DNA of 64,000 nt, taken from NCBI GenBank assembly GCA_001972305.1, contig BDDD01000567.1:1-64000 (forward strand), in the 5' to 3' direction. The first letter of the stretch is position 1; each line of letters starts with the position of its first letter. Origin of the DNA: Cephalotus follicularis (Eukaryota > Streptophyta > Magnoliopsida > Oxalidales > Cephalotaceae). The position numbers and the translations under genes were made by a program. The notes under the pieces were generated by a model. It saw nothing but the letters and a program-made list of their open reading frames with translations. It was not told where the DNA came from and made no database searches. Below are positions 1 through 64,000 of this stretch, piece after piece.

Positions 1-125
1 TACGTTTCCTCCGTCTTTTGGTTTCCAATTTAGAAATAGACGTTTATCTCCCGTCATGTGTTTGGAACAACCACTATCGAGGTACCAACGATTTTTCATT
101 GGTGATACCTACAAAACAAGAAAAT
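1..125 (-). pseudogene. Copia protease N-terminus, cut by window edge
   Basis: Minus-strand translation gives the Copia aspartic-protease start RWYLDSGCSKHMTGDK, including the catalytic DSG triad. It lies directly downstream of the gag frame at 126-1526 but one base out of register, with an in-frame TAG just before the protease block. The rest of pol lies left of the window. Identity is certain from the motif; the copy is probably dead. Confidence 0.85.
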
Positions 126-1526
126 TTACGTTGAAGCCTTTGGTACCCAACTTGTTTTGGGTCCGGGGGGGTTAGTAACAAATGTTCCTTTCGGAACCCA
201 TATAGTTCTTAATTTTAATTTATTTTTCAATAATAAATTTCTTTTGTGCATGTCATTTTTCTTGCGATAGCAAGTGTGTATAGTGTGGCCATGTCTATTA
301 CAATAAATACAAGTCATGCTAGGTGAGGCTTTTTGCTTATCCTTATTTTCAAGATACTTTTGAAAATGTTTAACATTGTTCATCTCATCATAACCTAGGC
401 CGGCTTTATTGAAAACATATCTTTGAAGACCTAGTAATCTATCAAGTTTATCACTACTATTTGAAAATTTTGAAAATGTCTTTTTAAGAGCATCAATTTC
501 AACTTTTAAAGTCTCATTTTCCTTTTCCAAAGAAATGGTCTTGTCTTCTAAGGTCCTAGAGGATGAACATTCTAAGTCAAGTTTTAATCTAGCGTTTTCT
601 TTATTAAGTTCTTTAACGGTCTTTTTGAGAGAAGCATTTTCAAAACTAAACTTTTCAAGAAGTTCTAGAAGTTCACTTACCTCATTTTCATCTTCATCTT
701 CATCTTCATCTTTGTCACTATCATTGATTGCCATCAATGCTATTTGTGCAATTTCTTGGTCTTCTTCTTCTTCGGAGCTTGATTCATCACTATCCGACCA
801 AGTGGCAAGCATGGCTTTCTTCTTCTTGATAGTGTCCTTTGCTTTCTTCAATCTTGGACACTCACTCTTGTAGTGTCCCGGCTTGTTGCATTCGAAACAA
901 ATAATTTCTTCTTTCTTTGTTTCAGATTTTGATGGGAATGTCTTCGTGAATTGTTTGTTCCCAAACTTCTTCTTTGCAAGGTATTTCTTGAATCTCCTTG
1001 TGATTAGGGCCATTTCATCGTCACTTTCTTCTTCACTTGAGTCCGGTGTGGAGGACTTGAATGCAATGACCTTTTTCTTCTTTTTATCTTGTTCTTCTTC
1101 ATCCTCATGATTTTTGATGGTCATCTCGTGTGTCATGAGTGATCCAAGGAGTTCTTCAAGTGCCAAGGTGTTGAGGTCTTTAGCTTCCTCTATGGCCGTA
1201 ACTTTAGGCATCCAACTCTTCGGTAGGCACCTAAGTATCTTTCTCACCATTTCGCTATTAGTGTAGCATTTATTTAAAGATTGTAATGAATTAATAATAT
1301 TTGTAAATCTTACAAACATACCGGAAATATTTTCGTTTTCCTTCATAGAGAACATTTCATATTCTCTTACAAGCATGTTTATTTTTGCATCCTTGACTTG
1401 GTTTGTACCTTCATAGGTAACTTCTAATCTATCCCACATTTCTTTTGCGGTTGCGCAAGAAGATACTCTATTGAATTCATTAGAATTTAAAGCACATATA
1501 ATAACATGTTTTGCTTTAGCATTCAA
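126..1526 (-). CDS. gag: Copia gag (UBN2-type) with two CCHC zinc knuckles
   Basis: Open frame of 466 aa. Residues 1-135 match the UBN2/retrotran gag region of plant Copia elements (AKEMWDRLEVTYEGT, and the LRCLPKSW motif). A lysine-rich stretch leads to a CCHC knuckle with C210, C213, H218, C223. An acidic tract (243-285) and a predicted coiled coil (about 284-355) follow, then a second knuckle with C406, C409, H414, C419 and a tryptophan-proline tail typical just before protease. Gag forms the particle and binds RNA. The ATG used is internal: the same frame stays open upstream to about 1700 and encodes the usual preceding block (FNLWDIIIDGP), but the normal gag N-terminus is missing. The frame is intact, the element probably not. 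Confidence 0.85.
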   Translation of the reverse strand: MNAKAKHVIICALNSNEFNRVSSCATAKEMWDRLEVTYEGTNQVKDAKINMLVREYEMFSMKENENISGMFVRFTNIINSLQSLNKCYTNSEMVRKILRCLPKSWMPKVTAIEEAKDLNTLALEELLGSLMTHEMTIKNHEDEEEQDKKKKKVIAFKSSTPDSSEEESDDEMALITRRFKKYLAKKKFGNKQFTKTFPSKSETKKEEIICFECNKPGHYKSECPRLKKAKDTIKKKKAMLATWSDSDESSSEEEEDQEIAQIALMAINDSDKDEDEDEDENEVSELLELLEKFSFENASLKKTVKELNKENARLKLDLECSSSRTLEDKTISLEKENETLKVEIDALKKTFSKFSNSSDKLDRLLGLQRYVFNKAGLGYDEMNNVKHFQKYLENKDKQKASPSMTCIYCNRHGHTIHTCYRKKNDMHKRNLLLKNKLKLRTIWVPKGTFVTNPPGPKTSWVPKAST

Positions 1527-1706
1527 TTGTACCTTTTTGCGATCATCGTCCGTGTAAGAGCTTCTCAGTTTGAGAGTTTTTATACCTTCTTGTGAGATGA
1601 TGTGAGGAAGTTCCGGACCGTCGATAATGATGTCCCAAAGGTTAAAGTCAAGTTCTTCTGAGGTTTCATGCTTCCTTTTATAGCCTGAAAAGGTTTATAG
1701 CCGTTG

Positions 1707-2704
1707 CTTAAATTGTGGAAGCTTTTGATTAAAAAATGTGAGTTGCATTTGTTGAATTTATCTCTGCTGGTACAAAGACGTCGACTTCTTTGTGAAAGGC
1801 GTCGATGTCTTTTGGATGGTAGCCGTTGGAAGTGGTTAAACTAGACGTTCCAGCTTTCCCGGGTGTTGTCTTCTTGAAAAGGCGTCGACTTCTTTTTGAA
1901 AGACGTCGATGTCTTTTCTGGGAAATCTCCAGGTGCAGAGGCATTGAGTGTAACGTCGATCTCTTCCTTGGAGTCGATGCTTTTTCTGGGAATTATGAAA
2001 ATGGCGTCGATCTCTATTGAAAGGCGTCGATGTCTTTTACTTAGACGTCGATGTCTTTTGATTAAGGATCGATGTCTTTGAGTGCATTTTGATACAGAAG
2101 CTTCTGTTCCAAAAATGACTAATCCCGTCGATGTTATCACTGAAGTAGTCGATGTCTTATTTAATGTAGTCGACGTCTTCTGGAAGTAGTCGACTTCTTT
2201 TAGTACGGACGTCGATGCTATAACTGGGAGGACGATGCTTTCTTTGCAGTTAATTCTGTTACAAAAGGCGTCGATGCTTTTGGGAAAGGAGTCGACTTCT
2301 TTTTCTGCAGATGGTTTTAGACTTTGATATTCAACTTGTAATTCCTTGCACATCAAGTAACTTAGTTAGATGCAAATATGTTATCATCAAAACAAGGATT
2401 GGGACTTAATCGTCAATAGATGTCATTCATCAGTTTACACGAGGACATCGATGTCCTCCTCCGGATCGATGTGCATGTACATGCAGCTAAGTGCGCCCTT
2501 TTTCCACAAAGACGTCGACGTGTTTCCCCCAGAACAACGTCGTTTTAGCCTTTTTACATTCTTTTAGCATTTAACACTAAAATTCAACATTATAGAGATG
2601 GGAAAACATCACCAAATTCGGAAAATCCATCCTTTATTAATTTCACAACTCAAAAGTACAAATACATTGTGAAATTATAATACATGAAAATCTCGGGCGT
2701 TACA
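1707..2704 (-). mobile_element. Copia 5' LTR fragment with 21-bp palindrome array
   Basis: Read on the minus strand it begins TGTAACGCCCGAGATTTTC at 2704, a start closely like the LTR of Copia H at 62081. It ends near a TATA-like CTATAAAAGG around 1690-1700, directly against gag codons, so R, U5, primer site and gag start appear deleted. It carries many copies of a GACGTCGAYGTC-like palindrome (for example cores at 1780, 1801, 1884, 1905, 2006, 2026, 2047, 2068). The left boundary is inferred from where gag coding begins. Confidence 0.7.
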
Positions 2705-3043
2705 GTTCTACTCCATGCTTGAGCTTGTGTATATATATATATATGTCTGCTGACAATGGTGGATGCTATTGTGAATTGAATAAATTGTATTGTTATGGAT
2801 TGGTGCTTTGTATTGCCATTGAATTGTTAGAACATGATTAGCTTTATGGATTAAGGCTATTGTTGAGCTATCCTGAATCAGAACTGACCACTAGAGCCTA
2901 TGGCCCCTTAGGTCGAGTAATGGATTGTCGATTTGGGCTTAAATTGTAGATGAGTTGTTTAACAACCCTACGTTGTCTCCTGCTCAATCCTCGGACTGTC
3001 GAAGCTTCCAATTAGAGCATTGGCGTATTGCCTTAAGGCTGTT

Positions 3044-3149
3044 GAGCAGACAAGACCATGTAATTGCCGAGCAGACCAGACCATGTAACTGCTGAGTAGA
3101 TCAAACCATGTGACTGCAGAGCATACCAAGTCATGTGGCTGTAAAGCAG
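3044..3149 (+). repeat. 25-bp-period GAGCAG repeat
   Basis: GAGCAG-like cores start at 3044, 3069, 3094, 3119 and 3144, exactly 25 bp apart, in a unit resembling 'gagcagaccaagaccatgta'. Similar but less regular copies continue to about 3330. Confidence 0.75.
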
Positions 3150-3360
3150 ACCACCCTAAATGGTTGCACGATAGAGAAGACCTGCACTCTAGTGCTGCTG
3201 AGCAGACCTATCCACAAGGCTGCAAAGCAGGCCTGTTCTAGGTTACAGAGAAGGATAGTCTAATGCCAGAAGAGTCATGATCGCGTTGCTGAGCAGAGAA
3301 ACCAACGCAAATAGCGTGGCAGAGAAGAATAGTCCAGTGTGAATAGAGTTGTATGACATA

Positions 3361-3480
3361 GAAGCGCAATAGCGCTAATGGCAGAGAAGTGCAATAGCGC
3401 CAATCGCATAGAAGCGCAATAGCGCTAAGCACAAAAGAAGCGCAAAAGCGTGTCATGGCAGAGAAGAGCAGACCAGCGCT
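3361..3480 (+). repeat. 25-bp-period AGCGCT repeat
   Basis: The palindrome AGCGCT or a one-base variant recurs at 3371, 3396 and 3421 in a unit like 'gaagcgcaatagcgctaa'. It looks like a continuation of the 25-bp series upstream with a changed core. Confidence 0.7.
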
Positions 3481-3551
3481 AGTGGCGTTAAATGGTAAAT
3501 GTATAGCTATGAGAATTCACTTTTAGAAATAAACCATAAGGATTGACAATT

Positions 3552-3750
3552 GAGATGAGCCTTAAAGGGATCACCAACAGAGATGACCTGATGGATCACT
3601 AACTGAGATGAGCCCTAAGGGGATGACCAACTGAGATGAGCCATAAATGTCACCAATCGTGATGAATCAAATGGGTCACCAACTGAGATGAACCAAAAAT
3701 GGGGTCACCAACCGAGATGAACCAAAGTGGGTCACCAATTGGGATAAGTC
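3552..3750 (+). repeat. 25-29-bp GAGATGA repeat
   Basis: GAGATGA-like cores recur at 3552, 3580, 3605, 3633, 3659, 3685, 3714 and 3741, linked by 'tcaccaactgagatgagcc'-type units. Noncoding. Confidence 0.75.
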
Positions 3751-4729
3751 ATTGATTAATTGTTATTGATTATGATTGTTATGGATTGTAATTGTAAATC
3801 GAGAACGCTGTCCTAGGAGACTAGCGTCTAGGAGTGGTCTGACTAAGCTTATGGATAAACTCATTTCTCTTCTCTAGCCTATTTCTAGATATCGCTCTAG
3901 TCTGCTACCTAGGCTGAGGAGGCCAAGGAAAGCTTAAAAGTACTCCGAGATGGTTTTGGCATGATATGGACTCTGAATAATGATGGAATTGTATGGTTAT
4001 GGTATGGTGGAAATTGTATTGGCTATTATGGTTGATTATATAAACTGTTGCATTGTGGATCCTGCATGTCATGCATCCTCATGCTCTGCATATAGTAGTA
4101 CCTACACAACCAAGGGTTGCTGACCCATTCTCTAAAATAGGTCAGGTCCAGGTAATACAGCACAGTGATAGTCGGGCCAGATTGCAGAACAGGGCTTCTT
4201 TAGCAGAGCAGTCCCGAGTAACCTACCTTGTATAAGAACGCGAAGTGCATAAGAAGGTTTTAATTCATTATATGACCTGCCGACTTGTGGCAAAGCAATT
4301 GACATTGAATATTGTTGTAGATACATTTGGGTTTATCCACACATGGTATTGAATGGTTAAATTCTGCATGCATCATTGTGATATAAGTTTTAAATTATTG
4401 CACATTGTGGTGTATGGAAATGAATTGAATGAATGGCATCTCACGTGATGGGCAGTGGGGTGTGTGACAGGACATACGAGAATTGTTATTATGTTCTTGT
4501 TTAATAACTGGAATTAATATGACATATTGATATATTTGGAGTAATAATGCTTTTGGATGGTTAATATATTGAAATAGAGTATCCTAAAATGATTGTGGTA
4601 TTCTTGTGACATATTGAAGTAAATTAACTGATGATTCCTTCATCAGGAGTGTGGAAATAAATATATACTGTGGTTGAACTGCCGATTTTTAGTAGTTGAT
4701 TCCGATGTTATGCTAGTCAGAGCTCGAAA

Positions 4730-5095
4730 AGCTGAATGAAAAGCTCTAAAGTGATAAGGCAGAGCTCGGACTATAAAAGGCAGAGCTCGGACTATGGAAG
4801 GCGAAGCTCCAAATGTCAGAGCAGACCTCGGAGGAAGAGGTCAAAGCTCAAAACTTGAAGTCAAACCTCGGTGCCTTGAAGGAAGACTTCGGGATAAGAG
4901 GCCAGAGGTAGAGATCAGAGCATAAAGATCGAAGTCAGATCTCTGAGTCTAAAGGCAGACCTCAGAGGTAGAGGTCACACCTCATAGTAGAGAAGCTAAG
5001 GTAGAGTTCAAAGCTTGGCGGCAGACCTTAGAGGTAAAGGTCAGCCTTGGAGTAGAGAAGCTTATGCAGAGCTTGGGAAAATAAGGTAGACCTTG
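4730..5095 (+). repeat. 21-bp-period GAGCTC palindrome array
   Basis: GAGCTC or near variants start at 4762, 4783, 4804, 4824 and 4844, so 20-21 bp apart, and continue less regularly as aagctc, gacctc and gaggtc to about 5095. The period equals that of the GTCGAC arrays elsewhere, but the core differs. Confidence 0.75.
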
Positions 5096-5235
5096 GCACT
5101 TAGCTCCCTGTTCTCTGATAAACACGTTTGTTTACTGTATGTAGTTTATTATAGAATAAGAGTTCAAAGATATGGAATAAGTAGGAAGTGATAAGGTTAA
5201 GAATAGTATGGCACGGCTCGTCTGGAGGGGTTACA

Positions 5236-6193
5236 ATCTAAGGGACGTGTCATGTCATCGTTGGTATGGGATTCATAGGTAACCATCTTAGTACTATTAA
5301 TAATGTATTACAAGTGAACGGACTCAAACACAACTTGTTGAGCATAAGTCAATTATGTAACAAGAGTTGTAAAGTTGTTTTTGAAAAAGAACTTTGTAAA
5401 GTAGTAGACACCAATAATAACTCTACCAAGTTTATTGGTTATAGAGAGAGAAATATTTATATAGTTGATTTAAACAATTTATATTTACAAAATGTTGAAT
5501 ACCTTGTATCCATAAATGAGGATAGTTGGTTGTGGCATAAGAGACTCGGACTTGTCAATATGAAAACTCTTTCAAAAACTCTTAAACTTGGTTTAAGGTC
5601 TTCCTAAAATATCTTTCAAAAAGATAAAATTTTTTATGTTTGCCAACAAGGAAAGCAAACAAGAACTTTTAAAAGTAAAAATATAGTCTTTACAACTAGG
5701 CCGCTACAACTATTGGTCATTGATTTATTTGGGCCAATTGAAATAAGAAGTCTTGGTAGCAAATCATATGCTTTTGTTATTGTTGATGACTACTTTAGAT
5801 ATACATGTACTTTATTTCTTGCTCACAAAAGTGAAGTGTTTAAAGAATTTTGAAAATTTTGTAATAGTGTTCCAAAAGAGAAAGGTATTTCTACTTTGAA
5901 AATTAGAAGTGATCATGGTAAATAATTTGAAAATCATTTGTTTGAAGAATTTTGCAATGAAAATAGTTTTAAACATGAGTTTTCAACGACTAGAACTTCT
6001 CAACAAAATGGTGTTGTTGAAAGAAAAAATAGAACTTTAGAGGAGATGACAAGAACTGTTTTGTGAAAATAATTTACCAAAGTATTTTTGGACTGAAGCT
6101 ACAAACACTTCGTGTTATATTTCAAATAGAATATCAATAAGACAAATTTTCAAATAGACTCCATATGAGTTGTGGATAGAGAGAAAGCATAAA
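5236..6193 (+). pseudogene. Copia F pol, first part (pre-integrase and integrase)
   Basis: Codes for the pre-integrase domain (NGLKHNLLSISQLC, then WLWHKRLG) in an open run at 5266-5607. Integrase core follows in broken frames: IDLFGP (first D), RSDHG (second D) and QNGVVERKNRT (E). Several in-frame stops (near 5850, 5925, 6065) make it a fossil. The left end starts at the protease/pre-integrase border; gag and the 5' LTR are missing. At 6193 it is cut by Gypsy A and resumes at 43967. Confidence 0.85.
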
Positions 6194-8624
6194 TGTAAGC
6201 CCCATATTTTTTTTATATGTACGGAATTGTATGTATTTTGTTTGTACTTATATGGTATTATATGTATGGATGGCATGAATTGTACATAATATATACTATT
6301 TTCCCCTTTTATGGTTGTTTACGCGTAGTGAGGGTTCAATTGAACCTGATCGTAGCTTTTGAGATTTTTGCCTAAAAGAGCCTATATCTATATATATGCG
6401 GTTCAGTTCTTTCTATTCTCATTATCATTTCTCGTTCAATTCTAGAGAGAGAAAGAGTTAGAGAGAGAAAGTGTACGAGATCGAGCAAGGAATGAGTCGT
6501 TAGGATTGTGGCATAGTGTAGAACCTATAGGGAGAAACAGTTCGAGGATTCAAGCAGCATATTCTTTGTTCTCAGCCAATTTGAAGTAGGTTCTACATAT
6601 GCTTTGATTTCCATATTTTTGATGGATTTGCATGATGGTATGGTTATGGATAGCTGTATACTTGCTAGATGAATGGAATAGGGTATTTGTTATGGTTTAA
6701 AACGAATTGAAATGGGAATCAAAGAGAGAATTGAGAGTGTAGGTTTATAAGCCTAATCCATTTTCTCTCTAGATTCATGAGTTATGGGCACGGATCTGAA
6801 GGGTTAAAGTTGTTTTTATGTTACTATCAATCATAGGGGCATATAGCAGCCTTTGGATCGAATTTAAATGGATTTAAATGGTTTTAAAATGGATTTTACA
6901 AACGATTTGACGAACTGCCCATTGATGTCAAACCGTCGACACTTTGGCTATAGCGTCGACGCTTTGATCGCGCAAACCGTCGACTCTTTCATGTAAACGG
7001 TCAACACTTAAGGACCAAACCGTTGACGTTTTGATTAAAGCGTCGACGCTTTATGTGTTACAAAATGATTGACGCTTAGTGTACGCGTCAACGCTTAAGG
7101 CAAAAACACTTTAACCTTCGACGCCAAGCACGAAGGCGTCGACGCTTAGGAGCTAACCGTCAACACTTTGGACGAAGCAGTCGATGCTTAGCGCCCTGTT
7201 TCAGCCAAATCACATTGTTTTCAACCCCAAATGGTTTTCTCTTCAAATGGATTCCATAAGAAGCCTCCCTAAGGCCTTGTAACCTATGTGAATCCTCTTT
7301 TAACACATTTGATTTCTAAATCAATCTTCAAATAAATCTTTAAAGAAAGTTTCATCAAAAAGGGGTTTTATACAAATGGTTTTCAATAAATGGTTAGGAT
7401 AGCTCAATTGGGACATTTGGACGCGGATATCCTAGTTGGACTTCCTCTCCATCGTTTTACAACTTCGATAGGGACCAACAAAATGGAAAAAAGTTTTGGA
7501 AATGGTTATGAAAAAACGATTATGGAAACAGCTACAGAAAACGGTTTTGAAATGGTTTTGACGGAGTGGATCCTATATGATCCTTTATATTAGGTCCATA
7601 TCATTTTTACGGTTATACAGATATGGGCTACGGGTATGGTACGGTTATGATTGATGGTTTGTTATTGTTTAAGACCTAACGGGATAACCCATTCATAATC
7701 TTTATTTTCGTCATGAAGTATTATGGGTGCCAGGCCACATTTATAGATATGAAATACTCCCTTTTTGGGTGACCTACGAGCATCACCGCTCTGTGGATGG
7801 ATATAGTATGGATATGGCATGGTTATGGCATAGATCGCATAGATCTCTATTACGAGCTAGTACCTTCGGGACTAGTAATACGAGCTGCTACCTTCAGGGC
7901 TAGCATTACAATATGGATTATGTGGCCGGTGTTATCCTATGCTCCACACAGCTATGGCACGAAGAGTGTATATACGGTGGGGGTATTATCTCGGGCCGAG
8001 GTGACAGAGAAGTACTTGACCCTATGGATTGTTTGTCCCCATGGATGGTTATGGATTGTCTGCAGGCCTATGGCCTTTGATGTGATTAGGACTAGCCAAG
8101 TATACCACCCCTTAGGGACGGCTGGTATACTGAAACTATCCACAATTGGCATTCATGCATATAACATGTCATGCATATATATCTGTTATATCTGTTGCAT
8201 TCCATTGCATATAGTATAGCCTACACAGCCATTGGTTGTTGACTCATTCTTGCAATGAGTCAGGTTCAAGTGAAGCACCGAAGTGATCATACGGACCGAA
8301 TCGCAGCACAGGATTTCTTGTAGCAGTGCAGTTTCAGTCATCTACCTTGTGTATACGAATTTGGATGTATAAGAGACATTTTGTATTTCATCTATTGACT
8401 TGCCGGCTTGTGGCAGTGCCTAAGATATATGTATCGAATATTATGGAAATGGTTCGGCTTATCTATATGAATGTTGAATGTGTTTCTTCCGCATGCATGT
8501 TGTGTATTAAAGTTTTGAATTTGTAACGTATCTTGGTGTATGATGCTACATATGTGATGGATAGTATGGACGGACCTGCCAAGTGTCGAGCCTTGGGGTC
8601 TTCCTTAGGGTTCGGGGTGTGACA
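6194..8624 (+). mobile_element. Gypsy A 5' LTR
   Basis: 2431 bp, TGTAAGCCCC...GGGGTGTGACA, clearly the same sequence as 41596-43966. A GA-rich leader near 6430-6500 follows a TATATATA-rich stretch at about 6387, the likely promoter. It contains the GTCGAC palindrome array at 6935-7185. The frames open at 7390-7593 and 7797-8219 are not genes, since they sit inside the LTR and lack family similarity. Confidence 0.92.
6935..7185 (+). repeat. GTCGAC palindrome array, 20-22 bp spacing
   Basis: Twelve cores (exact GTCGAC or one to two changes) start at 6935, 6955, 6979, 7000, 7022, 7042, 7068, 7087, 7117, 7138, 7159 and 7180. The full form is the 14-bp palindrome AAGCGTCGACGCTT. Spacers vary in sequence, so it is not a simple tandem copy. 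The same array, with small deletions, is in the 3' LTR (42333-42440). Confidence 0.9.
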
Positions 8625-8631
8625 GTTTAGG

Positions 8632-8644
8632 TGGTATCAAATCC
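8632..8644 (+). other. Gypsy A primer-binding site
   Basis: TGGTATCAAATCC lies 7 bases after the LTR end. It matches the start of the usual TGGTATCAGAGC site complementary to the 3' end of initiator Met tRNA, with later mismatches. Bases 8645-8817 are untranslated leader. Confidence 0.8.
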
Positions 8645-8817
8645 ACGCTATGTTGGCTATTCCAGGATAGGATCATTGGCTATTAAAATTAAGTGACATG
8701 GATAAGATTGTTTTATTGGAATTCAGTGATAGTGATAAGTTGTTGGTTGCTGCATTTGTTTTGGAATTATAGTTATAAAATTGGATAGCTGACTTTTGTC
8801 TCTTATACTAGAAAGAT

Positions 8818-10115
8818 ATGGAAGGCCGAAAGAGGGGAGCTGCAAGAAAAGCTAAGGCATGGCCATCGACTAGACTTACCTGAGCCAATAGGGATGTTGA
8901 AGAACAAGAGGAACGAAATGTGAGCCAAGAAGTAGAACTTGTCGCTCCTGGCCAAAGGGAACCCAGAGCTTTTATGAGCAAGATGTATAACATGATAAAC
9001 CGAATGAATTTATGCAGCGGTACCCAGCTGCATATGAGCAAACCCCAGCTACAAGGCCGGTTAGGCGTGCAACAGAGGCACAAGAGAAGACCCCATTCGT
9101 CAGGCCTGCTAGGCATGCCGAAACAGTAAGGAGATCAGTTAACCTACCTACACCTAGGCAGGATCCCTAAGTCAGGTTTTTGAGGTTAAATCCTCCAGCT
9201 TTTACAGGGGACCTTGATGCTGTTACTGCGGAGAGATGGCTGATGCAAATGGAGAAAATCTTCTGAGTCTTGAGATGTTCAGAATCTAAGAAAATGTTCT
9301 TCGCCACTTATATGCTACATGGTGAAGCAGAACATTGGTGGAACATGGTTGCTGCCTCTTGGGAGGAAAATGGGATTTCAAATTCGTGGGACATGTTTAG
9401 AACAGAGTTCAATGAGCACTCTTATCCTGATGCCAAAGTTGATAAGAGGGATGCTGAATTTCTTGGCTTAACCCAAGGTAACATGACCGTATCCGTGTAT
9501 GAAGCCAAATTTATTGATTTTTCAAGGATAGCTCCTCATATGGTTGGCACGGAAGCAAGGAAGGCTAAGAAGTTTCTTGGTGGCCTTAGACCAGATAATA
9601 AACAGAGGCTAGTGCCGCCCAGGATAAGATCTTTCTTTGAGTTGGCTAGCAGAGCCAGAGATATTGAGGTTGTATCTGAAGAGCTACGTAATTTATGGAT
9701 TCAAACTGGTAGTAGCAGACCCGCTTCTTCAGGCCGGCAGTCAGGGAGGAGTTCTGGGAGTAGTAACAAGTCTCAGAGATCTGGAAATAGCAGTCCTGGT
9801 CAGGGTGGCCCACCTCAGAGTGTCGACAGTCCACCCAGTTTTTCAGGGCAGAGGGGACAGTCTCGAGGGTCACGACAGAGGTGCAGAGGGCAGGATTCTC
9901 GGCAAAGGAACCAGGGGATGCAGGGAGACCGCTCTAGAGTTTCCAGTGGTGGTAGTCAGGCTCCCTTTGATCTGTGCGTACATTTTCAACGCACTAATCA
10001 CACATCTGATGACTGTTGGTGGAGAGCTGATAAACGTATGAGTTTTAGGGCTACATATCACATATCCAAAGAGTGTCCTTTTGGCAGACATGGTTCAGGG
10101 AGTCAGCCAGGGTAG
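8818..10115 (+). pseudogene. gag: Gypsy A gag
   Basis: Starts MEGRKRGAARKAK at 8818, hits a stop at about 8880, and continues in broken frame to a 281-aa open stretch at 9270-10115. That stretch holds the Retrotrans_gag core (AEHWWNMV..., MFRTEFNEHSYP, FLGGLRP) followed by a Gly/Ser/Arg/Gln-rich RNA-binding tail. The zinc knuckle is degraded: only CVHFQ...DDCWW is recognisable. The role was the particle protein. Nonsense changes at about 8880 and 9265 make it inactive. Confidence 0.85.
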
Positions 10116-10250
10116 AGTTTAGGTCAATCTCATGGAGGTTCTCAACAAAACCAGGGTATTGATTTTCAACATGGCAGTGGTTCTAGACAACAGTATCAAG
10201 GCCATCCCAGCACCAGCTCTCCTTCAGTAGCAAGGAGAAATCGAGGGAAG

Positions 10251-11720
10251 CAGCCTATGAGATCGACGCCTACCGTGCATGGTAGGGTATATGCCATGGA
10301 TCAGGGGGTCGCGGGAGGATCTACATCAGTGATAGGAGGTACTATTGGTATCTCTCATCATATGGCACTGACTCTTATAGATCCAAGCTCATCCCATTCC
10401 TACATTGCATCACATTTTATATGCCATGTTAATGTGGAGCCCGGGCCTTTGCCTTTTGTGATAGAGGTTAGTACCCGAGTGGGAAAGTCTGTTATTTCAG
10501 AATGGGTATCCAAGTCTTGTGTTACAGATCGTCGGCCGTGTTTTGCTAGCAGATATTATAGTGTTGTCGATGGGTGATATGGATTTGATCCTTGGGATGG
10601 ATTGGTTAGTGGCACACTATGCTCATGTGGATTGGTACGGGAAGGTCTTAACCTTCAGTATGCTAGTACAGTCTCAGTTCCAGTTTGTTGGGACATTAGA
10701 GCACCAGCCGGTTCATATGATATCGGCCCTTCATACTGATAGGCTTATGAGATCGGGTGGTTTCCTAGATCATGTGACAGATAATAGGAAATGGGTGCCG
10801 AGGTTAGAGGATGTTTCGGTTGTTTATGAATATCCGGATATGTTCCCAGATGAGCTACCATCATTACCACCTGAGAGGGATACGGAGTTTGTGATGTATT
10901 TGCTTCTAGGGACGGCACTGATATCTAGAGCTCCTTATCGTATGGCCCCTCCTGAGTTGAAAGAATTGAAGGTTTAGTTGCAGGAGTTGCTCGATAGAGG
11001 TTTTATCAGACTGAGTGTTTCCCCCAGGGGAGCACCTGTCTTGTTTGTGAAGAAAAAGGATGGATCCCTTCAGATGTGTATCGATTATCGGTAGCTTAAC
11101 GGGGTTACTATTAAGAATAAGTACCATTTGCCGCATATCGATGAGTTGCTTGGTTAGTTGAAAGGTGCATCAGTGTTCTCTAAGTTGGATTTGAGATCAA
11201 GATATCATCATCTCAGGGTTAGAGTGTAAGACATTCCAAAGACGGCTTTCAGGTCAAGGTATGGGCACTATGAGTTTGTGGTGATGCTGTTTGGGGTGAC
11301 CAATGCCCCTGCCGCATTCATGAGTCTGGTGAACAGGGTGTTCAGCCCGTATCTCGACCAGTTCATCGTAGTCTTCATTGAAGATATCATAGTGTATTCC
11401 AGGAGTATGGAGGAGCATAAGGAATATTTGCACTTGGCATTGCAGTTTATGACAGATCATCGATTGTATGCCAAGTTCGGCAAATGTGAATTATGGTTGC
11501 CAAAGGTGGCTTTTCTGGGTCATGTCATTTCCAGTGCTTGTTTGTTAGTGGATCCAACTAAGATAGAAGCAGTAAAGGACTGGAAACGGCCAACAAACGT
11601 GTCTGAAGTCCGTAGTTTCTTAGGCTAACAAGGCTATTACCGCCGCTCTGTCAAAGGATTCTCACGGATTGCTACACCATTGACTAGATTGACACGGAAG
11701 AGGACAACGTTTGTTTGGGA
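10251..11720 (+). pseudogene. Gypsy A pol part 1: protease and reverse transcriptase
   Basis: Protease-like segment with TLIDPSSSHSYIA (plant Gypsy elements usually have DPG or DSG at this site), then ILGMDWLVAHYAHVDW. RT begins around PYRMAPPELKELK and continues through [19 protein letters not shown] and [11 protein letters not shown] to SEVRSFLG. The expected FIDDI box reads FIEDI, so the first catalytic Asp is Glu. Frame change near 10550 and stops near 10977, 11093, 11157, 11228 and 11627. Interrupted at 11721-11725 (TSD) by element B; resumes at 18786. Confidence 0.88.
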
Positions 11721-11725
11721 TGACA

Positions 11726-14411
11726 TGTAACACCCCGTAACTTTTTGGAGCTTTAAGAGTTCTTTTTAAGTTGATAAATATGCTTTCTTTTAAGTTTTGG
11801 GCTTATGTGTAATAATGGACAAGAGGAGGAAGTGTTAAGCCAAGGTTTAAGTGAGAATTGTGGAAGTTGGAGGACTTAAGTGCCAAGATTGTTGGGATTA
11901 GTGTCGAGATATTTTGGTGTTAGCCTTTCTTCTCCTAGCTTCTGCCGAGTAGAGTTTAGAGAGAGAGAGAGAGAGAGAGAGAGAGCTCTAGTTTTCTTCT
12001 TCTTCTTCCTCGTTCTTGCGCCTAGACCAGTAGCAGTTGAAGCTTTTCGAGCACAGTAGTTGAAGAAGCAGACAAGGAAAAGGAAAGAAGCAGACAAGCT
12101 AGAGGAAGAGAGTAGCAGAAAAGATGAGAAGTTAACGTTGAAGGAAGTGGCAAGAACTGTGAGCGGGACATCATTTCCTTTAAAAAATTCATTGTACATC
12201 ATATGTTCTTTGAGAATCCTTTTCCTCAGATTCAGTTTGAGTAAGTGAGTTATGATGGGAAGTTGTTTTCCCTAATGTCCTATGTTAACCATTCTTTTTT
12301 AGTGGAGTGTTCCCAGAGTCCAGAGCAAGATGTTATGTATCCTTTATATCGATCATCTTCGGATGAGATGACGTGTACGTGTTCACCCCCCTCCTCAGCA
12401 TACCTATTGTCTATGATGGGTTGTTGAGCGAGTCTGCCCCTGGGTTCCATACCTGGATCTCCTTACATTGTGGCTAGGACAGTGTACAGGGTTTGAGTGC
12501 AGCCAAACACATATGTACAAGCTCTTCCCTCCTCAGCCTATCATCACAGGATGAGAAGTTGAGTGAGTTTGTCCCTGGGTTCCATACCTGGATCTCCTTG
12601 CATTGTTGCTAGGATAATGTATAGCGGTTGAGTACAGTTGAGCTAAGTTATCAGATACAGTAGTATAGAGAGCCTTTCAGTAGGTTTTCTAGAGGAGGAC
12701 CTTGTCCTCGGACTTTTAGTCCCCAACCCAGCGTTCAGTGAAGCAGTAAGCAAAGTACAAATGAGTCGGCCGGTAAGTTGCCCAGCTCGGCTTAGGCCAA
12801 AACAACAGAAAGTACAGATGAGTTGGTATGTAAGCTGCCCAGCTCGGCTTAGGCCAAAAAAAAAACCAGCTCAGCTCAGGCCACTATAAGTTGGCAAGTA
12901 TATTTATGTAATCAGCAAATCAAGCACAGCAGAGAAAAGCCAGTTCCCAACTTAGTTGTTCTCCTCGGGTGTTTAGCCGGGAAGGACCCCAGTTCTTTTT
13001 CAGATCTCTTTCTTTTAAGCAGTTGTATTCTTATGTTTATTTCAGCTTTCATGAATATTCTAGAACTATCTAAGCAGAGAAAAGAGTAAGTTTTCTTCAA
13101 GTACCTTGAGCGGTCTTTATTGTATGCCATGACGTATATTTTGCTTATAGCTCACTTCCCCAATTGGGATATTAATCATGTTTACGGTAAGTTTTCTTCA
13201 GCGCATTCCTTTCATGAATGCAACGGAGGATGTTTTCTTCCCAGTCACTTAGTCAATTGGACTAATCCCCTCACATATTGTTTTGCAGATCAGCCAACCA
13301 GAGGAGACCATCCAGCCCAGCAGTAGATAGCTAAGAAAGGTAGTTTTTGAGCTCAGTACCATGGAACGTCAGCCCGGCATTTAGCTTTGCATTGCATTGG
13401 GCATTCTTTCGGGTTCCCTTACCTCCTTTTTGTTGTAGGGTTGCCGGGAGATGTTTTGCTATGATATTCTTTTGATGTAAAGAAAGATAAGGATATGTTA
13501 TTCTTTTGTCGTGCCTGGGGAGGCAGTGTATGTTATGCCAGGGCACAAATATGTAATGATTTTATACTTTCAAGAAAGTTTATGGATGTTTTGAGATAGT
13601 AGATTTGTTTATTTTGTGATTTCGTGGATATTTCATGTCATGAGTTTTTAGTTATCAGATATATCCCGGGTACTGGGGAGCCCTTGGGTTTCTAGCGGGG
13701 GACAGCCCAGCAGGGGTGCTATTTTTATTCTTGGGAGCACGGGTTATGTTTAAAGAGATTTACCCCGGGGAGGCAGGGTGTCCCGAGGGTGATGACGATG
13801 TTGGGTTTAGACAAGGGAGCAGGGAAGGTGTCCCTGGAGAGAGTGGCCAGGGGTGCCATGTTGGAGTAAGGCCCGTGACGAGTTATATGTTAAGTGCTTT
13901 ATGTTTTAAGTTAAACGGTGCGTTTGATGTCTGTTTTGTTATGTGATCCTTAGGGACGTGCAGAGGAGGTTGTACGCCGGGGGACAATATATGTATGCGT
14001 GGTCTCGAGTGTGGAGTTTAAGTGATCACATGAGGCGTGCGTGGTATTCTCCCCGGGCGCTTATGTTGGTTTCTCCCCGGGCGTTAGTTATGCGCAGCGT
14101 TTTGGAACTTGAGCTAAGGATGTTTTAGCCCGAAAAGGAGAAAGACTCGAGGACAAGGGGTGTCCCCGGCCATGTTGGACCACAGGTTGTTAAGAGAGCT
14201 CGTGAGAAGCACATGAGCGCTATCTTCCGGGGCTTTATGTTTGTTGCGCTTGTAGCCCAGGTCTTCTCTACGGGCTTTTTGCGGGATATGTTCCTGGGGA
14301 GTTTTAAGACAGCTCCTCAGACAGTTTTAGTTTGAGAGGGTTGTTGGCAAGAGGAGCGCCATCCCTGGCAAGACACGTGTCCCATAGAGTTAGCAGGAAC
14401 GGATCCTGACA
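11726..14411 (+). mobile_element. Element B 5' LTR
   Basis: 2686 bp starting TGTAACACCCCGTA and ending CCTGACA. A GA microsatellite lies at about 11958-11985. An internal duplicated block ('ttccatacctggatctcctt') occurs at 12446 and 12578, and a 'cagctcggcttaggcc' unit repeats at 12780-12880. It lacks about 40 bp near 11895 that the 3' LTR keeps. No gene: frames here (such as 11876-12202) are low complexity. Confidence 0.93.
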
Positions 14412-14414
14412 ACA

Positions 14415-14427
14415 TGGTATCTGAGAG
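14415..14427 (+). other. Element B primer-binding site
   Basis: TGGTATCTGAGAG three bases after the LTR, matching initiator Met tRNA 3' complement except one or two bases. Confidence 0.85.
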
Positions 14428-14539
14428 TAGGTTTGGGTTTTTTCTTGTGCTTTCTATGTTAGTTAGTGGGATATCTTTTGGGTTGCATTCATGCATTTCA
14501 TCTAGGTTACGACGATACCATGATACGTTAGTATGTTGC

Positions 14540-15670
14540 TATAGAAGTCGATGCACCTTGGACTCGTAGCGCTATTCGTGGCAGTGGTCGGGGCAGAGGA
14601 AGAGGCAGAGGAAGAGTGAATCCTCGCCAGACTGTGGAGCAAGAGGTTCCTATAGAAGAGCCAGAGGAGCAAGCGAATGTGGGAGCATAAGGACAGGGAG
14701 CTCGATAGGTACCAGAGGAGCCTATCCCAGCAGCGCAATCAGCCGCGCGTATGCCTCTGCCAGTACCTACCAGTGGACCTATGGAGATGATGCAGGCACC
14801 AACGATGTGGGCTCAGACTATGGGTTTAGTCAGACCCTAGCCTCTTCCGATCGAAAGCATGCAACGGTTAGGTGCGATGTTGTTTGAGGGAACCGGAGAC
14901 CCCATGGATGCAGAGGTATGGTTGAACCACCTTGAAGAGATCTTCACGTGGCTTGACATAGCAGAGGATTCACGGGTAAAGAGTGCATCCTTCTTTCTTG
15001 CAAGAGGTGCTGAAAGATGGTGGGAAGCTCTTGTAGCTTAGCACGAGAGCTCGGCAGAGATCACATGGGAGAAGTTCAAGAAGGAGTTAAGCAGTACTTC
15101 TTTCGACCTACGTTTGTTCAAGAAAAGAGAAGAGAGTTCTTTCATCTGCGGCAAGGAAACGGATATGTGTTCCAGTACGAGTACCAGTTCATGGAGTTGT
15201 CACATTTTGCTCCAGCCCTTGTAGTAGATCAAGATGAGAGATGTCAAAAGTTCCTGGAAGGACTAAGATTCGAAATCAGGCACATGGTATCCGTCACCCC
15301 GTGGTTGGTGTTCGGCGATTTGGTGGAAGCTTCCAAGAGAGTAGAGTCCAGCTTAGCAGATCAGCAGGAGCGTCAAGAGCAAGGACGGAAGAGATCTTTA
15401 TCTCAAGCAGAGCAAGCAGAGAACCCCTCCAAAGTTCAGAAGCAGTGGTGACCTCAGTCCTTAGGCAACACCTGAGGTGGAGCCTCTCAGCAGACACAAA
15501 CTGCCCCAATTGCTAGCAATGTACAAGGGAGTTCCTATTAGAGAAACAGGTTACCTCTGTGCCAAGTTTGTGGTAAGTCCCATTTGGGGGAATGCAGGAA
15601 AGGAAGTTAGGGATGCTACAGATGTGGCGAGGTCGGGCACATAAAGAGAGATTGTCCCCAGCAATCTCTT
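14540..15670 (+). pseudogene. gag: Element B gag
   Basis: Retrotrans_gag-type protein in broken frames. A Gly-Arg repeat (GRGRGRGR) comes near the N-terminus, then FEGTGDPMDAEVWL, ARGAERWWEAL, a frame change near 15040, then FHLRQGNGYVFQYEYQFMEL and FLEGLRFEIRH. It ends in a good zinc knuckle, CYRCGEVGHIKRDC, near 15618-15660. Stops near 14689, 14840, 15040 and 15450 make this copy dead. Gag would coat the element RNA; with no pol, the element relied on a partner. Confidence 0.85.
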
Positions 15671-16037
15671 AGTGAAGTGATGACTCCCATGGTAGCACCA
15701 GCAGAGAAGCAGGCTCCAAGCAGTGGAGTAGCTAGAACAAGCCAGCAGGCGATAGCACCAAGAACAAGTTTTTCAGCACCTTAGAGCAGCACCGCCAGAG
15801 CTAGTGGTGGCAGACCTCCAAGCAGAACAGGGGCTACAGCAATAGTTTACTCCCTTCTTAGAGGGGCGGATATGACAGCACCAGACATGCCACCAGGTGA
15901 GATCTTGCATTCTATGTTTCTCCTTTAGTAGGAAGTTAAGTTATAGTATCTGTTAGTTGAGCATGGTTGCAGAGAATCCCTAGATGATAGAATGGTTTTC
16001 CCTACGGTTAGACTTGAGGAATTTTGAGGACAAAATT
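15671..16037 (+). other. Element B gag tail and 3' untranslated region
   Basis: Begins as a Ser/Pro/Ala-rich tail after the zinc knuckle. It ends in a short stretch near 15990-16040 reading FPTVRLEEF then a stop, resembling the end of a Gypsy pol. That may mark where pol was deleted. No other gene visible. Confidence 0.5.
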
Positions 16038-16054
16038 TCCTAAGGTGGTGAGAA
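16038..16054 (+). other. Element B polypurine tract
   Basis: The purine-rich stretch CTAAGGTGGTGAGAA directly precedes the 3' LTR start at 16055, the position of the plus-strand primer. Confidence 0.75.
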
Positions 16055-18780
16055 TGTAACACCCCGTACCTTTTTGGAGCTTTAAGAGTTCTTTTTAAGT
16101 TGATAAATATGCTTTCTTTTGAGTTTTGGGCTTATGTGTAATAATGGACAAGAGGAGGAAGTGTTAAGCCAAGGTTTAAGTGAGAATTCTGGAAGTTCGA
16201 GGACTTAAGTGCAAAGCTTGTTGAGGAAGATTCCAACTTCCAAGACATATAATGGTTTAAGTTGGGATTAGTGTGGAGATATTTTGGTGTTAGCCTTTCT
16301 TCTCCTAGCTTCTTCCGAGTAGAGTTTAGAGAGAGAGAGAGAGAGAGAGAGCTCCAGTTTTCTTCTTCTTCTTCTTCCTCGTTCTTACGCCTAGACCAGT
16401 ACCAGTTGAAGCTTTCTGAGTGCAGCAGTGGAAGAAGCAGACAAAGAAAAGGAAAGAAGCAGTCAAGCCAGAGGAAGAGAGTAGAAGAAAAGAAGAGAAG
16501 TTAACGTTGAAGGAAGTAGCAAGAACTATGAGTGGGACATCCTTTCCTTTAAATATTTCATTGTACATCATATGTTCTTTGAGGATCCTTTTCCTCAGCT
16601 TCAGTTTGAGTAAGTGAGTTATGATGGGAAGTTGTTTTCCCTAATGTCCTATGTTAACCATTCTTTTTTAGTGGAGTGTTCCCAGAGCCCAGAGCAAGAT
16701 GTTATGTATCCTTTATATCGATCATCTTTGGAAGAGATGACGTGTACGTGTTCACCTCCCTCCTCAGCGTACCTATTGTCTATGATGGGTTGTCGAGCGA
16801 GTCTGCCCCCAGGTTCCATACCTGGATCTCCTTACATTCTGGCTAGGATAGTGTACAAGGTTTGAGTGCAGCCAAACACATATGTACAAGCTCCTCCCTC
16901 CTCAGCCTATCATCACAGGAAGAGAAGTTGAGTGAGTCTGTCCCTGGGTTCCATACCTGGATCTCCTTGCATTGTTGCTAGGACAATGTATAGCGGTTGA
17001 GTACAGTTGAGCTAAGTTATCAGATACAGTAGTATAGATAGCCTTTCAGTAGGTTTTCTAGAGGAGGACCTTGTCCTCGGACTTTTAGTTCCCAACCAAG
17101 CATTCAGTGAAGCAGTAAGCAAAGTACAGATGAATCGGCAGGTAAGCTGCCCAGCTCGGCTTAGGCCAAAACAACAGAAAGTACAGATGAGTCGGCAGGT
17201 AAGCTGCTCAGCTCGGCTTAGGCAAAAAAAAATAGAAGCTCAACTCAGGCCGCTATAAGTTGGCAAGTATATTTATGTAATCAGCAAAGCAAGCACAACA
17301 GAGAAAAGCCACTTCCTAGCTTAGTTGTTCTCCTCGGGTGTTTAGCCGGGAAAGACCCCAGTTCTTTTTCAGATCTCTTTCTTTTAATCAGCTGTATTCT
17401 TATGTTTATTTCAGCTTTCATGAATATTCTAGAACTAGCTAGGCAAAGAAAAGATTAAGTTTTCTTCAAGTACCTTGAGCGTTCTTTATTGTATGCCATG
17501 ACGTATATTTTGCTTATAGCTCACATCCCCACTTGGGATATTAATCATGTTCATGGTAAGTTTTCTTCAGCACATTCCTTTCATGAATGAAACTGAGGAT
17601 GTTTTGTTCCCAGTCACTTAGTCAGTTGGACTAATCCCCTCACAGATTGTTTTGCAGATCAGCCAGTCGGAGGAGACCCTCCAGCCCAGCAGTAGATAGC
17701 TAAGCAAGGTAGTTTTTGAGCTCAGCACCATGGAACGTCAACTCGGGCGTTTAGCTTTGCATTGCATTGGGCATTCTTTCGGGTTCCCTTATCTCCTTTT
17801 TGTTGTAGGGTTGCGGGGAGATGTTTTGTTATGATATTCTTTTGATGTAAAGAAAGATAAGGATATGTTATTCTTTTGCCGTGCTTGGGGAGGCAATGTA
17901 TGTTATGCCAGGGTACAAATATGTAATGATTTTATACTTTCAAGAAAGTTTATGGATGTTTTGAGATAGTAGATTTGTTTATTTTGTGATTTCATGGATA
18001 TTTCATGTTATGAGTTTTTAGTTATCAGGTCTGTCCTGGGTGCTGGGGAGCCCTTGGGTTCCAGCGGGGGACAGCTCAGCAGGGGTGTTATGTTTATGCT
18101 TGGGACCACGGGTTATGTTTAAAGAGCTTTACCCCGGGGAGGCAGGATGTCCCCAGGGTTATGATGATGTTAGGTTTAGGCAAGGGAGCAGGTAAGGTGT
18201 CCCTGGAGAAAGTGGCCAGGGGTGCCATGTTAGAGTAAGGCCCGTGACGAGTTATATGTTAAGTGCTTTATGTTTTAAGTTAAACGGTGCATTTCATGTC
18301 TGTTTTGTTACGTGATCCTTAGGGACGTGCAGAGGAGGTTGTACGCCGGGAGACAATATATGTATGCGTGGTCTCGAGTGTGGAGTTTAAGTGATCACGT
18401 GAGGGGTGCGTGGGTTTCTCCCCGGGTGCTTATGTTGGTTTCTCCTCGGGCGTTAGTTATGCGCAGCGTTTTGGAACTTAAGCTAAGGATGTTTTAGCCT
18501 GAGAAGGAGAAAGAGCCGAGGACAAGGGGTGTCCCCGGGCTTGTTGGACCACAGGTTGTTAAGAGAGCTCGTGAGAAACACGTGAGTGCTCTCTTCCGGG
18601 GTTTTATGCTTGTTGCACGTTTAGCCCAGGCCTTCTCCATGGGCTTTTTGCGAGATAGGTTCCTAGGGAGTTTTAAGACAGCTCCTCAGGCAGTTTTAGT
18701 TTGAGAGGGTTGTTGGCAAGAGGAGCGACATTCCCGGCAGGACACGTGTCCCATAGAGTTAGCGGGAACGGGTCCTGGCA
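16055..18780 (+). mobile_element. Element B 3' LTR
   Basis: 2726 bp, TGTAACACCCCGTACC...GGTCCTGGCA, collinear with 11726-14411 and only slightly diverged, with the extra 40-bp block and a GA microsatellite at about 16330-16351. Open frames here are noncoding. Confidence 0.93.
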
Positions 18781-18785
18781 TGACA

Positions 18786-19058
18786 GCTGTGAGCAGAGCT
18801 TCAAGGAGTTGAAGCATCGCTTGATTTTCGCGCCAATTTTGGCCTTACCAAAGGGTAATGAAGGTTTTGTGGTATATAGTGATGCATCATGGAATGGTTT
18901 GGGCTGTGTCTTGATGTAGTATGGAAAGGTAATTGCTTATGCCTCAAGGAAGTTGAAGCCTCATGAGGAGAATTGCCCCACTCATGATCTGGATCTAGCA
19001 GCAATAATCTTTGCACTACGCAAGTGGAGACGTTATTTGTATGGCACAAAGTTTGAGG
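18786..19058 (+). pseudogene. Gypsy A pol part 2: RNase H start
   Basis: Continues A's frame after the B insertion: CEQSFKELKHRL, FVVYSDASWNGLGCVLM, then a TAG codon, [23 protein letters not shown] and [17 protein letters not shown]. This is the RT-connection and RNase H region of Gypsy pol. Interrupted by solo LTR C with TSD TGTAC. Confidence 0.9.
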
Positions 19059-19574
19059 TGTACTGTTCACGATTTTTGAATGTTTTAAAATTTATACCGC
19101 AAGTGCACGGTTGTGCAGTAACAGGTCGAAGGCTAGGAAACAAGCTAAATTAATTTTAATCTATCCAACCTAGACGAAGTATGCAAAATCAAGGGTTGTT
19201 TATCAAAATCTACTCCTAAACATGCAAAATAAACTAAACTACTGATACAGGAAAGAAAGGCGTCGACGCTTTGTCACTAAGCGTCGACGGTATGACTTGA
19301 AACAATGAAAGCGTCGATGTTAAGCGTCAGCGTAACTATGAAATAACACTGAAAGCATCGATGCTATTGAGGGAAGCGTCGACGGTTAAGCAAGCTGGGA
19401 AAAAAATAAAACAAAATAAAACAGGTAAACACTATATTAACATAACAAAATTAAAACTGGATAAAAGATGTAAGATTAAATCGGTTTTAGGGTATAGAAA
19501 CTCACCATAGATTATATTGAATAAGTTACTTACTTGAATGAGCAAACCTTGGTAACCAATGGCAGCAAGGTCAA

Positions 19575-19735
19575 TACGGAGTGCGACTTTGATGACAAAT
19601 CGTATGAGTAGTCATAATAGGTCTATACAGAGTGTGGCAGCGACGACAAGTCGCATAAGTAGACATTCTATGTCTATACAGAGTGTGTTCGGTGTGACAA
19701 ACCGTATGAGTAGACTCCATTGATTGCGTTAAAAA
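19575..19735. repeat. 60-70-bp tandem units in element C
   Basis: About two and a half imperfect copies of a unit containing 'gtatgagtagac' and 'tctatacagagtgtg', noncoding. Confidence 0.7.
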
Positions 19736-19999
19736 CCATTCATTCAGCAACATTCTTATTCACCGACAAAGTATTTGTGGATTTTAATCAAACAGACAAA
19801 GTGTGTGTGAATGCAGAAAATTGAAGAATAAATCAAAACTTCAAGGATTTTATTAATGGAGTTGAATCAATACAATCTAGGCTTTGTTCTAACCCTAAAA
19901 ACCTTGAGAAATTAGCTACTAAACATTGAAAATAAACTTACAAAAACTAAAGGAAGAAGAAGGCGGCTAAGAGGGAAGCTCACACTGTGTATGGCCGGC

Positions 20000-20030
<31 letters not shown>

Positions 20031-20293
20031 CCTTGCGCACAGCTCCCTCGCTCTTGCGTTCTCTCCTTTGGCGTAAAATGAATGCGCCATACTCAAAAAC
20101 ATTTGTGTTATGGGCCCATTTTTTTAAAAGTCGAGGCATTACACTAGTAATCATTATGCTCTAGTGCTTTGTGTGAATTTCCAGAAGATGAACCATACTT
20201 CTCACAATTGTCGCTAGTACTTAGGTCTTGCCTGGCTTGCAATGGTACTGGTCATCTTCTTGCGCATATCTCTCTCTCTCTTGTGTTCTCTCC

Positions 20294-20305
<12 letters not shown>

Positions 20306-20348
<43 letters not shown>
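20306..20348. repeat. (TA)n(CA)n microsatellite
   Basis: A TATATA run (20292-20308) passes into about 20 CA repeats. The ORF reading HTHTHT here is an artefact. Confidence 0.95.
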
Positions 20349-20350
<2 letters not shown>

Positions 20351-21391
20351 ACAAACTGATTAAAAGCAGAAATGAAATAAACTAATTACAATCCGGGCAA
20401 AAATCAAAACTTTCCACTTTTGTTGTTGCCGTAAGCGTCGACGCTTTCATTTAAACCGTCGTCGGTTTGTCACTTGTCATTTGGTGTTGGCGCTTTAAAA
20501 TACAAAGGAAAACTTGATCCGCGTTTTAGTTGTTAAGCGTCGACACTAATGTGGAAAGCGTCGATGCTTTGTACGTGAAATAACATTAAGCAGACTTGAA
20601 TGATGTTGGCGTTTTGTGCAAAGGTAAAGCTCCTAACTAGCAGACTTGACGCCACAAGAGAACATGCATGTCGAGCAAACCATGAAGAGAATCTGATCAG
20701 TGCATGAAATGAACTTTCTGAGCATGCAGTGTTAGCAGAGCATGAAACCAGACCAGCCAAACACATTGCCGAGCGGAGAACATAATGCCAGACTAGTAAT
20801 GCTTGCAAGACCATGAAATTCCAACTAGAATGTAATTGTACCGAGCATACCTTGGATTTTCGAGCATCAGACTCGAAAATTTGGCAGAGGAGTGTTAAAA
20901 ATGCCGAGCAAAGAATGAACGTGCCGAGCATGGATGCCAAGAAAACTATCAAGAACATCCGAGCAGACCAACAATGCAAACCAGTGCTAGTCGGATCAAA
21001 TCATGGGATGTTGTGGTGATCAGACCATTAAGTTCAGAGCAAAGCAGGCTTTGCAAAGCAACATTGCTGAACAATCAAACCAGAGCACCAAGTCAGAGAA
21101 AGCCATAAGAAAATGCTAAGCGAATCAGAGAACATAGTTGGTGTAGAGAAGCTAAGCGTCGACGCTTCTAATGTACCATCAACGCTTTAAATTTAAGCGT
21201 CGACGCTTTAAACTAACCCGTCCACGCTTTAAACTGTAATTTGTGCCAATTTAAGTCAATTTTACTGCACTTTGCTCGTTTCTCCCTTGTACCTACAAAT
21301 CAATTATAAACAACCCAAGTAATCTGATCAAAGCATAAAAATATAACAATTAAGTCGTTAAAAAAAACATATTTTTATGCTAAACATGTAC

Positions 21392-21577
21392 ACATATCAC
21401 AAGAGCTTGAACCATCTTTTCTGTCAGAAGGACCTGAATATGAGACAGAGGAGGTGGATGGAGCTCCTCAATGATTACAACAACGAGGTACAGTACCATC
21501 CAGACAAGGCTAATGTGGTGGCAGACACTTTGAGTCGCCAATTAGCCTACTTGACGGTTTTCCAGATTTAGGCACGA
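21392..21577 (+). pseudogene. Gypsy A pol part 3: RNase H end
   Basis: After element C the frame resumes as [20 protein letters not shown], followed by [20 protein letters not shown] and ADTLSRQ. This is the RNase H C-terminus and connection to integrase. A stop lies at 21568. Copia D interrupts it at 21578-21582 (TSD CCATG); the frame resumes at 31215. Confidence 0.9.
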
Positions 21578-21582
21578 CCATG

Positions 21583-22735
21583 TGAATAAACTACAAGAGG
21601 GGGGGGAATTGTAGTTTCTAATAATTTAGTTAACTTTTTCACAAATTCAAGTTAATACTATGAACACGATGTATATATGCAATCAAAGGTAAATAAATAA
21701 AATAATTAAAGAGAGAGAGTAAGAGAGTTGCAAACACGGTTTTAGAGTGGTTCGGCTTAACTCTTGCCTACGTCTACTTTTCCCAAGGATCTCCTTGAGT
21801 TTCCACTAGTCTCTGAATAAATTTGCAGGCATTATTCGGTGCACTTTTACACTTTGTCCGTGATTGACCTCAATCACTTACAATTCTTTGGGTTCACTCC
21901 CCTACTACAATCAAGGTTTATAATGAAGATTTTGTGTTTGATCTTAACCTCTCAAAGGTTGGATTTTACAAGATAAAAACTCTCAAACTAATATGAATAA
22001 CAATAGGCTAAGGCACAAAAAGAACTTTGATATCAAGCTTTGATGATCTTGGTTGGACTCTTTGCAATTGATGTTGTTTCCTCTTTGTATATTGATCACT
22101 TGTATACTTGTTGTTATTGTTCTTCTTGTTCTCTTTTTGTTTATAGCCATTTTTTATTTGAAATATCCATTGGTAGTGTCATGGTGCTTGTTGCTTCAAA
22201 GACGGCGCATTAAAAATCTGCCAGAAATTGTCTCCAGTGCGCAAAGCGTCGACGATGTTCTTCAAAGCATCGGTGCTTATATGACCGTTGGAAGTTTAAA
22301 TTTGAATCTTTGCTCTAAGCGCTGGCGGTCTTGAATTTTGGGGTCGACGGTTGTCCTCAAAGCGCCGACGGTTTGCGTTGAGCGTCGACGCTTTGGGAAA
22401 TTTTGATTGACCCAAAAGTCCCTGTTTTTAACCGCTGATGTAGCCCTCTTAAGCACTGGCGCTTAGCCTCAAAGCACTGATGCTTTCCTCAGAGCGTCGA
22501 CGATTGGACAATTTCTTCTTTGCTTGTAATGCTTCCAACTGTTGGCGCTTTGTTCCCAGCTTTCAACGATTCCCTTAAGCGCTGACGCTTACTTTTAAAG
22601 CGTCGACGCTTTAACCTGTAATTCCAATTTTCTGGTTTGTTTTGCAACATTCTTTCTTTTCTTGCACATAAAGAAACTTTGTTAAAATACAAATATGTTA
22701 TCATCAAAATTAGGATTGAGACATAAATGTCAAAA
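21583..22735 (-). mobile_element. Copia D 3' LTR
   Basis: 1153 bp. On the minus strand it begins TTTTGACATTTATGTCTC (the paired LTR has TGTTGACA, so a base has changed) and ends TTGTAGTTTATTCA. GTCGAC-type cores lie at 22248, 22269, 22343, 22364, 22384, 22454, 22476 and 22496. A poly-G/C tract lies close to the outer end. Confidence 0.92.
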
Positions 22736-22750
22736 ATCTCCCCCTTTTTT
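22736..22750 (-). other. Copia D polypurine tract
   Basis: Minus strand AAAAAAGGGGGAGAT directly next to the LTR start. The same tract precedes the 3' LTRs of E (37515) and H (62066). Confidence 0.9.
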
Positions 22751-23357
22751 ATGATGACAAAATTTGCTATACATTTAGACAAGTTAAGAGTATTATAATG
22801 CATAATATGCAAAGCTCGTAAGTTAAACAAAGTTTTAACTCCCCCTCAATTTATAACCTCCCCCTTAGAGTGGTAAGGGGTATTTAACTTGTCATTGCTT
22901 TCTCCCTATCAATTATCTCCCCATCTCTTCCTATATTTTCTATACCAATCTCCCCATTTTTATTAGCATTTCAAAAAGGAATGAACTATTTTTAGTCAAT
23001 ACACTTATAATTCTTCCAATAAAATTAATATCATATTTCAAGATATCTAGTGTATAACTCAATATCATCGAATCATTGAATATTAACATATTCAACTAAC
23101 ATTATCATTCAATTCAAGACATTAAACTTAACAACATCATAAGTTCAGATTGCATAAAGAGATTAAACCATTGACAATCATTCAACGCACAACAAAATGT
23201 CAATCTTACAAATATTGTTTTCGTAGTTCAGACATAGAAATAGATTGCAAACTATCATAATGTTAATCAAACAAACTTCATTACAAGTTTAACAAGATGT
23301 TTTTCAAAAACACATCATAAAACCATAATGCAAAATGAAGAATGAAATGCATGATGC
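22751..23357 (-). other. Copia D 3' untranslated region
   Basis: Noncoding, AT-rich, between the aORF and the polypurine tract. It contains further CCCCCT-type tracts (22835-22870), the minus-strand equivalents of the AAGGGGGAGTTA repeats of element E. Confidence 0.7.
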
Positions 23358-24603
23358 TCAGTCATCCATGGGAGTATCTTTGTCATCATTGTGTCCATCC
23401 AAGTCTCCCAGCTCATCAGTAGCTCCTTCATCCTCTCTTTGAGTAGCTTCAGGTTCGTTGCTCGAGGATGTGATTAAGCTTTCATCTCCAACCATTCCTT
23501 TTGCCACAAGTCTTCTTGCCATTCTCTCTTGTCTTCTCTTGATGGTTTGAACATCGAGCTTGATGTCTTTGACCTCTTGTTGTATGCCTTTGATCACTTC
23601 CAAGAGTGCTTCGAATTGAGTGCTTGGCATGTTGACATTTCATGGCGGATTGACTTGAGGCTCATGTGCAGCTTCTCCTTGAGCTTCATCATCCATTTCC
23701 TCACCTTCCTCATCTTCAATCATCCTATTTGAATCCTCTTCTCTCAGGATCCAAGTGCCTAGTCTCTTGTGCTTCTTAAATCCCATTCTACCTAGAGTCC
23801 CCTTGCCTAACTTATCTGCACTTTGGAGTGTATGATGTAGTTCTCCACTGAAGTCTACTCCAAAATGCATGAGGATTTTTGTGATGATATTGCTATAGGG
23901 TAAGCGTGCTTTCTCCCTATTGTGCATAGCGTGCATATGGTTGATGATTAGCGTAGGTACATTGATCTTTTGACCCGTGATTATATGGAACATTGTATAA
24001 GCCTCCATGTGGGTCACTTCATCAAAACCACCGGCCTTTGGTAATATATGTGTGGCTACGGCACGGTGTAAAAATCTATGATGCAAACTAAGTTTCCTAG
24101 TGTACATTCGTTGCATCACATCAGCATTTTCTCCAAACAACATTCGCACAATTCATCGTTAATAATCTAGTTTCGTTGATTCCATCCCCTAGCACCTTCA
24201 CATGGAATCTCTAAAATTGAAGCTAAGGTTGCATAATTGAATTTTATCTCCTTATTCTTAACACTTGTGCTTAAGCTTACACTAGAGCTAGAAAGGATTT
24301 TTACATAAAATTCCTTCATTAAATCGGGATAATTAGGCAAATTTATGCTAGACAAAGGAGATAAACCTAGTCCCTCCAACCATCCTACAATGGGGAACCC
24401 TTCTCTATTGCAAAAGTCAAAGTTTAGAGTCTTTCCTACAAGAATTTGCGGTTAAAGTAAGCTTCGGGATACCTTATGACAGGAGGAATCTCTTCTGGCA
24501 TGGGTGGATCAACAGTTGCAGTTCCTTTCTTGTTCTTTTGTCCCATGTGCTTTACTTTCTTTCTGGATATTTGCCCAGCTTCAATGCTCTTTGTTTTCGG
24601 CAT
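23358..24603 (-). pseudogene. Copia D accessory ORF (aORF) after pol
   Basis: Starts MPKTKSIEAGQ at 24603 and runs through RYPEAYFNRKFL, EGFPIVGW, LASILEIPCEGARGWNQRN, FLHRAVATHILPKAGGFDEV, HMEAYTMFHIITGQKINVP and FKKHKRLGTWILREEDSNR to an acidic tail with a Lys/Arg-rich coiled coil (about 23530-23600), ending DTPMDD at 23358. It is in three open pieces (24660-24436, 24379-24167, 24149-23640) plus 23630-23358, so it has a few breaks. Copies in E (35779) and H (60279) are clearly homologous. I recall this as the 'putative plant transposon protein' family; function unknown. Its place matches the env-like ORF of SIRE elements, but I see no signal peptide or membrane helix. Confidence 0.8.
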
Positions 24604-25041
24604 GTTTAGTGATTTTAGTGATGTATATGTGTTATCGAAGAGAAATCGATCCAAAATCACCGAAAGTTGGTTTTTGGGGGTTTAGGGTTCTAATTTTTGC
24701 GCTAGAAAAGTTTGACAGATGAAGGAATCTGTCTTATAGTCCGACTAAAGTGTCGACGCTTTTTATTAAAGCGGCGTCGCTTTGTGCAATTATAAATTTC
24801 GAGCCCTAATTTTAGTGTTAAAGCACTGACGCTTGAATTATAGGCGTCGGCGCTTTGCATGTTTTGTAAAGTTCTAATTATAGGTGAGGTGTTAAGCGCT
24901 GACGCTTAGATTTTGGACGTCGGCGCTTTGCTCTGTTTTTCGGCCGATTTTATGAATTCGCGCATGAATAAGTGCAAATGATGCATCAATGAACAAATAA
25001 GCATATCAAGCAAACATATATGAACATACCAATCATGTTAA
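24604..25041 (-). repeat. Copia D pol-aORF spacer with palindrome pairs
   Basis: Noncoding. GTCGAC-type cores occur in 21-bp pairs: 24825/24846 and 24898/24919, plus 24752 and a GGCGTCGC variant about 20 bp further on. The equivalent spacers of E and H have similar elements. Confidence 0.75.
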
Positions 25042-25677
25042 TCATTCAATTTCACACAACCCTAATTCTAATCTAAATTTCGAGAAAGTTTGTTCATCTA
25101 AGGGTTTTGTGAAGATGTCCACGACTTGTTCTTGAGTCAGAACGAAGACTAATTCAATGTCACCTTTCTCAATATGGTCTTTAATAAAATGATACCTAAT
25201 ATCAATATGTTTTGTCCTAGAATGATGTACGGGATTTTTTCCTAGACAAATTGCGCTTGTGTTGTCACACATAATCGGCACTTTTTCAAAATTAAAGCCA
25301 TAATCAAGTTGTTGTTTCATCCATATTATTTGTGCACAACAACTTCCGGTGGCAATGTACTCAGCTTCGGTAGTGGAAAGAGCTACCAAATTTTGTTTCT
25401 TGCTAAACCATGAAATGAGCATATTGCCTAAGAATTGACAAGTGCCACTTGTACTTTTTCTATCTACTTTGTAGCCTCCGAAATTGGCATCGGAGTATGT
25501 GTGCAAGTCAAATGACGAATTCCTAGGATACCATATCCCTAATGAGGGTGTATAAGCTAGATACTTAAAAATTCTTTTTACCGCATACAAGTGGGCTTCC
25601 TTAGGGCATGCTTGAAATCTAGCACATAAACACACACTAAACAAGATATCCGGCCTACTAGCCGTTAAATAAAGCAA
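25042..25677 (-). pseudogene. Copia D RNase H
   Basis: 211-aa open frame: SRPDILFSVCLCARFQACPK, TYSDANFGGYKVDRKSTSGT, ALSTTEAEYIATGSCCAQ, HHSRTKHIDIRYHFIKDHIE, TQEQVVDIFTKPLDEQTFSK and LGLCEIE at the natural stop. This is the C-terminal RNase H that degrades the RNA strand during cDNA synthesis. The motif acidic residues are present; the frame upstream breaks near 25680. Confidence 0.9.
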
Positions 25678-26516
25678 CGAACCTATCAGGTTCCATAAAG
25701 TTTTTGGTCTATAGGTTTACCTTGTTCGTCCTTATCTAACTTAGTAGTTGTGCTCATCGGGTCTTACTTTTCTTGGAGCTTTCCAATCCAAATATTTTGA
25801 GTAGGTCTTTGACGTACTTGGATTGGTTGATGAAGATTCCTTCCTCTAGTTGTTTGACTTGAAGTCAAAGGAAATAGTTTAGCTCTCCCATCATGCTCAT
25901 CTCAAATTCGCCCTGCATAATCTTAGCAAAATTCTTGCACAATTTTTCATTAGTAGACCCAAAGATGATATCATCAACATAAATTTGAACAATCAAAATT
26001 TCTTTATTCAAAGTTTTTGTAAAGAGAGTTATATCAATTGTTGCTCTCTTAAATCCCTTTTGAAGTAAGTAACTACTTAGTTTTTCATACCAAGCTCTAG
26101 GAGCTTGTTTCAAGCCATATAAGGCTTTAGAAAGTTTGTACACATGTTTTGGCAAAAGAGGGTTTTCAAACCCGGGAGGTTGTTCCACATACACTTCCTC
26201 CCTTATTACACCATTTAGAAAAGCACTTTTTACATCCATTTGGTAAATGGTGAAATCCTTAAAGGATGCATATGCTAGTAACATACATATGGATTCTAGT
26301 CTTGCTACGGGAGCAAATGATTCATCAAAGTCAATTCCCTCTTCTTGGGAATATCCCTTAGCAACTAACCTAACTTTATTTCTTATCACTATTCCTTGAT
26401 CATCTACTTTATTTCAAAACACCCATTTAGTACAGATTATGTTTTGGTCATTAGGTCTACGAACTAGATTCCATATTTTATTTCTTTCAAATTGGTTTAA
26501 TTCCTCTTGCATTGCA
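25678..26516 (-). pseudogene. Copia D reverse transcriptase
   Basis: RVT_2-type RT. The main open block at 25865-26389 shows [52 protein letters not shown] and the active-site YVDDIIFGS. The flanking link (25681-25864) and the N-terminal KWVF region (26390-26516) are frameshifted. The catalytic box itself is intact. Confidence 0.9.
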
Positions 26517-27027
26517 TTAATCCAATTTTTTATCCTTTTTGACTTCTTCTATATTCCTAGGTTCTATTTGTGACAAAAATGTAATATAATTATGATTAAT
26601 ACTAGACCTAGTAGATACTCCTAATCTAGGATTACCTATTATCGCTTCGTGAGGGTGTCCTCTTACCACCTTCAAAGTCTTGTCGTGGAGAGCCTCTTGA
26701 TAGCTTTCTTGAAAGGATTCTTCATTTTTGAACTCCTCCTTTTTGCCGTCATCTATGTTTAACTCCTCAACCTTATTTTGTAAAAAATCTAAAGAGTCAA
26801 CATCGATAACTTCTTTTGGAAGTTTCGGGTTAGTTTCATCAAAAATCACATGCACTGATTCTTCAACAAGTAATGTTCTTTTATTAAAATATCTATAAGC
26901 CCTACTACTAGATGAATAACCAAGAAAGATACCTTCGTCGACTTTGGAGTCGAATTTACCAAGATGCTCTTTTCCATTGTTGTGGATGAAGCACTTGCAT
27001 CCGAACGTGTGAAAATAACCAATGTTA

Positions 27028-27066
<39 letters not shown>

Positions 27067-27538
27067 CCCCCCCCCCCCCCCATAATTCATATGGAGTCTT
27101 TTTGAGAATTGGCCTTATAGATATACGATTTAGAATATAGCATGAAGTATTTATAGTTTCTGCCCAAAAATATTTTGGTAAGTTATTTTCGTTCATGTAC
27201 ATATTTCTTGTAGAGTTCTATTTTTCCTTTCAACAACCCCATTTTGTTGAGGTATTGTAGGAGTGGAGAACTCATGTATGTAACCGTTTTCATTGCAAAA
27301 ACTTTCAAAAAGGTTATTTTCAAATTCCTTTCCACGATCACTCCTAATTTTTACAATAGAAGTCCTTCTCTTTTTGAACAATTTTACAAAAATTTGAAAA
27401 TTCTTTAAAAGCTTCATTTTTGTGGGCAAGGAAAATAGTCCATGCATATCTAGAATAATCATCTACGATGACCATGGCATAAGATTTACCACCTAGACTT
27501 CTACTATCTATTGGACCAAATAAATCTATATGCAAAAG
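26517..27538 (-). pseudogene. Copia D integrase with microsatellite expansion
   Basis: Core pieces: HIDLFGPIDSRSLGGKSYAM with VDDYSRYAWTIF (first D), IRSDRGKEFEN (second D), IPQQNGVVERKNRTLQE (E), ENNLPKYFWAETINTSCYIL and ILKKTPYELW. The C-terminal HTFGCKCFIHNN block and GNPRLGVSTRS follow. Frames change near 27400 and 27200. Between TPYELW and the KPNIGYF block sits a poly-C/CT expansion of about 50 bp (27033-27080) that adds Gly and Glu-Arg repeats; E lacks this domain and H has only the short original sequence. Confidence 0.88.
27033..27080 (-). repeat. (CT)n(C)n microsatellite inside integrase
   Basis: CT repeats from about 27033 followed by a run of about 17 C at 27064-27080. On the minus strand it reads poly-G then GAGAGA. 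It was probably seeded by the GGAGGGAGAGAAAG sequence seen at the same place in H (57837). Confidence 0.9.
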
Positions 27539-28150
27539 TTACAATGGCCTGGTTATGGAAACAATGTCTTTGCTTTTAAATGATGCTCTAGTTTGTTTCC
27601 CACATTGACACGCGTCACAAACTTTATCTTTTTGAAAACTAATTTTGGGAAGACCTTTAACTAGTTCATGTTTCAGAAGCTTTGAAATAGTTGACATACC
27701 TATATTACCTAATCTTCTATGCCATAGCCAACTATCTTCATTTATAGACACTAGACATTTAACATTATGCAAGCATCTATATCTACCACATATACATTCC
27801 ATGTCTATATCCTACAAACTTAATTTGATTATTATTTATGTCTATCACTTTACAAGAGTCCTTTTCAAAGGTGACTCTACAATCCTTGTCACATAATTGA
27901 CTTATGCTCAAGAGATTGTGTTTGAGTCCATCAACAATTAGAACATTATGAATAGAGGTTTTACTATTACCTAGCCAAAGCCTTTGATCTTTCATTTTGC
28001 ATTGTCTCCAAAGGTTACATCTCCTCCTTCCTTTGATTCAAATTTGACGAAGAGGCTTTTGTCACCCGTCATATGCTTGGAGCACCCACCATCCAAGTAC
28101 CATTATGTCTTGTTGGATAGTGCCTTCAAGCACACCTACAAAATTAAATT
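27539..28150 (-). pseudogene. Copia D protease and pre-integrase
   Basis: Protease motif reads WYLDGGCSKHMTGDKS, with the catalytic DSG changed to DGG. Then GGDVTFGDNAK, a stop, a frame change, VDGLKHNLLSISQLCDKDC, and the integrase zinc region EDSWLWHRRLG with CDACQCGKQTRA. Stops precede WYLDGG, as in the Copia at 1-125. Confidence 0.87.
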
Positions 28151-30044
28151 TCAAATTTTTGTTTGAGGTACCCAACTAATTTTCGGTCCTTTTGGGATAG
28201 TCACGATGGTTCCTTTAGGAACCCAACTTTTCTTTGTAAAAACATGAAGTAGAGATATGGCCATTTTTACCACAATTTTACAAGTCACATTTGTTTTTCT
28301 TTTATACACGATGTTTCTCTTATAAAAACAATATGATGATATATGTCCGTTTTTATCACAATGGTCACACGAAATATTTATCTTTTTCTTGAATATAGCA
28401 TCTTTCTTATGATAGCATAATGAAGATACATGTCCACGTTTGCCACAAAAATTACAAGAGTCATTCATATTTTTCTTAAACATGACATTCTTTTTATGAA
28501 AGCAAGAAGAAGATGTATGTCCAATCTTACCACAATAGTCACAAGAAATCTTTACAATTTTATTCTTATTATGAACTTTTTCAACCTTCTCTTTTTCTAT
28601 CCTTTATTTCCTTTCAAAGAAGTTTTGATAAAGCTTAACATTGTTCATTTCTTCATATCCTAGTCCGGCCTTATCAAAAACACATTTTTGCATACCAAGA
28701 AGATTTTCAAGTTTTTCACTACTATTAGAAGACTTTGAGAAAGTTTTCTTTAATGCATCTATCTCTTCCTTAAGATTTTTTATTTTCCTTTTCTAAATAG
28801 GCTACTTCAGTTTCTAAAAGATCTACTTCAATTTCATTTGAGTTATCTTCCTTAGCCAAATTAATTGATTTTAGTTCCTCATTTTCATTTACTAAAGTCT
28901 TGACCTTTTTCTTTAAAGAAGCAATCATAGAACTATATTTTTCTACAACTAAGACAAGTTCATCGTAAGTTACCTCATCATTTTCTTCCTCTTCTTCTTC
29001 CTCCAAAGCCATCAAAGCTAATTGAGCCACTTCTTCACTTGAGTCTTCATCCGAACTAGACTCATCGATGTCATCCTATGTGACAATCATATCTTTCTTC
29101 TTCTTCTAAAGATCCTTCTTTTTGAGTCAGGGGCAATCGCTTTTGTAGTGCCTCGGTTTGTTGCACTCAAAGAAAATAATCTCTTCTAGCCTGCTTGACT
29201 CTCCCTTTTAGTAGATCTTCTTGTTTGGCTTTCCACCAAACTTCTTCTTTCTAGCTAGGAATTTCTTGAATTTTCATGTGATGAGGGCTAGCTCTTCATT
29301 TTCATCATCGTCCTCGGAATCTTCAATTAGGGACGATTTCAATGCAACTATCTTCTTTTTCTTTTTCTCCTTCTCCTCCTCATCATCTTTCTTTTTCATC
29401 GAAAGCTCATGGGTCATTAATGACCCTAGAAGATCCTCTAGCGGAAGAATGTTGAGGTTCTTCGCTTCTTCAATGGCGGTGACTTTCAGTATCCATGACT
29501 TTGGCAAGCACCTAAGAATTTTTCTCACCATTTCACTGTTAGAATAAGTTTTATCCAAAGATTGCAATGCATTAATAATATTTGTAAATCTAGAAAACAT
29601 AGATTTAATATCTTCGTTCTCATTCATAGTGAACATTTCATAATCATGAACCAACATGCTAATCTTAGCTTCTTTGACTTGATTTGTCCCTTCATAGGTG
29701 ACCTCAAGTCTATCCCACATTTATTTGGTGGAAATGCAAGACAAAATCCTATTGAAGTCATTTGAGTTTATAGGACAAATGATAATATGTTTAGCTTTAG
29801 CATTTATTTGAACTCTTCTTCTATCATTATCATCATAAGTATTCCTCGTTTTAGGAATAACATTCCCATTTTCAAGTGTGATGGTAGAAAGATTTGGACC
29901 ATCAACAATGAGGTCCCACAAGTTATAATCAAGGGATTGAATAAAGATAGACATCTTAGCCTTCCGATGGCTATAGTTATTGCCGTCGAAGAAAGGGGGT
30001 CTTGAGATATTTTGGCTATCTCCAGTGTTCATGTTCATTGTCAT
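28151..30044 (-). pseudogene. gag: Copia D gag with multiplied zinc knuckles
   Basis: Begins MTMNMNTGDSQNISRPPFFD at 30044 (UBN2-type N-terminus), with an E-to-stop change near 29720 just before MWDRLEVTYEGTNQVKEAK, then LRCLPKSW. The first zinc knuckle reads FFECNKPRHYKSDC, so its first Cys is lost. An acidic coiled-coil region follows (28770-29030). The C-terminal part (28241-28543) holds four CCHC knuckles 87 bp apart, the last frameshifted by one missing A. It ends WVPKGTIVTIPKGPKISWVP. Broken in at least four places. Confidence 0.88.
28241..28543 (-). repeat. 87-bp tandem array of four CCHC zinc knuckles
   Basis: Knuckle start codons lie at 28543, 28456, 28369 and 28282 (minus strand), exactly 87 bp (29 aa) apart: CDYCGKIGHTSSSC, CNFCGKRGHVSSLC, CDHCDKNGHISSYC and a fourth with a one-base deletion. 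Linkers are 15 residues and lysine-rich. Confidence 0.9.
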
Positions 30045-31209
30045 CCTAGATCGTAAAAGGCTCTAGCACTTAAGAATTAATTGTAGTTTCTAACAATTTA
30101 GTTAACTTATTCGTAAATTCAAGTTAATACTATGAACAGGATGTATATATGCAATCAAAGGAAAATAAATAAAATAATTAAAGAGAGAGAGAGTAAGACA
30201 GTTGCAAACACGGTTTTAGAGTGGTTCGGATTAACTCTTGCCTATGTCCACTTTTCCCAAGGATCTCCTTGAGTTTCCACTAGTGTCCAAATAAATTTGC
30301 AGGCGCTATTCGGTGCACCTTTACACTTTGTTCGTGATTGACCTCAATCACTTACAATTCTTTGGGTTCACTCCCCTACTACAATCAAGGTTTATAATGA
30401 AGATTTTGTGTTTGATCTTAACCTCTCAAAGGTTGGATTTTACAGGATAAAAACTCTCAAACTAATATGAACAACAATAGGCTAACGCACAAAAAGAACT
30501 TTGATATCATGCTTTGATGATCTTGGTTGGACTCTTTGCAATTGATGTTGTTTTCTCTTTGTATATTGATCACTTGTATTCTTATTGTTATTGTTCTTCT
30601 TGTTCTCTTTGTGTTTATAGCCGTTTTTGACTTGAAAGATCCATTGGTAGTGTCTCAGGGCTTGTTGCTTCAAACACGGCGCATTAAAAATCTGCCAGAA
30701 ATTGAATCCAGTGCGCAAAGAGTCGACGATGTTCTTCAAAGCGTCAGCGCTTATATGACCGTTGGAAGTTTGAATTTGAATCTTTGCTCTAAGTGCTGGC
30801 GGTCTTGAATTTTGGGGTCGACGGTTGTCCTCAAAGAGCTGACGGTTTGTGTTGAGTGTCGACGCTTTGGGAAATTTTGATTGGCCCAAAAGTCCCTGTT
30901 TTTAACCGCTGATGTAGCCCTCTTAAGCGCTGGCGCTTAGCCTCAAAGCGCTGACACTTTCCTCAGAGCGTCGATGGTTGGACAATTTCTTCTTTGCTTG
31001 TAATGCTTCCAACTGTTGGCGCTTTGTTCCCAGCTTTTGACGGTTCCCTTAAGCGCTAACGCTTACTTTTAAAGCGTCGACGCTTTAACCTGTAATTCCA
31101 ATTTTCTGGTTTGTTTTGCAACATTCTTTCTTTTCCTGCACATAAAGAAACTTTGTTAAAATACAAATATGTTCTCATCAAAACTAGCATTGAGACATAA
31201 ATGTCAACA
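30045..31209 (-). mobile_element. Copia D 5' LTR and degenerate primer site
   Basis: The LTR runs from 31209 (TGTTGACATTTATGTCTC) down to about 30079. Its last 25 bases (the TAGTTTATTCA end) are lost, and the join passes into TGCTAGAGCC (30066-30075), which stands where the primer site should be. GTCGAC-type cores match those of the 3' LTR, for example 30722 and 30742. The leader to the gag ATG is only about 20 bp. Confidence 0.88.
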
Positions 31210-31214
31210 CCATG

Positions 31215-32038
31215 GTTAATGGACAGGATCAGAGAGGCTCAGGGGATTGATGGAGTTTTGTTTAAGGCTGCATAGGATGGTCAACGTGGATTGAAGCCTG
31301 AATTCTAGATTTATGGTGATGGTTTGATCGGATTTCAGGGCAGGGTTTGCGTTCGTGACTGTAAAGAACTGAAGGATGAGTTGTTGTCACAGGCTCATCG
31401 CTCCAGTTTGTTAGTGCATCCAGGGAGTACTAAAATGTACAGAGACCTGAAGCTTACCTATTGGTGGAACGATATGAAAAGGGAGATAGCAGAGTATGTT
31501 CCTGCCTGCCACACATGTCAGCAAGTCAAGGCAGAACATCAGAGGCCACCTGGATTGCTTCAATCGTTACCAGTGGCACAATGGAAATGGGACCATATCA
31601 CCATGGATTTTGTATCGTGGTTGCCAAAGACGAGATCTAACCATGATGCCATATGGGTTATTGTTGATTTCTTCACAAAGTTTTCTCATTTTCTAGTGAC
31701 CAAGACGATTTATTCTCTGGAACGGTTAGCCTCTCTGTATGTTGGGGAGATTGTGAGACTCCATGGAGTACCAGTTAGCGTTGTTTCGGACAGAAACCCA
31801 CGTTTTACCTCCCAGTTTTGGAAGAAACTACAGACAGCTTTTGGTACTCACCCCGAGAAGGATGGTCAGTATAAACAGACAATTCAGACTCTTGAGGATA
31901 TGCTCTGAGCATGTGTGATAGATTGGAGTGGCAGTTGGGATGAACATCTGCCTTTAGTGAAGTTCTCTTATAATAACAGTTATCATTCTAGCATCGGTAT
32001 GGCACTGTTTGAGGCTCTTTCTGAACGGAAATTCAGGT
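31215..32038 (+). pseudogene. Gypsy A pol part 4: integrase
   Basis: Frame resumes as [15 protein letters not shown]. Then the HHCC zinc region (HPGSTKMYRDLK, WWNDMKREIAEYV, CHTCQQVKAEHQ), the core with [40 protein letters not shown] and NPRFTSQFWKKLQTAFGT. A small internal deletion follows, with TIQTLEDML, a stop, and [14 protein letters not shown]. Stops near 31275 and 31907. The composite insertion at 32039 cuts it; it continues at 40972. Confidence 0.9.
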
Positions 32039-32550
32039 GTAATGCCCTAGAATTTCATAAATTATTAGTGTGATATTGGTGCAGTGTATGGCCATAATAA
32101 AGCAGATAGAGGCCTGGAGCAATAAAAGGCATTTTGCATTGAAGTCGCAATTATAAGGCCCAAAATGGCTAATAAAGCCTATTTTTAATGTGCGCCCATG
32201 AGGCCCAATGTTTGCATTATTATCATGGTTATTTTAGTGGATGGTTGGATTAATTTATATCGTAATACGCAGAATAAACGGGATCCAGGCCTTAATATTT
32301 TGTTGGTAAGTACCAATAAAGAAAGGGTGAGAATGAAATAAAAGAAAAAAAGGGAAACACGGGCGCATAGCACGCCCGTCTGAAGAAGAAAGAAATGAGA
32401 ACTGGGAGAGAGGGCACAAGAGAGCGGGAGAGAGCACAGGAAAGAGGGAGGGAGAGCGTGCTAGAGAAGACGCAGCACAAGCCAACATTCCAGGAAAGGA
32501 TGGTGAGCAACCCAAGCCCTCAACCTGACGGTAACTTCTTCTTTCTCTTT
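32039..32550 (+). mobile_element. Y LTR fragment, plus orientation
   Basis: Starts TGTAATGCCCTAGAATTTC directly against A's integrase. It aligns, inverted, with 40971-40480 (shared features include an 'acacgggcgc' block and a 'taccaacaaaatatt' block). Homology ends near 32550. No coding and no GTCGAC array. Confidence 0.8.
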
Positions 32551-32601
32551 TCTTCCAAGTCCGGTTGATGAAGAAGATGAGGGCGTACGTTTTATGCATG
32601 T
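32551..32601 (-). mobile_element. X LTR, small part left of Copia E
   Basis: These 50 bases join 38715 across element E. On the minus strand they contain a CATAAAACG TATA-like box matching the position of CATAAAATG in the H LTR (62618), so E landed in the promoter of the X LTR. The TSD is CATGT here and CACGT at 38710-38714. Confidence 0.65.
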
Positions 32602-33743
32602 TGTTGAAATTTATGTCTCAATCCCAGTTTTGATGACAAGTAAAGTTAGAATGTTGCAAAGACAAAACAGAAAATTGTAGATACAGGTCAAAGCGTCGAC
32701 GGTCTAGAAGTAACCGTCAGCGCTTTGTGAAACCGTCGAAGCCTGAGGACAAAGCGTCAACAGTTGGAGCATTTTGAGCAAAGGAGAAATTTCCCAAACC
32801 ATCGATGCTCTAAGGAAAGCGTGGGCACTTTGATCCAAGGCGCCAGTGCTTAAGCGCATTGTATCAGCAGTTAAAAACAAAAACTTTTGGAGCCAATCAA
32901 TTTGACCAAAGCGGCGACGCTCTACACAAACCATCAGCGCTTTGTGTCAAACCGTCGATGCCAAATTCAAGACCGTCAGTGCTTTGAGCAGAACAATTCA
33001 AATTCAAACATGCAATGGTCACATAAGCGGCGACGCTTTGAAGGATTCTGCTGACGCTTTGCACGGCTGGAACAATTACTACTTCATTTTAATGCGCCGT
33101 CTTTGAAGCAACATGTCCCAAGACACAACAAACGGATCTTTCACCTCTCAAACAGAATTAAACAGAAGATTACAACCAAGAACAAGGAGAGAATACAAGA
33201 TAACAAGAAATAAAAATATCAAAAATATCAATCACAACAAGAGCAACCAAGATCATCGAATTTCATATCAAAGCTTTTTAGAGTGCCTTAGTGCATATAT
33301 TGTTCATATTTTTTAGAGCTATCATCTTGTGTAAAATCCAACATTTGAGAGGTTAACTTCAAACACAAATTTATCATTGTAAACCTTGATTATAATACGA
33401 GAGTGAACCTTAGGGGAGTGAACACAAAGATTGTAAGTCATTGAGGTCAATCACGAACAAAGTGTAAAGGTGCACCGAATAGCCCCTGGAAATTTATTCG
33501 GATACTAGTGGAAACTCAAGGAGATCCTTGGGAAAAGTGGACGTAGGCAAGAGTTAAGCTGAACCACTATAAACCGTGTTTGCAACTCTCTAACTCTCTC
33601 TCTTTACTTGTATTGTTTAATTGCTTTTATTTGTTTTTCCATTTTAGTTTGTTAGCCTAAATTTGTTTTTGGGAAAAAGTTCATTAGAATTTTTAATACT
33701 ACAATTTCCTCCACCCCCCCCCCCCCCCTTTGTAGTATATTCA
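32602..33743 (+). mobile_element. Copia E 5' LTR
   Basis: 1142 bp, TGTTGAAATTTATGTCTC...TTGTAGTATATTCA. GTCGAC-type cores lie at 32695, 32716, 32735 and 32756, and scattered to about 33060. A poly-C run at 33713-33728 lies next to the end. Confidence 0.92.
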
Positions 33744-33767
33744 ATTGCTAGAGCCTTACAATCTAGA
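33744..33767 (+). other. Copia E primer-site region
   Basis: ATTGCTAGAGCC follows the LTR, where ATTGGTATCAGAGCC would be expected for an initiator-Met primer site. D has the same TGCTAGAGCC. Confidence 0.6.
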
Positions 33768-35345
33768 ATGACAATGAACATGAATGCCAGAGAGAGCCAA
33801 AATATCTCTAAGCCCCCATTTTTCGATGGAAATAACTATAGTCATTGGAAGGCAAAAATGACTATCTTTATTTAATCCCTTGATTATAACTTGTGGGACC
33901 TCATTATTGATGATCCAAATCTTCCTACTATTAGGAATGAAAATAGGGATGTTATTCCTAAGCCTAGGAATACTTATAATGATGATGATAGAAGAAGAGT
34001 TCTAATAAATGCCAAAGCTAAACACATTATTCTTTGTGCTATAAACTCGAATGACTTCAATAGGATTTCATCTTGCACTTCGGCTAAAGAAATGTGTGAT
34101 AGACTTGAGGTCACCTATGAAGGGACAAATCAAGTCAAAGAAGCTAAAATTAGCATGTTAGTTCATGACTATGAAATGTTTACTATGAATGAGAATGAAG
34201 ATATTAAGTCTATGTTTTCTAGATTTACAAACATTATTAATGCATTCCAAGCTCCTAGAGCTTTATATGGTTTGAAACAAGCTCCTAGAGCTTGGTATGA
34301 AAAACTTAGTGGATATCTTCTTGAAAACGGTTTTAAAAGAGGCACAATAGATATAACACTATTTACAAAGACTCTTAATAAAGATATATTAATTGTGCAA
34401 ATTTACGTTGATGATATCATTTTTGGATCTACTAATGAAAATCTGTGCAAGAGTTTTGCTAAGATTATGCAGGATGAATTTGAAATGAGCATGATAGGAG
34501 AGCTCAATTACTTCCTTGTACTTCAAGTAAAACAAATGAAAGACGACATCTTCATCAACCAATCAAAGTATGTCAAAGACTTACTCAAAATATTTGAGAT
34601 GGAGAATGGAAAGAAAAGTAAGACTCAGGTGAGAACAACGACAAAGCTAGATAAAGATGAGCAAGGTAAATCTATCGACCAAAAACTCTATAGGGGTATG
34701 ATAGGCTCATTGCTTTATTTACAGATAGTACGCCGGATATTTTGTTTAGCATATGCTTGTGTGCTAGATTTCAAGCATCCCCCAAAGAATCCCATTTGCA
34801 TGCGGTAAAACGAATTTTTAAATACTTAGCCTATACACCATCCTTAGGACTTTGGTATCCTAGGAATTCGTCATTTCACTTGCACACATACTCCGATGCC
34901 GATTTCGAAGGTTACAAAGTAGATAGGAAAAGTACTATTGGCACATGCCAATTCTTAGGTAATATGCTCATTTCTTGGTTTAGTAAAAAGCAAAACTCGA
35001 TAGCACTTTCTACTACCGAAGCTGAGTATATTGCCGCTGGAAGTTGTTGCGCAAAAATAATGTGGATGAAACAACAACTTCTTGATTATGGCTTTAAATT
35101 TGAAAAAGTGCCTATTAGGTGTGACAACACTAGTGCGATATGCTTAGGAAAGAATCCCGTGCATCACTCTAGAACCAAACATATTGACATTAGATATCAC
35201 TTCATAAAGGATCACATAAAAAAAGGTGACATTGAACTTGTATTCGTACCGACTCAAGAACAAGTAGCGGACATTTTAACAAAACCATGAGATCAACAAA
35301 CATTTTCAAAATTTAGATTGGAATCAGGTTTGTGTGAGATTGATT
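33768..35345 (+). pseudogene. Copia E gag-RT/RNase H fusion
   Basis: Gag starts MTMNMNARESQNISKPPFFD at 33768, has a stop at 33876 (Gln codon changed), then is open from 33891. At 34247 the gag frame (FTNIINAFQ) runs in frame into RT ([19 protein letters not shown]) and continues through YVDDIIFGS to a frameshift near 34725. RNase H follows at 34742-35290 with TYSDADFEGYK, STTEAEYIAAGSCC and HHSRTKHIDIRYH. A 16-bp duplication marks the join. This 305-aa fusion is a deletion product, not a designed gene. Confidence 0.88.
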
Positions 35346-35778
35346 GATTGATATAATCATATGTTTATGCTTAATATGCTTATATGTTGATTTATGCATA
35401 ATTTGCATTCATTCATTCGTGTTATCGTAAAAATTGGAAGAAAAACATGGCAAAGCGCCGCCGCCTAGAATTAAAGCATTAGCGCTTAACACTGTACTTA
35501 GAACTCAAACTGTGCAAAACTTTCAAAGCGCTGATGCCCTGCTAAAAAATGTCAGCACTTTACATTGTACTTTAGGGCTTGAATTAGAAAAATTGAGCAA
35601 AGCGACGCCGCTTTAACCCAAGCGTCGACGCTTTAGTCGGGTTTAAAACAGAACCCCTCGTATGTTAGCCATTTTAAAAGAACAAAATTAAAATCCCTAA
35701 CTCCCAAAACCCTTCTCTGGCGATTTCAAAGCGACTTACTGCCGAAAATCGTTTCTAAACCATAACCAATCACCAAAA
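35346..35778 (+). other. Copia E pol-aORF spacer
   Basis: Noncoding, with degenerate GCGTCGACGC-type elements between 35450 and 35635 (exact GTCGAC at 35622). Equivalent to 24604-25041 and 59841-60278. Confidence 0.7.
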
Positions 35779-36991
35779 ATGCCAAGAAGCAAGAACATTG
35801 AGGCTGGGGAAGGATCAAGAATGAAAAGGAAGAGTATAGGCCACAAGCAAAAGAGAGGAGCTGCACTAGCGCCATCACCAGAAGAGAATCTGCAAGTTTT
35901 CAGGTATCCCGAAGCGTACTTTGAAAGAAAAATACTCGTAGGAAAAACCTTAGATTTTGAATTTTGTAATAATGAGGGTTTCCCAATAGTAGGATGGTTA
36001 GAGGCACAAGGACCCTTTGTTTAAGATAAACCTGACTTATTACCCTGAGCTAATGAAAGAGTTTTATATAAACATCCATACTATCTCAAGTGTAAACATG
36101 TGCACAAAAGTTAAATATAAGGAAATTGAATTCAATTTTACCACATTAGCTACAATTCTAGAAATCTCATATGAAGGTGCTAGGGGATGGAATCAACGCA
36201 ATTGGATTATTGATAGTGCGTTTAACAAAGAAGAGTGTGTGCGAATGCTATTTGGTGAGAAAGCAGATTGTATGCAAAGAATGCACACTAGGAATCTTAG
36301 CTTGCACCATAGGTTCCTACACCGTGCCGTAGCCACATACATATTACCTAAGGCCGGTGGTTTTGATGAGGTGACCCATATGGAAGCTTACAAGATGTTC
36401 CATATTATCATAGGTCAAAAGATTAATGTGCCCATGCTTATAATCAACCATATGCATGCTATGAACAATAGGGAGAATGCTAGACTTCCCTCTAGTAATA
36501 CCATCACAAAAATTCTCATGCATTTCACAGTAGATTTGAGTGGAGAGTTGTATCATGCACTCCAAAGTGGGGATAAGTTAGGAAAGGGAACCCTAGGAAG
36601 AATGGGGTTTAAAAAGGATAAAAGGCTTGGGACATGGATCCCTAGAGAGGAGGACTCCAATAGGGTGATTAGAGAAGAAGGTGAAGAAGAAGAGGGTGAA
36701 GAGGTTCAAAGATAGGAACCAAGAGAGCCACAAGTCAACCCCGCTCTAAGCATGAATTTTCCAAGAAATCAATTCAAAGTACTCATGGAAGCCATCAAAG
36801 GAATGAAGATGGACATTCAGACAATCAAAAGAAGGCAAAAGAAGATTGCAAATAGGCTTGTGGAGAAAGGAATGGTTGGCGACGAAGGCCTTATCACGTC
36901 ATCCTCGAGCCAAGACGATGATGGTCATCCAAGAGAAGATGGTGCTACCGATGATTTCGAGGGCAACATGGATGATCCCATGGGCGATTGA
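35779..36991 (+). pseudogene. Copia E aORF
   Basis: MPRSKNIEAGEGSRMKRK start; RYPEAYFERKIL; EGFPIVGWLEAQG; a frame change near 36010; LATILEISYEGARGWNQRN; FLHRAVATYILPKAGGFDEV; HMEAYKMFHIIIGQKINVP; FKKDKRLGTWIPREEDSNR; a stop near 36713; then the coiled-coil tail (IKGMKMDIQTIKRRQKK) and DDPMGD at 36991. It is homologous over its whole length to D and H copies. Basic N-terminus, acidic end. Function unknown. Confidence 0.82.
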
Positions 36992-37514
36992 GCATATGCA
37001 TCTCATGTTTCATTTTGCATTATGTTAATTTTGATGTTTTCAAACAGTTTGATAGATTTGTAATGAAGTATGATGGATTTGTTGACAGTTTGATAGATTT
37101 GTTGACAACATTGATATTTTGCAATCTATTTGAATATTGTAAGTTTGATGATTTGTAATGTGAAAACAACGTTTGTAAGATTGATATTTTGTTATGAGTT
37201 GAATGGTTGTTAATGGTTTTATGAATATGATTTGTGCTTTGAATGTTTTGAAGTTATGAATGATCGTTATTATGATTTGATTTCATGTTTATGATCAAAC
37301 CTTTTTGATGTGATAACAAAAAGGGGGAGAAAATAGTGAAGAGATTGTTAGTGGGGATAATGACAAGTTCATATAATACCCCTTGTCATACCAAGGGGGA
37401 GTTAATAAACTAAGGGGGAGTTAATGAATTAAGGGGGAGTTATGTGATTTTTTTTACCCTATGCATTATTATATTCTTAACTTGTCTAAAAGCATAGCAA
37501 ATTTTGTCATCATC
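36992..37514 (+). other. Copia E 3' untranslated region
   Basis: TG/AT-rich noncoding DNA. It contains an extra internal polypurine tract (AAAAAGGGGGAGAAAA at about 37318) and three near-tandem AAGGGGGAGTTA units (37397-37442) before the real tract. Confidence 0.8.
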
Positions 37515-37528
37515 AAAAAGGGGGAGAT
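37515..37528 (+). other. Copia E polypurine tract
   Basis: AAAAAGGGGGAGAT directly before the 3' LTR start at 37529. Confidence 0.92.
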
Positions 37529-38709
37529 TGTTGACATTTATGTCTCAATCCGAGTTTTGATGATAATATATTTGCATTTAACAAAGTTTCTTTTTGTGCA
37601 AGTAAAGATAGAATGTTGCAAAGACAAAATAGAAAATTGCAGATACAGGTCAAAGCGTTGACGGTCTAGAAGTAACCTTCAGCGCTTTGTGAAACCGTCG
37701 AAGCCTGAGGACAAAGAGTCAATAGTTGGAGCATTTTGAGCAAAGGAGAAATTTCCCAAACCGTCGACGCTCTGAGGAAAGCGTCTGCGCTTTGAGCCAA
37801 GGCGCCAACGCTTAAGCACATTTTATCAGCGGTTAAAAATAGAAACTTTTAGAGCCAATCAATTTGACCAAAGCGGCGGTGCTCTACACAAACCGTCGGT
37901 GCTTTGTGTCAAACCATCGACGCCAAATTCAAGACGGTCAGCGCTTTGAGCAGAATAATTCAAATTCAAACATGCAACGGTCACATAAGTGGCGAGGCTT
38001 TGAAGGATTCCGTCGAAGCTTTGCACGACTGGAACAATTGCTGACTTCATTTTAATGCGTCGTCTTTGAAGCAATATGTCCCAAGACACAACAAACGGAT
38101 CTTTCACCTCTCAAACAGCTATAAACACAAGATTACAACCAAGAACAAGGAGAGAATACAAGAGAGCAAGAAAAAAAATTCAAAAATATCAATCACAACA
38201 AGAGCAACCAAGATCATCAAATTTCATATCAAGGCTTTTTAGAGTGCCTTAGTGCATATTTGTTCATATTTTTGAGAGATATCATCTTGTGTAAAATCCA
38301 ACATTTGAGAGGTTAACTTCAAACACAAATTTATCATTGTAAACCTTGATTGTAATAGGGGTGTGAACCCTAGGGGAGTGAACCCAAAGATTGTAAGTGA
38401 TTGAGGTCAATCACGAACAAAGTGTAAAGGTGCACCGAATAGCCCCTAGAAATTTATTCGGAGACTAGTGGAAACTCAAGGAGATCCTTGGGAAAAGTGG
38501 GCATAGGCAAGAGTTAAGCTGAACCACTATAAACCGTGTTTGCAACTCTCTAACTCTCTCTTTTTACTTGTATTGTTTAATTGCTTTTATTTGTTTTTCC
38601 ATTTTAGTTTGTTAGCCTGAATTTGTTTTTGGGAAAAAGTTCATTAGAATTTTTAATACTACAATTCACCCCCCCTTGTAGTATATTCAATTGGCTTGTA
38701 GTATATTCA
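37529..38709 (+). mobile_element. Copia E 3' LTR with duplicated end
   Basis: TGTTGACATTTATGTCTC start. The terminal CTTGTAGTATATTCA occurs twice, ending at 38689 and 38709, separated by ATTGG. Only the second end gives a matching TSD. GTCGAC-type cores run from about 37655 to 38020. Confidence 0.9.
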
Positions 38710-38714
38710 CACGT

Positions 38715-39289
38715 TTTTCTCTCTCTTTCCCCCACCTGCCTGCATGCGCATGTGCATGACACCAGGCTCTTCCCTCTCTCTTTCACTTACCGCATGACAC
38801 CCATGTGTCATCCTCTCTCTTCCATTCTGTCATGGCAGGCCTGGGTAACTGATGGAATGTCTAACATGCCATCCCTGGCGTGGTAATGCGCCCAAAAAGT
38901 GGTCAACACCTGCCCCATTCACACATTTTCTGACAGTGTTCCAATCCACCTGTTGTTCGTCTTTAAGTGTTGACGATTTCATCTTGGCGTCGACACTTAA
39001 GGCATTAAGTTTTGTGCACGCCTTACTTTCCTGGCGTCAACGTTATTTCATGGCGTCGACGCTTAAGGCAATTCCTTAATGTCATATTTTGTTTCTTGGA
39101 GTTGATGCTTTGATCTTAGGCATCGGCACTTAAGACCAATTTTAACATATTCCAATCCATCTCAACTCTTATAACAATCTTTACTCAAAATTCAATACCA
39201 CAAGTTGGAAAACCCATCATTTCTCATTAATTCATGATAAAATTACATTGAGAATTACAATAATACAATGGATGTAAATTCCGGGCAAT
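38715..39289 (-). mobile_element. X LTR, main part
   Basis: On the minus strand it starts TGTAATTGCCCGGAATTTAC at 39289, next to a GAAAGGGGGAAAT polypurine tract (39290-39303). Palindrome cores at 38969/38989 and 39036/39055. It is cut by element E at the TATA region, continuing at 32551-32601. Confidence 0.8.
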
Positions 39290-39303
39290 TACAATTTCCC
39301 CCT

Positions 39304-40142
39304 TTCAAAGAATTTGTCATCAAATTTTAACATTTCTAAAATAAATGAGGCTAACACTCCTGAATCTCATCTTCACCTTCCCACGTTCCTTCATCAGGAT
39401 GATGGAACTTCCATTGAACCTTTACCATAGGAATGGTTCAATTTCTGAACTCTTGAGTCTTCCAATCCAGAATCCTCACAGGCAATTCCTATCAAGAAAG
39501 TTCATCTTGCACCGATACCGAGTCATGATCCAATATATGTGATGGATCTCGGATGTAGCCTCCCAACATAGAAACATGGCAGACTTCATGTACATTTTAT
39601 AATGTAGGAGGCAAAGCGAGCTGACATGCCACCTCCCCAACTCTTTCAAGAATTTGAAAATGACCAATGTAGCGTGGAGCCAGCTTGCCCTTCTTCCCAA
39701 ACCTTTGGACACCCTTCCAAGGAGAAACTTTCAGAAATACATGATCTCTGACATCAAAAGTCAAAGGTCTTCTTTTCACACTATTGACATAACTCTTTTG
39801 TCGACTTTGAGCTGCAAGCAATCTCTCTTTAATCACCTTGACTTTCTCCGTAGTCTCCTCAACAAGATCTAACCCAAGTATCGGTCGTTCACCAACCTCA
39901 TCCTAGCAGATATGTCATCTACATTTCTGTCCATAAAGAGCTTCGTACGGAATCATACCAATGCTCGAGTGATAGCTATTATTGTACGAAAACTCTATCA
40001 AGGGCATATGATCCTCCCAAGTACCACTAAAATCAATAACACAAGCTCGAAGCATATCTTCCAAAGTCTGGATAGTACACTCAGACTGTCCGTCAGTCTG
40101 TGGATGAAAAGCTATGCTAAAATTCAACTTTGTTCCACTGAG
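39304..40142 (-). pseudogene. X Gypsy pol fragment (integrase end and tail)
   Basis: Minus strand: [40 protein letters not shown], a stop, then MIKERLLAAQSRQKSYVNS, VRDHVFLKVSPWKGVQRFGK and APRYIGHFQILERVGEVACQ. Degraded C-terminal codons run towards the polypurine tract. Everything upstream of the integrase E region is missing; the fragment stops against the inverted Y LTR at about 40142. Confidence 0.85.
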
Positions 40143-40971
40143 TGGACTCGCCTGACTTCAACAACTCTGATCACCACCCAAAAACACCACAAAACCATCA
40201 GTTCTACGGACCACTACCCCCGACTTGCCTAGACTCGGCTCTAATCGCACAGTCTCAGGTGGCAGTGAGTCAGAACGGCTGAGTTGACTCAGTCAACTGA
40301 TTCTGACCGATTCCGGTCAAGAAACGCCTCAACCACCGTCGAAATGGGCAAAGCTAGCCTTTTAGACGAAGACCCGCTCCATCAGCAACGCTAACGGCGT
40401 TGGAATCGTAAGGCCAAGACGCACAGCGTCGGAGAGAGAAGAGAAGAAAAGAGAGAAAAGAGAAAGAAGAAGTTACTACCAGGTTGAGGGCTTGGGTTGC
40501 TCGTCGTTCTTTCCTGGTCCAGTGGCTTGCGCCGAAGTCTTCTCCGGCGCTCTCTCTCTCTCTCTCCCTCTATCCTACGCTCTCTCGCACCCTCTCTCCT
40601 AGTTCTCATTTCTGTCTTCTTCACACGGGCGCGCTATGCGCCCGTGTTTCCCTTTTTTGTTCTTTTATTTCATTCTCCCCATTTCTTTACTGGTACTTAC
40701 CAACAAAATATTAAGGCATGGGTCCCATTTATTCCGCGCATTGTGATATAAATTAATCCATCCGCACACTAAAATAACCATGATAATAATGTGAACATTG
40801 GGCCTCACGGGCGTGCATTAAAAATAGGCTTTATTAGCCATTTTGGGCCTTATAATTGCGGCTTCAATGCGAAATGCCTTTTATTGCTCCGGGCCTCTAT
40901 CGGCTTTATTACGGCCATACACTGCACCAATATCACTCTAATTATTTATGAAATTCTAAGGCATTACAGCA
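40143..40971 (-). mobile_element. Y LTR, minus orientation
   Basis: On the minus strand it begins TGTAATGCCTTAGAATTTC at 40971 and runs through the same blocks as 32039-32550, then on through a GA-rich stretch. It ends against the X fragment. It faces the other Y copy, so both outer ends of the composite are LTR starts. The frames at 40391-40751 are CT-rich and noncoding. Confidence 0.8.
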
Positions 40972-41578
40972 ATACTCCAGTCTATCGGTTTGAGGTAGGT
41001 GAACAGAGTCTCCTAGGTCCAAGGCTTGTGCAAGAAATGATAGAGAATGCCAGGGTTATCAGGGAAAGGCTCATAACGGCTTAGAGTCGACAAAAGAGTT
41101 ATGTTGATCATCGTCGATGGGATCTAGAATTCTCCGTGGCTGACCATGTTTTCCTTAAAGTCTCACCGACTAAGGGAATTATGAGGTTCGGCAAGAAAGG
41201 GAAGTTAGCTCCATGGTTTATAGGACCTTTTGAGGTCCTTGACAGGGTAGGTGCAGTTGCCTACAGGCTTGTCTTACAGCCAGAATTGTCAGAGGTGCAC
41301 AATGTCTTTCATATGTCGATGCTAAGGAAGTATCACCCAGATCCTTCACATGTATTTCAGTATGAACCGTTGGATCTGAAGACGGAGATGAGCTTTGAGG
41401 AGATACCTGTTCAGATTCTTGACCGCCGAGTCAAGCAGCTAAGGAACAAGGAAATTACATTGGTTAAGGTATTATGGTAGTATCATGGGCTCGAGGAAGC
41501 AACATGGGAGCGTGACGATAACGTGAAAGTTTTGTATCCTTATTTGTTTTGATCCTAGGGAATGTCAGGATGAGATTT
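40972..41578 (+). pseudogene. Gypsy A pol part 5: integrase end and chromodomain-like tail
   Basis: Continues as TPVYRFEVGEQSLLGPRLVQ, then RERLITA, a stop, SRQKSYVDHRR, DHVFLKVSPTKGIMRFGKKG, APWFIGPFEVLDRVGAVAYR and HNVFHMSMLRKYHPDPSH. It ends with VQILDRRVKQLRNKEITLVK, a stop, then HGLEEATWERDDNVKVLYPY. That last part resembles the chromodomain tail of Tekay/Del-type elements, which targets integration to chromatin. Confidence 0.88.
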
Positions 41579-41595
41579 CTTTAAGGAGGGGAGGA
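41579..41595 (+). other. Gypsy A polypurine tract
   Basis: CTTTAAGGAGGGGAGGA ends directly before the 3' LTR start at 41596. Confidence 0.88.
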
Positions 41596-43966
41596 TGTAA
41601 GCCCCATATTTTTTTTATATGTACGGAATTACGTGTATTTTGTTTGTACTTATACGGTATTGTATGTATGGATGGCATGGATTGTATATAATATATACTA
41701 TTTCCCCCTTTTATGGCTGTTTATGGGTTTTGGGGGTTCAATTGAACCTGATCATAGCTTTTGAGATTTTCGCCTAAATGAGCGTATATCTATATATAGG
41801 CGATTCAGTTCTTTCTATTCTCATTCTCATTTCTTGGTCAATTCTAGAGAGTGTGTGAGTTAGAGAGAAAAAGTGGATGAAATCGAGCAAGGAAGAAGTC
41901 GTTGGGATCGTGGCAGAGTGTAGAACCTATAGGGAGAAATAGTTTGAGGATTCAAGCAGCATATTCTACGTTCTCAGCCAATTTGAAGTAGGTTCTACAT
42001 ATGCTTTGATTTCCATATTTTTGATGGATTTTCATGATGGTATGGTTATGGATAGCTGTATACTTGCTAGATGAATGGAATAGGGTATTTGTTATGCTTT
42101 AAAATAGATTGAAATGGGAATCAAAGAGAGAATTGAGAGTTTAGGTTTACAGGCCTAATCCCTTTTCTCTATAGATTCATGGGTTATGGGTACGGATCTG
42201 AAGGGTTAAAGCTGTTTTTATGTTACTACCTTAGGGGCATATGGCTGCCTTTGGATCGAATTTAAATGATTTTAAATGGTTTTAAAATGGATTTTACAGA
42301 CGATTTGATGAACTGCCTATTGCTGTCAAACCGTCGACGCTATAGCATCGACGCTTTGATCGCGCAAACCGTCGACTCTTTCATGTAAATGGTCAACGTT
42401 TAAGGACCAAACCGTCGACGCTTTAATTAAAGCGTCGATGCTTTATGTGTTACAAAACGGATGACGCTTAGTGTACACGTCGACGCTTAAGGCACAAACG
42501 CTTTAACTATCTTTGGACAAAGCAGTCAACGCTTAGCGTCCTGTTTCAACCAAATCACACTGTTTCCAACCCCAAATAGTTTTCATTTTAAATGGATTCC
42601 AGGGAAGCCTCCCTAAGGCCTTGTAGCCTATGTGAATCCTCTTTTAACACCTTTGATTTCTAAATCAATCTTCAAATAAATCTTTAAAGAAAGTTTCATT
42701 CAAAGGGGTTTTTATACCAATGGTTTTCAATAAATGGTTAGGATAGCTCTATTGGGACATCTGGACGTGGATATCCTAGTTGGACTTCCTCTCCATCATT
42801 TTACAACTTCGATAGGGACCAACAAATGGGAAAAGGCTTTGGAAAAATGGTTATGGAAACAGTTGCGGAAAACGGTTTTGAAACGGTTTTGACATAGTGG
42901 ATCCTATGTGATCCTTTATATTAGGTCCTTATCATTTTTATGGTTATACGGATACAGGCTACGGGTTTGGTATGATTATAATTGATGGTTTGTTATTGTT
43001 TGAGACCAAACGGGATAACCCATTCATAATCTTCATTTCTGTCATGAAGTATTATGGGTGTTAGACCACATTTACGGATATGGAATCCTCCCTTTTTGGG
43101 TGACTTACGGGCATCACCACTCTGTGGATGGATACGATTTGAATATGGCATGGTTATGGCATAGATCGCACAGATCTCTATTACCGGCACGTACCTTCGG
43201 GACTAGTATTACGGGCTGGTACCTTCGGGGCTAGCATTACGGTATGGATTATGTGGTCGGTGTTATCCTATGCTCCACATGGCCATGGCACAGAGAGTGT
43301 ATAGACGGTGGGGGTACTATCTCCAGTCGGAGTGGCAGAGAAGTACTTGAACCTATGGATTGTTTGTCCCCATGGATGGTTATGGATTGTTTTATGGAGT
43401 TTTTGCAAGCCTATGGCCTTTGATGTGATTAGGACTAGCCAAGTATACCACCGCTTAGGGACGACTAGTATACTGAAGCTATCCGCGATTGACATTCATG
43501 CATATAACATGTCATGCATATATACATGTTATATCTATTGCATTCCATTGTATATAGTATAGCCTACACAACAATTGGTTGCTGCCCCATTCTCGTAATG
43601 GGTCAGGTTCAGGTGAAGCACTGAAGTGATCAAACGGATCGAATAGCAGCACAAGATTTCTTGTAGCCGTGTAGTTTCTGCATCTACCTTGTGTCTATGA
43701 TTTTGGATGTATGAGAGATATTTTGTATTTCAACTATTGACGTGCTGGCTTGTGGCAGCGCCTAAGATATATGTATCGAATGTTATGGAAATGGTTGGGC
43801 TTATCTATATGAATGTTGAATGTGTTTCTTCCGCATGCATGTTGTATATTAAAGTTTTAAATTTGTAGCGTATCTTGGTGTATGATGCTACGTATGTGAT
43901 GGATGGTATGGACGGACCTGCCTCATGTCGAGCCTTGGGGTCTTCCTTGGGGTTCGAGGCATGACA
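41596..43966 (+). mobile_element. Gypsy A 3' LTR
   Basis: 2371 bp, TGTAAGCCCCATA...GAGGCATGACA. Palindrome cores at 42333, 42347, 42371, 42392, 42414 and 42434. Some array units of the 5' LTR are deleted here. No gene. Confidence 0.92.
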
Positions 43967-44565
43967 CTAACCTTAGTTACTTTCACACATTTGGATGTAA
44001 ATGCTTCATACATAACAATAGTAAGGATCAACATGGTAAGTTTGATTCAAATGTGAATGAAGGTATTTTTCTTGCTTACTCAGTTAATAGTAGAGCATAT
44101 AGATGTTTTAACAAAAGAGCTTTATTAGTTGAAGAATCTATGCACGTTGTTTTTGATGAATCTAATCCCAAACTTCCTAGAAACATAGTTGAAATAGATT
44201 TTCATGAAGAGAAGGAAAGAGAAAATCAACTTGAGATTCATCAAAACGAAAAAGAGTTAAAGAATGATTCTTAAGAAGCCTATCAAAGAGACTTGTAAGA
44301 AAAGACTATAAAGGAAGCGAAAGGATATCCACATGAAGTTATTATTGGTAATCCTAAGCAAGGTATTGTAACTCGATCAAAAGTAAATTCTTGTAACTAT
44401 CTTGCTTTTCTATCTCAAATTGAGTCATAAATATATAAAAAAGGCTGATCAAAGTATGTTTCTAGTAAATAGACCTTTAAATCATTCAGTTATTGATACT
44501 AAATGGGTATTTAGAAATAAAATGGATGATCAAAGTATTATAGTATGAAACAAGGCTAGACTTGT
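43967..44565 (+). pseudogene. Copia F pol, second part (integrase end, RT start)
   Basis: LSYFHTFGCKCFIHNN, VNEGIFLAYSVNSRAYRCFN and VEESMHVVFDESNPKLP in an open stretch to 44273. Stops follow, then YPHEVIIGNPKQGIVTRSK, a stop, and TKWVFRNKMDDQSIIV, where RT begins. Cut by Gypsy G at about 44566. Confidence 0.87.
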
Positions 44566-47516
44566 TGCCACGCCCCGAACCGTGGGGGAACCCCCACGAC
44601 CCGACAAATGATTACCATCCCTTCAAGCGATGCAATCTCATATATTAATCATACTCCAAAAAGTGCTATAAATTTAAAACTTTCAATCAAATTCATGCAA
44701 GCGGAATAATCATTCATGTATATATTCTAACTCTTATAATTTTATGAAAATCAGGCATGTAGTATCCGTTTATCGGACCTATGCCCCCTGTAAAGAAAAC
44801 AAAATTCATATATTGGGCTCAGCCCTTAGCATGCCACACTCTCGTATGAGGAAATATAGAAATATACAATACACATGCGGAGGTAATCATCTAAATACCT
44901 CAAATGATGAACCCATCCATATCCAATACATCAACACACATATATCTTAGGTACTGCCACAAGCAGGCAGGTCAATAGCTGAAATAAAGCATGTCTCTTA
45001 TATATATCAGTCTTATGATAATCCGTATAGTTCTGTTATAAACATAAGGCCCATTTTATAGAATTCATATAAGCACAATCCGTATACATGACCATATACA
45101 ATATGGTTAACAAAAATCTGCTGTAGAAAACCCGTCCGTCTCAGTCTACCATACTGCAGTCCATCACCTGTGCCTGACCCATTCCATTACAATGAAATGG
45201 GTCAGCGACATATTGTCGGGTTCGTATACTATGTTCTATGTATGCAACAGTATAACAGTGTGACAGTAGGCCATGAAATGTGATAGTGTAACAGTATGCT
45301 ATGTATGTAACATTTATAATAGTGTAACAATATATATATTCATGGCATATTAAATACATGAATGATAGTTGCGGACAGTTTTGATATACCAACTATCCCT
45401 AAGGGGTATACATGGCTAGTCCTAATCACATCAAAGGCCATAGGCCTGCAGACACTCCATAAAACAATCATAACCATCCAGGGGGACAATCAATCCATAG
45501 GCCTGAGTACTACTCTACCCCTACAGCCAGAGATAGTACTGCCACCGACTACTAACCTTTTCAGGGTCGTAGCCGAGTGCGGGAGAGATAACGCTAACCA
45601 TATCAATACTAGGTCGTAAAAACGGTCATAGCCCGTAATCATAATGTTAGGCCGTAAAAACGATCCTAACCCGTAATCAAAAAATTTAGGCAATAAAAAC
45701 AGTCCTAACCCGTAGGCGCCACTACACCACCCCTAAAGAGATGTCCATACCCTCCAGTGATGTGATCTAACACCCATAATCCTCGTGACGGAAATAAAGA
45801 TTATGGATGGGTTATCTCGTTGGGTCTCAAATAATAACAACCATCAATCATAACCGTATAATACCCATAGCCCGTAACCATATTACCGTCGAAATGATAG
45901 GGTCCTAATATAAAGGATCACGTAGGATCCACATCAGTCAAAATCGTTTATAAAAAAACCATTTTCATATCCGTTTTCAGTAACCGTTTTCCATAACCGT
46001 TTTGTTGGTCCCTATCGAAGATCGTAAAGCAATGGAGAGGAAGTCCAACTAGGATATCTGCGTCCAGATATCCCAATGGAGCTATCCTAACAATTTTTTA
46101 AATCCATTTTGAAATCTGTTTTAATGATTATAAAGCACTTTTTATAAAACTTCTCTCTTAAAACCTTCATATGGAATCCATTTGGGAAGAAAATTGTTTG
46201 AAATCGAAAACTATGTAAAACGGTGAAATTTGGCTAAGGCGGGGCATTAGGTGTCGACGCTTAGCACTAGGCGTTGACGCTTAGCGCCTAAGCGTCAACT
46301 GTCTGTGCTGGGCGTCGACGCTAAATGTTTAAGTGTCGACTGGTTTAGTTTTGAAAGCGTAAAGCGTCGACTGGTCAGTTCAACACACAAAAGCGTCGAC
46401 GGTTTTAGAAAGCATAAGTATAAAGCGTTGACGGTTTTGACAGAAATAGCAGTTTGGAAAACAGTTCGTAATCAGTAGAACCATGTCCAAAAATCCATGA
46501 TATCCGTTTCAATCTCAGTAAAAACTGTTTATAAACATACACTCAGTTCCCAGTAACACAGTATCCACAGTCAATCACTTAGTAACAGTTCATACACAGT
46601 TCTTTAAGCCATGAAATCATCAATCATGCATAACCGTAACAATCCATTTAGCACACAATCATCAATTAACAGCCATATCAGTCCATACAATCCGTTCAAA
46701 ATGCATGAATGTAATAAAAATAGTATAACCTACCTCAATAGTGACAATTGAGTTTGTGAACTAGGAGAATTTCTGTCGTTAGCTTCTGATTGATTAATTT
46801 CCTTCACTGACGAACCGAATTGCCAACTCCACCAATCTCAGCAACGACTTCCTCTTGCGCCAGCTCTACTTCTCTACACTGCCGAACTCTCTGCTTCCAC
46901 TTCACTGTCGAATCGTCGACTGTCATCTCCTCAAAGCTTCAATTGCGTCAAACCGAGCTTCTCTCCATCGTTGTTAGGCGTGCTCACTTTCTCTACCTCA
47001 ATCACAAACACTTGGCCGTTCTCTCTTCTTTCTTCCTCTACGTCAATTTCTCTCCTTCTCTCAACCGACTTCTCTCTCTCCCTTCTCTTTCTCTTTTCGT
47101 CTTTCTCCCGCAAACTCTCTTTCTCTTCTGTTTTTTCTCTCTTTATTCTCCCGTTCTTCTTCTCTTCCTTCTCTCTTTCTCCTTTCTTCTTCCTCCCCCC
47201 GTTGCTCACTTCTCTTCTCTATTTTCCTTTTCCTTTTTCCCCATTCTTTTCTCTTCTTTTAATGAGCTCGGGTGTGGCATTTTAATAAGGGAGATGATAG
47301 CCGCCTTTGTCGTTTTGCTCAATTACTAAGACATTGGGTCTCCTATACCACAATATACCTTTGTTTCTTCACTTTATTAATGTTGTTTGGCCATAATAAT
47401 TCATAAAAGAATTATACCATATATTACAATAGAATCCATCAATAAAATGACATATACAAAGCACTACTTCACAATATTATTTATTACAGCATTTACAAAT
47501 AATTGCGGGGCTTACA
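44566..47516 (-). mobile_element. Gypsy G 3' LTR
   Basis: 2951 bp. Minus-strand start TGTAAGCCCCGCAATTATT at 47516; the other end reads TGCCACGCCCCGAACC on the plus strand (its partner at 57226 has TGTCACGCCCCG). GTCGAC cores at 46253, 46273, 46294, 46314 and 46335 are almost perfectly 20.5 bp apart. A long CT-rich leader lies at 46980-47260; the ORF at 46820-47329 is low complexity. Confidence 0.9.
46253..46440. repeat. GTCGAC array of Gypsy G LTR
   Basis: Cores (gtcgac, gttgac, gtcaac) at 46253, 46273, 46294, 46314 and 46335, then less regular copies to 46440. It corresponds to 6935-7185 in A but differs in sequence. Confidence 0.88.
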
Positions 47517-47533
47517 TCCTCCCCTTCTTAAAG
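47517..47533 (-). other. Gypsy G polypurine tract
   Basis: Minus strand CTTTAAGAAGGGGAGGA, nearly identical to that of A. Confidence 0.88.
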
Positions 47534-48870
47534 AAATCTCGTCCCGAGATACCCTATTGGTCAAACAAGTGAGGATACAATACTCTCATGTCATCCTCAC
47601 GCTCCCATGTAGATTCCTCAATCCCGTGGTGCTGCCATAACACTTTAACCAAAGCAATTTCCTTGCTTCTTAGTTTCTTGATTTGCTGATCAAGAATATG
47701 AACAGGCATCTCTTAAAAGCTCACATCTGCTCTCGATTCCAATGGCTCATACTGTAATACATGTGAAGGATCTGGGTAGTACTCCCTCAACATTGATACA
47801 TGGAAGACATTGTGCACTTAAGATAACTCTGGCGGTAAGGCAAGCCTGTAAGCAATAGCGCCTACCCTCTCGAGGATCTCAAAAGGTCATATATACCGTG
47901 GTGCTAACTTTCCTCTTTTACCAAACCTCATGACTACTTTGGTTGGCGAAACTTTGAGGAACACATGATCCCCCACTAAGAACTCTAAGTCCTTCCTTCG
48001 GTGATCTGTATAACTCTTATGCCAACTTTGAGCTGTTAGGAGCCTTTCCTTGATTATCTTGGCCCTTTTTCTGTTGTTTCTTGGACAAGCTTTGTCCCTA
48101 AGAGACTCTGTTCACCCACTTCAAATCAACAAACAGGAGTTTTGCACTTTCGTCCATAGAGAGCTTCAAACGGTGCCATGCCAATGCTAGCATGGTAACT
48201 GGTGTTATAAGAGAACTCCATTAGAGGCAAATGTTCGTCCCAACTGCCTCCCAGTCCATCACGCATGCCCGGAGCATATCTTCAAGGGTCTGAATCATCC
48301 ATTCAGACTGATCGTCCATCTGAGGGGAAAAGCCGTACTGAAACTCAGTTGAGTACCAGAGATGTCTGCATTTTCCTCCAAAATCGGGAAGTGAACTGCG
48401 AATCTCTGTCAGAAACAACACTAACTGGTACTCCATGAAGTCTCACAATCTCCCCAATATATAGAGATATTAACCGTTTCAGAGAATAAGTCTTTCGGAT
48501 CGTTATGAAATGAGAAAATTTCGTAAAGCGATCAATAATAACCCATATAGCATCATGGTTAGCTCTCGTCCGTGGCAATCCTATCACAAAATCCATCATG
48601 ATATGCTCCCATTTCCACTATGCTATTGGCAATGGCTGTAGTAATCCAGCTGGTCTCTGATGTTCTGCCTTGACTTGCTGACATACCAAACAGGAAGCAA
48701 CATGCTCTGCTATTTCTCCTTCTTCATGTTGTTCCACCAAATTGAGCTTCAGATCTCGATACATCTTGCTAATCACCGGATGTACTGAGATACTAGAGCG
48801 ATAAGCTTGTGACTACAACTCCTCCATCAGCTTTTCATTGTAAAGAACACAAACTCTGCCTTGGGATCTT
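47534..48870 (-). pseudogene. Gypsy G integrase and chromodomain-like tail
   Basis: From the 5' side (right): degraded HHCC zinc region (48650-48830), [40 protein letters not shown], frame changes around 48345, [19 protein letters not shown], then broken tail codons. It ends IKKLRSKEIALVKVLWQHHG and EESTWEREDDMRVLYPHLFD with a natural stop at about 47558. Several in-frame stops. Confidence 0.87.
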
Positions 48871-48879
48871 ATCAATTTG

Positions 48880-49920
48880 TCATTGTGAATTGAGAATTTT
48901 GTGTTTCAGTCTACTCTGGGCATTCAATGCATCCTTAAGCAATTCACCATCCATCTCTTGAGCCTCTCTAATCCTATCCATCAACCATGGTCGTGCTTGA
49001 ACTTGGGAGACTGTCAAGCAAGCTAATCGGTGACTCAAGGCATTTGCCACCACATTAGCCTTGTCTGGATGATATTGGATCTCATAGTTGTAATCGTTGA
49101 GCACCTCCATCCACCTTCTTTGCCTCATATTTAGATACTTCTGGGAGAAAGGATGCTTTAAGCTCTTGTGATCTATGATGACGTCAAATATTGTGCCAAA
49201 CAAATAGTGTCTCCACTTGCGTAGCGCAAATATTATTGCTGCTAGATCAAGATCATGTGTAGGATAATTCTCCTCATGAGGCTTCAACTTTCTAGAAGCA
49301 TAAGCAATTACCTTCCTGTACTGCATCAAAACACAGCCTAACCATTCCCTGATACATCACTGTATACTTCAAAACCTTCATTACCTTTAGGTAATGCCAA
49401 TATCGGAGTAGAAATTAGGCAATGTTTCAACTCCCGGAAACTCTGCTCACAAATGTCATCCCAATCAAGCACTGTCTTCTTCTGAGTCAGTCTTGTCAAA
49501 GGTGTAGCAATCTGTGAGAGTCCTTTGACAAAGCGGCAGTAATAGCCCACTAAGCCTAAGAAACTACGGACTTCAGTCACGTTGGTTGGTCGTCTCCAAT
49601 CTTTCATTGTTTTTATCTTTGTTAGGTCCACAGATGAACCTGCACTAGAGACAATGTGATTGAGGAAAACAACATCGATAACCAAAATTCATATTTGCTG
49701 AACTTAGCATACCACCAATGATCTCGGAAGACCCGCCATGCCTAGCGCAACCGCTTCCCATGGCATTCCGTAGACTTGGAATTTGCCAACACATCATCGA
49801 ACGAGATTACGATAATTTGGTCAAGATATGGGTTACACACCCTATTCGCAAGGTTCACGAATGCAGTAGGGCATTGGTTACCCCAAACGGCATTACAACC
49901 AACTCATAGATTCCATACAG
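48880..49920 (-). pseudogene. Gypsy G RT end and RNase H
   Basis: RNase [41 protein letters not shown] and [20 protein letters not shown] (48880-49329, open). RT connection: [40 protein letters not shown] and [11 protein letters not shown] (49338-49685). Between 49690 and 49920 are eroded RT codons with ELVVMPFGVTNA; the catalytic box is not readable. The plus-strand frame at 49718-49909 is its shadow. Confidence 0.87.
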
Positions 49921-50654
49921 TGACCTGAAGGCCACCAATAACAACACACATCCATAGGGATTCATCCCTGAAATTACTTCCAACTCATTCATCAATAACA
50001 CAAAAAGGTTTGCCATCAATTAGGGTCAGCTATCTCTATAGCACACGACTCACACACCCATTCAGGATGAACATATTCTACTATTGGGATGTTAACTTAC
50101 ATAACATTCCATAAAGGTTCGGGTTTCACATCAACATGACATATGAATTACAAGGCAATGCATGAATAGAGTGAACCAGGATCCATAAGAGTTTGTGATA
50201 TCTATAAGGAGATAAGAATAATACCTCCAAACACTGAAACAGATCATTATGCAATCCCTTGGTCCATAGCACAACTCTACTCTTCTGGAGGCATCGACCC
50301 GATAGGCCGCTTACCTCGATCTTTTGTCACATGAGAAGGTGAACTAGTACCAGGGTGGTCCTGATACAGGTGTCCAAAATCATGGCTTGGCTGATAGTCA
50401 ATACTCTGGTCTTGATGAAAATCTCCTTAAGATTGACCCATACCATGTCCTTACTGACTCAAGGAACCATACCGTTCACGAGGACACCCTCTAATCATGT
50501 GATCCGAAGCTCTGCAAACCATACACTTGCCAGCCTTCCACCAACAGTCATCAGATGCATGATTCATGCGTTGGCAATGCACACACGGTCAAAGGAAATC
50601 TGACTACAGCTACTGGTCGAGAACCACGCCCTCTTCTCCTTTGCTACCAACTTC
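49921..50654 (-). pseudogene. Gypsy G gag end and protease, displaced
   Basis: Minus strand: an arginine/glycine-rich stretch, then a CCHC knuckle CMVCRASDHMIRGC (about 50500-50540), and AMDQGIA (compare AMDQGV in A). Then protease-like TLMDPGSLYSCIA, ICHVDVKPEP and EWVCESCA with stops. It lies downstream of the RT N-terminus at 53350-53756, so order is not the standard one. Confidence 0.75.
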
Positions 50655-50659
50655 TAAGC

Positions 50660-53344
50660 TGTAATAACCGCAATTTCAATTAATGTATATTGCTCCAATT
50701 TTAAATAACATATACATTTTAATTGAGATTATTTGTCCAATTATCATAATAACTGTGATTATGAATGCTTAGGTTGGTTTGAAACGCAAATTGGTAAAAC
50801 AAACTTGAGGAACCCTAAAACCAGCTCAAACAGTCGACTGTCATAGGGTAACAGTCGACTGTCTGATGCGTGGTGTGACAGTCGACTGCCTGTTAAAGAC
50901 AGACGACTGGAATGGTATAGAACAGGTGTCTGTACATGCATGTGAGACATAGCCAAGGAAAGTGCATGATGGACAGGTGTCATCCGAGACAGCAGCTGCC
51001 ATAACATGTAGGAGGATTGCCCTGCATGTGCTCTGCAGACCTGCTAACCTGCAACATAAGAATTGAAAGAAGTAAAGTGAGAGGAAGTTATGCATGTGAG
51101 AGAGAGAAGGGAGAAAATGTTAAATGACAAAGCTAAAGAATGAAAACGGGATTGTGAATACTTTTCCCTTATAAACAGAAGCTGCCTGAGTGTTTTGGGA
51201 GTTAGAAAACACTGAGGATAGAGGAGAGCTTGCTGGAGAATTGTTGGAGCTTGCATGTTGAGGATTAGAGTGTTCAAGGACACTTTGAAGCTTTGATTCT
51301 CCTGGTAAGTCACTAATCCGAATCCCTTAATGTTGTTATGGTTAATAGCTAGGAAAACATACTAGGATTAGATACCCATATATTCTGCCAACTTGATTAA
51401 GAGTTAATAAGTTGAATTGGGATAGAATTGGTAAATGGTTCAATAAAGGTTTGAACTTATGGTGAGCTACTAGTTAGACATTAGGTTGTTAGTGGATTAA
51501 ACGTACTAACAATAGTAATATATATCCACTGTTGACATGAGAACGAATGATTAAACCTAGAAATTAAGATGAAATTAGAAGTTGTTTGATAATGTGAAAG
51601 AGAGACTTAATGGAATTGTGAAAAGCTACTGTTGGAGTAGTAATTGTAACCAGATAATTGGTTAAACTTACTGATTACATGACTGAACCTTCGAGCATGC
51701 ATTGTATAGATCATTTCTGCTGAGATTGGAAGGCTAAGTTGGTGAAAGATCCTTGGAAGCTTAAAGAGAGAAATCAATCCAAATTGATTTCGGGATAGCG
51801 TTTAAGGTAGGGGTAACGACATGTTTTTGGAAGATATAAAATGCATATCATGTATGGTTAATTTTCTGTTTGATTGCATGTGTTGTTTAAGTTATTATTT
51901 GAACATTGAAATGCATACCCTGTTGTTGCCTGCTCTTTTCTGGGCAAAGCAGTCGACTGTTCTTCACGACAGTCGACTACTCAAACGAACCAGACGACTG
52001 TTAAGAACAAACAATCGACTACTCAACCAAACAGCCGACTGTTCTTGGGAATAGCCGACTGTCCTAGGTTAAAATCCTGATACAGGCTCTGATTAGGCCT
52101 TAAATTGAATGTAATTAACCTGGCCTCCATATGGGATGACTGTAATATTAAATCTTGGCCTCATATAATTACATTTCAGAATTTAAACTATGTATATACT
52201 CCTTGTGAGAATCTTACAAGAATGACTATGGTACAGAATGACCTTATTGAACCCTTGGATTGCTACTGTGCTTACTGTTTTGCTGTATATGCTACTGTTA
52301 TAATTAGTGTATACTGTTTTGGGTGTTCATTAACACTACTGTCCCTTATTTTCAAATGATTGAACCAACTAGTGCTTTAAGAAAAAATATGAGGTCCTTA
52401 CGGTTTTCAAAATGGAAATGTATATTGTCAAATGATTACTGATTTTCCTCCAATGAGAGGTACTGTTGCTGTACTGAATATCGTTTTCCTCTTATGAGAT
52501 GTACGATTACTGAATTGTTAAATGTTTCTAAAGAAAACAACTTATATTGCATACTATTGATATATGTAATATTACTACTGAAATGATTGTCTATGTTATT
52601 GCATTTAGTCGAGTGATAGGAGACATCACTGGCTACGGAGGTGGTGCTATGTGCCAGGAGTTGGCTAGAGTACCCACCCAAACTGTCTGCAATGCAGATC
52701 TTGATTGTTAAACTTCCCGCTAATGCCGGTAGTAACTGACCTGATCTATCATCTTCGGAGTGATGGGTGATAGATAGATGGTGCACAGTTGGTGCTAGGA
52801 GTTAGCGACATGTGACACCCAAACCACTGTACTGATTGATTGTACTCTTGTGCGGTATTCTTGCATTGTATTGTCTATGGACACTTGGCATAGTTTCTTA
52901 TATATTGGAATACTTAATTATGTTATTTTCAATATAAAATGTCATATATGTTGCATTTATATACTCATTATCATGTATTATCTTCCTACTTAGCCAAGTG
53001 AGGACAACGGCTAACCCCTACAATTTTAGATTAAGCAAGGGCGTTCGGAAGGTGCTGCTGAAGCTTGGAGAGTTGTTACCTACTTAAGGTTGTTATTTTA
53101 TGTTGAATTGTAATTGTAATGAACGTTCACACTCCGTATTGCTGTTTTACTTCCCTATGTACAAGGATAATTGCTGGATTGTATAAGCACGTAGTATGGG
53201 CTGCGTACGGATGACTTTTATCTTATAATCTAGATATGAATGCTTCAGCTTATTTATGAAATGTTGAATGAAATGCTGGATTATTATTTTTTCTGATATC
53301 ACCACATATGTTGTCTAAATGTGATGGAAAGGCGGGGTGTGACA
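50660..53344 (+). mobile_element. Solo LTR I1
   Basis: 2685 bp, TGTAATAACCGCAATTTC...GGCGGGGTGTGACA, with perfect TSD TAAGC (50655-50659, 53345-53349). No internal region. Palindrome cores of the CAGTCGACTG type lie at 50833, 50854, 50881, 50902 and again at 51952, 51972, 51993, 52014, 52034 and 52054. Other short open frames inside are noncoding. Confidence 0.93.
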
Positions 53345-53349
53345 TAAGC

Positions 53350-53756
53350 CATCCTTGAAATGTTTTCAGCTCTACCCTTAGCTGATGATGTTCCAACTTA
53401 GACAACACTAAAGCACCTTTCAATTGATTTAACAATTCATCAGTGTGTGGAAACGGGTACTTGTTCTTAATAGTACTCTGTTGAGTTACCAATAATCAAT
53501 GCACGTTCGGAGGATCCAACCTTTTTCTTCACAACAAGATAGGTGCTCCACAGGGTGAAACACTCGACCTGATAAAACCACTATCGAGTAACTCCTGCAA
53601 TTGAACTTTAAACTCCTTCAACTCAGGAAGGGGCCATACGGTAAGGAGCTCTTGATATTGGTGTTGTCCCTGGAAGTACATCAATTATAAACTCCGTATC
53701 CCTCTCTGGAGGTAAGGATGTCAATTCATCTGGAAACACCTTCGAATACTCACAAA
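53350..53756 (-). pseudogene. Gypsy G RT N-terminal segment
   Basis: Minus strand after I2: [34 protein letters not shown], a glycine-ALA-PRO block, then STIKNKYPFPHTDELLNQLK and LSKLEHHQLRVELKTFQGWL. It covers the protease-RT link and RT fingers; it ends near the I1 insertion. Confidence 0.85.
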
Positions 53757-53761
53757 CAATA

Positions 53762-56322
53762 TGTCACACCCCGTTTTAAACTTTAACACATGGTTATCAG
53801 TTAATCCATCATTTAACCATAATCCAAAAATTAAAACTTTTTCAGAAGCATTCATCATATTGGATTATATAAAATTTGGCATACACGCGCAGCCCATACT
53901 ACGTGCTTAAGCTTAATATATCACATGTTATATAATACATATCAAAAATGCAAATATAACAACGGAGTATGACATTATTACATTGAAATACTTAACAACC
54001 TTAAATAAGAAGCTCTCCAAGGTACAGCTTCAGCAGCTCATGCAACTCCTCTCTTCAATCTGTATTAGTAGGTATTAGCCTTTGTCCACTCGACTAAGTA
54101 GGAAGTGTGCATGATAATGAATATAAAGATGCAGTCATGCATGACAGTTAATCATTTTGAAAACAGTAATATATATAGATGACAATATATAAACAATCAT
54201 GCCAAGTGGCTACACTCACTCAGGTATCAATCATACCGCGCAAGGGTACAAACAATCAATCACTTTGTCCGAAGACCAGTAGTGGGTGTCATCTAGTGCT
54301 ACCTCCTAGCCCAATCGATGCACCACCTGACTACCACCATGCACTTCGATGATGATAGACTAGGTAAACACTATTGCCGGCACTTGGCGGGCAATCACTC
54401 ACTCACGATCTACATTGCAGATAGGTTTGGTGTATAAGCTCTAGCCATAAACTCCTGGCCCATAGGCTCACCGTCGTAGTCAGTGATACACTCCGATCAC
54501 TAAACCATCAGCTTCACTTCAATCACAATCAATTCAATGATATTACATATATATGCTGTAATATAATAAGTTCCCTTTGGTAGAGAAAACGATAAACATT
54601 AATTCACTTTGGAAAACAGTAAAGCAATATTTTGCTCAAGGGCATAAAACACTTATCACGGGTTCTCATTATAGAGAAAACACTTGAACACTTGCCCTTT
54701 TTGAAATCATTTGGACACTTTCAATCATTTTAACACTTTCCACATTTTGGGAAAAACATTTTGAACACTTCTGGAAAACACTTGAAACAATAGTGTTTAT
54801 GTGAAATAGTGTGTGACAGTAATCATTTTGTATGATATGCAATGCATTCGAACACTTCGAACAATTTCAAGAACAACAACAATAATGAACAATGCCCTCA
54901 ATCACATAAATGAATCAACAGTAGTGTTTAAGTCATTCGATTCCTATAATCTGACTACACATAGCAAGGATTGATTGTGGAAACCATCCCGTTTAGAAGC
55001 TAGTGTAATCTGGGAGATTAAACACAAAATAGGTCCTTAAGCGTCAACAGTTTCGACTTAAGCATCGACAGTTTTATCCCAAAGCATCGGTGCTTAACCT
55101 AAAGCGTCAATAGTTTATACATTTAAGCATTGATGTAATTTTGTCTAAAGCGTCGACATTTATGCCTTAAGCGTCGATGGTCATAATCTAAGCGTCGGCG
55201 CTCTATGGCGTACCGGAAATTCCAGAAGAACATCAAGAACAGAGCATGCATATTCCACACTCAATTCACTCCCAAATCAACATGCAATCATATATAAATC
55301 ATCCATACATGATATACATACTATATGTTCAAAAATCATGTCAAAGTTCCTACCTCAATCGCTTACCCCAGAATCAATTGGTTTGATTCTTCTCTCTTTT
55401 CACACCAAACTCCTTCACTCAATTCCAATCCTCAATTCCAGAATTTAATCTATATTTCATGTCAACAGTAGGTATAAATATCAAAAACAATATGTTTATA
55501 TAGTTTTTTAACCATGATAACAACAAGTAATTTGAATCAGTAGCTTACCACTTCAAATTGGAGCTTTAAAACTCACTTTGAACACTTCACCTCCAACATG
55601 CAAATCCAGCAATTTTCCCAAAATGATTTCTCCTCTTTTCAGTATTTCTAACACTCACCCTTACTCCTTCAGTTGCTGATATAAGGAGTCCCAACACTCA
55701 GTGGTTCATCAGCTCATTAACTCAAGTTTTCAACGTTTCCCCTCTTCTTCTCTCTCTAACCATTAACTCACTCTTTTGTTCCTTTCTCCTTTGTTTTAAA
55801 GGTAATAGGTACATGCAAGACACTCATCTTTCCTTCAACAGCTGGTAAGGACACGTTTGTGGTGTTTGACATGTCCTTGGACACTTGCGCTGCTTATAAT
55901 CCTTTTAAAAACCACTGCTCTGTTGCAAATGACGCTGAGCACACACCTGACACCGTGCAAAGCGTCGACGGTATGCTTCTCGGCGTCGACGGTTTGTGTA
56001 CCATAATTATGTTCTCATCGACACGTGTTGAATACGTGTCTATGCTCAAAGCGTCGATGGTATGGCGATGGGCATCGACGGTTAGGTACAAAACGTCGAT
56101 GCTTGTGAGTTGGGCATCGACGGTTTGGCGCCTTAACCAGTTCCTTTACACTCTTTAATCAAACTTTTAGTTTCCTTCAATTCAGTCCTTAACTCATTCA
56201 ATTAAACCCTCAATACAATAATTAGCTTAATGAAAGGACAATTAAATAAGAATTCCAATTCAATGTATATTTTATTCACTTAATGGTACAATATACATTA
56301 ATTGAAAATTACAGTTATTTCT
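53762..56322 (-). mobile_element. Solo LTR I2
   Basis: 2561 bp. On the plus strand it starts TGTCACACCCCG; the minus-strand start reads AGAAATAACTGTAATTTTC, related to I1's TGTAATAACCG with a changed first base. TSD CAATA is perfect (53757-53761, 56323-56327), and G's pol frame is restored by its removal. Cores at 55043, 55064, 55086, 55106, 55129, 55152, 55173 and 55194, plus 55960-56115. Confidence 0.9.
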
Positions 56323-56327
56323 CAATA

Positions 56328-56570
56328 GGAACATCCTCTAACCTCGGTACCCATATTCCGCTATCCGTCACATTCACCAGGAAACCACTACAACCATGTC
56401 TCATAAGCCTATCAGTATGAAGGGTTGATATCATCCGAACTGGTTGATGATCTAAAGTCCCAATAAACTGAATCTGAGACTGTCCTGGCATATTGAAGGT
56501 CACGACCTTCCCGCAACAATTCACATGGGCATAATGTGCCGCTAACCAATCCATCCCATATCCATTCGTT
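56328..56570 (-). pseudogene. Gypsy G protease-RT link
   Basis: GMDWLAAHYAHVNCCGKVV, GQSQIQFIGTLDHQPVRMIS, RLMRHGCSGFLVNVTDSG, then WVPRLEDVP. It is homologous to 10594-10820 of A and continues into 53756 across I2. Confidence 0.88.
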
Positions 56571-56948
56571 CCATAACAATCCGTTCCATATCCATCCGTT
56601 CGATAACAATAGATAGGTTAAATAAATACACATACTGTCACATACCAACATATATAAGTAGTTAACCACATACCATAATCTAACTATACCATTCCGTAAC
56701 CACCGTACCATTCCGTAACTGTACCATTCCTTAACCGTGCTATTCCATAACCGTACCATCAGTAACTGTACAATCCATAACCATACAATCTATAACCATC
56801 CATTTGATCGATAGGCTAACTAAATATACATACTATCCAATACCAAAATATATAAGTAGTTACCAAACGTACCATCAACCCATACCATAAAACCATGAGA
56901 CTAGGTCAATTTGCCTACCCTCGATAGCTCCCTTCCTTTTACCTTCCA
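56571..56948 (-). repeat. Repeat-filled region replacing Gypsy G gag
   Basis: Between the first gag codons (ATG at 56949) and the protease link there is no gag. Instead there are two diverged copies of a unit of roughly 190 bp (both contain 'atataagtagtta') and a run of short CATTCCGTAACC/CCATAACCGTACC repeats. Confidence 0.75.
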
Positions 56949-57208
56949 TATCTACTTGTATAAGAGACAAAAGAATCAGCTATCCATTTCCATAATCATA
57001 ATCCAAGACCATTACAGAATCACAATTCATCAATATCACTCAATTCCATCAAGAGCAAACTTATCCATATCACTTAATTTCTAAGAACTCAACATAACAC
57101 TTATTACTATTTCACAGCTCCAATTATCTCCAGATAGCACTTTATACAACCAATCACTTCCAATCTCCAACAGCCAAGGACCATATCCTGGTATATCCAG
57201 CATAGATT
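56949..57208 (-). other. Gypsy G leader and gag start
   Basis: Minus-strand leader homologous to 8645-8817 of A, ending at the gag ATG (MEGKRKGAIEGR, compare MEGRKRGAARK in A). Only about the first dozen gag codons remain. Confidence 0.8.
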
Positions 57209-57221
57209 GGCTCTGATACCA
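57209..57221 (-). other. Gypsy G primer-binding site
   Basis: Minus strand TGGTATCAGAGCC, an exact initiator-Met-tRNA primer site, four bases from the LTR end at 57226. Confidence 0.93.
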
Positions 57222-57225
57222 AATC

Positions 57226-57706
57226 TGTCACGCCCCGAACCTTGGGGGAACCCCCAAGACCCGACACGTGATCACCATCCCTTCAAGCGATACAATCTCA
57301 TAAATTAATCATACTCCAAAAAGTGCTATAAATTTAAAACTTTTAATCAAATTAATGCAAGGGGAATAATCATTCATGTATATATTCTAACTCTTATAAT
57401 TTTATGAAAATTGGGTATGTAGTATCCGTTTATCGGACATATACCCCACGTAAATAAAACACAATTCAAATATTGGGCTCAGCCCTCAGCAAACCACACT
57501 CTTGTAGAAGGAAATCCAAAAATATACAATACACATGCGGAGGTAATCGTCTAAATACCTCAAATGATGAACCCATCTGTATCCAATTTATCAACACACA
57601 TATATCTTAGGCACTGCCACAAGCCGGTAAGTCGATAGCTGAAATAAAGCATGTCTCTTATATATATCAGTCTTATGATAATTCGTACAGTTCAGTTATA
57701 AACATA
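57226..57706 (-). mobile_element. Gypsy G 5' LTR, truncated
   Basis: Matches the end of the 3' LTR (44566 to about 45050) closely, then stops at 57706 where Copia H coding begins. About 2.5 kb of the LTR, including the promoter, is missing. Confidence 0.85.
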
Positions 57707-59840
57707 ATGTGTAGAACACTTTTGAATGAAAATAATTTACCAAAATATTTTTGGGTAGAAGCTATAAATAATTCGTGTTATATTTTGAATCGTATATCTA
57801 TAAGGCCAATTCTCAAAAATACTCCATATGAATTATGGAGGGAGAGAAAGCCTAACATTGGTTACTTTCATGCATTCGAATGTAAATGCTTCACCCACAA
57901 CAATGGAAAGGACCATCTCGGTAAGTTCGACTCCAAAGTCGACGAAGGTATTTTTCTTGGATACTCAACCTCTAGTAGAGCTTATAGATACTTTAATAAA
58001 AGAACTTTAGTTGTTGAAGAGTCTATGCATGTAGTCTTTGATGAAACTAACCCAAAACTTCCAAAGAAAGTTATAAATGTTGATTCTTTAGCTTTTATAG
58101 AAAACAAAATTGATAAACTAAATCTAGATGATAGCAAGAAAAAGGAATCTATAAATGAAGAATCATCTCAAAGTTATCAAGAAGCTTTACATAACAACAC
58201 ATTGAAGGTAGTAAGAGGTCACTCCCACGAAGTAATCATAGGTAATCCTAGACTAGGAGTAACTACTATATCTAGTTTAAATCATAACTATATTGCCTTT
58301 TTATCTCAAGTAGAACCTAGAAATATAGAAGAGGTCGAAAAACATGAAAATTGGATAAATTCTATGCAAGAAGAATTAAATCAATTTGAATGCAGTAAAG
58401 TATGGAACTCATTACCTAGGTCGAATGACCAAGACATAATTGGTACTAAATGGGTATTTCGCAAAAAAATAGATGATCAAGGAATAGTAATTGGAAACAA
58501 AGCTAGACTAGTTGCTAAGGAATATTCCCAATAAGATGGAATTGACTTTGATGAATCATATGCTCCCATAGCTAGACTAGAGTCAATACGAACGTTACTT
58601 GCATATGCATCTTTTAAGGATTTCACTCTTTATCAAATGGACGTTAAAAGTGCTTTGTTAAATGGTGTAATAAAGGAGGAAGTTTATGTGGAACAACCTC
58701 CCGATTTTAAGGATCCACATTTTCCAAATCACTTTTTTAAACTTTCTAAAGCTTTATATGATTTGAAACAAGCTCCTAGAGCTTGGTATGAAAATTTAAG
58801 TGGATATTTGCTTGAAAATAGTTTTGAAAAAGGAACAATAGATATTACTCTCTTTACGAAAATTTTTAATAAAGAAATTTTAATTGCCCAAATTTATGTT
58901 GATGATATCATTTTTGGGTCTACTAATGAAAATTTGAGCAAGAATTTTGCTAAGATTATGCAGGAGGAATTTGAAATGAGCATGATGGGAGAGCTCAACT
59001 ACTTCCTAGGACTTCAAGTCAAACAAATAAAGGATGGGATCTTCATCAACCAATCAAAGTATGTCAAAGACTTACTCAAAAGATTTGGGATGGAGAACGC
59101 CAAAAAGAGTAAGACTCCTATGAGCACAACTATGAAGCTAGATAAAGACGAGCAAGGTAAACCTATCGACCAAAAACTATATAGAAGTATGATAGGATCT
59201 TTGCTTTATTTAACGGCTAGTAGGCCGGATATTTTGTTTAGTGTTTGTTTATGTGCTAGATTTCAAGCTTCACCTAGAGAATCACATTTGCATGCAGTAA
59301 AGAGAATTTTTAAATACTTAGCCTACACACCAACCTTAGGTCTTTGGTACCCTAGAAATTCTTCTTTTGACTTGCACACATACTCTGATGCCGACTTCAG
59401 AGGTTATAAGAGCAATAGAAAAATCACTAGTTGCACATGTCAATTCCGAGGTAATATGCTCATCTCTTGGTTTAGCAAGAAGCAAAACCCAGTAGCACTT
59501 TCTACTACCGAGGCTGAGTATATTGCCACTGGAAGTTGTTGCGCACAAATAATGTGGATGAAACAACAACTTCTTGATTATGGTTTTAAATTTGAAAAAG
59601 TGTCGATTGGGTGTGACAACACTAGCGCAGTCTGTTTAGGCAAAAATCTCATACATCACTCTAGGACCAAACATATTGACATTAGATATCACTTCATTAA
59701 AGATCACATAGAAAAGGGTGACATTGAACTTGTCTTTGTACCAACTCAAGAACAAGTAGCTGACATTTTCACAAAACCTTTAGAATAACAAACCTTCTCG
59801 AAATTTAGATTGGAACTAGGTCTATGTGAAATTGAGTGAT
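57707..59840 (+). pseudogene. Copia H pol: integrase end, RT, RNase H
   Basis: Frame continuous from 57707. Integrase C-terminal part: LNENNLPKYFWVEAINNSCY, ILKNTPYELW, HAFECKCFTHNNGKD, EGIFLGYSTSSRAYRYFNKR. RT: TKWVFRKK, then a stop at 58532 (a Glu codon changed), [54 protein letters not shown] and SRPDILFSVCLCARFQ. RNase H: TYSDADFRGYK, STTEAEYIATGSCCAQIMWM, HHSRTKHIDIRYHFIKDHIE and EQVADIFTKPLE, followed by a stop at 59786 where DEQ is expected; it would end near 59840. The RT catalytic residues are intact. Confidence 0.92.
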
Positions 59841-60278
59841 TAATATGATTATATGCTTGTATGTTTTTACTTAATATGCCTGTATGTTGATTGTTGCATC
59901 ACTTGCATTCATTCATTCGCGTTACCGATAAATCGGCAGAAAAACAGAGCAAAGTGCCGACACCCAGAATGTAACCATCAGCGCTTAACACTGTGCTTAG
60001 AACTAGAAATTTGCAAGATATGTAAAGTGTCGACGCCTGTATTAAAAGTGTCAGCGCTCTAACACTGAAGTTAGGGCTCTAAATTTAAAATTCAACAAAG
60101 CGACGCCGCTTTAACTAAAAGCGTCGACTCTTTAGTCGAGATATAAAACAGAATCCCTCATCTGTCAGTCACTTTCAACGTGTAAATTTAAATCCCTAAC
60201 TCCCAAAATCACTGCTCTGGCGATTTTTTCACGATTTCCTTCCAAAAATCGTTTCTAAAACACACCAAATCACCAAAT
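59841..60278 (+). other. Copia H pol-aORF spacer
   Basis: Noncoding, with degenerate palindrome units between 59950 and 60135 (GTCGAC at 60029 and 60123). Matches the position of the D and E spacers. Confidence 0.7.
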
Positions 60279-61549
60279 ATGCCGAGAACTAAGAACATTA
60301 AGGCTGGGGAAGGATCAAGAACAAAGAGGAAGAGCATTGGCAACAAGAAAAAGAGGGGAACTGTACTGTCACCATCACCAGAAGAGTTCCCTCAAGCCAT
60401 TAGATACCCAGAAGCTTATTTCAAACGCAATATACTCAAAGGTAAGATTCTAGACTTTGATTTTTGTAGCAATGAGGGTTTCCCTATAGTTGGCTGGTTA
60501 GAGGCTCAAGGTTTAGGCCCATTGTTTAGGATTAATCTACCTTACTATCTTGAGTTGATAAAAGACTTTTATGTCAATATGCTTGTCAACTTCGATAGGG
60601 ATTTAGAGACTAAGGTAAAGAATTGGAGTTTTGATTTGAGCTTTGATACCTTAGCCTCCATCTTGGAAATTCCCTATCATGGCACTAAGGCTTGGAACCA
60701 ATGAGGTTGGGCAGTAGATGCTAGTTTTAACAAAGAGGAATGTGTACGATTGCTTTTTGGTGAAAACACATAAGTCGTGCAGCGAATGTATTCTAGAAAT
60801 TTAAGTTTTCACTATAGGTTCTAACACCATGCAGTAGCTACACATATACTACCTAAAGCCGATGGTTTTGATGAAGTGACCCACATGGAGGCATACACGA
60901 TGTACCATATAATTACGGGTCGAAGAATTTGTGTGCCACAACTGATATTAAATCATATGATAACAATACACGATAGAGAAAATGCTAGGCTGGCTTATAG
61001 TAACATAATCACTAAAATACTCATGCATTTTGGAGTTGATTTGAGCGGAGAGTTGCATCACTCACTCCAAAGTGCGGATAAGATAGGAAAAGGGACCCTA
61101 GGTGGAATGAGGTTTAAGAAGTATAAGAGGCTCGGGACATGGATCCCTAGAGAGGAGGATTCGAATAGATAATTGAAGATGAAGGTGAAGAAATGGGTAA
61201 AGAGGCGCAAGGAGAAGCCGCAAACGAGCCACAAGTCGATCCGACGCCGAATGTGAACTTGCCGAGAACTCAATTTGAAGAACTCATGGAAGAATTCAAA
61301 GGAATAAAGGTTGATGTTCAAACTCTCAAGAGAAGGCAAAAGAGGATTACGAGCAGGCTTGTCGGGAAAGAGACGGTTGGCGATGAAGGCCTTATCACGT
61401 CATCCTCTAGTCAAGATGACGATGCGAATCAAAGAGATGATGGAGCTACCGATGAGTTGGGCGATATGGATGGAGACAACGAAGATGATAACATGGACAT
61501 TAGAGCTTCCATTTGTTCATTTTGCATTTTTGCATTTTTTGATGTTTGA
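60279..61549 (+). pseudogene. Copia H aORF
   Basis: MPRTKNIKAGEGSRTKRK; RYPEAYFKRNIL; NEGFPIVGWLEAQGLGPLF; KDFYVNML; LASILEIPYHGTKAWNQ, then a stop at 60702; FNKEECVRLLFGEN; HMEAYTMYHIITGRRICVP; FKKYKRLGTWIPREEDSNR, then a stop near 61171; coiled-coil tail with IKVDVQTLKRRQKR; acidic end. Four or so nonsense changes but almost no indels across about 1.27 kb, so the old reading frame is clear. Confidence 0.83.
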
Positions 61550-62065
61550 CAGTTTGTATTTCAGTTTAACATTAGTCTTTGAACGATGTTTTGACAGGTT
61601 GTAATTTCAGTTAAGCATTGTGTTAAGTTTGATGTTTCAAAAACAATTTGGTTCTTGTAATGATTTTATTAAGTTTAAATATGATATGGTTGTTATACTT
61701 TGTTTTGATGTTATGATGTTATGAAAAGATGTATCTGTTTGATTATGATGCTTGTCGAAATTAAATNNNGGGGGTGAAATGAATTTATTTAATATTATGT
61801 CTAAATCTTTTTAAGATGATAACAAAAAGGGGGAGAAAATATAAGAAGAATGACAAGTTAGAAAATAGTGGGGAGATGAAAATTGATAGGGAGAAAATAA
61901 ATGGAAAATGACAAAGTTAAGAAAATACACATTGTCACACTAAGAGGGAGTCAATGAATTAAGGGGAAGTTATGAGTTATGTGTTTCTTAAACTTATGCA
62001 TTATTGCTATATTCTTTTAACTTGTATATTCTCTGTTTTAAAATGTAGCAAATTTTGTCATCGTC
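61550..62065 (+). other. Copia H 3' untranslated region
   Basis: Noncoding. Has an early polypurine copy (AAAAAGGGGGAGAAAA at about 61826) and AAGGGGGAGTTA-like units as in E. Three unknown bases (N) at 61767-61769. Confidence 0.8.
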
Positions 62066-62080
62066 AAAAAGGGGGAGATT
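62066..62080 (+). other. Copia H polypurine tract
   Basis: AAAAAGGGGGAGATT directly before the LTR start TGTAACGCCC at 62081. Confidence 0.93.
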
Positions 62081-64000
62081 TGTAACGCCCGGGATTTTCG
62101 CATGTTGTAATATTTTAATTTCAAATGTAATTTTGTTATTGAATTAATGACAAAGATGACTTTCCGGCTCATATGTGACTATCAAATCAAATTAAAGTAC
62201 TTATAAGTGCAATTGTTGAAATGTTGACTGGGGCAGTTGAGTGGTACAATAGACCAGTCGATAGGTGGACTGTTTAATGGAATAGTCGACTGATGGGACA
62301 AACCAGTCGACTGACGGGCTATCGAGCCACCTGGAAACCATGGCCAAGAAGGCAGCCGACTGTCGGGGAAGAACAGCCAACTGGATTATGATTTTTTTGT
62401 GAAACATGTGACGGGATCACATGCAACAACTGACAGAAAGGAATGGACGCCACCTGGGCGTCATGCGGCCAATGAAAAGGGAAGAGTGAAAACCTGTACG
62501 CCATGCGAGTCATGGGACAGGGAGAATTGGTCATGTGTGTGTGCATGCAGCTGTGAGAGAGGTTATGGCATTTAGTGCCATGGAAACAGGTACGAGAAGA
62601 GGGAGAGAGAAAACTGCCTGCATAAAATGCTCTCCTCTTCACCTCTCTCGAGCAGCACCTAAAAAGGGAAGAACACAGTGGGAAATTACATAGAAAAACA
62701 GTGAGGAATCATGAGAGAAAGAGAGAGAATTCTCAAATTGTTGAAACCAAGGGAAGCTTGGAGCTCGGGTGGAGCTACTTAGTTGTTCTTGGAGCTACTG
62801 GGAGGCTCAAAGTTACTGGAAAGGAGACATAAAGAGGTGGACTTACAGATTTCTGACTTGAAATCAAAGGTAGGGGAAAATTGTGGAGAAATTATGCATG
62901 TTATTTGAGTTTAAAAATACTGATATTATGGATGAATCGTATGGTTGATGGACTGTGAATTAAAAGGATAAATATCATGCTTACTATTGATTGTTAACAT
63001 GATATGTGTACTGAGTTTTAATTGAGAGTGATTGGTTCTCATGCATTACCATGATTAGCTTCCACTGATATTGAGATAAAACAGAGAAAATGCATGAACT
63101 GAGTTATGTATGTGGACTGCGAAGTGATCATTCATGATATTCTATTGTATGAATATGGTAGAATGATTTGTAATTGGATGTTGGACGAAATAGAATGAAT
63201 CGAGTGCTACTGTTTTTCGTAGAACAGCCGACTGTTGAGGTACAACAGTCGACTGCTCAAATTATACAGCTGACTGTTAAGAAGAACAGTCGACTGTGTA
63301 TGTGTTGTTCGCCCAGAACAGTTGACTGTCGAAGAAAGACAGCTGACTGTTGATACTCATGCTAGATTAGTCGACTTCCAAGGAAGACAGTCGACTAACT
63401 CAAGGGAACAACCAACTGTTATGGAAATCAGCCGACTGTTACAGAGGAAAAATTGACCTTGGACAAAGTGATAGACATAGGCGCGACGCCAACGATCTTA
63501 GATGCATTCTGAGCATATGTTTGCATTATATATTGTACTGTTAACTGAATTGTGAAAAGAATTGTGACTGTTTTCTAAAGTGTTACATCATTTTAGAAGT
63601 TTATAAATGATTTTAAATGAATCATTATTTTGTACGAAAATACATATATTTTCAAATGACGAGGAGGTAATCCCCAAATATTGTGAATTGTTTAAGAGAT
63701 GGCTTGTACATCGATATTACTATTTCAAGTGTTTATAATTATGCATCACTTGAGTTGACTGTTGAATGTGATTGTTACCGTTGCCACTAGCGGGGTATTG
63801 TTGTTGCTTAGCCATTGTGCTGAGTATCGTTTTCCACTGTTGCCGTTAGCGGGGTACTGTTGGTACTTAGCTCCCATACTAGTACCATTTACCGTGTCCG
63901 GACTATTGTTACTGCCGCCGTGCGAGTAACGTGGACATTGTTTGTACTAATTGTGTTTGAGTGGTCCCCTTGAGGACATGACTGGTTATACTGATAAATA
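62081..64000 (+). mobile_element. Copia H 3' LTR, runs off the window
   Basis: TGTAACGCCCGGGATTTTC start, at least 1.92 kb. A TATA-like CATAAAATG lies near 62618, followed by CT-rich leader sequence. CAGTCGACTG-type palindromes occur at 62260-62370 (upstream of the TATA) and as an array at 63227-63436. Related to the LTR at 1707-2704 by its start. No gene. Confidence 0.88.
63227..63436 (+). repeat. ACAGTCGACTGT palindrome array
   Basis: Cores start at 63227, 63248, 63269, 63289, 63321, 63342, 63370, 63390, 63411 and 63431. Seven of nine intervals are 20-21 bp; the other two are 28 and 32. The consensus ACAGTCGACTGT is a perfect 12-bp palindrome. Confidence 0.92.

Follow-up and report, generated by a model that had tools for sequence, protein, structure and literature searches.

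A palindromic array in the LTR of a gypsy element

The window analysed here is a stretch of 64,000 bp on contig BDDD01000567.1 of Cephalotus follicularis. The first-pass annotation had placed its palindromes in a gypsy LTR, and this context is borne out, since about 6193-8624 matches 41595-43966 at 87% and a Retrotrans_gag ORF runs from 9267. We delimited the 5' LTR of this element, G1, at 6194-8624 on the plus strand and its 3' LTR (87% identical) at 41595-43966. Between the two LTRs lie gag PF03732 at 9267, an RVT_1-type reverse transcriptase at 11230, protease RVP_2 and an H2C2 integrase (Integrase_H2C2) at 31309, and SH3_Tf2-1 at 41085, which makes G1 a Ty3/gypsy element. Its pieces sit between nested insertions, and their continuity was judged by collinearity with the related gypsy element G2. 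One gypsy element nested in G1, E3 (11725-18780; LTRs 11725-14411 and 16054-18780; gag PF03732), was scanned for exact GTCGAC and none was found, so the boxes are not universal.

The G1 array consists of 12 palindromic boxes at 6935-7185 on the plus strand, 742-992 bp into the 5' LTR. The cores start at 6935, 6955, 6979, 7000, 7022, 7042, 7068, 7087, 7117, 7138, 7159 and 7180, which reproduces exactly the earlier count of 12 and the intervals of 20, 24, 21, 22, 20, 26, 19, 30, 21, 21 and 21 bp. GTCGAC is exact in 5 of the 12 cores, 6 cores have one mismatch and one (ATTGAC at 7068) has two, and the full motif AAGCGTCGACGCTT has a single exact occurrence in the array, at 7038. Spacers do not repeat one another, as had been noted: adjacent-unit identity over six spacer columns is 0.31. 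TATA-like words flank the array on both sides (LTR positions 96 and 195-197 before, 1775 and 1982 after). Alignment places the 3'-LTR counterpart of this array at 42333-42530 (plus strand), without a 6-bp stretch and a block of three boxes of the 5' LTR.

Such an array is far from chance expectation. In 300 Markov simulations of the 2432-bp LTR, sites with at most one mismatch numbered 5.8 on average and 12 at maximum (13 observed), exact sites 0.22 and 2 (5 observed), sites within 251 bp 2.3 and 6 (11 observed), and pairs at 19-22 bp 0.05 and 2 (7 observed). Besides, 8 of the 11 intervals fall within 19-22 bp, where random gaps would be expected to put 2.5 (p 0.0004).

Distribution of the arrays in copia, gypsy and solo LTRs

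The G1 array is one instance of a feature that recurs across the window, and 6935-7185 understates its extent. GTCGAC occurs exactly 64 times in the 64,000 bp, compared with 4.7 expected, and CGACGC, CGTCGA and GTCGAC have the top observed/expected ratios among the listed hexamers with at least 8 occurrences. Most of the exact cores (55 of 64) fall inside the listed LTR or solo-LTR intervals, which make up 29,238 of the 64,000 bp. Arrays are found in Sirevirus-like copia LTRs, in gypsy LTRs and in solo LTRs.

Among the copia elements, C0 (gag PF14223 at 126-1694, minus strand) carries 16 sites of flavour aagacATCGACgtctt at 1780-2296 on the minus strand; within its LTR the array spans 114-625, upstream of TATAAA at 711. 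Some C0 boxes contain GACGTC (C-box). The Sirevirus-like element E1 has LTRs at 21583-22734 and 30079-31208, with an array at 22248-22607 (minus strand) in the 3' LTR and its 5'-LTR copy at 30722-31081; this array, too, lies upstream of the first TATAAA (127-481 and 589 in LTR positions). E2, also Sirevirus-like, has LTRs at 32637-33747 and 37599-38693, with an array at 32695-33034 (plus strand) in the 5' LTR and a 3'-LTR copy starting at 37657. Both E1 and E2 contain 6 sites with at most one mismatch per LTR array, plus degenerate and linker boxes.

The linker boxes of E2, of AAGCN6GCTT type, lie at 35474-35633 on the plus strand, upstream of an env-like ORF (PF20167), and similar boxes occur in the E1 linker (24752-24907) and in a third copia element (60029-60128). 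Individually they are found at 24769, 24821 and 24894, at 35474, 35600 and 35620, and at 60098, upstream of the PF20167 ORFs. Past its env-like ORF, E2 has five AGGGGGAG polypurine octamers (37322, 37394, 37413, 37432, 37519), and the one at 37519 is followed by an AT/TG attachment site, as the genus criterion for Sirevirus has it. All 10 AGGGGGAG octamers found in the window belong to E1, E2 and the third copia element. As for the env-like protein, all five PF20167 homologues examined have a basic N-terminus and an acidic C-terminus, and none has a hydrophobic segment of membrane-spanning strength, as judged by hydropathy with a membrane-segment threshold. Pfam assigns PF20167 only, plus a weak coiled-coil match under the cut-off in one of three proteins, and a profile search of solved structures returned a single non-significant match (E 0.37).

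Among gypsy LTRs, that of G2 contains an array homologous to the one in G1, at 46253-46432 (minus strand), with spacings of 20, 21, 20, 21, 31, 29 and 32 bp. Array H (38969-39060, minus strand) belongs to an LTR starting at 39294 on the minus strand, and the adjoining fragment 39532-40126 matches the pol region of G2. Solo LTR I (19064-21386), bounded by the 5-bp TSD TGTAC, has arrays at 19262-19383, 20437-20565 and 21158-21225. Solo LTR K (50660-53344, plus strand, TSD TAAGC) has arrays at 50833-50907 and 51952-52059, and the homologous solo LTR M (53762-56322, minus strand, TSD CAATA on the plus strand) at 55964-56121 and 55043-55199, with boxes mostly of GC..GS flavour. LTR N starts at 62081 on the plus strand, its right end beyond the window, and has arrays of CA..TG flavour within 62223-63436 (62223-62360 and 63227-63436).

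Spacing and helical phase of the boxes

We delimited 15 arrays, with limits drawn after the sites were seen and with a sixteenth, single-site stretch (2430-2530) excluded from the count. Each has at least one adjacent pair at 19-22 bp, the range into which 46 of 84 adjacent gaps fall. The autocorrelation over LTRs that the first-pass annotation had proposed, run within the window, counted 47 pairs spaced 20-22 bp, where a jitter null gives 8.4 on average and 20 at most. For spacing of this type GTCGAC ranks first in enrichment among 64 palindromic hexamers, at 15-fold per bp; second and third place go to hexamers with a single pair, and the best with more counts reaches 3.8-fold. Of the 12 gaps in the 23-38-bp range, 8 measure 29-33 bp (p 0.012 in a post hoc test).

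It had also been suggested that all sites would face the same side of the DNA. For the 12 G1 cores, coherence varies with the period assumed: R is 0.34 (p 0.2) at 10.2 bp, 0.50 (p 0.008) at 10.5 bp, 0.68 (p below 0.001) at 10.7 bp and 0.22 (p 0.67) at 21 bp, and their best-fit period is 22.55 bp. When all arrays are taken together, coherence at 10.2 bp is strong (z 8.4), with C0 and G2 as its main contributors: omitting any single one of the 15 arrays leaves the best period at 10.15-10.20 bp, whereas omitting C0 and G2 together abolishes the 10.2-bp peak and shifts the optimum to 22.3 bp. For the separate groups the optimum is 10.2 bp in copia, 22.55 in gypsy, 10.3 in I, 20.75 in K, 10.9 in M and 10.15 in N. 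The 35 adjacent gaps outside 19-22 bp are not significantly phased, either at 10.0-10.5 bp (p 0.06-0.20) or at 20.4-21 bp (p 0.87-0.88). Since the coherence depends on C0 and G2 and these off-range gaps are non-significant, our claim concerns nearest-neighbour spacing and not one common face.

Dyad symmetry, flanks and spacers

Covariation across the dyad was tested on 55 exact sites, with one LTR of each pair omitted and permutation as control. The first flanking base is complementary across the dyad in 35 of 55 sites, compared with 22.7 by permutation (p 0.0006), and the second in 27 of 55, compared with 17.5 (p 0.0018); the third to fifth bases give p 0.12, 0.016 and 0.06, and past the fifth no covariation was found in these sites. 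Flank identity is 0.595 inside arrays, 0.398 with permuted labels, and flanks differ between families. The covariation, together with the 19-22-bp spacing in 15 of 15 arrays, supports the suggestion in the first-pass annotation of a platform for a dimeric protein or an LTR regulatory element, which is predicted here from sequence features.

Solo LTRs K and M have arrays at the same two places but with switched flanks: in every one of the 10 K sites the core is preceded by A and followed by T, whereas in 12 of 13 M sites it is preceded by C. This C-to-A change is not CpG decay. The difference is seen in both arrays, 1.1 kb apart, although their spacers are not alike.

Spacer identity inside arrays (0.347) lies above the background of 0.281 (z 8.9) and is highest in I3 (0.67, one pair), C0 (0.57) and G2 (0.50), which indicates that tandem duplication contributed to the arrays. 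TRF finds short 21-bp arrays at 7118-7191 and several other places. One could go further and regard the arrays as a decayed 20-21-bp minisatellite, made by tandem duplication of one unit, with the CpG-rich core merely a remnant. We regard this as unlikely, and the plain decayed 21-bp form raised earlier is unsupported. The units are not alike over their whole length, C0, G2 and I3 being the higher cases, and both the low spacer similarity and the dyad covariation count against the idea. Between adjacent units, identity in columns 4-7 from the dyad (0.52-0.76) is well above that in columns 9-13 (0.22-0.39, with one column at 0.48). These flank columns were not used in site choice; the six core columns reach 0.72-0.96, a high identity that is partly built in because the sites were chosen by core. 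The K/M flank difference shared by both arrays and the presence of 29-33-bp gaps also speak against duplication of one unit.

The same issue was approached through decay. CpG sites outside boxes differ between the 5' and 3' LTRs of G1 at 0.32 versus 0.075 for other sites; with CpG sites the quickest to decay in these LTRs, the three-CpG core should be the first part that a neutral relic loses. Clear conservation of the boxes was sought by comparing LTR copies and families, and none was found; boxes are sometimes more divergent than the rest. Between E1 and E2, box CpG sites differ at 0.167 and other CpG sites at 0.284, versus 0.292 and 0.232 for box and other non-CpG sites. The values for boxes and rest are 0.33/0.29 versus 0.36/0.33 between G1 and G2, and slightly higher in boxes between K and M (0.56/0.48 versus 0.53/0.44); in the two E2 LTRs, non-CpG sites differ more in boxes than elsewhere (0.18 versus 0.04).

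RNA folding and CpG content

The palindromes might instead act in the transcript, pairing into hairpins that feed small-RNA silencing or serve another RNA function, an idea already put forward for Sirevirus palindromes of maize. In maize, clusters of palindromic Sirevirus motifs receive a surplus of mapped small RNAs (PMC10760457). Compared with dinucleotide shuffles, array RNA is also the more stably folded (z -5.5 for G1, -3.8 for K2 and -5.4 for G2), and with boxes held fixed 8 of 8 arrays tested fold slightly better than spacer shuffles (z -0.06 to -1.92); this excess is small, so the boxes by themselves account for most of the RNA structure. A 20-21-bp spacing would not be needed for pairing in RNA, and hairpins that attract silencing would cost the element, so we think an RNA-level element quite improbable. 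The reading of the period as the length of 21-nt siRNAs is likewise unsupported, as siRNA length would give no reason for dyad-symmetric DNA sites.

In all 11 arrays tested of the 15, CpG observed/expected exceeded that of the remaining LTR (0.74-2.19 versus 0.26-0.84), marginally so in N2 (0.74 versus 0.70). Boxes of the K flavour CAGTCGACTG contain a single CpG rather than three, yet hold the spacing in 7 of 8 adjacent gaps. Nucleosomal DNA has a helical repeat close to 10.2 bp. A pure chromatin signal would fit the CpG enrichment and the overall 10.2-bp peak: CpG-dense steps at two-turn intervals would place nucleosomes, or recruit CpG-binding or methylation machinery, with no sequence-specific dimer involved. 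We hold this to be very improbable, since the symmetric flank covariation gives the box a specificity well beyond what CpG density calls for, the one-CpG K boxes still keep the spacing, and the peak is lost without C0 and G2.

A predicted platform for dimeric proteins

We therefore favour, with moderate confidence, the reading of the array as a cluster of palindromic cis-regulatory LTR boxes, each most likely binding a symmetric dimeric protein. Each box (AASCGTCGACGSTT in G1) would be one predicted site of such a protein, and with sites mostly every two helical turns or so, several dimers could sit side by side. Bound dimers may raise LTR transcription or prevent LTR silencing, and a host bZIP is a plausible candidate for the factor. 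Since copia, gypsy and solo LTRs all carry this type of array, with family-specific symmetric flanks, they probably rely on a single factor or on a few related ones. The near-two-turn spacing of one box type in all three thus points to factors shared across superfamilies, and a box-binding factor would tie together LTR promoter evolution, escape from silencing and competition between families in plants.

A bolder version has copia and gypsy elements sharing one trans-acting dimer, possibly encoded by copia (PF20167), which binds the helically spaced palindromes and keeps LTRs active or unsilenced; gypsy would have acquired the boxes and profit from the system, and factor and boxes would coevolve. 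We give it little credence, the less so as a GTCGAC-reading host bZIP has been described (PMC13360168). If true, retrotransposons of different superfamilies would be engaged in a VANC-like arms race, of which the K/M switch could be a trace.

Comparison with known systems

CBF/DREB proteins recognise CRT/DRE sites (RCCGAC), which are short and non-palindromic, and a barley CBF prefers GTCGAC-like sites. The common array variants GTCGAC, ATCGAC and GCCGAC fit (G/A)(C/T)CGAC; such sites were rejected as an account of the boxes, as they leave the 14-bp dyad and its covariation unexplained. The matches listed for CBF/DREB contain no link to LTR boxes, and those listed for Cephalotus LTR retrotransposons, a search whose scope leaves out preprints and most subscription papers, contain nothing on such boxes.

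Proteins of the bZIP class bind, as dimers, palindromes with family-dependent flanks. The Arabidopsis bZIP FD is reported to recognise ACGT- or TCGA-containing motifs, including GTCGAC, and mutation of the GTCGAC motif in the FT promoter lowered the FD ChIP signal (PMC13360168, the sole plant paper among the matches listed for the GTCGAC motif). Unlike the boxes here, the FD sites described there are single and lie in a host gene promoter, not in phased retrotransposon arrays (PMC13360168).

The Drosophila gypsy insulator has 12 Su(Hw) sites in 340 bp of 5' untranslated region, resembling the 12 clustered boxes in 251 bp of the gypsy element G1, although the Su(Hw) consensus is different and non-palindromic and belongs to an animal system (PMC2374998). 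Arabidopsis VANDAL transposons encode VANC, an anti-silencing protein that binds their motif and removes DNA methylation, and arrays of the VANC21 motif YAGTATTAY are unidirectional (PMC5735166, PMC10398659). Dense arrays of short motifs in noncoding transposon parts are common to both systems, and related VANDAL families differ in targets much as K and M do; in the VANDAL case the factor is encoded by the transposon itself (PMC5735166).

The closest parallel is the RM boxes of Sireviruses (Bousios et al. 2010, PMC2829016), which are dyad-symmetric and CpG-rich, form CpG islands and have element-specific flanks; an LTR holds many of them, ahead of TATA, and further copies precede the env-like gene in the linker. 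The Cephalotus boxes are likewise palindromic and reach the RM level of at least 8 copies per element (12 boxes in G1, 16 sites in C0), with extra linker copies upstream of the env-like gene in copia elements only, and the Vitis Sirevirus RM CGGTCGACCG has GTCGAC at its centre as they do (PMC2829016). In that paper, whose set is Ty1/copia, RM boxes are described as Sirevirus-specific and absent from classic retrotransposons, with a CGG-CCG core signature to which Tnd-1 is listed as an exception (PMC2829016). The boxes here have the consensus AASCGTCGACGSTT or CAGTCGACTG, are not confined to Sireviruses but also lie in gypsy G1, G2 and H and in solo LTRs, and prefer a 20-21-bp spacing, a property not analysed for RM boxes in the parts of PMC2829016 drawn on here. 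The G1 array would thus work like RM boxes, yet we do not class it as such because the boxes occur in gypsy. Compared with the known RM boxes, what differs is the occurrence in gypsy, the preferred spacing and a core free of CGG-CCG.

Distribution of the boxes

The array of 12 GTCGAC-like palindromic cores at 6935-7185, in the 5' LTR of the gypsy element G1, is real and well supported, and the feature is wider than the first-pass annotation reported. In the window, which is a nest of plant LTR retrotransposons, exact GTCGAC occurs 64 times against 4.7 expected and CGTCGACG 26 times against 0.07, and observed/expected ratios are higher for CGACGC, CGTCGA and GTCGAC than for any other listed hexamer with at least 8 occurrences. 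LTR or solo-LTR intervals hold most of the exact sites (55 of 64). Four of the nine outside (24752, 35624, 60029 and 60123) belong to copia linkers and coincide with other boxes (palindromic sites) or lie close to them; the other five, within ORFs (9822, 26937, 41086 and 57938) or a gypsy pol fragment (39800), were counted as background. The window-wide count found no exact GTCGAC in the gypsy element E3 (11725-18780), so the boxes are not universal. E3 has 2.7-kb LTRs with only about 1.6 kb between them, including a gag fragment, and is perhaps a deletion derivative or a non-autonomous element.

Fifteen arrays were delimited by eye, with one LTR per pair and a sixteenth, single-site stretch left out; all statistics come from this one window of one genome. 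The arrays belong to copia elements (C0, E1 and E2), gypsy elements (G1, G2 and H), solo LTRs (I1-3, K1-2 and M1-2, with a perfect 5-bp target duplication at each of I, K and M) and LTR N (N1-2), which is placed in neither superfamily. The start of N (TGTAACGCCCGGG, 62081) directly abuts the terminal polypurine tract, of Sirevirus type, in the copia element at 57713-62080 (region 62070-62110) and is similar to the start of gypsy LTR H, at 76% across 86 columns; this would mean either that a gypsy-like LTR inserted at the junction or that the LTR of the copia element is unusual.

The arrays of copia C0 and E1 are upstream of TATAAA, and boxes also precede the env-like PF20167 ORF. Copia E2 carries five AGGGGGAG octamers and the AT/TG junction, the hallmark of Sireviruses according to PMC2829016. 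In G1, TATA-like words flank the array on either side (96, 195-197, 1775 and 1982). In K the first TATAAA, at 507, has one array before it and one after.

The reported array and its host element

The 12 cores and 11 intervals of the reported array were reproduced exactly in their coordinates. Of the cores, five match GTCGAC exactly, six differ from it at one base and one at two, and the array is far denser than chance would give in this LTR. We read the LTRs at 6193-8624 and 41595-43966 (87% identical) as the two ends of a single old gypsy element, G1, whose interior codes gag, protease, RT and integrase and is interrupted by E3 (11725-18780), a solo LTR (19064-21386), copia E1 (21583-31208) and, at 32031-40968, an insert with copia E2 inside it; the related element G2 is collinear, in support of this reading of two LTRs and one broken interior. 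The last insert is bounded by a pair of inverted repeats, each about 515 bp long (32038-32553 and 40454-40968; 87% alike), and may be a DNA transposon or two oppositely oriented LTR pieces.

The 3' LTR of G1 contains the same array without one 6-bp stretch and a block of three boxes. At non-box positions of the pair, CpG sites differ at 0.32 and other sites at 0.075 (4-fold), mostly by transitions, which suggests long methylation. Elsewhere in the window, the gag ORF at 126-1694 has its ten best relatives in Cephalotus follicularis (82-90% identical, 68-98% coverage), which points to that plant or a near relative as the source of the DNA, and dense tandem repeats with 25-28-bp units occupy 3044-3752, near a gypsy LTR piece.

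Structure of the boxes

Bases flanking the core are complementary across the dyad at the first position in 35 of 55 sites (p 0.0006) and at the second in 27 of 55 (p 0.0018), compared with permutation. The two flanking bases per side are similar inside arrays (0.595 versus 0.398) and the spacers barely so (0.347 versus 0.281); core identity is high partly by construction, as sites were picked by their core. A decayed minisatellite would account for some unit similarity in C0, G2 and I3, and copy comparisons do not prove conservation of the boxes; against it, the spacers are near random and the flanks covary. RNA hairpins would fit the strong folding of the arrays, but this folding follows mostly from the boxes themselves, and a chromatin signal of CpG only leaves the flanks unexplained.

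The boxes differ in flavour: AASCGTCGACGSTT in G1, G2, E1, E2, H, I and M, AAGACATCGACGTCTT in C0, and CAGTCGACTG in K and N. A further type in copia linkers is the AAGCN6GCTT box, which is degenerate in its centre; the window has 25 of these versus 1.0 expected. Copia LTRs (22240-22640) also contain AAGC/GCTT-ended boxes whose middle is altered and asymmetric (e.g. CCAG, TCAG). Several C0 boxes (1780-2296; aagacATCGACgtctt) also hold GACGTC, the C-box of bZIP factors, beside the TCGA core.

The solo LTRs K and M are homologues of each other (61% over 1.7 kb, E 1.6e-83). Their arrays sit inside shared homologous blocks or between them, roughly 0.2 and 1.1-1.4 kb into the LTR. In K, A precedes and T follows the core in 10 of 10 sites; in M, C precedes it in 12 of 13, and G follows in 8 of 13 and A in 4 of 13, the latter being what CpG decay would give. 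The difference between K and M is the same in both arrays, is not CpG decay, and was not accompanied by convergence of the spacers. Exchange with another family is possible, but sequence comparison revealed no visible spacer similarity; the switch is hard to explain without something reading the flanks.

Spacing and helical phase

Each of the 15 arrays has one or more pairs of neighbouring sites at 19-22 bp (46 of 84 adjacent gaps overall). The window as a whole has 47 site pairs at a distance of 20-22 bp, whereas 2000 jittered sets gave 8.4 on average and 20 at most. None of the other 64 palindromic hexamers tested is as enriched at this spacing as GTCGAC (15-fold per bp); the two ranked just below have a single pair each, and 3.8-fold is the top value for a hexamer with more counts. 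Gap lengths of 29-33 bp are somewhat common, making up 8 of the 12 gaps that measure 23 to 38 bp (p 0.012 in a post hoc test). The idea that the interval reflects the length of 21-nt siRNAs found no support.

Inside arrays, phase coherence is greatest at periods of about 10.2 bp (z 8.4 versus random placement) and 20.4 bp (z 9.4). C0 and G2 carry most of the long-range signal, and with both removed the best period is 22.3 bp. For the reported array, R is 0.34 at 10.2 bp (p 0.2), 0.50 at 10.5 bp (p 0.008) and 0.68 at 10.7 bp (p < 0.001), with a best fit of 22.55 bp. It had been proposed that all sites face the same side of the DNA: neighbours are indeed spaced by about two turns, but a common face of the reported cores depends on the period chosen. 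We therefore claim only the nearest-neighbour spacing, which is robust, and not a single common face.

Candidate binding factors and known systems

With moderate confidence, we interpret the boxes as sites for a symmetric DNA-binding factor common to LTR families of both superfamilies. Proteins of the bZIP class act as dimers on palindromes with variable flanks, a habit that fits the boxes and makes them candidate readers. The bZIP protein FD of Arabidopsis reportedly recognises motifs that contain ACGT or TCGA; when a GTCGAC motif of the FT promoter was mutated, a reporter was de-repressed and the FD ChIP signal fell (PMC13360168). A less likely, self-encoded candidate is the env-like PF20167 protein of the copia elements (36002-36712, 23640-24152 and 60192-61172). 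Five homologues examined have a basic N-terminus and an acidic tail, with no membrane-spanning segment among them, so that the protein would be more like a nuclear protein than an envelope.

The closest relatives of the reported array are the palindromic repeated motif (RM) boxes of Sireviruses; the Vitis box CGGTCGACCG has the same centre as the boxes here (PMC2829016). The array lacks two defining RM features, the CGG-CCG signature and occurrence in Sireviruses only, and we thus regard it as working like RM boxes without classing it as one. Functional parallels are the VANC targets of VANDAL transposons and, in Drosophila gypsy, the Su(Hw) insulator with its twelve sites.
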